From positions 1 through 34,104 of the IMG/VR virus record IMGVR_UViG_3300032286_001767: DNA of 34,104 bases, one strand, 5' to 3'. Both the position numbers and the translations under genes were made by a program. The stretch comes from a virus. Positions within the stretch are counted from its first letter, which is position 1; the number at the start of each line of letters is the position of its first letter. The notes beneath the pieces are model-generated. The model made no database searches. It worked only from the letters and a program-made list of their open reading frames with translations, and was not told the origin of the DNA. Shown piece by piece: positions 1 to 34,104 of the stretch.

Positions 1-168
1 AGACGCCCCAACCGACAGGGGGATTGACGAAAGGGAAGAGATTCCTTACCCGATTGACAGGGCAGAGGACGGAATAGGGGGCCGAGAGGGAAAGTGTCAC
101 AGGGTTTTTACCTTTCTCGTCACTGCGTATTTGTAGACAAATACTCGTAAGCCCTCTTCACTTCCTTC

Positions 169-365
169 ACTATCCCACTGATTCTCCAAAGTTTTGGAGA
201 ACAATGATTTAAAGTGTGGGATAGTCTGTGGGATAGTTGAAAAAAATGGGATAGACGGAAAGCCCGAGCGGCGGCGACCGGTCGCCGTTGGGGCAACATG
301 AGACCCGAGAGGGATAGTCGAGGCGGCCGCGAGCAGGCCTCAGTGGGATAGTCGAGTGGGATAGT
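169..365. repeat. GTGGGATAGT iteron cluster
   Basis: Direct copies of GTGGGATAGT occur at 216-225, 228-237, 343-352 and 356-365. Shorter matches are TGGGATAG at 247-254 and GGGATAGT at 311-318, and one inverted copy lies at 169-178. Two pairs are spaced 12-13 bases apart. Clustered short direct repeats with adjacent palindromes are typical of iteron origins and of terminase or regulator binding arrays. Which of these applies cannot be decided from sequence alone. Confidence 0.7.
182..201. promoter_or_regulatory. Near-perfect 20-bp palindrome, operator-like
   Basis: TTCTCCAAA and TTTGGAGAA flank a 2-base centre. The palindrome sits between the inverted iteron (169-178) and the first direct iteron (216-225). 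The size and symmetry suit a dimeric DNA-binding protein; the ligand is unknown. Confidence 0.5.
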
Positions 366-674
366 CGCAGGGCCCTGGAGGTTCGAGGAACGGCCGTGTC
401 GCTGCCCGTGCAGCAGAGGCCTTGCGGCCGCAATGAGGAAGGCCTGAACGGCCTATGTTAGCCAGCTTTTCTAACGTGGAGGCAGACCACACGGTAGAGC
501 ATGACGGCCGGGATGAGTGGCTAAGTAGGCCCCATCAGCCAGACCGGCGCTGTAGGAAGCTAGGCGGGCATCCTCCGTTGTAACGCTTGAGGCGCACCCT
601 ACCAACAGCAGGACCACGAGGATCAGGACTGTTCTCATGGATCAGCATGGCACAGGAACCCCGTTTGCGCCACT

Positions 675-699
675 TGGTGGAGGGACTATCCCTCCACCA
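675..699 (-). terminator. Perfect 11-bp hairpin at end of helicase gene
   Basis: TGGTGGAGGGA (675-685) and TCCCTCCACCA (689-699) pair perfectly around a 3-base loop. The loop is the TAG stop codon of the helicase gene. The hairpin lies at the very end of the 19-gene operon, where a terminator is expected, but no U-tract follows. It may stop transcription with a factor or protect the 3' end of the mRNA. Confidence 0.5.
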
Positions 700-2353
700 G
701 CTCCACCACAAAGGAGCGCCAGTTCTTGCTTCCCCGGCGGCCGAACCGGACGGATCCGATCCCTTCCACCTGCCAGATTTGACCGGCCTCGTTGCCCAGG
801 ACACGGCCCATGCTGATTCTGGACGATCTCGTGAGCTTTTCGTCACGGCGTTCGATTTTCTTCACGAAAAGGTCCGACTTCTCGCAAATCTCGACCACGC
901 GATCGAACTCGAACTCGGCAGCCTTGGCCGCCTCCTCATCGTGCGGCCGCTCCTCATCGGCCTCATCGGCTCGGATCTTCTCCATCAGCTCATGAGCCAG
1001 CAGGCGCACCAGCTCCTTCATATCCTTGGAATCCTCATCCCCGGCCACGACACTCTCCGAGCGGTCGAGCGGATCGGGCAGCCCGGCGGCATGGCAGATC
1101 CCGCCGACCAGGGCAGCCCAGGACTCGAAGCTCCCGAGCGAGCGCGGCCCGCGGGGACGGCCTGAGCGATCCCAGTGCAGGACCAGAGACCAGGCGGCCG
1201 AGAGGATGTCATTGCGGACCTCGGGACGCTTCAGCCAGGCGTCATTGATGACCCGCGAGAAAGACCTGTTCTGAATGTCCGCGTGCTCGGTGAAAAGCTC
1301 GCAGAACAGCATGCGCCGATCCGCGTCCTTGTCGGGATTGGGGTGATTCGCGCTGATGATGATCACCGACTGCTTCGGCACCTCAAAGCCCGACTGAGTC
1401 TGCATCCGGCGACCTTTCCAGGTCGGCTGAGTCGTCCACATGTCGAGCGATCCGGACGAGAGGGCACGCTTCACGTTATCGAAGAAGAGGAAGGGCTGAT
1501 TGGCCATCGCCTCCGTGTCGAGCACCTTGCGCAGCTCCTCCTCATCTTTACCGAACTGCAGGGCGCTCGGGCGGCCGTACAGCGCCCAAAGGATGATCTT
1601 GGCACAGAGACTTTTCCCTGAGCCCTGCTTATTGGCAGCGAACACAAACGAAGGAACCAAATCCTCCCGCTCGAGCATCCCGAGCACAAAAGGCGTGAGG
1701 AGCGCAGCGATCCAGACCGCGAGCGCCCGTGAGACCCCGCGCTCATCGCGTCCGGGCATGGGAAAGTCGGCCGTCAGATTGGCAAAGAAGGACACCGCTT
1801 CCTGCACCGGCATCTCGCGGTAGTGAAACTCCGACGGGAGCGTCAGGATCCCCGTCTCGTGATCGAACGAGTCCGGCTTTAGCAGATCGAGCGACCCATT
1901 GGACCGCAGGACAGGGCACGGTACGGGATTCACCCGCCAGATTTCGCGCTGCTGATCGCGGAAATGAGTCGAGGCCAGCACCGAGCGGGCATGCTCCTTC
2001 TTCATCGACTCCTTGATCTTCACGAACTCCTCCCCCGATTTCTCCAGCCGATGCAGGAAGGCCAGCTTCTCTGCATAGGTGATCATCGTGTCGGGATCGA
2101 GCCGCTCGAGGCGGTTGTGCCGCTTATCGAGATAGACCGGCAGATCGCCGCGCACATAGACGCCATTGGTCGAGCAGACCTGCCCCAGCTGCCTGGCGAA
2201 TTCCGACAGATAGACATTCCGCCCAGGGAGACGAATGGGCGGCAGCGACAGCGTCGAGTCGACCGGCTCCGTGGAGGCCTCAGCCGGCGGCGGAGCCTCG
2301 ATCACGCCTGCCTTCTGCAGGACCGCATTAGTGAGATCGGCTTGATTACTCAC
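686..2353 (-). CDS. SF3/D5-like replicative helicase ATPase
   Basis: This 555-aa protein is probably the phage replicative helicase, unwinding DNA at the fork next to the primase encoded upstream. A Walker A motif (NKQGSGKS, about 241-248) and a Walker B-like FLFFDN (288-293) are visible. They are followed by a basic segment, a hydrophobic strand ending in an Asn (IIISAN, about 331-336) and an Arg pair, as in phage superfamily-3/D5-type helicases. The first 200 residues are not recognised and may be a linker or DNA-binding domain. I chose GTG at 2353 because its GTGA overlaps the stop of the preceding gene, continuing the overlap pattern of the operon; a longer in-frame extension to 2470 would overlap that gene by 120 bases. 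It is the last gene of the leftward operon. Helicase-type ATPase is confident; the exact family is not. Confidence 0.8.
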   Translation of the reverse strand: MSNQADLTNAVLQKAGVIEAPPPAEASTEPVDSTLSLPPIRLPGRNVYLSEFARQLGQVCSTNGVYVRGDLPVYLDKRHNRLERLDPDTMITYAEKLAFLHRLEKSGEEFVKIKESMKKEHARSVLASTHFRDQQREIWRVNPVPCPVLRSNGSLDLLKPDSFDHETGILTLPSEFHYREMPVQEAVSFFANLTADFPMPGRDERGVSRALAVWIAALLTPFVLGMLEREDLVPSFVFAANKQGSGKSLCAKIILWALYGRPSALQFGKDEEELRKVLDTEAMANQPFLFFDNVKRALSSGSLDMWTTQPTWKGRRMQTQSGFEVPKQSVIIISANHPNPDKDADRRMLFCELFTEHADIQNRSFSRVINDAWLKRPEVRNDILSAAWSLVLHWDRSGRPRGPRSLGSFESWAALVGGICHAAGLPDPLDRSESVVAGDEDSKDMKELVRLLAHELMEKIRADEADEERPHDEEAAKAAEFEFDRVVEICEKSDLFVKKIERRDEKLTRSSRISMGRVLGNEAGQIWQVEGIGSVRFGRRGSKNWRSFVVELVEG

Positions 2354-2694
2354 AGCGGTTGGTAATGGGTAAGCGTCCTCTGATGAATGCGGCCGCACTT
2401 CCGGCACTTCATTCGGTAATCCCACTCCGAAACGCTCCACATCTGCACCGCAGAGTAAGGGGAAGGACAAAGCTGGAATTGATGCTGAAGAATGAGGCGG
2501 ATCTTGTCTGTCGTAGGCGAGACGTCAGCACAGATCAGTTCTTTGCGGACAACTTCCCAGTTGTTCAATGGAAGAAAGGACGCATTGCACTCCTTGCGAT
2601 GCGCGAACTTCCAGAAGGCTCGAACGACCTTCGATTCGATGATGCCGAGGCCAGCGGAATAATACCCCCACCAGCGGGAGAGAGCGGAAATCAT
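2350..2694 (-). CDS. Hypothetical protein, 114 aa, C-terminal CxxC
   Basis: I do not recognise this protein. It is basic and aromatic-rich at the N-terminus and has one CRKCG motif close to the C-terminus, a possible half zinc knuckle that would need a partner or dimer. It overlaps the upstream coiled-coil gene by ATGA and the downstream helicase by GTGA, so it should be translated in step with both. Its place between primase and helicase suggests a replication accessory role, by position only. Its base composition is less GC-rich than that of the helicase and primase genes. Confidence 0.65.
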   Translation of the reverse strand: MISALSRWWGYYSAGLGIIESKVVRAFWKFAHRKECNASFLPLNNWEVVRKELICADVSPTTDKIRLILQHQFQLCPSPYSAVQMWSVSEWDYRMKCRKCGRIHQRTLTHYQPL

Positions 2695-3266
2695 AGCGCA
2701 CCTCCCGAGGAATGTTTCAGCAAGTCGTATTGATCACGAATGGCGCAAAGTTCAAATCCTCCCCAGCGCGTCATGGGTTCCACGACAAGAGCCCGTTCAA
2801 GCAACTTATGAAGTATGGCGTTCTGAGCCTCCAAATTCCGTCGTGCTTCACGACTGGCAAGCTCCGCCTCGGCCTTTATTCGCGCTTGGTAATGGGTTTC
2901 AGAATCCGTCTTGTGAGTTTCCATACAGCGCGTATTCAGTCTTAATTCCCACCTTAAAGACCAAGCCCTCAGAACATTCCGACGACGGGCCTCGCGGAGC
3001 TTCTGTTTTTCAGCTTCAGCCTTGCCTACCTCGCCATTCCTTCGTTCCAAAAGGGCAAGCGTGTCTTTGTAATCCGCCTCCGCCTTCAGTCGTGCCTCGC
3101 GTTCTAGGCAAAGTTCTGATCGTTCCTCATTTGCTGGATATAGGGTATCAATCAACGATCCGCATTGACGCCTTTTAAGCAGCGCCTTTCCGCTTGGTGT
3201 TGGATAACCTCCAATCCACAGCGGCTCACTCCCACAGTGCGGGCAGTTGTAGTTTTCCTCACTCAC
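2691..3266 (-). CDS. Zinc-knuckle plus coiled-coil protein, 191 aa
   Basis: The N-terminus has a CPHCGS zinc-knuckle sequence followed by a lone Cys about 25 residues later. This resembles the start of small phage zinc-ribbon proteins such as the Lar family, but the full ribbon is not evident. From about residue 50 to 165 the sequence is a long Glu/Lys/Arg/Ala-rich predicted coiled coil. The function is unknown. It overlaps the primase stop (upstream) and the next gene (downstream) by ATGA. Like its downstream neighbour it is relatively AT-richer than the flanking replication genes, so the pair may be a later insertion into the operon. Confidence 0.7.
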   Translation of the reverse strand: MSEENYNCPHCGSEPLWIGGYPTPSGKALLKRRQCGSLIDTLYPANEERSELCLEREARLKAEADYKDTLALLERRNGEVGKAEAEKQKLREARRRNVLRAWSLRWELRLNTRCMETHKTDSETHYQARIKAEAELASREARRNLEAQNAILHKLLERALVVEPMTRWGGFELCAIRDQYDLLKHSSGGAL

Positions 3267-4519
3267 CTCACACCTCCTTCCAGAAGCTCCCCGATTTCAC
3301 GGGAGGCCGCCTTGCAGACGGGAGACTGAGCCGCCACATGCAGGAGACGGCGATGGAGCGCGCGCAGCTCGGCGGCTGGTTTCTCCAGGAGAGAGAGTCC
3401 CGAGGAGCGCACCAGCCCCTCGAGGGAGGCCACCGTGTCGCGGCGCGGGATCATCTCGCAGATCGGACGGGCCGCAGGCTCACGGCAGACATAGAGCAGC
3501 TTCTGAAGCTGCGGACGTGGAAACGGTTGGTAGGTTTTTTTCATCGGTTTATCTGGATCATCGGATGGGGTGACCGCGTCCTTCCCGAGACGCAGGCAGT
3601 TGGGGAGCCGTGTCAAGCGGACCCCCGATAGGGCCCCCCGATCGGCTCCGAGGGTGACGAGCCCCTTCAGGATCGCCGCCTTGGTGCGATCCCAGTCGGA
3701 GGCATTGACGGCATCCACCCGGACCAGGACATGGACCGAGCGGCCGCCGGAGGTGTAGATGGCCGCGATTTTCAGAGGCAACTGGACGACAGCCCCCATC
3801 CAGTCGCGCGCATCGGCCTGATCGCTCTCGAGCACGAGATAGCGCCACGCCACCACGCACTCGGCAATGCGCCTCGAGAGCTTCGAGGGATCCTTCCCCC
3901 GGGGATTCGGACGCGAGCGGCCGTCGACCGGCTGGGCGAGATACCAGACCCCGCGACGCCCCTCCGAGGGCAGATCCCGGTCATCGGGCCAGAGTGCCTC
4001 CCCCTGGGAGAACTCATTCAGGAAAATCAGCACCTTCTCCCCACGCTCCGGATAGTAGAGCGCCGAGAGGAACTCCTGCGTCGTGCAGGCGGTGGGATCG
4101 ATCTCCGAGCGATCGGCCAGCCAGGCGGCCGTCACCTGCGACGCCCAGGGCGCGGCAAAGCGGGCCAGCTTCTCCGAGTCAAAGGTCGGGGCGGGTTCCG
4201 CTGCGCGCGCAGCGGGGAGTGATCCCGCGGCATGGCGGGGCGTGTAGCTGTCGGAGTCCTTCAGCAGATAGCCCGTCGAGGCCGTCACCGAGTTCACCTT
4301 GTGCAGCAGCTCGTGATCCTTCCAGGGAGGCGAGCAGCGCTCATTATACTCCCGCAGGATGGCAAGCGCATCCTCCTTCGAGAGGGAGAAGCCATCCACG
4401 AGCGCCTTGGCCACGGCAAAGGTGGCATCATGGCCACCCGATCCGGAGACGGCCGCATCCATTTTGGCGACATACTTCTGAGCCCGTTCAAAAACGGAGA
4501 GCTTGGGGGTGGTGCTCAT
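3263..4519 (-). CDS. Archaeo-eukaryotic primase (AEP)-like protein
   Basis: This 418-aa protein probably makes primers for phage DNA synthesis. The N-terminal segment (about 35-80) has a helical pattern resembling PriCT-type domains, with a REYNERCSPPW core. The centre has the two AEP signatures: an acidic ESDQAD segment after a hydrophobic strand (about 227-236), matching the metal-binding motif, and SGGRSVH (257-263), matching the nucleotide-binding sGGxGxH-like motif. A CRLG-containing segment follows near 320. It is coupled by ATGA overlaps on both sides. The helicase two genes downstream completes a two-protein primase-helicase system. No DNA polymerase is seen, so elongation probably uses the host enzyme. 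Confidence 0.8.
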   Translation of the reverse strand: MSTTPKLSVFERAQKYVAKMDAAVSGSGGHDATFAVAKALVDGFSLSKEDALAILREYNERCSPPWKDHELLHKVNSVTASTGYLLKDSDSYTPRHAAGSLPAARAAEPAPTFDSEKLARFAAPWASQVTAAWLADRSEIDPTACTTQEFLSALYYPERGEKVLIFLNEFSQGEALWPDDRDLPSEGRRGVWYLAQPVDGRSRPNPRGKDPSKLSRRIAECVVAWRYLVLESDQADARDWMGAVVQLPLKIAAIYTSGGRSVHVLVRVDAVNASDWDRTKAAILKGLVTLGADRGALSGVRLTRLPNCLRLGKDAVTPSDDPDKPMKKTYQPFPRPQLQKLLYVCREPAARPICEMIPRRDTVASLEGLVRSSGLSLLEKPAAELRALHRRLLHVAAQSPVCKAASREIGELLEGGVR

Positions 4520-4734
4520 CGGGCATTGATCCCGTAATTGAAGGCCGGGAAATAATGCCAGCGGCCCGCAGGGGAGGCCACTGGGATCGTGCAGATGAAA
4601 CGCCGTTTGGTCCTGATGAAGATGCGCACGAAATCGTCATTCCGCATCCGGATCCGGATCTTCCCCTTGGGAAATCCGACCAGCTTCGGAATCGGCCCAA
4701 CTCCAAAAGGCACATGCTGGCCGTAGTATTTCAT
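4516..4734 (-). CDS. Hypothetical basic protein, 72 aa
   Basis: I do not recognise it. It is short, very basic and aromatic, with a run of alternating Arg and hydrophobic residues in the middle (KGKIRIRMRNDDFVRIFIRT) that suggests a small beta-rich nucleic-acid-binding protein. The start is fixed by an ATGA overlap with the upstream membrane-protein gene, and its own stop overlaps the primase start. The tight coupling to the primase suggests co-production. Confidence 0.6.
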   Translation of the reverse strand: MKYYGQHVPFGVGPIPKLVGFPKGKIRIRMRNDDFVRIFIRTKRRFICTIPVASPAGRWHYFPAFNYGINAR

Positions 4735-4877
4735 CGCTTATACCCCCAGGTGACGGTGGCGGTAATCCCGGCGGCACAGAGCCAGTAGGCCATGTCCGCC
4801 CATTTCCCACGGGCTCCCCACCAGACCGAATTGATCAGGTAGAGCCCCATGATGATGTAGTTGAAGAAAGGGCCCAT
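4731..4877 (-). CDS. Small membrane protein, 48 aa
   Basis: It has two hydrophobic stretches (about 5-17 and 27-43) around a short basic turn and ends with a positively charged tail. It is probably a small inner-membrane protein with two short helices or one hairpin. I chose ATG at 4877 because a strong purine-rich ribosome-binding site (GGAGGAAGAA) lies just upstream and the start overlaps the previous stop as TAATG. A longer frame from 4925 would translate that binding site into poly-Glu and is unlikely. Confidence 0.65.
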   Translation of the reverse strand: MGPFFNYIIMGLYLINSVWWGARGKWADMAYWLCAAGITATVTWGYKR

Positions 4878-5179
4878 TACTTCTTCCTCCTCTTCGCCTT
4901 CTTTGTTGATTTTGGCTCGATCCATCCGGGCTCGGAGAGATCGGAATAGATATGCAACGCGACAAGATGATGAACAGCACCGCCAAACCTACTGCTACTT
5001 TCGATGCCACTCACGACGGCCGTGCCCAACTCTCCGGCGTTCAACCGATCATCGAGGCGAGGCGCACTCCGGAATGGCGGCCATTCAATAACGATACGAT
5101 TGCATGGCCGCATTTTAGGACTGATCGGGCGCAGCAAGTTGAGGTGTGTAAAAACATCCTCGGTATCGTCGATATTCAC
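4877..5179 (-). CDS. Hypothetical protein, 100 aa, Lys/Arg-rich tail
   Basis: No family is recognised. The protein begins acidic (MNIDDTED) and ends in a very basic tail (KSTKKAKRRKK). The tail is encoded by the same purine-rich stretch that serves as ribosome-binding site for the next gene. It overlaps the upstream gene by ATGA and the downstream one by TAATG, so it is embedded in the early operon. Confidence 0.6.
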   Translation of the reverse strand: MNIDDTEDVFTHLNLLRPISPKMRPCNRIVIEWPPFRSAPRLDDRLNAGELGTAVVSGIESSSRFGGAVHHLVALHIYSDLSEPGWIEPKSTKKAKRRKK

Positions 5180-5382
5180 GCGGCACCTCCTGACTTGGCG
5201 ATGAGCTTGGCCAGCAGGTGATCGGCCACCTGCTCGGCATAGGCCTCCGGATCGGACTGGCGGAAGGCCTCACTGATGAGGAACTGATTCGGCGTGGCAT
5301 CCCACTCCTCGCGCCATTCCTTGATGACCTCGACGAGCGAATCCCTCGTTACTGTGAAAAGATGAATGACCGGCATCTTCAT
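5176..5382 (-). CDS. Hypothetical protein, 68 aa
   Basis: A small, mostly helical soluble protein, not recognised. The start at 5382 is supported by a strong GGAGGTGG ribosome-binding site about 5 bases upstream and by the ATGA overlap with the previous stop. Its stop overlaps the next start in the same way. Confidence 0.65.
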   Translation of the reverse strand: MKMPVIHLFTVTRDSLVEVIKEWREEWDATPNQFLISEAFRQSDPEAYAEQVADHLLAKLIAKSGGAA

Positions 5383-5630
5383 GCTGCCACCTCCGATTCT
5401 TTGATGTGTCCAGGGCAACCCGACTCATAGGAAAACCCATCGCACGGTTTACCAAAAGGGATGACTTTTCTCCCCATTTGGAGCTGATCAAGAAGATGCT
5501 CCCTGGCAGCTTCTGCCGAGACCGGCTTCCCTTCAGAATCACAAAAAAGCGATTTCAAGAGCCTATTGTGCCACTTGATAGCACCACGAATATCGACGCA
5601 CATGTGGAAGGTACGGGTCACGCTGCTCAT
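5379..5630 (-). CDS. Hypothetical protein, 83 aa
   Basis: Not recognised. A GGAGGTAA ribosome-binding site lies 5 bases before the ATG at 5630, which fixes the start, and ATGA overlaps join it to both neighbours. Four Cys residues are spread along the chain (one near the N-terminus, one mid-chain, two near the C-terminus) without a clear CxxC pair. Confidence 0.65.
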   Translation of the reverse strand: MSSVTRTFHMCVDIRGAIKWHNRLLKSLFCDSEGKPVSAEAAREHLLDQLQMGRKVIPFGKPCDGFSYESGCPGHIKESEVAA

Positions 5631-5983
5631 CGGATTACCTCCATGGCGATTTTTCCAGAGGCGGATCCCACGCAATCGAGGTGGGAAAACGACCCGAACC
5701 AGACTTTTTCACCTTCTTCAGCCTTCAGACTTTCGCCTTCAGCCTTTTCCTCCGCCATCCGGTCATAGGTGGTGCAGGCCTCCAGAAAGAGGCTCAGGAC
5801 CAGCGGGCAGGGCGTGCGACCGGCGCGCACCTCGGAGACGATCGCACTACCACTCTCAGCCAGATCCTTGGCGAGCAAACGCCAGGGCTGGATGTATTGC
5901 TCAGCCTTGGAGCGCTCGAAATGCAGCTCCGCCTCGCGTCGATTCCAGGTCAGCAGACCATGGATTTTTTCAGGATTTCCCAT
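5627..5983 (-). CDS. Hypothetical protein, about 118 aa
   Basis: Not recognised; a mainly helical protein whose C-terminal half contains an EEKAEGESLKAEEGEK segment. That segment is written by a CTGAAGGC-type phrase repeat (about 5715-5752) also found elsewhere in the window, so this part of the protein may have been acquired from a non-coding repeat. The start is uncertain: ATG at 5983 has no good ribosome-binding site, and a GTG at 6058 would overlap the previous gene by 14 bases. The stop overlaps the next start by ATGA. Confidence 0.55.
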   Translation of the reverse strand: MGNPEKIHGLLTWNRREAELHFERSKAEQYIQPWRLLAKDLAESGSAIVSEVRAGRTPCPLVLSLFLEACTTYDRMAEEKAEGESLKAEEGEKVWFGSFSHLDCVGSASGKIAMEVIR

Positions 5984-6044
5984 CGGATGTGTGTTGGTTG
6001 TCCGGGGATCCTCTCGGCAGAAAAGATCCCCAGGGGTGAATCGA

Positions 6045-6386
6045 TCAGGCCTGCACACTCGGTGCAGAGGCGGATCCGTCCTCCGGAGCCGTGGAGGCCT
6101 CCGGAGCGGCCGCAGGCGTGAAGGCGACGATTTTCCCTCGGGTCACGAGGAAGTTGTGGACATCGGTGACGACTTCCAGCTCTCCCGTCTGAATACAGGC
6201 CCAGAGATGCTTGGCGATCGTCTTGAAGCGGCTCTCCGCCTCCTGCATCTCGGGGGAGTTGGCAAGGTTCTGCAGCTCGATCTTCACCTGCGCGGTGATC
6301 AACTCGAGCTGCTTGAGCGGTAGGCGTTCGATGAAGGCATGGAGCTCTTCGCGGGTCTTGGTCAGGGTTTCTTCAGGTGTGCTCAT
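6045..6386 (-). CDS. Hypothetical helical protein, 113 aa
   Basis: The first 75 residues are predicted helical with a TREELHAFIERLPLKQLEL stretch, followed by a short beta segment and an Ala/Pro/Ser-rich disordered tail. No family is recognised. ATG at 6386 is chosen because the frame upstream runs through the structured gap between this gene and the previous one. This is one of the few genes in the operon that does not overlap its upstream neighbour. Confidence 0.6.
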   Translation of the reverse strand: MSTPEETLTKTREELHAFIERLPLKQLELITAQVKIELQNLANSPEMQEAESRFKTIAKHLWACIQTGELEVVTDVHNFLVTRGKIVAFTPAAAPEASTAPEDGSASAPSVQA

Positions 6387-6413
6387 GGGTATTCTTTTTG
6401 GAGTTGTGCGGCC

Positions 6414-6473
6414 TTTCCCGGATGACCGGGCCGCGCGGCTTTTCCCCACCCCGGGGATCTTTAATCCGGGAAA
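6414..6473. promoter_or_regulatory. Inverted-repeat leader in the only clear operon gap
   Basis: TTTCCCGGAT (6414-6423) and ATCCGGGAAA (6464-6473) form a perfect 10-bp inverted repeat enclosing about 40 bases. The interior holds further G/C-rich self-complementary segments. It fills the 91-base gap between two genes in an operon whose other junctions nearly all overlap. It may attenuate transcription, guide RNA processing or bind a protein. Confidence 0.45.
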
Positions 6474-6477
6474 ATGG

Positions 6478-6786
6478 TTATTCGGCGGCGGCCTTGTGAG
6501 GGTGGATAACAGCCATCTGCTTCATCAGTTTTCGGGCCTGCTTCTTGCCGACCCGCTGGCGCAAGGCCCGCTCAAAGGCACGGTTCTTGTCGAGATTGAC
6601 GACAGATCCGGTGGCATTGATTCCCAGCCGGGTTCCGTCCTCGCACTGGATGAATTTCCCGCGCGAAGTCACGGGAATCTGGCCATAGCTCAGGACTCGG
6701 TAAGGCTTCCTAGCTGGACTCTCGGCAGACTCTGAGGCCGACGGAGCTTCCGGCTCCTTGGAAGTGGTAACAGTCAGGGAGCTCAT
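6478..6786 (-). CDS. Hypothetical protein, 102 aa
   Basis: The N-terminal 25 residues are Ser/Glu/Pro-rich and probably disordered. The middle (about 30-70) is beta-rich, and the C-terminus is strongly basic (RQRVGKKQARKLMKQM), suggesting nucleic-acid binding. The start overlaps the stop of the ParB-like gene by ATGA, so the two are probably made together and it may be a partner. No homologous family is recognised. Confidence 0.6.
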   Translation of the reverse strand: MSSLTVTTSKEPEAPSASESAESPARKPYRVLSYGQIPVTSRGKFIQCEDGTRLGINATGSVVNLDKNRAFERALRQRVGKKQARKLMKQMAVIHPHKAAAE

Positions 6787-8555
6787 GCGGCGGCGGCCTC
6801 CTCTTCCTCCTGGGCGGCCTGTTGCTTGCGGGCGGCCTTGGCGGCCTTCTTCAGCTCCTTGGCCTCCTCGGAATGGGCCTCCTCAACAGTCTTTTTGATA
6901 GCGACCAGATCGATGCCGAAGCGACCCAGCAGCTCCACAATCTCCCCTGGGACGTTTCCCTGCCTCAGCTGGTAGTCACACCCAGCAGAGAGCGTCGGGA
7001 TCAGCAGGACATAGGGGGCCAGCGCAGCGCGGGACTGACCCACGGGATAGCCCATCAGCTTCTCGCGGATCGCCGCATCCTGATCGGCACCGGCATCCGA
7101 GACCCCGAGGTAATCGGCGATCAGATCGGTGATTCCATAAGTCATGACCGCCTCCAGCAGACGGGGCCAGAGGACGGAATCCTCCGGGGCCTTCTCCGAG
7201 GCAAAGAGATCGACCAGGGCGCGGATCCCGGCATGGAGCGTCTCGACGGCGATCTTGGTATCGAGCTTCTCGGCGGCACGGGCCTGATCCTTCATCTCCT
7301 TGGATTGCTTCTCCTCGGGATGGTTCTGCCCACGGCCGCGCAGCGGGGAGGCCTCGCCACTCTTCTCGGCTTCGAGCTTGATGGCGGCGACCGCCTCGCG
7401 CTTGAGCACGACCTCGAGCGGGCGATGGCTCTTGTCCCGCAGGACGCAGACCTCGGGCTTCGCCGAGACCTTGGCGAGGAGCTTCTTCCAGGTCGGAGGC
7501 TTGCCGCTCGGATCAGCCAGCTCTCCGGCGGGCACCTTGTCGCCGAGGGCGACATACTTGGAGTTCCAGACGAGCCCGGCGTCGTAGGGATTGATCTCCG
7601 ACTCGGCTTCCTTCTCGGAGAGGACGCGCTTTCCGGCCTTCAGGGCCTCGGCACGGGACTCCTGCCAGCTGGCCTCGAGCTTTTCGCTGTAGCAGCCGGG
7701 GTGCATGCAGAGATCGGGATTGCCCGAGCCGGGATGCTCCTGTCCATGGGAATCCCCATGGACCTCGGGACGCAGATTCCCCGAGAGCCAGGTGCAGGTG
7801 GCACAGGCGCCACCCTTCACGCGCTGACCCATGGCGTCATACTCGACCGGCAGCAGCTCCTCGGACTCCTTGTCGAAGGGGGCCTTCTTGATCTCGATCA
7901 TGAAGTGCTCTCGGATCCAGGCGGCGGCCTTACGGGAGCTCAGCGGCTCCTCCTCATAGGTCGGGTGGAGCACCTCATCAAGAGCCTGATCCCGTAGCGA
8001 GGGCGAGGGAATCGTGGCGATCAGGCGGGCCACCGAGAAGGTGAGCTCCCCCGCGCGGATCGCCTCCTTGGCCGTGCCCGAGAGCTTCATCAGATTGAGC
8101 CGCTCGCGGATGTAGTGCGTGCTCTTGGAGATCGCGGCAGCCAGCGACTCGGCCGTGTGACGCTTCACCCCGGCATCCTCCAGCTCGAGCAGGGCGGCAT
8201 AGGACTCCGCCTCCTCGAGGACATCGAGCTCGCGGCGCTGGAGATTCTCGATGAGCTGCAGCTCGAGCACGTCATTGGCTGAGAGATCATCGCGCACCAG
8301 GACGGGCACCTCGGAGAGACCGGCCTGCTCCGCGGCACGGAGACGGCACTCCCCGGCGATGAGCTCATACTCATGGCCCACCGGGGCGGGCAGATCATCG
8401 GTCGATCGTACCAGCAGCGGGGAAATGATCCCCTTGAGGCTGATCGAGGAGGCCAGTTCGGTGATGTACTCGGGCGGGAAAACCTTGCGGGGATTGGTCG
8501 GGGACTTGGCGATACGATCGATCGCGACGAAGCGGAACTCAGGGTGACTGCTCAT
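6783..8555 (-). CDS. ParB/Spo0J-family protein with extra zinc-binding segment
   Basis: This 590-aa protein has a typical ParB N-terminal domain. NPRK and a hydrophobic strand precede GECRLRA (about 68-74), equivalent to the GERRxRA CTP-binding box, and ENLQRRELDVLEEA (103-116) matches the second conserved box. An HTH segment follows (about 133-160). The second half is unusual: two Cys pairs (C251, C254, C283, C288) that could bind zinc, then a long unrecognised C-terminal region ending in an Ala/Lys/Glu coiled coil. In phages such proteins may partition the prophage, regulate transcription or act as nucleases. No ParA gene and no canonical parS site are visible, so regulator or replication protein is as likely as partition. 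It is joined to both neighbours by ATGA overlaps. Confidence 0.8.
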   Translation of the reverse strand: MSSHPEFRFVAIDRIAKSPTNPRKVFPPEYITELASSISLKGIISPLLVRSTDDLPAPVGHEYELIAGECRLRAAEQAGLSEVPVLVRDDLSANDVLELQLIENLQRRELDVLEEAESYAALLELEDAGVKRHTAESLAAAISKSTHYIRERLNLMKLSGTAKEAIRAGELTFSVARLIATIPSPSLRDQALDEVLHPTYEEEPLSSRKAAAWIREHFMIEIKKAPFDKESEELLPVEYDAMGQRVKGGACATCTWLSGNLRPEVHGDSHGQEHPGSGNPDLCMHPGCYSEKLEASWQESRAEALKAGKRVLSEKEAESEINPYDAGLVWNSKYVALGDKVPAGELADPSGKPPTWKKLLAKVSAKPEVCVLRDKSHRPLEVVLKREAVAAIKLEAEKSGEASPLRGRGQNHPEEKQSKEMKDQARAAEKLDTKIAVETLHAGIRALVDLFASEKAPEDSVLWPRLLEAVMTYGITDLIADYLGVSDAGADQDAAIREKLMGYPVGQSRAALAPYVLLIPTLSAGCDYQLRQGNVPGEIVELLGRFGIDLVAIKKTVEEAHSEEAKELKKAAKAARKQQAAQEEEEAAAA

Positions 8556-9043
8556 GGTGTGACGGGTTTTTTCTTGGGTTTGTGGTTTCGGCGGTTCTGA
8601 TTGCCCTTGGCCCGCGCGGCGTATTTGGCGCAGGCCGAGGAAGATTTCTGCCAGGGGAGCTGGGCGCTATGGCCCGAGTGGGCGGCGATGGGACGGTTGA
8701 CCAGCTGCTTGATGCGGTAGCTGACGGCGGCCTTGGTCTCTCCGAACATTCCTCCGATCTCCTCGCACGACATGTTAAGGATCAGCTCGGGGCGGAGCGC
8801 CTTGGCAAAGGCATAAACCCGGCGCATGACATCCCCGGGATGAGGCCCGTCCGCAAAGAACAGGGAGAGCAGCCGTCGGAAAGCCTCCAGACGCACCTCG
8901 TGCTCCTCGATATGCTCCCCCTCCTCGCGGGCCACCATCTCGTCCAGCGGCGTGCGCGTGTAGACCGGATCCCGACCGGCGGCCTGCTCACGACTCCAAG
9001 CGACCCGAAGCGTCTCGGTGATTTTCTCCTCGTGCTCGCTCAT
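8552..9043 (-). CDS. HTH DNA-binding protein, 163 aa
   Basis: The C-terminal half has a sequence resembling a sigma-region-4 or winged HTH (about 105-130: MSCEEIGGMFG, then KAAVSYRIKQL), in which a regulatory helix precedes a recognition helix. The extreme C-terminus is a strongly basic tail. The N-terminal half is acidic and helical. It is probably a transcription regulator of the early operon or of late genes, but no exact family can be named. It lies directly before the ParB-like gene, with an ATGA overlap at each end. Confidence 0.65.
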   Translation of the reverse strand: MSEHEEKITETLRVAWSREQAAGRDPVYTRTPLDEMVAREEGEHIEEHEVRLEAFRRLLSLFFADGPHPGDVMRRVYAFAKALRPELILNMSCEEIGGMFGETKAAVSYRIKQLVNRPIAAHSGHSAQLPWQKSSSACAKYAARAKGNQNRRNHKPKKKPVTP

Positions 9044-9285
9044 AGGACACCTCGGCGGGAACGCCAGTTGAGCTCGGCACGGAGCTGCCAGCCGAGGATG
9101 CGGTTTTCATCGATGACGAGCGGCAGATCCTTGCCACCGAAGAGGCGCACCCATTGGAAATCGCAGTGAAGGAGACGCTGTCCGGCCCAATAACAAGTGC
9201 GTCCAAGAATTGCTGCCTCTTCGGTATCGAGCACATCCACGCCGGGCAGGGCGAGAAGCTCATCACGGGATAAAAGGCCACTCAT
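9040..9285 (-). CDS. Hypothetical protein, 81 aa
   Basis: Not recognised. It begins with an HTH-like segment (LSRDELLALPGVDVLD) resembling the start of small phage DNA-binding proteins, but a full HTH is not evident; the rest is rich in Trp, Arg and Leu. ATGA overlaps join it to both neighbours. Confidence 0.55.
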   Translation of the reverse strand: MSGLLSRDELLALPGVDVLDTEEAAILGRTCYWAGQRLLHCDFQWVRLFGGKDLPLVIDENRILGWQLRAELNWRSRRGVL

Positions 9286-9452
9286 CGCAATCCCCTCGCC
9301 TCCTGAAAACGGGCCTCGCGGTGGAACTCATAGAGACGCCGCGCACGCGCCATGGCGCCACGCCGGCCGAGGATCCGGCAGCACTCCTGATAACTCTTGC
9401 CGGTCTCCCGCATGAGGCGGGCCAACTTCTCTTTGAAAGAGGGCGAGCTCAT
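9282..9452 (-). CDS. Small HTH-like protein, 56 aa
   Basis: This gene fills an otherwise empty space and keeps the ATGA overlaps at both ends (9282-9285 and 9449-9452), which is the main evidence that it is real. The protein is very basic. Residues 14-40 (MRETGKSYQECCRILGRRGA) read like an HTH in which SYQECCRILG is the first helix. It may bind DNA; nothing more specific can be said. Confidence 0.6.
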   Translation of the reverse strand: MSSPSFKEKLARLMRETGKSYQECCRILGRRGAMARARRLYEFHREARFQEARGLR

Positions 9453-9700
9453 GACGCCACCTCCACCTTCCGGAACGGGATGATCCCGTATTTCTTGAAA
9501 ACGTGCGTGAAATCGCAGGTTAGGATGGCGAGCTGATAGTCGCGGAGGACGTGATTCATGAAGTCCTTCCAGCAGGTGGCCTTCCGAACCATCGTCTCAT
9601 GAATGCCCGACCCCCAGCAGTCGAAGCAGACCGGCCCCACATGAGGGCAGGTGAGGAAACCCGTCTCCTCCTGGCAGATTTCACAGGAGCAGCCGCTCAT
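9449..9700 (-). CDS. Small zinc-finger protein, 83 aa
   Basis: The N-terminal 35 residues contain CSCEIC, CPH and CFDC, giving enough Cys/His ligands for one or two zinc ions in a ribbon or RING-like arrangement. The remaining residues form an unrecognised globular part with several aromatic residues. Small zinc proteins of this type in phage early operons often modify host transcription or inhibit host enzymes; that is inference by analogy. The start is set by the ATGA overlap with the upstream gene. Confidence 0.65.
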   Translation of the reverse strand: MSGCSCEICQEETGFLTCPHVGPVCFDCWGSGIHETMVRKATCWKDFMNHVLRDYQLAILTCDFTHVFKKYGIIPFRKVEVAS

Positions 9701-9885
9701 GGGAGCCTCCTCGGGTCACAGAGACCACAGGTGCAGCGTTTTGGAACAACCGTCGACTGATAGCGGGGCCCCTCGACCCTACGGGGCTCATACCCCGTGA
9801 CGCGCTTGTACCAGCTCCAGAGACGGCGAACCAGGGACGGCCGGACAAAGTCCAGGGCCGCGTCGAGGCAGGGATCCGCGCTCAT
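9697..9885 (-). CDS. Hypothetical protein, 62 aa, C-terminal CxCxxC
   Basis: A small basic protein with a CTCGLC motif near its C-terminus, a likely metal site. ATG at 9885 is chosen because GGGAGGTGG lies 4-5 bases upstream and the start overlaps the previous stop (ATGA). A longer frame from 9942 would read through that ribosome-binding site and the whole upstream small gene. Confidence 0.6.
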   Translation of the reverse strand: MSADPCLDAALDFVRPSLVRRLWSWYKRVTGYEPRRVEGPRYQSTVVPKRCTCGLCDPRRLP

Positions 9886-9980
9886 CGGCCACCTCCCATC
9901 CAATCGGCCAGAAGCTCCGCGAATTCCTCCCGCCCCCACCAAAGGATGAGGCAGACAGCCCCGGAAAGCAGGGCGATCAC
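9882..9980 (-). CDS. 32-aa membrane micropeptide, first gene of the early operon
   Basis: A GTG start at 9980 has a strong GGGAGGTCTCCT ribosome-binding site, and the frame ends in TGA overlapping the next ATG. The peptide has one hydrophobic helix (IALLSGAVCLILWW, residues 2-15) and an acidic C-terminal half. It is probably a single-pass inner-membrane micropeptide. As the promoter-proximal gene it would be among the first products made after infection. It could be a toxin, an anti-host factor or merely a leader that couples translation to the operon. Confidence 0.6.
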   Translation of the reverse strand: MIALLSGAVCLILWWGREEFAELLADWMGGGR

Positions 9981-10051
9981 AGGAGACCTCCCGCGTGATT
10001 TGCTACTGTGCTACGGAAAACCGACCCACCGGATCGGCTGTGGAGCCTTAT

Positions 10052-10070
10052 GCCAACAGGGTTTGTTGGC
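10052..10070. promoter_or_regulatory. 7-bp inverted repeat at the CCA end of the tRNA fragment
   Basis: GCCAACA (10052-10058) and TGTTGGC (10064-10070) flank GGGTT. The right arm includes the CCA end of the tRNA fragment on the minus strand. It could be a core-type recombinase site or a remnant of a tRNA terminator. Confidence 0.4.
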
Positions 10071-10094
10071 ATCGCCACGGGGAATCGAACCCCG
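10067..10094 (-). other. 3' tRNA fragment, probable phage attachment site (attP core)
   Basis: Read on the minus strand, this is a perfect T-arm (CGGGG TTCGATT CCCCG) followed by a 7-base acceptor strand TGGCGAT, discriminator G and an encoded CCA. The 5' acceptor, D-arm and a proper anticodon arm are absent; an upstream self-complementary CGGCAA/TTGCCG segment has the wrong loop length. Phages that integrate into tRNA genes carry exactly such a 3' piece at attP. It lies 100 bases upstream of the integrase gene. Phage genes occur on both sides, which argues that this is attP in an unintegrated genome. The parent tRNA identity cannot be read from this piece. Confidence 0.7.
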
Positions 10095-10157
10095 ATTATG
10101 CGGCAACTCAAAATCGTTTGCCGATGTTTGCTTTTCTCTGTAGGTGTTTGCATTTTT

Positions 10158-10186
10158 TTGCCTTTTTTTGCGGGTTTTGCTACGGT
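10158..10186 (+). promoter_or_regulatory. Putative integrase promoter (TTGCCT-N17-TACGGT)
   Basis: A -35-like TTGCCT (10158-10163) and a -10-like TACGGT (10181-10186), preceded by an extended-type TGC, are separated by exactly 17 bases. The -10 ends 11 bases before the integrase ATG, so the transcript would have a leader of only about 5 bases. The same TGCTACGGTGT string precedes the ribbon-helix-helix gene at 11779. Confidence 0.5.
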
Positions 10187-10197
10187 GTGTACGGAAA

Positions 10198-11307
10198 ATG
10201 GCAACGATCTACCGACGAAAGGACTCGAAATTCTGGTGGCTGCGCATCAAGCGCAACGGCCGGTGGAAATCCGAGAAAACCGACTGGCTCATTGGCGACC
10301 GCGCCGGTGAGAAAAAAGCCAAGTCGCTCGCCGCCCAGCGCACCCTCGAGGAGATGGCCAAAGGGCGGCAGCTCTCCGGTCATTTCGAGGACTGGGTCGA
10401 AGCTTGGATGATGGAGCGCTACGGAGCCCTGACGACCGCCACCCACAGCAATTACCAGCTGCGATGGGGATGGCTGAGCCGATGGATGAAGGAGGTCGGC
10501 ATTACCCACCCGAACGAGCTGACCCGTGCTCACCTGAGCCAATACCGGCAATGGCGAGCCCCCGAAAACCAGAAAGGCCACAATCCCGGCGGCAAGAGCG
10601 GCACGAGGAACAAAGGAGCCCGTCTCAATACGGTCATTCAGGAGATCCGATTCCTCGGGCTGGTTCTTGGAGAGGCCAAGGCGCGCGGCTATTGCACCGA
10701 CATCGTGACGCTGAAACTGGGATGGCGCTCCGAGGAAAAACGCGAATACGAGCCCTGGACGGACGAGGAAGTGGCCAAGGCTATCAAGGCCTCCGAGAAT
10801 CTTCCCAAGAAGCTGCACTGGATCCGTCCCGCCCTGATCCTCGGCACCTACCAGGCCAGCCGAGGCTCTCAGACCGCCGTTCCGCTGACTGCCTTCAACT
10901 TCGAGACCGGCATGATCCATTGGCCCAAGCACGTCATGAAGGGAAAGAAGCGCGACTGGGTCCAGCCCCTCGATCCTCGAGCGGCCGTTTTGCTCAAACC
11001 GATCGTGGAGGCCCGACGAGCCGCCGGAAAGAAGACCCTCGCCGACATGCCCACGGTCCTGCGCGGGCTCGACATGCGTCATTTTCTGGACGGGCTGGGC
11101 ATTCCCAAGGTGCACCACGGACTCCGGGCAACCTGGATCACCAAGGCCGCACTTGCCAACGTCCCGCAGGCGGCGGCCATGGCCTTCGTCCATCATGCGA
11201 GTGATTCGGTTCATCGGATCTATCAGAGGGTTAAGCCGGCACAGAGTGCCGAGTTCCTGAAGCAGATTTCGTTTGGCGAACCCTCCCCTGCCCAGCCACC
11301 TGCGTGA
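10198..11307 (+). CDS. int: Tyrosine-family phage integrase
   Basis: This 369-aa recombinase inserts and excises the phage at the attachment site. The N-terminal 50 residues resemble an arm-binding domain, and a core-binding helical domain spans about 60-170. The catalytic domain shows Arg222 (ASRGSQT), a candidate Lys near 248-250, the HGLR box (His307, Arg310), a His pair at 332-333 in the usual second-His position and the nucleophile Tyr342 (IYQRV). The full catalytic set is present, so the enzyme should be active. ATG at 10198 is preferred over an upstream in-frame ATG at 10144, whose translation would run through the promoter and give an odd hydrophobic leader. The ribosome-binding site is weak, consistent with a near-leaderless message. 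Its 3' end overlaps the convergent excisionase-like gene by 77 bases. Confidence 0.92.
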   Translation: MATIYRRKDSKFWWLRIKRNGRWKSEKTDWLIGDRAGEKKAKSLAAQRTLEEMAKGRQLSGHFEDWVEAWMMERYGALTTATHSNYQLRWGWLSRWMKEVGITHPNELTRAHLSQYRQWRAPENQKGHNPGGKSGTRNKGARLNTVIQEIRFLGLVLGEAKARGYCTDIVTLKLGWRSEEKREYEPWTDEEVAKAIKASENLPKKLHWIRPALILGTYQASRGSQTAVPLTAFNFETGMIHWPKHVMKGKKRDWVQPLDPRAAVLLKPIVEARRAAGKKTLADMPTVLRGLDMRHFLDGLGIPKVHHGLRATWITKAALANVPQAAAMAFVHHASDSVHRIYQRVKPAQSAEFLKQISFGEPSPAQPPA

Positions 11308-11491
11308 GATTTCCACGCCGGGGATAGGCATCTCGGGTCGTGAAGTCCGGATGGGCGGCCATCCACGCCAGGGCGGCACGGAGGGTGATCTTGCCGCAAG
11401 TGAACGGGAGTCCCGCCTTGCGCATCGCGGAGACATAGCTCGGATCGCGGCCGATCGCCTCGGCCAGTTGGGCACGGTTGAGAAGTTGCAT
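11231..11491 (-). CDS. Excisionase/AlpA-like HTH protein, 86 aa
   Basis: Residues 5-55 form an HTH domain (NRAQLAEAIGRDPSYVSAMR, then a LPFTCGKITLR wing-like segment), as in small phage excisionases and AlpA-type regulators. The C-terminal 30 residues are basic and low in complexity. They are encoded on the strand opposite the integrase 3' end, so the coding constraint there is doubtful. Its ATG overlaps the stop of the upstream ribbon-helix-helix gene (TGATG), making a two-gene operon. Position next to int supports a directionality-factor or repressor role. Confidence 0.65.
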   Translation of the reverse strand: MQLLNRAQLAEAIGRDPSYVSAMRKAGLPFTCGKITLRAALAWMAAHPDFTTRDAYPRRGNLTQVAGQGRVRQTKSASGTRHSVPA

Positions 11492-11688
11492 CACGAAACG
11501 GCCTGATCGGCTGGGTCGAGGTCTTCGTGGAGGAGATCGATCGCCTCCTCGACCTTGCCAAGTCCTGCGGTGATGGCTTGGCGAAGAATCGCGGCCTCGC
11601 TGATGCCCGTCCTCTCCTTGAGGGCCTCAGTACGGGCCGCAAGGGCTGATGGGATCTTGATCGAGAGGGTTTTTGATTCGGTGGTCAT
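11491..11688 (-). CDS. Ribbon-helix-helix DNA-binding protein, 65 aa
   Basis: The N-terminus TLSIKIPSALAARTEALKER followed by GISEAAILRQAI is a classic ribbon-helix-helix (CopG/Arc-like) pattern: an amphipathic strand, a helix, a turn and a second helix. It should bind operator DNA as a dimer. ATG at 11688 starts the recognisable domain. It is divergent from the second ribbon-helix-helix-like gene at 11779, with 90 AT-rich bases between them, and is translationally coupled to the excisionase-like gene. It could be an antitoxin-type regulator or part of the lysis-lysogeny switch; no toxin is apparent. Confidence 0.75.
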   Translation of the reverse strand: MTTESKTLSIKIPSALAARTEALKERTGISEAAILRQAITAGLGKVEEAIDLLHEDLDPADQAVS

Positions 11689-11727
11689 GTAATCAATATG
11701 CGTATTTTTTGTAGTGTTTCGGTTACA

Positions 11728-11769
11728 TTTGCAATTAAAAAATGCAAAAAGTTTCAAAAATGCTACGGT
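11728..11769. promoter_or_regulatory. Divergent promoter/operator between the two RHH genes
   Basis: An inverted repeat TTTGCA (11728-11733) / TGCAAA (11743-11748) lies in the centre of the AT-rich 90-base gap. It is followed by TGCTACGGT (11761-11769), matching the proposed -10 of the integrase promoter. The ATG at 11779 is 9 bases after that hexamer, implying a leaderless or nearly leaderless message. The inverted repeat is a plausible operator for one of the two flanking proteins. Confidence 0.5.
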
Positions 11770-11778
11770 GTCAAAATC

Positions 11779-12021
11779 ATGACCAAGAAAAAAACAGATC
11801 CCTACAGCCTTCGGATTGACGATGAACTCAAGATACGAATCGAACGCATCGCCCAAAAATCAGGCTTGGCGAAATCAGCCATTCTGCAGCTATGCGTGCG
11901 GGCGGGTTTGCCATTGCTTGAATCGGGAAAGGTCAATCTGATTGCAACAGAACCTTATCCCCTCACCGAAGTCACAGCGTCCAGGGCAGCCGAATCGCCG
12001 AAAAAATCGACCGGCTCGTGA
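11779..12021 (+). CDS. Ribbon-helix-helix-like regulator, 80 aa
   Basis: Residues 8-42 (YSLRIDDELKIRIERIAQKS, then LAKSAILQLCVRAG) fit a ribbon-helix-helix fold: a short strand then two helices. The remaining C-terminal half is unrecognised and ends Ser/Lys-rich. There is no Shine-Dalgarno sequence before the ATG, consistent with leaderless expression from the adjacent TACGGT element. It is divergent from another ribbon-helix-helix gene and heads a short plus-strand stretch of lower GC content. It may be the prophage repressor or an autoregulator of the cargo genes that follow. Confidence 0.65.
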   Translation: MTKKKTDPYSLRIDDELKIRIERIAQKSGLAKSAILQLCVRAGLPLLESGKVNLIATEPYPLTEVTASRAAESPKKSTGS

Positions 12022-12066
12022 TTTTCTCCTTTCCCGACGGACTACCTTTGTATCACGACTAGAGAC

Positions 12067-12543
12067 ATGATGAAAAACATGATTCTCAGTTTTTTGATGA
12101 GTTTTTTCATGCTTTGCCCGATGCATGCCAGAATCGGGGAATCCGGATCTCAATGCGCGCACCGGTATGGCAGCCCGTTAAAAACCGAAGTTATATCCGG
12201 AGGGTATGTCTGTACTCATCGGTTCAAAGATTTTGAACTTTTGATTACTTATCAAAACGCAGCGGCGGTTGTCATCATTGTTTCAAAATACCCTTCGGGA
12301 CCTTTTACTGCTGGCGAAGTGGCGGAAATTTTCAAAGCTAACGGAGGCGAAGACGCCGAACGCATTTCCAGTACTGATCCAACAGTTTACTCCATGAAAA
12401 CTCGAGATGGTAAAACTGTTCTTTCATTTATGGAACGCAGTCAAACCATCGTCATGGCAAACTCTCAATACATGGATCAAGTGAATGCTCAAAATCACGC
12501 CCAGGAAAATCAAGCAGCCAAAGATTCCACCTCCGGATTCTAA
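12067..12543 (+). CDS. Secreted protein, 158 aa, probable lysogenic cargo
   Basis: The first 20-22 residues are a typical signal peptide (basic start, hydrophobic core ILSFLMSFFMLC, then an Ala-containing cleavage region near MHA). The mature part of about 136 residues has two Cys residues that could form a disulphide and a Gln/Asn-rich C-terminus. I recognise no family. Its lower GC content and plus-strand orientation against the late genes mark it as a probable moron expressed from the prophage. Three in-frame Met codons lie within the first 13 bases, so the exact start is uncertain. Confidence 0.65.
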   Translation: MMKNMILSFLMSFFMLCPMHARIGESGSQCAHRYGSPLKTEVISGGYVCTHRFKDFELLITYQNAAAVVIIVSKYPSGPFTAGEVAEIFKANGGEDAERISSTDPTVYSMKTRDGKTVLSFMERSQTIVMANSQYMDQVNAQNHAQENQAAKDSTSGF

Positions 12544-12545
12544 CC

Positions 12546-12764
12546 ATGGGCACCATCGTCAAAACAGGGAATTGCAAGGTCTGCGGGCGGCAGAGTCGCT
12601 TTGAGAAGGCCACCCCCTCTCATCTCGTTCACTTCATCCTGACGCTTGTCACCGTCGGCACCTGGCTCCTTGTCTGGATCCCCGTGATTCTTTGGAGTGG
12701 GCTGCAGAGCTTGCGGTGCGTCACTTGCGGATCCAAGCCAGCCTTCACCAGCTGGATCCGATAA
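12546..12764 (+). CDS. LITAF-like split zinc-ribbon membrane protein, 72 aa
   Basis: Two CxxC knuckles (CKVC at about 10-13 and CVTC near 58-61) flank a hydrophobic stretch of about 25 residues (HFILTLVTVGTWLLVWIPVI). This is the layout of LITAF-type domains, in which a membrane-inserted helix interrupts a zinc ribbon. The gene starts 2 bases after the stop of the secreted-protein gene, so the two probably form one cargo operon. It ends against a bidirectional terminator. A role at the inner membrane, perhaps superinfection exclusion, is possible but not shown. Confidence 0.65.
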   Translation: MGTIVKTGNCKVCGRQSRFEKATPSHLVHFILTLVTVGTWLLVWIPVILWSGLQSLRCVTCGSKPAFTSWIR

Positions 12765-12797
12765 ACCCTCGCTGCGCGCGCAGCGACGGGGTTTTTT
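12763..12797. terminator. Bidirectional terminator between cargo and endolysin genes
   Basis: AAACCC, a perfect CGCTGCGCGCGCAGCG palindrome and GGGGTTTTTT form a GC-rich hairpin flanked by A and T runs. It lies exactly between the convergent plus-strand cargo operon and the end of the late operon. A near-identical terminator occurs at 28464-28502. Confidence 0.8.
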
Positions 12798-13243
12798 CAG
12801 ACAATAGAGCGACCGAGCAGGATCCGGTCCCGCATGTCGGCCAAGGTCAGGCCGGTTTTCCACTGCACGTGCGGTTCGTCGACGAATTCCCAACTACCGC
12901 CCCACTCAAGCTGTGGGAATCGGGCCACCACGGAGCCGATTTCCTTGTAGAGAGGGCTTTCCTCCAGGTAATCCACCCCCTGGAACAGGCCGATGTCCAC
13001 GGCAATGCCGAAGTTGTGGTTGCTCTGGCCACCGCGCGCCTTGGTCCGGATCGGACCCGGCTTGGTGCGGCCCTGCGCATAAAGCGCCTCCTGCTCGGCA
13101 AAGGATCGCGTCCCGCTGATGTACTTGGGCACCACGCAGCGCGGCGCAAAGTGCTCCTGCAGCGCCTCGAGGAGCTTGGAAAAAACGGGCTGCACCTTGG
13201 GCAGCAGGGTCTCGATATTTTTTTGCGAGCGGGGATCGATCAT
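12797..13243 (-). CDS. M15-family peptidase, phage endolysin
   Basis: This 148-aa enzyme should cut peptide cross-links or stems in peptidoglycan (D-Ala-D-Ala or L-Ala-D-Glu bonds, as in T5-type endolysins). The zinc site is visible: SNHNFGIAVD (the SxHxxGxAxD motif, His and Asp ligands) and DEPHVQW towards the C-terminus (third His ligand with the catalytic acidic residue). No signal peptide is seen, so release needs a holin; membrane-protein candidates lie just upstream. ATG at 13243 begins the recognisable domain; longer frames would run through the phrase-repeat leader. It is the last gene of the late operon and ends at the bidirectional terminator. Confidence 0.85.
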   Translation of the reverse strand: MIDPRSQKNIETLLPKVQPVFSKLLEALQEHFAPRCVVPKYISGTRSFAEQEALYAQGRTKPGPIRTKARGGQSNHNFGIAVDIGLFQGVDYLEESPLYKEIGSVVARFPQLEWGGSWEFVDEPHVQWKTGLTLADMRDRILLGRSIV

Positions 13244-13255
13244 GGCTGGGAAAAG

Positions 13256-13330
13256 GGATGAAACCTGAATTAGGGCTGTGCAGAGGACACAGAGGACGCA
13301 GAGGATGGAGTCGAGTGTCGAGTGTCGAGT
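13256..13330. repeat. Phrase-like short repeats before the endolysin gene
   Basis: Three short repeated strings follow each other: GATGAAACCTGAAT (about 13257-13270), CAGAGGACACAGAGGACGCA with one further unit (13281-13305), and three tandem GTCGAGT units (13310-13330). They span the end of the holin-like gene and the endolysin leader, so the last 15-20 residues of that protein are probably repeat-derived. Confidence 0.6.
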
Positions 13331-13593
13331 ATTGAAGGCTGGGACTGAGCGGAGAGTTCCTTGGTCTCCTGCGCCCGTGCAAAAGCCAGCAGGCCCGTCA
13401 CGATCGTGCTCATGATGCCGGCGTAGGCGATCGCCTGGGCATCCATCGGGATCCACTCCCCGTCCCACGCAAGTCGGATCGTCTGAACCCAAACCGGTGA
13501 GCACATCGTGATGATCACCACACCGAAGAGCAGGCGGATCGAGGAGGGTTCCTTCGATCCTGCAGTCGAGAAGGCCGTTTTGAGGAAGCTCAT
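13270..13593 (-). CDS. Holin-like membrane protein, 107 aa
   Basis: Two transmembrane segments are evident (about 20-40, LLFGVVIITMCSPVWV, and 55-72, IAYAGIMSTIVTGLLAFA), with short termini. Size, topology and position directly before the endolysin fit a holin, which forms the membrane hole for lysis. The C-terminal tail after about residue 85 is written by phrase-type repeats and is unlikely to be functional. Confidence 0.65.
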   Translation of the reverse strand: MSFLKTAFSTAGSKEPSSIRLLFGVVIITMCSPVWVQTIRLAWDGEWIPMDAQAIAYAGIMSTIVTGLLAFARAQETKELSAQSQPSILDTRHSTPSSASSVSSAQP

Positions 13594-13601
13594 CGCCGGG
13601 A

Positions 13602-13868
13602 TTAGGCGCGCTCGGCAGCCTTTTTCCGGGCGCGGGCCTCGGCCACTTCCGCGCGGATATGCATCCGGACCGAATCGCGGAACGAGCGGGCACGGCCTTT
13701 GCGCTTCTCATAGTCGCGCAGATCGCGCAGCATTTGCTCCTGATTCACCTTGACGCGGTAGCCTGCCGAGGGATCGGCAACGAGGCCGAGCGGTGAGCCA
13801 TTCATGAGTCCACGGCTCATGCCAATCCCCTCAAAGGTCTCGATCAGGCAGGAGAGGTCCTCGCTCAT
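13602..13868 (-). CDS. Hypothetical protein in lysis region, 88 aa
   Basis: Not recognised. The C-terminal half is a strongly charged helix rich in Arg, Glu and Ala (KRKGRARSF onward) with no membrane segment. Its ATG at 13868 overlaps the preceding stop (TGATG), so it is co-translated with the lipoprotein gene. It may be a regulator or cofactor of the lysis proteins. Confidence 0.6.
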   Translation of the reverse strand: MSEDLSCLIETFEGIGMSRGLMNGSPLGLVADPSAGYRVKVNQEQMLRDLRDYEKRKGRARSFRDSVRMHIRAEVAEARARKKAAERA

Positions 13869-14428
13869 CACGGGATGAATCGGGAACCCCACGCGGCCAG
13901 CATCCGCGACGCCGTGAACCCAAAGATCCCCCCACCCGCCAGCAGCACCGGCGGCACGATGAATCCGAGCATTCCGGGCAATTTCAGGGCCCAGGGCACA
14001 AAGGTCACTCCGACCAGCACCGCCGCCAGCAGGCCGAGCAGGAAAGGGTAGAAATCGCGCTCCTTGGCCGTCTGATGGATGACTTTTTCTTTTGTGGCGA
14101 TGACGGCATCCTTGGCGGCAAGTGTTGTCTTGAGGGTCGAGTTTTCCGAATCAAGCCTCGCCCAGTCGGTCTCATACCACTGAACCTTGGCCGTGGTGGC
14201 ATCGTAGGAAACCCCGACGGCGGCCAACTGCTCGCGCAGATCAGAGATCGCGGCCGAGGTGGCCGGAGTCGACGGCAGTACGGCCGCCGCGTGCTGGGCC
14301 CGCGTGATGGCCACTCGCGTCGCGGCAACCGAGGCACTCAGCGAGGAGGGAGCGACGCGCTCATGGGCGCAGGCAGTGAGAAAAAACGCAAGGATGAAAC
14401 CTGAAACCTGAAACCTGAGTAGCCGCAT
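13868..14428 (-). CDS. Lipoprotein with C-terminal membrane segments, spanin candidate
   Basis: The N-terminus is a lipoprotein signal peptide with a lipobox LTAC (Cys20). Residues 25-125 are a predicted periplasmic helical/coiled-coil region, and the last 60 residues hold two hydrophobic segments. An outer-membrane lipid anchor at one end and inner-membrane segments at the other is the layout of unimolecular spanins such as T1 gp11, which fuse the two membranes at lysis. T1 gp11 is shorter and has one C-terminal segment, so this remains a candidate. The position in the lysis cassette supports it, and it implies a Gram-negative envelope. The region encoding the N-terminus contains the CCTGAAA phrase repeat. 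Confidence 0.6.
   Translation of the reverse strand: MRLLRFQVSGFILAFFLTACAHERVAPSSLSASVAATRVAITRAQHAAAVLPSTPATSAAISDLREQLAAVGVSYDATTAKVQWYETDWARLDSENSTLKTTLAAKDAVIATKEKVIHQTAKERDFYPFLLGLLAAVLVGVTFVPWALKLPGMLGFIVPPVLLAGGGIFGFTASRMLAAWGSRFIP
14390..14419. repeat. Tandem CCTGAAA phrase repeat at gene start
   Basis: GATGAAACCTGAAACCTGAA and one further unit lie at the 5' end of the lipoprotein gene and encode part of its signal peptide. Related strings occur near 13257 and 26136. Confidence 0.55.
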
Positions 14429-14450
14429 ACAAACGGCGTGAAGTCAAAAC

Positions 14451-14678
14451 TCAGGAGCGCTTTTTGATCCAGGCGATGAGGTGGATCAGTCCGGCCGCAA
14501 AGAAAGTCAGGACCGAGGCGATCCCGGCCAGGAAGCTCACGAGGGCCATCACGTCCTGCACCCAGGCATGGGTCGAGATGAAGGAGACATTCCTCGCGGT
14601 GATGGAGACGGCGGCCGAACCGCTGATGGCTGAGATTTCCGCAATCAGCGGAGGCGGAGAAAAAGCGTGGTCACTCAT
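14451..14678 (-). CDS. Small membrane protein, 75 aa, holin-like
   Basis: The C-terminal half has one or two hydrophobic helices (ALVSFLAGIASVLTFFAAGL, continuing into LIHLIAWI) followed by a basic KKRS tail, as in small holins or antiholins. ATG at 14678 is preferred to 14687 because GGAAC precedes it at short spacing. Together with the 107-aa protein this makes two holin-like candidates in one cassette, perhaps a holin-antiholin pair. Confidence 0.6.
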   Translation of the reverse strand: MSDHAFSPPPLIAEISAISGSAAVSITARNVSFISTHAWVQDVMALVSFLAGIASVLTFFAAGLIHLIAWIKKRS

Positions 14679-14700
14679 GCGTTCCATCGGGCGCGGGGTG

Positions 14701-16140
14701 TCAAAGCTGAATGAATGGTGGCAGTCCGATCAGTTGGCTAAGATTGATTCCCGACTGAGAGCCACCTCCACCAGAGGAGAGTGAGAGCTGCTGCCAGCCA
14801 TAGCCAAGATCAGGGCGACCTCCGACGGTCCAACCACCCGTACTCACGAGTTGCCAAAGCGATCCGTTCAGAGCAACAACCGCTCCTTGGCCGTAGTAGG
14901 CGTAATTATCCCATTCCTGGGGGATCGGGGTTTCAGCCGAGAGGGTTCCCATCAAGGGCGCATTGGGAAAGCCATAGACAACACCCGCTTGAACTTCGCT
15001 TTCAGCAGGAATCACGACAACGCTTTCGCCATTGACCCAAACATCGCCACCCCAAATGCCAGTTCCATTGGGCCAAGCATATGAGATAGTTCCGCTTACT
15101 GATCCACCGAGAGGATTTTGTGCAGGGTAATAAACGTAAGCATTTCCAGTAATGCTTCCAGAATTGGAGGATGTTCCTTTAAATGTGCAATTTCCTGTAA
15201 TGCTTCCAGAATTAGAGGCAGTCCCATTAAATGTGCAATTTCCAGCAACACTTCCAGAGTTAGAGGCATTACCAATAAATCTGCAATTTCCAGTAATGCT
15301 CCCTGCGTTGGATGCATTACTGATGTAAGCACTTTCACATACCAAAGATCCAGATGTGACATCTTCTGTAAGATAAACAAATGAAGAGGAGTCGGGTAGA
15401 GATGCCGCGGGAATAGTAAAACCATTATCTTCCCACCAATTAGACAATGATGACAGATTTCCTCCACTAAAATAAAGTGCATCAAATGGATATGTTAAAC
15501 CATTTTCGCTGTTGTATAGTCGAGTTATCTCTGCTCCAGAAAGAGCGCGACTCCACACACCAAGCAAATCAAGGCGACCATTTGCCGCAAATGCAGAGGT
15601 ATCTTGAGGTCGTCCAATATAATAAAGACCTTGATTGAAATCATAATTCCAAGCCCCTGTTCCAACAATCACTCCATTAACATACAATGAAGCAGTTCCA
15701 GACTCCCTAGTAATAGTAACTTGATGCCACGCATCAAGTATGGAAGAACCAGCAGTATATGTTATTGGTTCATTAAAACCACCTAGAAAAGCGGAAATAA
15801 AATCAAATCCATAATTCAAATGAAAACCATTTTCATAGGGCCATATCCCCCACGCTAAATAAACTTGGTTTCCATCTTGCGCAGATGTTGGATATATCCA
15901 AAAATTAACTGAAAAGTCTCCGTATCCAAATTGGAAGGCTCCTTCTCCTGAGGCCGGCTGCAAAACATTTGCTCCATCCAACAGAAACGAAAGACCGCCA
16001 TCAACTCCTTCGGCTGAACCAGCCGTTCCTTGAACGACAGCAAGTGTATTCCCTAGCCCTGTGTCATCAGTTAGGCTCGCCCCACCAGAACCATTATCGT
16101 TGAAGTTCCAATATGCTAGGATGTTGTCATTAAGAGCCAT
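14701..16140 (-). CDS. Tail fibre/receptor-binding protein: LamG, repeats, chitin-binding-like domain
   Basis: This 479-aa protein probably sits at the tail tip and binds the host surface glycan. Residues 1-215 are a LamG/concanavalin-like lectin domain (opening YWNFND, a WHQVTITR core and a DLLGVWSRALS end). Residues 275-338 are four 16-residue repeats (SGSITGNCTF-type) typical of a beta-helix. Residues 408-452 (EWDNYAYYGQG, SLWQLVS, GWQQL) resemble a CBM5/12 chitin-binding module. The middle of the gene is clearly AT-richer than its neighbours, a sign of exchange. It lies at the distal end of the tail genes, where receptor-binding proteins are usual. Its TGA is part of a TTTGACAC string before the next gene. 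Confidence 0.75.
   Translation of the reverse strand: MALNDNILAYWNFNDNGSGGASLTDDTGLGNTLAVVQGTAGSAEGVDGGLSFLLDGANVLQPASGEGAFQFGYGDFSVNFWIYPTSAQDGNQVYLAWGIWPYENGFHLNYGFDFISAFLGGFNEPITYTAGSSILDAWHQVTITRESGTASLYVNGVIVGTGAWNYDFNQGLYYIGRPQDTSAFAANGRLDLLGVWSRALSGAEITRLYNSENGLTYPFDALYFSGGNLSSLSNWWEDNGFTIPAASLPDSSSFVYLTEDVTSGSLVCESAYISNASNAGSITGNCRFIGNASNSGSVAGNCTFNGTASNSGSITGNCTFKGTSSNSGSITGNAYVYYPAQNPLGGSVSGTISYAWPNGTGIWGGDVWVNGESVVVIPAESEVQAGVVYGFPNAPLMGTLSAETPIPQEWDNYAYYGQGAVVALNGSLWQLVSTGGWTVGGRPDLGYGWQQLSLSSGGGGSQSGINLSQLIGLPPFIQL
15127..15318. repeat. Four 48-base tandem repeats in the tail fibre gene
   Basis: Four tandem copies of a 48-base unit encode the 16-residue motif NxSNSGSITGNCTFxG with a few substitutions. 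Copy number can change by recombination, which may tune fibre length or specificity. Confidence 0.7.
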
Positions 16141-16185
16141 AATCGTGGTTTAGGTTCGCGGAAAAGCCTAGAGCGCAGCTTTCAG

Positions 16186-16395
16186 CTAAGCAGTGCGCTG
16201 GATGATCCTGCGTCCATCACCTGGCAGCGTAATAGTTAGTTGACCGACTTGCGTTCCTTCAGGGCCACCTTGATAAAACGTCAACGTGCCGCCACTGGTC
16301 ATCACCGATACTGAGGACTCGATGAGAGTATCGTAGGCTGGAAACTCAAACGGGTTTGAAATGGTCTCCAGGGTGTAATCGGGAATGAAGCTCAT
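16186..16395 (-). CDS. Hypothetical small tail-region protein, 69 aa
   Basis: A small beta-rich protein between the glycosyltransferase and the fibre gene; not recognised. It has a GAGGGA ribosome-binding site about 6 bases before the ATG. It directly follows one of the structured intergenic elements. Its position suggests a minor tail or fibre-assembly protein. Confidence 0.6.
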   Translation of the reverse strand: MSFIPDYTLETISNPFEFPAYDTLIESSVSVMTSGGTLTFYQGGPEGTQVGQLTITLPGDGRRIIQRTA

Positions 16396-16409
16396 GACGA
16401 GTCCCTCAT

Positions 16410-16560
16410 GTCAAAGAAGCCCCCGGGAAGAGGTGAGTAAGACTATTTCGACAGAAATAGCCCGGACGGGGGCACCACTTTGCGGCAGCAAAGTGCCGTC
16501 AAAAAAAGGGGGCGGCGAAATCGGCAGACAAACAAGCCACCTCAACGCTGCGCCGAGATC
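16410..16560 (-). other. Structured intergenic element B
   Basis: On the plus strand: GTCAAA (16410-16415), a long-range GCCCCCG/CGGGGGC stem (16419-16425 with 16467-16473), GTAAGAC (16437-16443), a CTATTTC/GAAATAG hairpin (16443-16460), a CACTTTGC/GCAAAGTG hairpin (16476-16495) and GCCGTCAAA. ATCGGCAGACAAACAAGCCA follows near 16520-16539. Element C contains the same 20-base string. It fills the gap between the glycosyltransferase stop and the ribosome-binding site of the next gene. Confidence 0.6.
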
Positions 16561-17589
16561 CTATACCGACACAAACGTCTGCTGCCTCTGTCGGAGGTGT
16601 CCGTAGTAGGCAGGGTCCTGCTCATGCCATGCGCGGTGGTGGATGATCTTCTCACCCTGCCGCTTGATATGGTCGCAAACAACGTGCGGAACGCAGGCAA
16701 TCCGCAGCCCAGCAGGCTTCCACCGAGACCAGCAGAGGAACAGATCCTGCGTCCCCTTGCCCTCATAGCCGGTGAAGTCACAAAGCTGAAGTGCCTTGGC
16801 CGAGAGCAGGGTGCAACCGAGGCCGCACCAATCCGACGGCACAACGGCTCCAAGGCCGATGCCAGGATAGGCATGATCCATCCACCCCCTGCGCCGCCAC
16901 CCATGCTTTGCCGTCACCTCCCAGATATTTCCGTCCGGTGGCGATTTCTTCACGCATTCACGGAGCCGCCCCATGCGGCGATGCTCGCGTTCAAATGCTG
17001 AAGCCTGTGACTTGAGACCTGACGCATGGATGAACTTGATCCGCTCCTCGCATTTCTCCATCAGGAGCTTGAGGCGTGGCTTGAGCTTCCTCTCGCTTGG
17101 CAGGAAATCCTCTGCGATCTGGTGACGGTAGTCTCCAAAGCCACCGAGGAAAAGACCGTTTGGATAGGTTGCTGCCGCGATGTGGTAGAACGGATCACCG
17201 CAGGCATCGGGCATCTGGAGCGTCCATTCCAGCACCCGCAGAGCGTCTGCCGTCGGGATTGTGTCACTCTCGACTGACCAGCATTCGGTCGCCTTGATCC
17301 TGCGGGCAAAATCAAATGCTGCACCCTGGAGGCGGGCGATGCGGATCTGTGCCTCTTCCTTGTAGTCCTTGGCATCTTCCTCGATGGGAAGTCTCAGTGT
17401 CGTGATCTTCCACCCCTCTGGCAGATGCCCCTTGGCAAACTCCGACGCTGCCTTGGATTCCTCACTCTGGTCTGTCGCAAAGATGAAGTGAGCATCCGTG
17501 TGATGGGAAGCCGCCGTTGCCACCGCTCGGATTAACTGCGGCCATGCGTGGAGATAGCTGCGAGTAGCAGCCGTGACGATGGCAATCAT
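16561..17589 (-). CDS. Glycosyltransferase-like protein, 342 aa
   Basis: The N-terminus is a Rossmann-like strand pattern (IAIVTAATR), and an ESDT segment (about 107-110) sits where GT-A enzymes have their metal-binding DxD. The C-terminal part (about 265-320) follows the GT2 pattern: a conserved Gly-rich LLSAKAL segment, a GKGTQDLFLCW acidic catalytic segment, G-L-R-I, then a CDH. It should transfer a sugar from a nucleotide donor. The start overlaps the previous structural gene by ATGA, so it is made with the tail proteins. It may glycosylate a phage structural protein or remodel the host envelope; the acceptor is unknown. Confidence 0.65.
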   Translation of the reverse strand: MIAIVTAATRSYLHAWPQLIRAVATAASHHTDAHFIFATDQSEESKAASEFAKGHLPEGWKITTLRLPIEEDAKDYKEEAQIRIARLQGAAFDFARRIKATECWSVESDTIPTADALRVLEWTLQMPDACGDPFYHIAAATYPNGLFLGGFGDYRHQIAEDFLPSERKLKPRLKLLMEKCEERIKFIHASGLKSQASAFEREHRRMGRLRECVKKSPPDGNIWEVTAKHGWRRRGWMDHAYPGIGLGAVVPSDWCGLGCTLLSAKALQLCDFTGYEGKGTQDLFLCWSRWKPAGLRIACVPHVVCDHIKRQGEKIIHHRAWHEQDPAYYGHLRQRQQTFVSV

Positions 17590-19055
17590 ACAACGGCAAC
17601 CACGCTGGCCGTATTGGCCCACCATCCCCTTGGAGAGATCACCATGACTTGATCCGTGGCGAGACTTGTGGAGAAGGTCTGAGGCGTGAAGGGATCGTCG
17701 TTGAAGTAGGTGGAAACAGTGGAACTGGACCCCGTTCCCGCATAGGTCGTGGCCGCTAGGATTCCGGACCAATCGAATGAGACCGACCCGCCAGAAAATG
17801 CCGTCGAGCTAAATGCACGGGTCGTCGTGTAGGTAATGGCTGGCGGTGCCGATGCAAAGGACTCTGACAATGAAATCTCTGCCGAGCTTTGTTTCACTAT
17901 GGTGCTGCCGCTTGACTCTGAAATCTGAGTCCAGAAGAGGGTCTTGCCGGAAATACTTGCCCCAAAGAGATCGTCAGGGATCGTGTAAAACCCTTCAAAG
18001 GCTGCGGGCTTTCCTCCAAAGTAACCCAAGGGTGAACTTTCAAACGGCAGGAAGGCGATGCCGGACTTATAGGTAGCACACGGGAAAAACCAAAAGGCAT
18101 CTGAAGGAGGCGTAGCAGGAAGATCAAACCCCCAGCACCATGTCTCTCCTCCAGAATCATCCAGGAATGCCACCGGAGATCCAGCAGCCGTGGTTGTGCT
18201 GGTAAATGAAGCGGAGAACGGATCACTCATGATCCCATCAGTCCATGAAAAGAATGTAGACGATGTGGTCGTTGTCTCCGATTCCTCTGCGTATCTTCCC
18301 CCGCCATCAGGTGTTGCAAGAATAAATGATTTCTGTTCTCCGGCTCCGACGAAATACTCGCTAGTCTCTGTGGCCGTCGTAGCGATTTGGATGGCCCTTG
18401 AGGTGGCTCCCTTTTCTGCGCCAGAGATAACAAAGAGAACCGGCACGTTGGCCCGATAGCTGCGATCATTGGGCGCATCCGTAAAAAAAGCTTGTTCCAC
18501 TACGCCGCCTACATACGCCGCAGCCTTAACTGAGGAAGCCGAGGCAGGAAAGACTGTCCTCGTCTTGGTGCTGGAATCGTAGGATTCAGGGCCAACAATA
18601 AAACTATAAAAAGTGATATCTGATTTGAGTGTCGGCTGGGAGAATGTCTCAACCTGATATGTGTAGGAATCGACCGTAGAAACATCGGAGAATCTCCCAT
18701 ACGTAGAAGAGGGAAATGTCGAGAGTTCTCCATAGGCAGTGAATCCCGTGGCATCCCCTGCCGTAATCGTCTGCTCGTAATAGGACGAGGTTCTCTGCGT
18801 TGTCGTGGTTTGCGAATCCGCCACGTCCCCCGTGCTACCATTGGCCACCGTAAAGGAGGCAAAGAGATTGTAATCAAGAACAACACCAACCCCGTCCCGA
18901 AAGCTCCATGAAAATCCGGTAGTCTGACTGCTGATCTGAGGAACCAAAAAATTATCATTCGGGCCGGCGACGGAAGTTGTAGCGGTCTTGGTCGAGTATG
19001 CGGCCCCCTCATAGGTTGAGGAGGTAGACCTCCCAAGATTGTCAACAATCAGCAT
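17586..19055 (-). CDS. Ser/Thr-rich structural protein of the tail tip, 489 aa
   Basis: A large protein extremely rich in Ser, Thr and Ala, with many short predicted beta strands and few charged residues. Such composition is common in phage fibre and tip proteins and in glycosylated proteins. No family is recognised. It lies in the tail-tip cluster and overlaps the glycosyltransferase by ATGA. A Ser/Thr-rich target next to a glycosyltransferase makes it a plausible substrate, by inference only. Confidence 0.65.
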   Translation of the reverse strand: MLIVDNLGRSTSSTYEGAAYSTKTATTSVAGPNDNFLVPQISSQTTGFSWSFRDGVGVVLDYNLFASFTVANGSTGDVADSQTTTTQRTSSYYEQTITAGDATGFTAYGELSTFPSSTYGRFSDVSTVDSYTYQVETFSQPTLKSDITFYSFIVGPESYDSSTKTRTVFPASASSVKAAAYVGGVVEQAFFTDAPNDRSYRANVPVLFVISGAEKGATSRAIQIATTATETSEYFVGAGEQKSFILATPDGGGRYAEESETTTTSSTFFSWTDGIMSDPFSASFTSTTTAAGSPVAFLDDSGGETWCWGFDLPATPPSDAFWFFPCATYKSGIAFLPFESSPLGYFGGKPAAFEGFYTIPDDLFGASISGKTLFWTQISESSGSTIVKQSSAEISLSESFASAPPAITYTTTRAFSSTAFSGGSVSFDWSGILAATTYAGTGSSSTVSTYFNDDPFTPQTFSTSLATDQVMVISPRGWWANTASVVAVV

Positions 19056-19058
19056 GAC

Positions 19059-19619
19059 TTACCACCTCCAGAGGTAGTAGTTGCTGCCAGTGCTGGAAAA
19101 CGCAGGCACCGGATAAGGCGTCAGCCAATTTGCACCGATAAAGTTGAAGCTATTGCCATCCGCGTCGACCATTCCGATCAGGATCTTGAGCGAGGCGGGT
19201 GGATAATTTTCAGAGGCAGTCTGCGGTGATGGGGTCGTTGTTCCGCTTGAGAGCGTCACCCCCGTGATGTTCCCACTGCTCGAGGTTATCTCAGCCCACA
19301 CATAAATGTCGCCTGATGAATAGGAGATCTCATCAAATATATTGTCAGGCAGGAATCCCGCTACAATACCGGGCACTACCGTAATGTTCTGCTGCCCTTC
19401 TTCACCAGCGCCCAAGATGAGATCAAAGGGAATCTTGAGTTGTTTTTGTGAATTCCTATCAACAATGATACTTTGCCCACTCGGCGAACTCGATACTCGG
19501 CATCCAATCCCGGGCTGTATCCGAGCTTCGCGGAAATTTTCATCCAACACGGGTGCAATTTGCTGATTCCATGCAACCGAGAAATCACCAGTTCGGGAAA
19601 TACGGGGAAGGCGCTTCAT
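19059..19619 (-). CDS. Tail-tip structural protein, 186 aa
   Basis: Predicted beta-rich, with Ser/Thr/Gly runs and an aromatic C-terminus (NYYLWRW). It starts MKRLPRISRTGDFSVAWN and is separated from the next gene by only 3 bases. Not matched to a known family; placed in the tail-tip cluster by position. Confidence 0.6.
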   Translation of the reverse strand: MKRLPRISRTGDFSVAWNQQIAPVLDENFREARIQPGIGCRVSSSPSGQSIIVDRNSQKQLKIPFDLILGAGEEGQQNITVVPGIVAGFLPDNIFDEISYSSGDIYVWAEITSSSGNITGVTLSSGTTTPSPQTASENYPPASLKILIGMVDADGNSFNFIGANWLTPYPVPAFSSTGSNYYLWRW

Positions 19620-19623
19620 GAAT

Positions 19624-20259
19624 TTAGTGGCTGGAATAAAAATCAGGATCCCACGGGCCTCCTGAGCTCGCCCTGTAGTCGCTCGTCACAAACCATAGAT
19701 AAGGGCCGATCTGCTCACTCTCCATGCCGGCCAGCAGCCAGTTGCACCGATCTGGCAACCCGGGAGAATATCCCCCCGGAAGGGAGGAGTATGTTTTTGC
19801 AAGATTGCCGAAATCCGGCTTCGAGGTCGCAAGGGCCGTCTGCTTGGCCGTCACCACAGGAGCAAGCCAGGAGTCTGTACCCCAGAGCGCAAACTGCGCA
19901 TACCAACCAAGCGGAGAAGTAGGATCCGCCGCAACGTACTTTTTCCAAAGAGTCGCATCACTTGTAGCCTCAGCAATCTTTTCACAATCGCCATCACTCA
20001 GCTCATGACTGCCTCCGGCGCGGAACACCCCATGGGTCAAGAGCGGCTGCGTCTCCACCTGACTGGAAATCTTGGGAAGATTCGTCTGGCCCAGTTGCGT
20101 CTTGTAGCTGACGGTGTAAAGTCCCTCTGAATACCCTTGGGAATGTTCCCAGCTGGCGTTCGGATAATTGGGAGCATATTCCTTATCGACCAGCGTGATC
20201 GATCGCACCAGGGCGCCCAGGCGTGAGTCAAAACTGTCGGTATGGCTCGACTGATTCAT
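19624..20259 (-). CDS. Minor tail protein, 211 aa, paralogue of the next gene upstream
   Basis: This protein aligns over much of its length with the 232-aa protein encoded upstream. QPLLTHGVF...HELSDGD matches QPIIDNALF...YALSDDD, and the spaced LLAG and GPW/GPK regions also correspond. The two genes are adjacent, overlap by ATGA and probably arose by tandem duplication. Start at 20259 is chosen from this overlap. The function is unknown; they lie between the tape measure and the tip proteins. Confidence 0.65.
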   Translation of the reverse strand: MNQSSHTDSFDSRLGALVRSITLVDKEYAPNYPNASWEHSQGYSEGLYTVSYKTQLGQTNLPKISSQVETQPLLTHGVFRAGGSHELSDGDCEKIAEATSDATLWKKYVAADPTSPLGWYAQFALWGTDSWLAPVVTAKQTALATSKPDFGNLAKTYSSLPGGYSPGLPDRCNWLLAGMESEQIGPYLWFVTSDYRASSGGPWDPDFYSSH

Positions 20260-20954
20260 GAGGATTGCCCTCCGCCTGACCCACTGCCGTAGAGTGTCAC
20301 GCTCCACCCTTTCGGGCCACTTCCTCTCCAGTCACGTGTCACCCTCCACTTAGGATCAGGCGACACCGGATCAGCATGCACACCAGCCAGAAGAAACGTT
20401 GTCCCTGCAGGCATGATGGGAATCACTCCCGCAGGCGTCCCGATTTTCCCAACTTCTAAAAGATCGGGGATTACCCCTTCGTCCGACGTTGCCTGCAATG
20501 TCACCGAGGGAAGCAAATAAGATTCCTGACCACGCAACCGCTTTTTTGCATAGAAAGCCAGCGCTGCGGAGGAAGATTTGGATAGCTTGATCCATTGAAC
20601 AAGATCCCCTTCAGCTCGTTGAATTTTTGTCTTATCATCATCACTGAGCGCATAGGTGCCTTCGGGCTGAAAGAGCGCGTTGTCGATGATCGGTTGCGGC
20701 TGGCAAATGCCGTGAGCAATCACCCCCGGATCAGAAGGAGCGGCAGACGGAGTTCCAGAACCAAATCCCGATCCATCCGCATACTGCCGCCATGTGTGCC
20801 GACGCTCCGCATCCCCCACCCTCACGCTGTATTCCATGGCACCGGATGGGGGACTGAAATTACCCGTGAAATCACGCACCGTCAGCTGCTCGATGTAGGC
20901 ATTGAGCCTGGGATCCCAGACTTGCTCACTCTGCGCGTAGGTAGGGCCGCTCAT
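20256..20954 (-). CDS. Minor tail protein, 232 aa, paralogue of its downstream neighbour
   Basis: This protein follows the tape measure gene and probably forms part of the distal tail. ATG at 20954 is chosen; the TTG at 20972 is less likely. Its central and C-terminal segments are recognisably related to the next protein (see the paralogue entry), including a conserved LSDDD segment and a LLAGV box. Its C-terminus ends in a Gly/Ser-rich stretch. Confidence 0.65.
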   Translation of the reverse strand: MSGPTYAQSEQVWDPRLNAYIEQLTVRDFTGNFSPPSGAMEYSVRVGDAERRHTWRQYADGSGFGSGTPSAAPSDPGVIAHGICQPQPIIDNALFQPEGTYALSDDDKTKIQRAEGDLVQWIKLSKSSSAALAFYAKKRLRGQESYLLPSVTLQATSDEGVIPDLLEVGKIGTPAGVIPIMPAGTTFLLAGVHADPVSPDPKWRVTRDWRGSGPKGWSVTLYGSGSGGGQSS

Positions 20955-20972
20955 GTCACGATGATCCGGCAA

Positions 20973-22670
20973 TCACGGCGACGCGTGGGCATGACCCACC
21001 GGAGGGGCCCCCACGATCCGGGTGACGAGTTGCTGGACGAGCTGGTTGGTCTGCTGATGGGCGGCCAGTTGCTGGCGCTGAACATCCCCCAACCCAAGAA
21101 AAACGCTGTAGCCGCCGCCTCCGACCTTGGCAAAGCTGTCGGCAATGATCTGCCCGTGGGATTGACCGATCGCAGCCGGGTCAAACTGAGCATTGGATCC
21201 GGGCTTGGGAGCATTCTTATCTGCATCCGCGCGGCCCTTTTCGTTGGCTTTATTTGTTAATTCTGTCGGCGTGAAGGACCCGAATTTTATTCCAGCAGCA
21301 GCCCCGGACACTTTGGATCTCAAATCGGCGATCTCATTTCCTAAAACCGAGCGGGCGTCGCGGTTGGCGGCAAGATTCACATCCACCGTGCTCGTCCCAC
21401 CTTTGCTGTTTTCGGCAATAATTTCTTCGATGGATTTGGTATCCAGTTTGCCGTTGTTGTTGATTTGACTCTGAATTTCGCCGCTGAGCTTTTCATATTT
21501 CGCCCCCAATTCTGACTGTCTGTCAGCCTCTGCGAGCATCGCATCCCGTTTTTCACGATCAACACCTGGAGCGAAAGCGGCATTCCTTAGTTCATGCGAT
21601 TTGTTAGTTGCATCGACACCTTTGTCAGTAAGAGAAAGCATCTGCTTTCCCATTTCTTGAACTTGCGACTTACTGAGTCTGCCAACACCCATGGCATCGT
21701 GGATTTGATTAACCCTTTTCTCAATCGTAGCCCCGAAGTACTCAAGCGGTACCCTGAAGGCTTCAAGAAGCGCATCCTTCAGCAGGCTTGCTGCATTCAC
21801 TAACTCTAGCCCGAATAATTTTATTCCATCACCGGATAATGCCACTCCGATGACCTGTGAAAGATCGGACAAGAGTACTTTGGATGCCGCCCTCCAATTC
21901 GTCATGAAATTACCGATCACCGCACCCAATCCAGAGCCAATACCGGAAAGGTCCATTTTTTCAAATTCCTGAATCGCGTTATGTAGCAGCGGCACAAACT
22001 GCGAGTTCATCCCCACGAAAAATCCCGTCATCTTGCCCCCCACATGGCCCAGCGCATTGCTGGCCTCCGAGAAGCTCGAGGCATTCTGGCCCAGCAGCTT
22101 GGCCGTGTTGCTCAGGTTGCCGGCCTCCGCGAATGCAGGATCCATGAAGACCTGCAGCAGCTCGCCGCCCGATTTTCCAAAAATCTGCATGGCTGCCGAT
22201 GCCCTCTCGACGCTGTTGGGCAACTGCGCGATCCGCGCCCCAATGGCCTCAAAGGCTTTGCCCGAGTCCATCGATGCCAGTGCCTGCGGATCCAGGCCCA
22301 TCGCTTTGAGCACATTGCCTTCCGAACCTCCCGACGCCGCGGAGGCCAGTGCCTTTTGCATCGTATTGATGGCGGGACCCAGCTTGGAGGCGTCGACTCC
22401 CGTGTCCTTGAAAATCTTGCGCAGCATGTACAGGTCCTGCACCGCCACCCCCGTGCGGGCGCTCAGGTCCTGCATTTCACTCCCAAGATCCACGCCTCCC
22501 TTGATTCCACGCATCACCCCATCCACGCTGACCATTGCCGCCGTCACGGCAGCAATCGGTGCCAGCATCTCCTTGAAGGCTCCATGGATTGCGGACTTTG
22601 CCCCGTTGACGGCCCTGTGAAAGCCGCTCGCGTCTAGTCCCAGACTCCACTCGATTTTTCCGGAGGCCAT
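20973..22670 (-). CDS. Tail tape measure protein
   Basis: This 565-aa protein sets tail length and is injected or released at DNA entry. The N-terminal 200 residues (SLGLDASGFHRAVNGA, MRGIKGGVDLGSEMQDLSARTG, a LYMLRKIFKD helix, then AIGARIAQLPNSVERASAAMQIFG) match the conserved start of phage tape measure proteins. The rest is helical, with a hydrophobic central part. At about 565 residues it is short, so the tail should be correspondingly short for a siphovirus. It lies downstream of the tail chaperone frameshift pair, with one 275-aa gene between them. Confidence 0.85.
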   Translation of the reverse strand: MASGKIEWSLGLDASGFHRAVNGAKSAIHGAFKEMLAPIAAVTAAMVSVDGVMRGIKGGVDLGSEMQDLSARTGVAVQDLYMLRKIFKDTGVDASKLGPAINTMQKALASAASGGSEGNVLKAMGLDPQALASMDSGKAFEAIGARIAQLPNSVERASAAMQIFGKSGGELLQVFMDPAFAEAGNLSNTAKLLGQNASSFSEASNALGHVGGKMTGFFVGMNSQFVPLLHNAIQEFEKMDLSGIGSGLGAVIGNFMTNWRAASKVLLSDLSQVIGVALSGDGIKLFGLELVNAASLLKDALLEAFRVPLEYFGATIEKRVNQIHDAMGVGRLSKSQVQEMGKQMLSLTDKGVDATNKSHELRNAAFAPGVDREKRDAMLAEADRQSELGAKYEKLSGEIQSQINNNGKLDTKSIEEIIAENSKGGTSTVDVNLAANRDARSVLGNEIADLRSKVSGAAAGIKFGSFTPTELTNKANEKGRADADKNAPKPGSNAQFDPAAIGQSHGQIIADSFAKVGGGGYSVFLGLGDVQRQQLAAHQQTNQLVQQLVTRIVGAPPVGHAHASP

Positions 22671-22676
22671 GGTCTT

Positions 22677-23504
22677 TTAAGCTTTGAGCCCGCTGCGCTT
22701 GTGCAGCCGCTCCTCGTAGTGGCGGATCTGTTTCTCGATCTGTCTGGTCTGCCAATCCACGGCGTATTGCACGCGGCGCTGCAGGTCGCTCACGTTGCTG
22801 GCAAATCCAGCCCCGTTGGTCGCACGCACCGTCACCCCGACCGAGGTCTGGCGGAATTCACAGGCGCTCGGGCAACCATGCCCTCGCATCCACTTGGCCA
22901 TGCCAAAGCCGAGCACGTCGGCGGTCTTTTCCCAACCGCTGACCAGGAAGCCGACTTTCTTGGCCACCATCTTGTAGTATTGGTCAAATTGCTTTTGCGA
23001 CACGATGCCGAGATCGAGTCCGGGCAGATCGCGGAAACGGATGCCCGTAGACACGGAGCGGTGCACGTTCATCGTGCGGCCTTTGGCAGTGCGGCGAGCC
23101 TGGTGCCATGCCTTGAGCGACGCCGTCGAAGTCAGCACCTTCTCGGTCACGTTGCCGATCGCCTTGGCTCCGGCATGGCCAAACTTGGCCGTATTCCCTC
23201 CCGCCCCGTAGAACTCGAGAAACTTAGCGATATTCTCGGGCTTCATCACATAGAAGATCCTCAGCAGATCGGTGAGGATCGCTTTTTTGCCCACCGCCTC
23301 GGCCTTCTTGCCCATCACCATGGATGCGCTGTCGTTCTCCTTGGTCCGGTAGAATCCCGCAGGCGGTGTCACCGCGATCACGTTCTTGGCAATCAGGCGC
23401 GCCTGCTGCTTCATGTAGACACCGCGGTCTTTTTTCCCATTGGCCAGATACCGGTCGACGGCGCCAATGAAATCGTTGGTTTTCAATTTCATGGTGACGC
23501 TCAT
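22677..23504 (-). CDS. Tail-associated protein, 275 aa
   Basis: A basic, helical protein between the chaperone pair and the tape measure; I do not recognise a family. The C-terminal 60 residues form an amphipathic Gln/Arg-rich helix. ATG at 23504 has GAGGA about 8 bases upstream; the in-frame ATG at 23492 has none. It is preceded by structured element D. Position suggests a tail assembly or minor tail component. Confidence 0.65.
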   Translation of the reverse strand: MSVTMKLKTNDFIGAVDRYLANGKKDRGVYMKQQARLIAKNVIAVTPPAGFYRTKENDSASMVMGKKAEAVGKKAILTDLLRIFYVMKPENIAKFLEFYGAGGNTAKFGHAGAKAIGNVTEKVLTSTASLKAWHQARRTAKGRTMNVHRSVSTGIRFRDLPGLDLGIVSQKQFDQYYKMVAKKVGFLVSGWEKTADVLGFGMAKWMRGHGCPSACEFRQTSVGVTVRATNGAGFASNVSDLQRRVQYAVDWQTRQIEKQIRHYEERLHKRSGLKA

Positions 23505-23533
23505 TCGTTCTGGTCCTCGTCTTGCCAAGCGGT

Positions 23534-23663
23534 GTCAAAACGTGGCCGGTGGTGACCGGCCCGGTTAGACTGCCGCAGGCAGCCCCGAGCGAAGAGCGAG
23601 CGGGTGAGCCGAGCGGGAGCGAGCGAATCAAACAAGCCGCCAGCAGGCGGCGCTGCGCCCACC
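23534..23663 (-). other. Structured intergenic element D
   Basis: Plus-strand order: GTCAAAA (23534-23540), a GGCCGGT/ACCGGCC hairpin (23544-23561), GTTAGAC (23564-23570), a CTGCC/GGCAG hairpin with GCA loop (23570-23582), then a long GAGCGA-rich stretch, ATCAAACAAGCC (23627-23638) and a GCC/GGC hairpin. It lies between the chaperone fusion stop and the next gene. Confidence 0.6.
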
Positions 23664-24367
23664 TCACACCTCCTCGTCATCGTCCAATCCCAGCCACTTC
23701 ATCTGCCCGACGACTTCCCTGATCTCCACCATTGCAGGGGCTTTCCTTGATGACGGAGGCACGGTCCAGAGATCGTGACTCCGCAACGCCGCGTGGTAGT
23801 ACTGCAGCAGCCGCGCAAAGGGGATTTCCCACAAAAGCTCGCGCTCGGGCCAGCCCGTCTCTTTCGCCAGCGTGAAAATCATGCTGGCAATCCAGACGGG
23901 CTCTAGCAGTTTGGGGGTGCGCTCTCCTGGCTTGTTCCCGCCGTCGGCTTGGGCTCCACGGCTACGGCGCTCGCCCCCACTTGCTGGCAAAGGCTCGTGA
24001 TTTGCTCCATCGCCGAGGCAAAGATCGTCGGAGACAAGGTGAAGGCAAAGGCATCCACCGCCGATCGGAATGCCTCGTCGTTCCCGGAGGCAATGAGCAC
24101 TTCGGTCATCGGCGCGGCATGCAAATAGAGGAATGCCGTCATCTGCCACAACTGATCGGCCACGGTCGTCTGAAAAATCTGCCCTTCCATCGGGAGATCC
24201 GGATCGATGTCGGGGGCCTCGCCCGTGAACATGGTCAACCCGCGGCGTTGGCAGATGAGATAACTCCCCGCCGAAAAGGGGCGCAGCTTGAGCCCGTTCA
24301 TGTCGGTCACTTCAGGGGTGAGGAAGGCCCCGATTTTCACATCGTCCTCGGCTGTGCTTTTTTTCAT
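23664..24367 (-). CDS. Tail assembly chaperone fusion G-GT (programmed -1 frameshift)
   Basis: The shorter 154-aa frame (23903-24367) is the G-like product. Just before its TAG the mRNA reads CCCAAAC at 23915-23909, and a -1 slip places the ribosome in a frame that continues to 23664. This gives a GT-like fusion of about 234 aa whose extra part (TPKLLEPVWIASMIFTLAKE onward) is a separate helical domain. Such pairs recruit the tail tube subunit during assembly and are absent from the finished virion in lambda. Tail-tube candidates lie upstream and the tape measure lies downstream, which is the expected order. The frameshift rate cannot be read from the sequence. Confidence 0.8.
23903..24367 (-). 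CDS. Tail assembly chaperone, short G-like form, 154 aa
   Basis: The unshifted product of the chaperone gene. It opens with a charged MKKSTAEDDVKIG segment and has a helical core. The start overlaps the previous stop (24364-24367, ATGA). Its last codons contain the slippery site, so the short form is the default product and the fusion a minority. Confidence 0.75.
   Translation of the reverse strand: MKKSTAEDDVKIGAFLTPEVTDMNGLKLRPFSAGSYLICQRRGLTMFTGEAPDIDPDLPMEGQIFQTTVADQLWQMTAFLYLHAAPMTEVLIASGNDEAFRSAVDAFAFTLSPTIFASAMEQITSLCQQVGASAVAVEPKPTAGTSQESAPPNC
23909..23915 (-). other. -1 ribosomal slippery heptamer CCCAAAC
   Basis: In the zero frame the codons read CCA AAC TGC TAG, preceded by a C, giving the canonical X-XXY-YYZ heptamer C-CCA-AAC. 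After a -1 slip the tRNAs re-pair with CCC AAA and translation bypasses the TAG 3 bases later. Lambda uses GGGAAAG at the equivalent place. Confidence 0.8.
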
Positions 24368-24831
24368 GATACGTGCTTGAGCAGTCGCTCGGCCTCCTCG
24401 TCGGGCACTAGGCTGCCATCTTCGGCCACCTTGGTGGTCAGATTGTAGGTCATGCCACCTCGCGTGATGCGCACCTGCGGGCTCTGCGAGCGGATCTGGT
24501 CGCGCATCTCATCAAGGTTGCCCTGGTAAGCGCGCATCCAGGCTATCGGGTGATCGGGGTGAGCCCGGCACCAGGAAAGGTCTTTCCAGCGTTTGAGAAA
24601 CTCGCCCGTCGTGATCGTCTCACCGGCAATCTCGATTTTCTTATCCTCCAGCAGCCAGGTCACATTACGCACCGTACGGCCGTTCTCCTGGCGCACGGTG
24701 TGCGTGTAGCCCCCGGGCTGGGCAAGCGCTCCTCCCGCCGTGAGCAGTGCCGTGACGGCCTGCGTATTGGGTGATCGGAGCGGATTCTCCTCGTCGCGGA
24801 GAAATTGGTAGGTGGAACCTTTCTTGATCAT
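24364..24831 (-). CDS. Hypothetical tail-region protein, 155 aa
   Basis: A mixed helical/beta protein with a short hydrophilic N-terminus; not recognised. It overlaps the chaperone gene by ATGA and follows the tail-tube candidates, so it probably belongs to tail assembly. Confidence 0.65.
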   Translation of the reverse strand: MIKKGSTYQFLRDEENPLRSPNTQAVTALLTAGGALAQPGGYTHTVRQENGRTVRNVTWLLEDKKIEIAGETITTGEFLKRWKDLSWCRAHPDHPIAWMRAYQGNLDEMRDQIRSQSPQVRITRGGMTYNLTTKVAEDGSLVPDEEAERLLKHVS

Positions 24832-24852
24832 GAAGACTGTGAAAAAGCGCTC

Positions 24853-25164
24853 TTAGGTTGCCGCCGGGAAGATCTTCCCGCTGACTTTCCATTGCCGATG
24901 GTCGTCGTTCTTGGCCATGGTGCCGTAGCTTTCGACGATCACTTTGCCGCTCGCGCCGTCAAAACTCGGCGCCGCGGCAAACGAATAGGGATTGGTACCG
25001 TAACCTTCCGCCGAGAAATCAAAGGTAGGGTCAAAAGATGTTCCCCCGCCAAACGAACTGTTGGCATTGACGTAGGTCTTGGTCTCGATTTTTTCAGTCA
25101 AGGTGACTTTGGTGGCAGACGAGTCAGCCAAAAGGGTGATGCCGATGGAAAAGGAAGCGCTCAT
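24853..25164 (-). CDS. Tail protein, 103 aa, possible tail-tube subunit
   Basis: A small beta-rich protein with few Cys and high Ser/Thr/Gly content. It lies 3 bases after its upstream neighbour, is of nearly equal length and may be a distant relative: both have a C-terminal pattern of alternating hydrophobic strands around a short acidic turn. Position before the chaperone pair suits a tail-tube subunit. Not assigned by family. Confidence 0.55.
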   Translation of the reverse strand: MSASFSIGITLLADSSATKVTLTEKIETKTYVNANSSFGGGTSFDPTFDFSAEGYGTNPYSFAAAPSFDGASGKVIVESYGTMAKNDDHRQWKVSGKIFPAAT

Positions 25165-25167
25165 AGG

Positions 25168-25476
25168 TTAGCTCCAGCTGACGAGTTCAAGTTTGAATTT
25201 GGGATAATCCTCCGCCGAGTCGTCCTGCGACTGAGACGTGATCACCAGCGTGCCAGCGGAGATAGAGGCCGCCGCCTCCAATCCCCACGAAGGGTTGCCA
25301 ATCCCGGATACGGAAACTTTCCGCTCTTTCATGAGCATCGGATCCGCACCGACGGTCACACCCATCTCATCGCGGTAGGTCTTGATCTGCTGGGTGTGCT
25401 CGTCCGACCATTCGTTGACCACCGAGCTGCCGGGCGCGGCAAAAGGACTGGAGGCGGCTCCGAAGGTTGCGCTCAT
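25168..25476 (-). CDS. Tail protein, 102 aa, possible tail-tube subunit
   Basis: A small soluble beta-rich protein (MSATFGAASSPFAAPG start) without recognisable motifs. It follows structured element C. With the next gene it forms a pair of similar-sized tail genes upstream of the chaperones, where the major tail protein is expected; one of the two is the likely tube protein. Confidence 0.55.
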   Translation of the reverse strand: MSATFGAASSPFAAPGSSVVNEWSDEHTQQIKTYRDEMGVTVGADPMLMKERKVSVSGIGNPSWGLEAAASISAGTLVITSQSQDDSAEDYPKFKLELVSWS

Positions 25477-25538
25477 AGAAAAAGGGGCTGAAGGATGAAT
25501 GCTGAAGGCTGGAGGTGCTTCATTTCCATGAGTGGCGT

Positions 25539-25712
25539 GTCAAAAGACGCGCTGGGAGCGCGTCTTAGTCATTCGAGGCGATGAGCCGAGAAGTCCCGAG
25601 TCAGCAGACGAGGTATGCCTGATCCGGGAGGATCGGCAGACAAACAAGCCATCTCCCGCAGGGCGTCCGCCTAGGCGGACTGCCGGGAGGCAGGTGCCGT
25701 CAAATGAGCGAA
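25539..25712 (-). other. Structured intergenic element C
   Basis: Plus-strand order: GTCAAAA (25539-25545), a GACGCGCT/AGCGCGTC hairpin (25546-25564) extendable by two A-T pairs, TTAGTC, ATCGGCAGACAAACAAGCCA (25632-25651), a perfect 16-bp palindrome (25665-25680), a CTGCC/GGCAG hairpin (680-693) and GTGCCGTCAAA. The last 25 bases are identical to element A. It fills the gap between two tail genes. Confidence 0.65.
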
Positions 25713-26117
25713 TCACACAAACTGAACGCCAAGCCGCACCGCCACCTCAACGTCCCATTGGTCGTTTTGTTGCTTGCTCGTCCCGGTGCGCACAAACAAA
25801 CCCCCGAATGCTGGAGAGCCTGACGGCCACCCCGCCGCAAAATCCGTTGAAGTCAGCGCGGCCTGGACGCTTGCAATCGAGGATTCCAGATCCCCAAAGA
25901 CTTCCGCTCCATACAACGCCGGACCGATCAACCGGATCGTCGCCTCAGCCAGATAGAAGCCCCCTGCCTGATGCTGCAGATCATCCACCGCCGCCACGAT
26001 ATTGAGACTCTCGGGCTGCGTGATGACGTAGCTCGTGCCCGTGTAGATGGTCACTCCGCTAGGGAAATAGGGAGTCAGGGCGGTCTTGAGCGCGGATTCG
26101 ACGGCAAGGGTATTCAT
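25713..26117 (-). CDS. Minor tail protein, 134 aa, tail-terminator candidate
   Basis: The start MNTLAVESALKTALTPYFPSG and the alternating beta pattern that follows resemble the tail-terminator/completion proteins (gpU-like family) that lie between connector and tail-tube genes. ATG at 26117 begins the natural domain; an upstream extension of the frame to 26459 overlaps the previous gene. Not assigned by close homology. Confidence 0.6.
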   Translation of the reverse strand: MNTLAVESALKTALTPYFPSGVTIYTGTSYVITQPESLNIVAAVDDLQHQAGGFYLAEATIRLIGPALYGAEVFGDLESSIASVQAALTSTDFAAGWPSGSPAFGGLFVRTGTSKQQNDQWDVEVAVRLGVQFV

Positions 26118-26160
26118 GAAAGCAGGGATGAAGGAGGAAACCTGAGACCTGATAAGTGAT

Positions 26161-26484
26161 TCATTGCCACTCGGCCTCGGCAATGTGCTCCGCTGCCAGG
26201 GCGCTGGAGTTGGCAGGCACCACGCCCCGGATGACGTAGGTTTTTCCGCTGGCCACGTCCTTGACAGTCTCCAGCACCGCCGGTGCCGGACTGATCGTTC
26301 CCGGAAATCGCAGACGCCAGCTTTGCTTCTGCGAAAAACCACCGCTGGCCAGATCGAGCGACGGAGGCGCGGTCGAGATGCGCACGCGGATCTGATGCCC
26401 ACGGAAAAGCACGAGCTGACCCTGAAGGTCGGCGGCCATGGCTGCCCCACGGGCCGCAAAGCGCTGGGTCTGGTTTCGGTTCAT
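26161..26484 (-). CDS. Head-tail connector candidate, 107 aa
   Basis: A basic, beta-rich protein whose size and position resemble lambda gpFII-type head-completion proteins. The N-terminus has a KQ/R-rich segment and the middle carries two hydrophobic strands around a PPSL turn. Family not certain. A strong terminator hairpin lies directly upstream. Confidence 0.6.
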   Translation of the reverse strand: MNRNQTQRFAARGAAMAADLQGQLVLFRGHQIRVRISTAPPSLDLASGGFSQKQSWRLRFPGTISPAPAVLETVKDVASGKTYVIRGVVPANSSALAAEHIAEAEWQ

Positions 26485-26497
26485 GGTAGGTGGGTAG

Positions 26498-26537
26498 CAA
26501 AAGGCCCCGCCGAGGAACCTGGAACCTCGACGGGGCC
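26498..26537 (-). terminator. Strong intrinsic terminator inside the late operon
   Basis: On the minus strand, GGCCCCGTCGAGG pairs with CCTCGGCGGGGCC (13 positions, one mismatch) around a short loop and is followed by TTTT. It lies between the 59-aa gene and the connector gene. It would lower expression of downstream tail genes relative to capsid, or need anti-termination. Confidence 0.7.
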
Positions 26538-26557
26538 GCTTTGCCGATGGGGAAGAA

Positions 26558-26737
26558 TTATTTGGCGGCCTTCTTCGCCGAGCGGAGCTGTTCCAGCTCG
26601 CTCAGAAGCGCCGTGTGCTCGTCGTGCAGTTCCTTGAGCAGGATCACATGCACCGCCGGAGCAATGGTGCAGCCCTTGCCGATCTGCTCGTGGAGCTCTC
26701 GCACGCGCTGGTAGGCGCTTTTGCGGTCGGTGGCCAT
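26558..26737 (-). CDS. Small coiled-coil protein, 59 aa
   Basis: A short, all-helical, charged protein (start MATDRKSAYQRVRELHEQIG, end LRSAKKAAK). It follows the capsid gene at about 70 bases. Not recognised; it may be a head-decoration or assembly factor. The gene is too short to stand out in long-frame surveys but has a clear ATG and TAA. Confidence 0.55.
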   Translation of the reverse strand: MATDRKSAYQRVRELHEQIGKGCTIAPAVHVILLKELHDEHTALLSELEQLRSAKKAAK

Positions 26738-26805
26738 GATCGGGTGTGAGTGGCGACCGCCCCGCCGTCATCTTGCGATGAGCGGCGGAGGGTCTAAGAT
26801 CACTC

Positions 26806-27723
26806 TTAGGCGCTGGCGAGGACGACGCCGTTGTTGGCGTTGCCCACCGCGTAGCCCTGCAGCCAGCAGAGGCGGTAGTTCACCGAGAGGTCGCTTGCGA
26901 TCCACTCGTTGACCATGAGGCGGAAGCCCGTCTTGGAGTCCTCGATGAAATCGATGATGCCGGGGAACTTCGCACCCTGGCTGACTTCCTCGGGGCTCTT
27001 CGGAGCGCGGGCCGCGTAGACGGTCGCGTCGGGAGTCCCGGCGAAACCGATGCGGTTCGTGCTGCCGAGCGCTCCAAGGGTCGGGTATTTACCGATCTGG
27101 AGGCCGTCGACCGCTGGGAGCTTGCCGGTGCGGATCGCCTCGGCGTTGGCCGGGTTGTTCAGCGCGGCCACGATGATCGGGTCGGCCAGCAGTCCGTAGT
27201 AGGGGGAGCTGAGCACCGCGTAGCGCTCACCCTGCGGGATCGCAGTGGCGTCGCTGGTGCCGTCCATCGCCTGCGTGAGGGGCAGGGTGAATCCGGCGCG
27301 GGTGTAGGTGGAACTCACGAACTTCCTGGAGTAGTTCGTGGTGTTCCAGAGAGAAGCCACGCTGTCGACGATGTGGTTCTGGATCGCGGTGGCGATCGGC
27401 TCGGCCTGCTCGCGGATCAGGTCACGGTCGGTCGAGTTGTACTGCGCGGCCGTGAAGTTGCAGTGCACCTGCTTGAACTGGTTCAGGACGATGGGCACAT
27501 CGGTCGTGACGGCATCGCTCGGGGCGTCACCGAAGTTCTGAACCGCAGGGATCGAGCGCGTACGGGTGTACACGGTCTGTCCGAGCTTGGCATTCTCGAC
27601 CTTGCCGTCGAGATCCTGGAAGCCGAAGCTGATCATCTTCAGCTCGGGACGGGTGGCGAAGGTAAGCTGGAGAGCCTCCTGGAGGATCAGATTACCGGCT
27701 AATTGACCGAGATTGTTGGCCAT
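26806..27723 (-). CDS. Major capsid protein candidate, 305 aa
   Basis: It lies directly after a scaffold-like coiled-coil gene and a protease gene, the usual place of the major head protein. Composition is typical for capsid proteins: Ala/Asn/Gln/Thr-rich, few Cys, mixed helix and strand, start MANNLGQLAGNLILQEALQL. I recognise no diagnostic motif beyond this, but no other protein in the window fits the role. It should form the icosahedral shell with an HK97-type fold. Confidence 0.8.
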   Translation of the reverse strand: MANNLGQLAGNLILQEALQLTFATRPELKMISFGFQDLDGKVENAKLGQTVYTRTRSIPAVQNFGDAPSDAVTTDVPIVLNQFKQVHCNFTAAQYNSTDRDLIREQAEPIATAIQNHIVDSVASLWNTTNYSRKFVSSTYTRAGFTLPLTQAMDGTSDATAIPQGERYAVLSSPYYGLLADPIIVAALNNPANAEAIRTGKLPAVDGLQIGKYPTLGALGSTNRIGFAGTPDATVYAARAPKSPEEVSQGAKFPGIIDFIEDSKTGFRLMVNEWIASDLSVNYRLCWLQGYAVGNANNGVVLASA

Positions 27724-27782
27724 GGGAGTAGGTGGTTGGGTGTGGGTTGGGTGTTCGGGTGGTGAGGCGTGTCAAATCGCGA

Positions 27783-28352
27783 TCAGTCGAGGAGCAGGTC
27801 CTTGTGCTTGGCGTAGAAGCGGGCGCGCTCGGTCGCATCGCTGAGCGAGTCGTACTGGCGGCGGAGATCCTCTTTGCTCCCGGCGACTCCCGTCGGGGAC
27901 TCGTCACCCGTGGGCACGGCGGCGGAGGCATTGATGCCTTTGACCTGGCAGAGCTTCTCGAGGCGGGTGGAGTTCTCGGAGGCCTTCACCGCGCGCTCTT
28001 CGGCGGCGGTGCGGGCGCTCTTCTCGCCCTCGAGCTCGGTGCGGACGGCAGCCAGTTCCTTGCCGGCCTTGTCGGCATTGGCCACGGCCTCGTCGAACTG
28101 GCCGCGGATCGTATCGCGCTCGGTCTCGAGCGCCTTCAGCGCCTCGGCATGGGCGGTCTCCACTCCGGCGAGCTTTTCCTCGGCGGCCTTGAGCGCGGTC
28201 TCGCGCTCGGCGAGCAGGGCGGTGGCTTCCTTGAGGGTTTTGGGAATGACGGGTTCGGTCGCTCCGGAGCCCGCGCCGTGATCGGCGGAAAGCATCGGGA
28301 AGCGTGCGGCGGAATGGGCGGCAATAAGGCCCAGGAGGATGGAGTTTCTCAT
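27783..28352 (-). CDS. Scaffold-like coiled-coil protein, 189 aa
   Basis: Residues 40-135 are a long heptad-rich coiled coil, followed by a short C-terminal region with a YDSLSDATERARFY segment. Position between protease and capsid, size and composition fit a head scaffold, analogous to lambda Nu3 but as a separate gene. GGAGGGAG lies just before the ATG. Structured element A lies in its leader. Confidence 0.7.
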   Translation of the reverse strand: MRNSILLGLIAAHSAARFPMLSADHGAGSGATEPVIPKTLKEATALLAERETALKAAEEKLAGVETAHAEALKALETERDTIRGQFDEAVANADKAGKELAAVRTELEGEKSARTAAEERAVKASENSTRLEKLCQVKGINASAAVPTGDESPTGVAGSKEDLRRQYDSLSDATERARFYAKHKDLLLD

Positions 28353-28369
28353 GACTCCCTCCCGCCGTT

Positions 28370-28464
28370 GTCAAACAAGCCCGTGGGAACGGGCGCGTAA
28401 GACTACGGCGCAGCCGTAGCCCGAAGGGCGGCACAGCCTGCCGGGAGGCAGGTGCCGTCAAAAC
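28370..28464 (-). other. Structured intergenic element A
   Basis: Plus-strand order: GTCAAACAAGCC (28370-28381), a GCCCGT/ACGGGC hairpin (28379-28394), GTAAGAC (28397-28403), a CTACGGC/GCCGTAG hairpin with GCA loop (28403-28419), a GCCC/GGGC hairpin, a CCTGCC/GGCAGG hairpin (28437-28452) and GTGCCGTCAAAA. It fills the gap between the terminator after the protease gene and the scaffold gene's ribosome-binding site. It is the clearest copy of the four. Confidence 0.65.
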
Positions 28465-28502
28465 AAAAACCCCTCGCTGCGCGCGCAGCGAAGGGTTTTT
28501 TT
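28464..28502 (-). terminator. Terminator hairpin after the protease gene
   Basis: The CGCTGCGCGCGCAGCG palindrome flanked by AAAACCCCT and AAGGGTTTTTTT is nearly identical to the terminator at 12763-12797. It stands between the protease and scaffold genes inside the late operon, so it may attenuate rather than stop transcription, or mark a separate transcript start downstream. Confidence 0.7.
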
Positions 28503-28515
28503 CAAAGTGGACTCT

Positions 28516-29415
28516 TTAGATTTTTCTTTTGCCCAGAGCCGTGAAGAAGGCCGAGGCAGAAGGCCAGAAGCTGTCGGCAAGATTCGCCCCAAGGGCTTCC
28601 TTTCCCCGGAACGATTGGCCCTGCATGGTTTCCGTGGCAATGGCGCGGTTCCGCGTCACATCACCCGTGAAGGCCCGGTAGCTCTCGTCCACTTGCGCCT
28701 GCAGCAGAGCGGACTCTTCGGGGCTCAGCGGATTGCCCTCGATCCCCATGGCCTTCATGGTTCCGGCTTTGAAGAGCTCGAGGCTGACACCCATTTTGCT
28801 CAGATACTCGGTGAAGTCGTAGAGCGCGATGTACACCCCGATGGATCCGAGATCGGCCGTCGGCGTTGCATGGATCTCCGAGCACTGGGCGGCCAGCCAA
28901 TACGCCGCGCTGCAGCACATGTCGTCGGTGAAAGCAATCAGGCGACGGCTCTTGCCAAGCTGTCGGAGCTGGCCAGCAGCCTCGGGGATCCCGGTGATGA
29001 TGCCTCCCGGTGAGCGGAACCAGAGCACCACGGTTGAGCCCTCCGGCGTCTCGGCAATCTCCTCGATCATCTCGTCGACGTCGACCGCTCCCAGCCACAT
29101 GCGCTCCATGCACCCCCATGCCCTACCCATCACCCCCCATGGCATGATGACGCTGAGTCCCTGTGGTAGCTCGGGCAGATCGGGCACCCAGTCCTGATCG
29201 ACCGCAATCCAGCTCTCATCGCTGAGAGGCGCGTAGTCGGCGGCATCCGGACGGACAATCTGGGGTTTTTTGCCGACACTGTTACGGATGGCTGGTTTCG
29301 GCAGTTCGTCGCCGCTGAGCAGCATCCGACTGAAGAGGCGCAGGGTATCGCGATGCACCGCCCAGGGCTGGGCGATGACGCGGTGGAGGAGTGGCAGGGA
29401 GGGCTTCAAGTGCAT
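28516..29415 (-). CDS. S49-family head protease (ClpP/SppA-like)
   Basis: This 299-aa protein should process head proteins during assembly, like lambda gpC. The visible motifs are SPGG (135-138), the CSAAYW box with nucleophile Ser169, GSIGV (190-194) and a KAMG segment with the likely catalytic Lys221. ATG at 29415 follows the portal stop by 4 bases; the frame upstream overlaps the portal gene. It is co-transcribed with portal and scaffold. Confidence 0.85.
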   Translation of the reverse strand: MHLKPSLPLLHRVIAQPWAVHRDTLRLFSRMLLSGDELPKPAIRNSVGKKPQIVRPDAADYAPLSDESWIAVDQDWVPDLPELPQGLSVIMPWGVMGRAWGCMERMWLGAVDVDEMIEEIAETPEGSTVVLWFRSPGGIITGIPEAAGQLRQLGKSRRLIAFTDDMCCSAAYWLAAQCSEIHATPTADLGSIGVYIALYDFTEYLSKMGVSLELFKAGTMKAMGIEGNPLSPEESALLQAQVDESYRAFTGDVTRNRAIATETMQGQSFRGKEALGANLADSFWPSASAFFTALGKRKI

Positions 29416-29419
29416 GGAA

Positions 29420-31054
29420 TCAAGGGGTGAAGTTGGGGTTGTTGGGATCCGTTTCGAGCGGGGCCGCCGGTTCCTCGGCAAGCACTCCGGCCTTGCCGTC
29501 GAGTTGCGATCGGATCAAGTCGGCGATCTCGGGGTTGGCATCCAGGGCTGCCTTGATCTTGGCCGCTTTGCGGACGGCTCCGGCAATCACCAGATCCTCG
29601 ACATCCTCGGCATCGTGTCCCTGCATGCCGTGGTAGTCCTCCGGGCTCATGTTGCCCTCAGCCAGACGCTGGTCGTAGAGTTTGCCCTCGCGCGCCACGT
29701 CCACCGTGTCGTCGGCGGGCATGACCAACTTCACCTTCCACCAGTCCTCGGGGATTCCTCCCTGCACGCCGTCGAAGCGGCCGGCGGCAATCCTCTGCCA
29801 GGTCCAGTAGGTGATCCAGCGTTTGCAAAACTGGGGGCCAAGTTGGAATTGGCGCACGGTGTTTTTGATGCGTTGCACCCGCTTTTGCACAAGGCGCACG
29901 AGTGTCCCCTGGCCAAGGCCCGCGAGGTTGAAGACGTATTCCGGCGGGTAGAGTGTGCTACGGGCCACTCCCTCAAGCAGGTAGCGGATGAATTCCGGCG
30001 TCGCCGTCGCCCGCTGGCTCTCGACCACCTTGATGTCCTGTCCTGCCGGGAGGTCCGCCACGTCGACCTCACTGTCGTCCATGGCCATGATCTTCTGGAC
30101 GATGAGTTGCTTCCCATCCGGTGCCTGAACCGGAAAGGCCTGCGAGGCCCCGGGGATCATCGGGGGCAGGCCGTCGCCATCCTCCTTTTTGGTGATCGCG
30201 TAAGCGAGCCGGGTGCGCATCAGCGTTCCGTTGATCTCGGCCCGCTCGATATCGTCCATCGAGAACAACTTTCGGGCCACCGGCGCCAAGCCGCTCATGC
30301 CGCGCTGCTGGCCGTTCCAGAACTGATCGTGGAAGTGGAGCACGTCGTCCGCGCTGACGTCGGTCCAGTCGGTCCCCTCCGCATTCTTCAAGAAGCGGTA
30401 TCTCAGAGCCCGACCAAAGGCGTCGCTCATCACTCCCTCGCGGAATCCGTCCTGTGATTGCGAGGTCTGGGCATTGGCACACTGCCACGCATTCACGAAG
30501 TGCATGAGCGGGGAACCTTTCTCCGAGACCGGACGCAACATTTGACCGAAGAGCTCTCCGTACAGGCGGATCGAGCGGCGGATCAGCCACTGGGCGCTGT
30601 AGAAGTTTTCCTTGGCCGAGGCGCTGAAGAACCTCGCGTCGCCGCATTCGTTGTCGAACGCATCGGTCGCCGCGCGGTTGAAGGCCGGGTTGCTCGTGGT
30701 CCACTTGGGCCAGATCCCGCAGTCGACCTCGTCCATCGTGATCCCGTCGATGACCATCCGAACAGCGTCGACATTATTATAGAGCCAGTTCGCCTTGCGC
30801 ATGATCTCCACTCGGCTCCAGTGGGGCATCTGCTTCTCGGCATCCAGGGTCGGAAAAAAGAACCAGCCGCGGTAGCCAACCTGCTTGGCCGCGTTGAACG
30901 CCCAGGTGAATCCCGGGTAGTTCCCGCCTCCGGCCGCCATCGGGCGCGCGGGGCGGTCGACGGCCGTGATGCCGTGGGAAACATCGGCGGTGACAGGAGC
31001 GGAGGGCTTGCGCTGGAGCAAGCCGCGGACGGAGGCGAGGATCTTCGGAGCCAT
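29420..31054 (-). CDS. Portal protein (lambda gpB-like)
   Basis: This 544-aa protein forms the dodecameric ring through which DNA is packaged. The GGNYPGFTWAFNAAKQ and NNVDAVRMVID segments near the N-terminus and the FWNGQQRGMSGLAPV region (about 245-260) match the lambda-type portal family. It sits between the terminase and protease genes. ATG at 31054 starts the family-like sequence. Confidence 0.85.
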   Translation of the reverse strand: MAPKILASVRGLLQRKPSAPVTADVSHGITAVDRPARPMAAGGGNYPGFTWAFNAAKQVGYRGWFFFPTLDAEKQMPHWSRVEIMRKANWLYNNVDAVRMVIDGITMDEVDCGIWPKWTTSNPAFNRAATDAFDNECGDARFFSASAKENFYSAQWLIRRSIRLYGELFGQMLRPVSEKGSPLMHFVNAWQCANAQTSQSQDGFREGVMSDAFGRALRYRFLKNAEGTDWTDVSADDVLHFHDQFWNGQQRGMSGLAPVARKLFSMDDIERAEINGTLMRTRLAYAITKKEDGDGLPPMIPGASQAFPVQAPDGKQLIVQKIMAMDDSEVDVADLPAGQDIKVVESQRATATPEFIRYLLEGVARSTLYPPEYVFNLAGLGQGTLVRLVQKRVQRIKNTVRQFQLGPQFCKRWITYWTWQRIAAGRFDGVQGGIPEDWWKVKLVMPADDTVDVAREGKLYDQRLAEGNMSPEDYHGMQGHDAEDVEDLVIAGAVRKAAKIKAALDANPEIADLIRSQLDGKAGVLAEEPAAPLETDPNNPNFTP

Positions 31055-31066
31055 GGGAAAATCGGG

Positions 31067-31405
31067 TTAGAGCCAGACGCGGATGCCGAGGCGACGGGAC
31101 GGGGCCACCGCCGCCGGGTCGAAGGCCGTCGAGGAAAATGCCGGGTCGAGCTCGGCACGTCGGGTGAGGAGCGCCCGCATGAGCGCCTTCTGATCGAAGT
31201 TCGCAATGCCCTCCTGGGATCCCCCCTCATAGGCCAGCCTGGTGATCAGCGTGGCGGTGATCCCCTCCGAAGCGACGCGGTCATATTCGGCTTTCCAATC
31301 TGCGGGAGGCGCCCCCGTCCCCATGCTGGCAACGTCCGGGAACTGCATCCGGTAGTGCGCGAGGGCGAGCTGAAAGTCGGCTTGGGTGGCGTCCATCACC
31401 CCCAC
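31067..31405 (-). CDS. gpW-position head-tail connector candidate, 112 aa
   Basis: A helical protein between terminase and portal, the place of lambda gpW. Lambda gpW is 68 aa, so this one is longer, and no clear family match is seen. The start is uncertain: GTG at 31405 or ATG at 31396, both near a GGGGG run. It is preceded by a GGGCGCC-TGC-GGCG hairpin and a TTTGAC string, resembling part of the intergenic elements. Confidence 0.6.
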   Translation of the reverse strand: MGVMDATQADFQLALAHYRMQFPDVASMGTGAPPADWKAEYDRVASEGITATLITRLAYEGGSQEGIANFDQKALMRALLTRRAELDPAFSSTAFDPAAVAPSRRLGIRVWL

Positions 31406-31447
31406 TGCCGAGTCAAATCGCCGCAGGCGCCCGGAGGCTGGCCACGA

Positions 31448-33400
31448 CTATCCCTCTCCCTCGGGAACGGAAGGAGCGGCTGGCGCGGCGCCGGTCGCGA
31501 CCTGTTGCTTGCGGGTCAGGAAACGCAGGCCGGTGATGATGTCTTTGACGCAGTCGCCGTAGTGGTTGGCCCCGGGGTGCTCGTTCCATTTCGTCCGACC
31601 GTGGTCGTCGCGCACCAGTTCCTCGGCACACATTTCCTGGACGAATTCCTGATCGCCCACCACATCGAGCGGAAACCAGACACGGGAGCGGCGTTTCTTC
31701 AACCGGGCGACGTACAGTTCGTCCTTGGCGTCGCGGTCGTTGTAGGTGAGCTCCTTGAGGGTCTTCTGATAGGTGGCCACCTGGTGGTAGCTCCACGCCT
31801 TCCCACTCCGGGCCGCCGTCCCTCCGAGTCCCGCCGTCGGGATCAGGCGACGACCCGGCACCGCCAGGCAGGCGCGGTAGACTTCGGTCTTGCGGAACTT
31901 GGCATCCAGGAATCCGAAATAAATCCGGAAGGGCTTCTCATCGGGACCCAGCCAGGTCTTGGTATTGATGATCTCGGCCACCGCATTGGGATCAAGTTCC
32001 TCGCCCCAGTCGATGATGGCCACGTCGCTGAGGTTCGGAGCGACGGCGCCGAGCGCCCATTTGGCGTAGTTGCCGCCGACGTCTCCCCCGAGGATGAGGC
32101 AGCTCGGGACAAACGGCACCGTCCCCCTCTTGTAGGGTGGGCATTCGTCCCCTTCGCTCGCTCCGGCGATGTTGGCCCGGATGTCGCTCTCCCGGGTGAC
32201 ATTGACCTCGTGGGTGTAGGGCAGCCCGAGCCGGTGGTTGTAGAATTTTGCAATGCCGTCGAGGCCTTCTTTTTTGGCGTCCAGGTACTCCATGCAGAGC
32301 TGTCCCAGGGAGGAGGCCTTATCCGAGGAGAAGAGGTCGCTGATCTGCTGGCTGACACACCCGGGCGTCCCGTGCGCGGTCGGCATCCACCAGGCGGTCT
32401 GGATCAGCGAGCGCTTGGCATGCTCATCGATGAGGTGGCCGCAGCCGGCGCACTTCAGCGCGGCCTCGTTGAGCATCCGCAGTTTGTCCCATTCCCCGAG
32501 CGGCGTGCGGCAATGATCGAACACAACCTGTGACGTGCGGATGGTGCGGGTCTGGCCCTCCGGGTAGGGTGTGGGCAGCAGCACCGTCCGCGTACCCGAG
32601 GGGTGCTGGACCTCGATCAGGTTCTGGAAATCCATGACGGTCTCGACCGCCTGCTCGAAGAACGAAGGCCACTGGACGTGTCCGCACGCAGGGCAGCGGA
32701 AGAAGTAGTGCTCTTGGTTGCCGCGCTCGAAGGCCTTGTGAATCGGGCCGCCGGAAAATTTCGGCTTGGAGAGGTTGATCTGTAGGCCGTCGTCGGCGGT
32801 CTTTCCGCGCGAGGCCATCTCGCGGATGGTCCCCTTGGCGCCGTGCTCTTCGATCTCGTCGAGGATGCGGAGCGGGGCTTGTTTGTTGGCGAACTTGCCG
32901 GTCGAGAAGGATCCGATGAACCAGACGATCATGTCGCGCAGTCGCGCGACGTAGGTGCCCACGTCATCATCGTCACCCGTGAAGATCGACGGATCGATGT
33001 CGGCCAGTGTCGGGATGAGGCGCTCGACGATGTTTTTGGCCTCTTCCCTGGTATCGATCCCGTAGATGACGTTGCACGGGTCGTGCTTGGCCCGCCACCG
33101 GACGATGTTCAGGGCCCCTTCGGAGAGGCCTGCCTGCGAGGATTTCTGGGCGGTGTATTCTCCCACGTCGACCCAGATCCACGCTCCGTGCTGCCAGCTC
33201 CACACCGGCATGAGCGGTTCGCGAGAGATCTCCTGCATGCGGCGGGTCCAAGGAGTCTTTGCCGAGCGGTAGAGTCCCGCCTCGGCCGCGGACTGTGAGA
33301 CGAGCCAGACGTTGGCATCCGCCCATTCCCAGATCGGCTCGGGAGGCAGTTCCGCAAAGGCGCGTGCGAACGCGTCAGGCAGGATCGAGGTCGTGAACAT
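31448..33400 (-). CDS. terL: Terminase large subunit, GpA family
   Basis: This 650-aa motor and nuclease packages DNA into the head. The N-terminal ATPase has a Walker A-like QKSSQAGLSE (85-94) and a Walker B-like LRILDEIEE (about 177-185). A CPACGH zinc-type motif (236-241) and a CAGCGH motif follow, as in the GpA family. The nuclease half continues to the C-terminus with D/E-rich segments. ATG at 33400 has GGAA about 8 bases upstream and overlaps the small-subunit gene by 26 bases. GpA-type terminases usually cut at cos sites. Confidence 0.9.
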   Translation of the reverse strand: MFTTSILPDAFARAFAELPPEPIWEWADANVWLVSQSAAEAGLYRSAKTPWTRRMQEISREPLMPVWSWQHGAWIWVDVGEYTAQKSSQAGLSEGALNIVRWRAKHDPCNVIYGIDTREEAKNIVERLIPTLADIDPSIFTGDDDDVGTYVARLRDMIVWFIGSFSTGKFANKQAPLRILDEIEEHGAKGTIREMASRGKTADDGLQINLSKPKFSGGPIHKAFERGNQEHYFFRCPACGHVQWPSFFEQAVETVMDFQNLIEVQHPSGTRTVLLPTPYPEGQTRTIRTSQVVFDHCRTPLGEWDKLRMLNEAALKCAGCGHLIDEHAKRSLIQTAWWMPTAHGTPGCVSQQISDLFSSDKASSLGQLCMEYLDAKKEGLDGIAKFYNHRLGLPYTHEVNVTRESDIRANIAGASEGDECPPYKRGTVPFVPSCLILGGDVGGNYAKWALGAVAPNLSDVAIIDWGEELDPNAVAEIINTKTWLGPDEKPFRIYFGFLDAKFRKTEVYRACLAVPGRRLIPTAGLGGTAARSGKAWSYHQVATYQKTLKELTYNDRDAKDELYVARLKKRRSRVWFPLDVVGDQEFVQEMCAEELVRDDHGRTKWNEHPGANHYGDCVKDIITGLRFLTRKQQVATGAAPAAPSVPEGEG

Positions 33401-34079
33401 CGCCGAATTTCCGGAAGAGGGCTTCTTCCTGTTCCCGTACCCGATTGATGGCATTGGCCACCTTGTTGCGGATTTCCTCCCCGACATCCGGCAGCAGCTC
33501 CAGGACCCGGCGCTCCATGTTCTTTCGCATGGTCTTGAGACGCTGGCAGGCAGTCCCGGCATCCCGTTCCACGATGTCGCGGCGGATCAGCAGGCCGCGT
33601 TGCTTGGCCGCTTCGCGCTCGGAGGCCTCGGCCTTGCGGAGCGATTCGAGCGCTTTCTCGTGTTTCTTCTGAAGGGCGTCGACGTCGGAGCCGTACTGAT
33701 AGGCCCGTTCCAGTTGCCGATACACGACGGCCACCAGCGCCCGGGCTTGCTTGACGGCCTCACCTTCCTCGAGGTTGTAGGAAGCCAGGTCGATCGACTC
33801 GGCAGGAGGAGCGGCCGGTTCCCCTTTACTGTCACCACCGGCTTCGGCCGCGGCTTTGAGAATCGCCTGGGGAACACTCCAGGTCATGTGCCGCGCCCAC
33901 CAGGCTTTCAGCGAGACTGGATCGTCGAGCGGACATGGCTCACCGACCTCTTCTCCTTTGGTCAGCCAGCGTCGGATCGTCCGGGTCGTGCTCTCATACT
34001 GTTGAGACCATGCCTGCAGCTTTTCGGCAGGGATGCCACGCCTCAGCGGCGCACCGCTTAACTGTAGATTTTCGACCAC
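33375..34079 (-). CDS. terS: Terminase small subunit candidate, 234 aa
   Basis: The gene directly precedes and overlaps terL, the usual place of terS. The N-terminal segment (about 15-45: AEKLQAWSQQYES, TIRRWLTKGEEVG) reads as a winged/HTH DNA-binding domain, and the C-terminal part (about 100-220) is a long helical coiled coil for oligomerisation. The start is GTG at 34079; an out-of-frame ATG overlaps it and encodes only a few codons. A TTTTGACAC string lies just upstream, at the window edge. Confidence 0.75.
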   Translation of the reverse strand: MVENLQLSGAPLRRGIPAEKLQAWSQQYESTTRTIRRWLTKGEEVGEPCPLDDPVSLKAWWARHMTWSVPQAILKAAAEAGGDSKGEPAAPPAESIDLASYNLEEGEAVKQARALVAVVYRQLERAYQYGSDVDALQKKHEKALESLRKAEASEREAAKQRGLLIRRDIVERDAGTACQRLKTMRKNMERRVLELLPDVGEEIRNKVANAINRVREQEEALFRKFGDVHDLDPA

Positions 34080-34091
34080 ATAGGATTGGCC

Positions 34092-34104
34092 GTGTCAAAA
34101 TGAC
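34092..34104 (-). other. Truncated intergenic-element-like end (TTTTGACAC)
   Basis: The last 13 bases read TTTTGACAC on the minus strand, upstream of the small terminase gene. This matches the ends of elements A-D. The rest, if present, lies outside the window or, if the genome is circular, at position 1 onward, where no continuation is obvious. Confidence 0.35.

Follow-up and report, generated by a model that had tools for sequence, protein, structure and literature searches.

Two palindromic repeat families shared by phages and a Verrucomicrobiota clade, and a separate motif ahead of phage late genes

Structured gaps in a phage late operon

We asked what the hairpin-rich elements are that occupy four gaps in the late operon of a virus. 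The whole stretch of DNA analyzed, henceforth the window, comprises 34,104 nucleotides of IMG/VR record IMGVR_UViG_3300032286_001767, and the four elements are referred to as copies A to D. A preliminary description had treated them as one family with an ordered set of signals (hairpins, GTCTWAC and TTTGAC) before the next gene, and had offered three options: a regulatory RNA, an RNA-processing site or a mobile palindromic element.

The described signals are present in all four gaps on the transcribed (-) strand. CAAACAAGCC is exact in each of them (16529, 23629, 25641 and 28372) and, with at most one mismatch, occurs at 8 sites in the window versus 2.1 expected, a count reached in 0 of 100 shuffles. 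TTTGAC occurs 26 times versus 13.0 expected (0 of 100 shuffles as high) and was located, as described, before the genes at 27723, 31405, 14687 and 34079 (at 27771, 31412, 14700 and 34094, respectively). The ordered set stood in part: the signals are real, but copy C lacks GTCTWAC and has ATGACTAAG instead. GTCTWAC is found in copies A, B and D only (3 occurrences versus 2.3 expected) and alone is not above chance. Two shared stretches had been placed in the wrong pairs, as the longer identical ATCGGCAGACAAACAAGCCA is carried by A and C rather than B and C, and the 25-base identity joins C and D rather than A and C. Nor are the conserved motifs simply unpaired, since the GTC of GTCTWAC can pair with the GAC of TTTGAC in phage copies.

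We built two covariance models, R1 for type 2 (8 seed sequences including C) and R2 for type 1 (12 seeds including A and D). The four copies do not form one family, because copy C is a different element type. Both types have four hairpin arms. Type 1, at about 89 nt, comprises D and A, with B as a degenerate variant, and type 2, at about 110 nt, is represented by copy C, which also includes a type-1 fragment. The features of the window are:

28468..28504, - strand: intrinsic-terminator-like hairpin (CCCTTCGCTGCGCGCGCAGCGAGGGG plus a T run), directly upstream of copy D; repeat family D9
28373..28461, - strand: copy D, complete type-1 palindromic element (R2 112.3 bits, E 2.5e-26 in the window; seed member)
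28369..28375, - strand: TTTGACA at the copy D 3' end, 16 nt before the ATG of gene 28352-27783
27770..27776, - strand: lone TTTGACA without repeat element, in the 46 nt leader of the major head protein gene 27723-26806
25642..25703, - strand: copy C part 1, partial type-1 element (R2 18.9 bits); first arm identical to D over 25 nt (100%)
25536..25644, - strand: copy C part 2, complete type-2 element, arms P1-P4 (R1 120.3 bits, E 4.2e-29; seed member; compensatory changes)
25538..25544, - strand: TTTGACA at the copy C 3' end, upstream of gene 25476-25168 (MSATFG...)
23539..23631, - strand: copy B, degenerate type-1 variant (R2 16.1 bits, E 0.014 in the window)
23533..23539, - strand: TTTGACA at the copy B 3' end
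16520..16532, - strand: fragment upstream of copy A, TTTGTCTGCCGAT, equal to the type-2 5' end (sequence identity with the type-2 start)
16413..16502, - strand: copy A, complete type-1 element (R2 78.4 bits, E 5.7e-18; seed member)
16409..16415, - strand: TTTGACA at the copy A 3' end, exactly 13 nt before the ATG of gene 16395-16186
34093..34099, - strand: lone TTTGACA (TGTCATTTTGACA) without repeat element, exactly 13 nt before the GTG of gene 34079-33375, which lies upstream of the terminase
14699..14705, - strand: lone TTTGACA without repeat element, upstream of gene 14687-14451

The arms of copy D are GGCA-CCTGCC/GGCAGG-TGCC, GCCC/GGGC, TACGGC/GCCGTA and GCCCGT/ACGGGC, and terminator-like hairpins also stand ahead of the D-gap elements in loci L018, L019 and L021. 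The type-2 element of copy C has the GTC/GAC closing seen in phages; at the corresponding site in L018 (11251), TTTGACA is present and the element is missing. Copy B has a TTTGATTCGCTCGCTCCCGCTCGGCTC module in place of the first arm, followed by CTGCC/GGCAG, GTCTAAC and GGCCGGT/ACCGGCC, and L158 and L166 have a similar module in intergenic host DNA. R1 gives a partial match over copy A (16407-16532, 10.6 bits).

Covariation and folding of the two element types

The covariation that had been claimed from copies A, B and D is strong in both element types and was controlled by sliding. In type 2, 13 of 35 pairs changed on both sides (score 0.367 versus ≤0.059 in slid versions), and in type 1 this was true of 15 of 26 pairs (0.400 versus ≤0.093). 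Folding energies of most copies were below those of shuffled sequences (z -2.4 to -4.6), with one insert-bearing copy at -1.2. Phage copies keep an extra closing stem, UGUC/GACA, and the adjacent pair AC/GT. The proposal that the layout has no described match held, as no Rfam family fits: the window had 0 matches at the gathering score, and the elements in six loci had none even at E 1. By reading of the copies, terminal inverted repeats, a hallmark of MITEs, are absent (type-2 ends TTTGTC.../...CCTTTT; type-1 ends TTTGACGGCA.../...CTTGGTTC) and no target-site duplication was recognized.

Distribution in Verrucomicrobiota and evidence for mobility

Both types occur as interspersed repeats within a single Spartobacteria-related Verrucomicrobiota clade and are almost absent elsewhere. 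Among 37 relatives of genome G352, R1 detected type 2 in 16 (1-28 copies per genome), but a phylum-wide sample of 388 genomes gave hits in only 3. Type 1 was detected by R2 in 15 of the 16 type-2 carriers, with 3-126 copies each, and the other 17 genomes yielded just three weak matches, in two genomes. A strict pattern had placed type 2 on one contig among 84,980 genomes, and the resulting view of a phage-only element was overturned by the covariance model. The preliminary description had suggested looking for the elements in related phages, where they recur ahead of late genes, and in host genomes, where both types were found as chromosomal repeats; the family is therefore not phage-specific. 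The clade probably includes the hosts of these phages, judging from the shared repeats and from a Spartobacteria MAG that includes one phage contig.

Ordinary genes, e.g., rpsT, alaS, pdhB/pdhC and smc, flank the type-2 host copies; 5 of 74 copies are inside a predicted ORF, and the upstream gene is on the same strand for 43 and on the opposite strand for 18. Alongside 2174 Watson-Crick pairs, host copies contain 39 G·U and 35 C·A pairs, so that G·U is not the commoner. This points to a palindrome maintained at the DNA level and not to an RNA selected on one strand, and it does not support the specifically regulatory RNA that had been considered. The tRNA control for the same substitution count gave 4 G·U versus 0 C·A, a very small sample.

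Type 2 is nested inside type 1 (L155, L156, L158, L161 and L143), occurs in tandem (L099) and is present or absent at orthologous sites; therefore, it is or was mobile. Among phages, G2 (12654) and G16 (7872) form an empty/filled pair with similar flanks, in which type 2 is found only in G16 and ends at TTTGACA. Corresponding phage genes occur both with and without an element, and L018 has type 2 where L019 and L021 have type 1. Among hosts, the pdhB-pdhC gap is filled in G009 only and the element is missing in 12 relatives, although this is not a clean empty site because turnover there is high. Of the three options initially proposed, the mobile palindromic element fits this behavior best. 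A RAYT was rejected as the mover, since the Y1 transposase (PF01797; RAYT) was found in 0 of 3 carrier genomes (G352, G009 and G388) while control genomes were positive. Phage copies were not recovered as a single clade in the type-2 tree, which is weakly resolved and in which any clade that takes in all 10 phage tips spans at least 43 of the 55 tips.

A separate start-associated motif in the phages

TTTGAC had been counted as part of the element. We found instead that TTTGACA is a separate phage motif that is independent of the repeats, late-strand specific and most often exactly 13 nt before a late-gene start. Ten phages (240 kb) contain 67 sites, 66 sense and 1 antisense. Of these, 21 are exactly 13 nt and 33 are 10-17 nt before a start, compared with 293 of 5308 sites for the other permutations pooled. 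The motif directly follows an element at 22 of the 66 sense sites and stands without one at the remaining 44. All 23 sense-strand phage copies end in TTTGAC versus 3 of 74 host copies (Fisher p 2e-19). TTTGACA also occurs 39-57 nt upstream of some head-protein starts, and no second conserved box was found in the 30 nt upstream of it. In 381 kb of host DNA there is no peak before starts, and a host-wide start signal was rejected because the motif is not enriched at host genes. It is also not enriched in Akkermansia phage Moulinsart. TTTGACA extends to phages with terminases only about 47% identical to that of the window, and to one phage with 29% identity over the best-matching part. The exact complement, TGTCAAA, occurs in 16S rRNA at position 441 in G414 and is present in G416 too. 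This pairing is only a lead, because 26 of 420 permutations of TTTGACA likewise have an exact 16S complement.

Comparison with known systems

We compared the elements with the closest systems described. The SAS/ESAS motifs of cluster K mycobacteriophages are short asymmetric motifs upstream of starts, almost all in one orientation, before unrelated genes in related phages, and a subset (ESAS) has inverted repeats directly upstream (PMC3203893). TTTGACA resembles them in its single orientation (66:1), its start association (13-nt peak) and its upstream palindromic elements (22 of 66 sites), whereas its sequence is unrelated to the 13-mer GGGATAGGAGCCC, and the palindromes here are multi-arm, interspersed repeats of host chromosomes.

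REP/BIME elements include GTAG and CGTC super-families, of which the CGTC class is without a known transposase, and GTAG repeats were reported from the Verrucomicrobia species O. terrae (PMC3733652). Like REP/BIME, the elements are multicopy, intergenic, mostly downstream of genes, composite and non-autonomous. Unlike them, the units are 89-110 nt with four arms rather than 20-40 bp, copies also lie at gene starts in phage late operons, and we recognized no constant GTAG or CGTC tag. GTAG occurs only within the variable arm of some type-1 copies, and AGTC precedes arm P3 on the opposite strand (the CGTC-class tag is CGTC/TGTC next to an 8-9 bp stem). The absence of RAYT from the three carrier genomes is a further difference from GTAG REPs.

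The PeSLs of T4-type phages (Arbiol et al. 2010) are reportedly mobile regulatory cassettes, in which an intergenic stem-loop and an expression signal precede phage genes, and are said to be linked to module shuffling. The phages, the sequence and the arm number differ here, TTTGACA is only a putative promoter, and the same hairpin families are also found in host genomes. Literature searches on the TTTGACA motif and on Spartobacteria palindromes returned nothing relevant.

Interpretation and alternative explanations

We consider it probable (roughly 0.7) that the four elements are phage-resident copies of two non-autonomous host palindromic repeat families with REP/BIME-like behavior, situated immediately 5' of a start signal for phage late genes. 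The repeats would spread as single-stranded or cruciform DNA hairpins via some enzyme or recombination, land in short late-operon gaps and survive when just 5' of TTTGACA, where the motif is left undisturbed. Their hairpins may then serve as transcript punctuation that insulates the upstream message, and TTTGACA may drive the next gene, either by signaling translation initiation from upstream or by acting as a late promoter with a short leader. A selected function rather than passive insertion could explain why the phage-type ends are consistent (GTC/GAC closing, TCTTAC...GTTTGAC).

One alternative overlaps a branch of this explanation and differs in taking the cassette as the functional unit: the hairpins would end the upstream transcript and TTTGACA would be a late promoter core, with the next transcript starting a few bases downstream. 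This is possible, if clearly less probable. It accords with the late-strand specificity of a motif independent of the repeats, with sites 39-57 nt ahead of the starts of some head-protein genes, a placement that a signal for translation alone leaves unexplained, and with the terminator-like hairpin adjoining the D-gap element on its upstream side in the window and in L018, L019 and L021. The exact 13-nt spacing is, however, seen more typically with initiation signals than with promoters, the upstream 30 nt hold no second conserved box, and no phage sigma factor was found in a non-exhaustive search. Such a cassette would be comparable to the PeSLs of T4-type phages or to the late promoters of T4, which are -10-only. 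It is unlikely that the elements are cis-acting structured RNAs, folding in late mRNA leaders to regulate translation, stability or processing of the next gene, with the host repeats as a source domesticated by phages. Covariation, folding energies, the closing stem with its adjacent pair and the common motif ending 23 of 23 sense copies ahead of the next gene all suit such an RNA, yet G·U is as rare as C·A in host copies, with no strand preference, 44 of 66 TTTGACA sites lack an element, corresponding genes occur with and without one, and arm number and type vary between copies.

The opposite direction of transfer, in which phage regulatory cassettes gave rise to bacterial copies through prophages, appears very unlikely. 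Phage copies have the top model scores and keep the closing stem, a comparison biased by models built mainly or partly from phage copies. Against this origin stand up to 126 type-1 copies in one bacterial genome, the ordinary gene neighborhoods of type-2 host copies, the scatter of phage tips among host copies in a weakly resolved tree and the lack of TTTGACA in host copies. We give almost no credence to integron-like attC sites or other site-specific recombination sites for swapping late gene cassettes. The conserved ends with a variable palindromic body and the change of modules at element positions recall such sites. The attC consensus ends are RYYYAAC ... GTTRRRY; GTCTAAC of copy B, and of no other copy, fits the 5' box, while the 3' end TTTGAC fits the 3' box in none. 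Moreover, the elements stand before genes instead of at cassette ends, and such ends are missing from host copies.

Returning to host-derived repeats beside a phage start signal, a more speculative extension, which we consider rather unlikely, is that TTTGACA-N13-start is the gene-start signal of these Verrucomicrobiota phages only. It might take over late expression without reliance on a Shine-Dalgarno sequence, possibly via pairing with 16S rRNA (TGTCAAA, 441), with domesticated host palindromes as movable insulators. The fixed-spacing, phage-specific motif, found across divergent terminases, yields a testable claim on how late genes are started in these phages. The two new repeat families are common to phages and a bacterial clade known here from genome assemblies only, and allow phages that are otherwise unassigned to be linked to hosts by sequence. 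The ratio of G·U to C·A separates a DNA-level mobile palindrome from a covarying structure that resembles a regulatory RNA.

Searches for related phages

The phage GenBank collection gave no DNA match, a genome scan with the terminase alignment gave no matches, and the head protein and portal used as probes found no relatives. The exact string TTTTGACGGCACCTGC was discarded as a probe of viral contigs because it mostly retrieved chance matches to terminase-like coding sequence. Real copies of TTGTTTGTCTGCCGAT were confined to the phage group, the remainder of its matches in viral contigs being chance. Phage relatives were found with the terminase as probe.

The late-gap elements in the window and its relatives

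The window, an IMG/VR virus record, carries its late genes on the minus strand; those that could be identified are the terminase, portal, head protease, major head protein and tape measure. The signals reported for four late gaps, here called A (16410-16560), B (23534-23663), C (25539-25712) and D (28370-28464), were present in all four. Both CAAACAAGCC and TTTGAC occur well above dinucleotide shuffles in the window, and GTCTWAC alone shows no excess over them. Several details of the preliminary description needed correction: copy C has no GTCTWAC, the 25-base identity assigned to A and C is between C and D, and the longer identical sequence assigned to B and C is a 20-base identity between A and C. 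We distinguish type 1, the palindromic element of D and A, from type 2, the C-type element.

Scanning viral contigs with the window terminase returned four close phages (L018-L021, 87% and 75% identity) and four distant ones (L022-L025, about 47%). The equivalent gaps of related phages are occupied by elements that are related yet different. A D-like element fills the D gap of L019, L020 and L021, a C-like element takes the D position of L018, and L021 carries both kinds. When 84,980 bacterial and archaeal genomes were screened with a gapped pattern describing the C-type arm, one contig matched. It is 35.7 kb long, comes from an uncultured Spartobacteria MAG and encodes a diverged terminase (29% over residues 389-685); of its two C-type elements, one follows the terminase gene immediately. 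Further phages were recovered with a second pattern. The D-gap elements are immediately preceded by a terminator-like hairpin. In the window, hairpins of this kind, and a further copy of their core, lie at:

12763-12799 and 28468-28504, two terminator-like hairpins that are almost identical and share the palindromic core GCTGCGCGCGCAGC
4199-4224, the core again

Relatives have other perfect palindromes in the same place (CTACACGTGTAG and CTGCACGTGCAG). In L019 a tRNA-Met gene (L019:9872-9946) lies in the gap of the D-type element, directly before terminator and element, and L021 seems to retain a tRNA remnant in the corresponding gap.

Covariation and the level at which the palindromes arise

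Eight distinct type 2 copies share one four-armed fold. Because we fixed this structure from one of the sequences, the share of cells that pair under it (98.2%) is partly circular; the compensatory changes are free of this circularity. Both sides changed in 13 of 35 type 2 pairs, and in 15 of 26 type 1 pairs (D, A, relatives and host copies). The covariation proposed earlier for the hairpins was borne out statistically for both types, with scores far above those of slid structures (0.367 against ≤0.059 for type 2, which none of 500 column shuffles reached, and 0.400 against at most 0.093 for type 1). The motifs described as unpaired fared differently: in phage copies, pairing is possible between the 5′-side GTC and the GAC of TTTGAC, which makes both conserved motifs likely strands of one predicted closing stem.

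A G·U pair reads as C·A when the complementary strand is considered, and if an RNA from one strand were under selection, G·U should far outnumber C·A. Across arms P1-P4 of 83 host copies, 2174 cells are Watson-Crick, 39 are G·U and 35 are C·A. The covariance search itself favours G·U, so its bias runs against this near-equality; a tRNA control gave 4 G·U and 0 C·A in a tiny sample. From this ratio we infer that the palindromes probably arise, or are maintained, as DNA.

Both repeats occur in probable host genomes

Neither type is phage-specific. The type 2 covariance model (R1) was positive in 3 of 388 genomes across the phylum. Among 37 genomes related to one positive genome, 16 were positive and hold 1-28 copies apiece, though in a few the count is a single weak match. 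With the type 1 model (R2), 15 of the same 16 genomes gave 3-126 copies, and the 17 other genomes searched gave only three weak matches, in two genomes. The search of host genomes proposed earlier was positive for both types. Host type 2 copies are found next to ordinary genes (after rpsT, before alaS, between pdhB and pdhC, after smc; names assigned by reading protein starts). The gene upstream shares the strand of the repeat for 43 copies and has the opposite strand for 18 (p 0.002), a 3′-of-gene bias also known from REP repeats. Neither type matched Rfam.

Several arrangements bear on mobility. Type 2 is nested in type 1 at the same internal position at five host loci (L155, L156, L158, L161 and L143), and three type 2 copies stand head-to-tail at L099. 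Phages G16 and G2 have common flanks at one gene, where type 2 is present in G16 only and ends exactly at TTTGACA; G2 has TTTGACA alone. Likewise, the gene behind copy C has TTTGACA without the element in L018. In hosts, the pdhB-pdhC gap holds the element in G009 and lacks it in 12 relatives, with other changes in the gap besides. Three carrier genomes were searched for a Y1 transposase and none was detected. The pdhB-pdhC gap (L195-L206) differs in almost every host genome compared and holds further short repeat families (CGCGGAGGCGCAGAG-like).

TTTGACA is a separate phage signal

TTTGACA, whose first six letters are the TTTGAC described earlier, is a signal separate from the repeats. In the close phages no other 7-mer is as strongly enriched near the starts of genes (16 genes, with 1.5 expected). 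In the distant phages and the Spartobacteria phage contig, TTGACA ranks first. Ten non-redundant phages have 67 sites, 66 on the sense strand, and 44 of these 66 have no repeat element. Counting only start codons that open at least 60 codons, the distance to the start is exactly 13 nt at 21 sites and 10-17 nt at 33; when all other orderings of its letters are taken together, 293 of 5308 sites fall within 10-17 nt. In the Spartobacteria MAG, 80 genes lack TTTGACA, and there is no peak before starts in 381 kb of host DNA. By reading, GGAG, GAGG or AGGA occurs in about 6 of 22 listed 13-nt spacers, so many of these starts have, as far as sequence tells, no obvious Shine-Dalgarno.

All 23 sense-strand phage repeat copies end on TTTGAC, compared with 3 of 74 host type 2 copies (Fisher p 2e-19, copies within a phage or genome being not fully independent). 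The lone antisense phage copy is apparently an undomesticated insertion:

G4 19191-19282 (L041:6792-6883), opposite strand, type 1 copy with the host-type end GGCTTGGTTC

Interpretation and known systems

In our reading, the late gaps combine mobile palindromes of the host clade with a phage start motif. The abutment of the two could reflect insertion beside the T-rich motif, loss by selection of insertions that disrupt the motif, or a phage-adapted version shuffled among phages. As for expression, the fixed 13-nt distance suggests a putative translation initiation signal; the sites that precede head-protein genes by 39-57 nt, and the hairpin before the D-gap elements, suggest putative short-leader promoters. 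Host 16S rRNA has an exact TTTGACA complement at position 441, also in G416; as a 16S complement exists for 26 of 420 permuted versions of the motif too, this match is a possible lead only.

Among published systems, the SAS/ESAS pair of cluster K mycobacteriophages comes closest: a short start-associated motif of set orientation, in some cases preceded by an inverted repeat, whose function is unknown (PMC3203893). The type 1 and type 2 repeats behave like REP/BIME and differ from them in the defining tag, unit size and RAYT (PMC3733652). On these comparisons the late-gap system is a variant on known themes and not a categorically new system.

Other sequence features

In the head-protein leader (27724-27769), a C/A-rich unstructured stretch separates TTTGACA from ATG, as it does in relatives. 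Short intergenic tandem phrases (GAAACCT, CTTCAGCC) occur in the window at 14385-14418, 26119-26152, 5716-5744 and 25486-25514. Very similar phrases in host intergenic DNA (CAGGTTTCAGGTTTCATCC, CAGCCTTCAGCCTAAACC) suggest that further small host repeats may be common to phage and host. Direct repeats of 48 bp (15142-15316) lie within gene 14701-16140, a probable tail fibre with a Laminin_G_3 domain.
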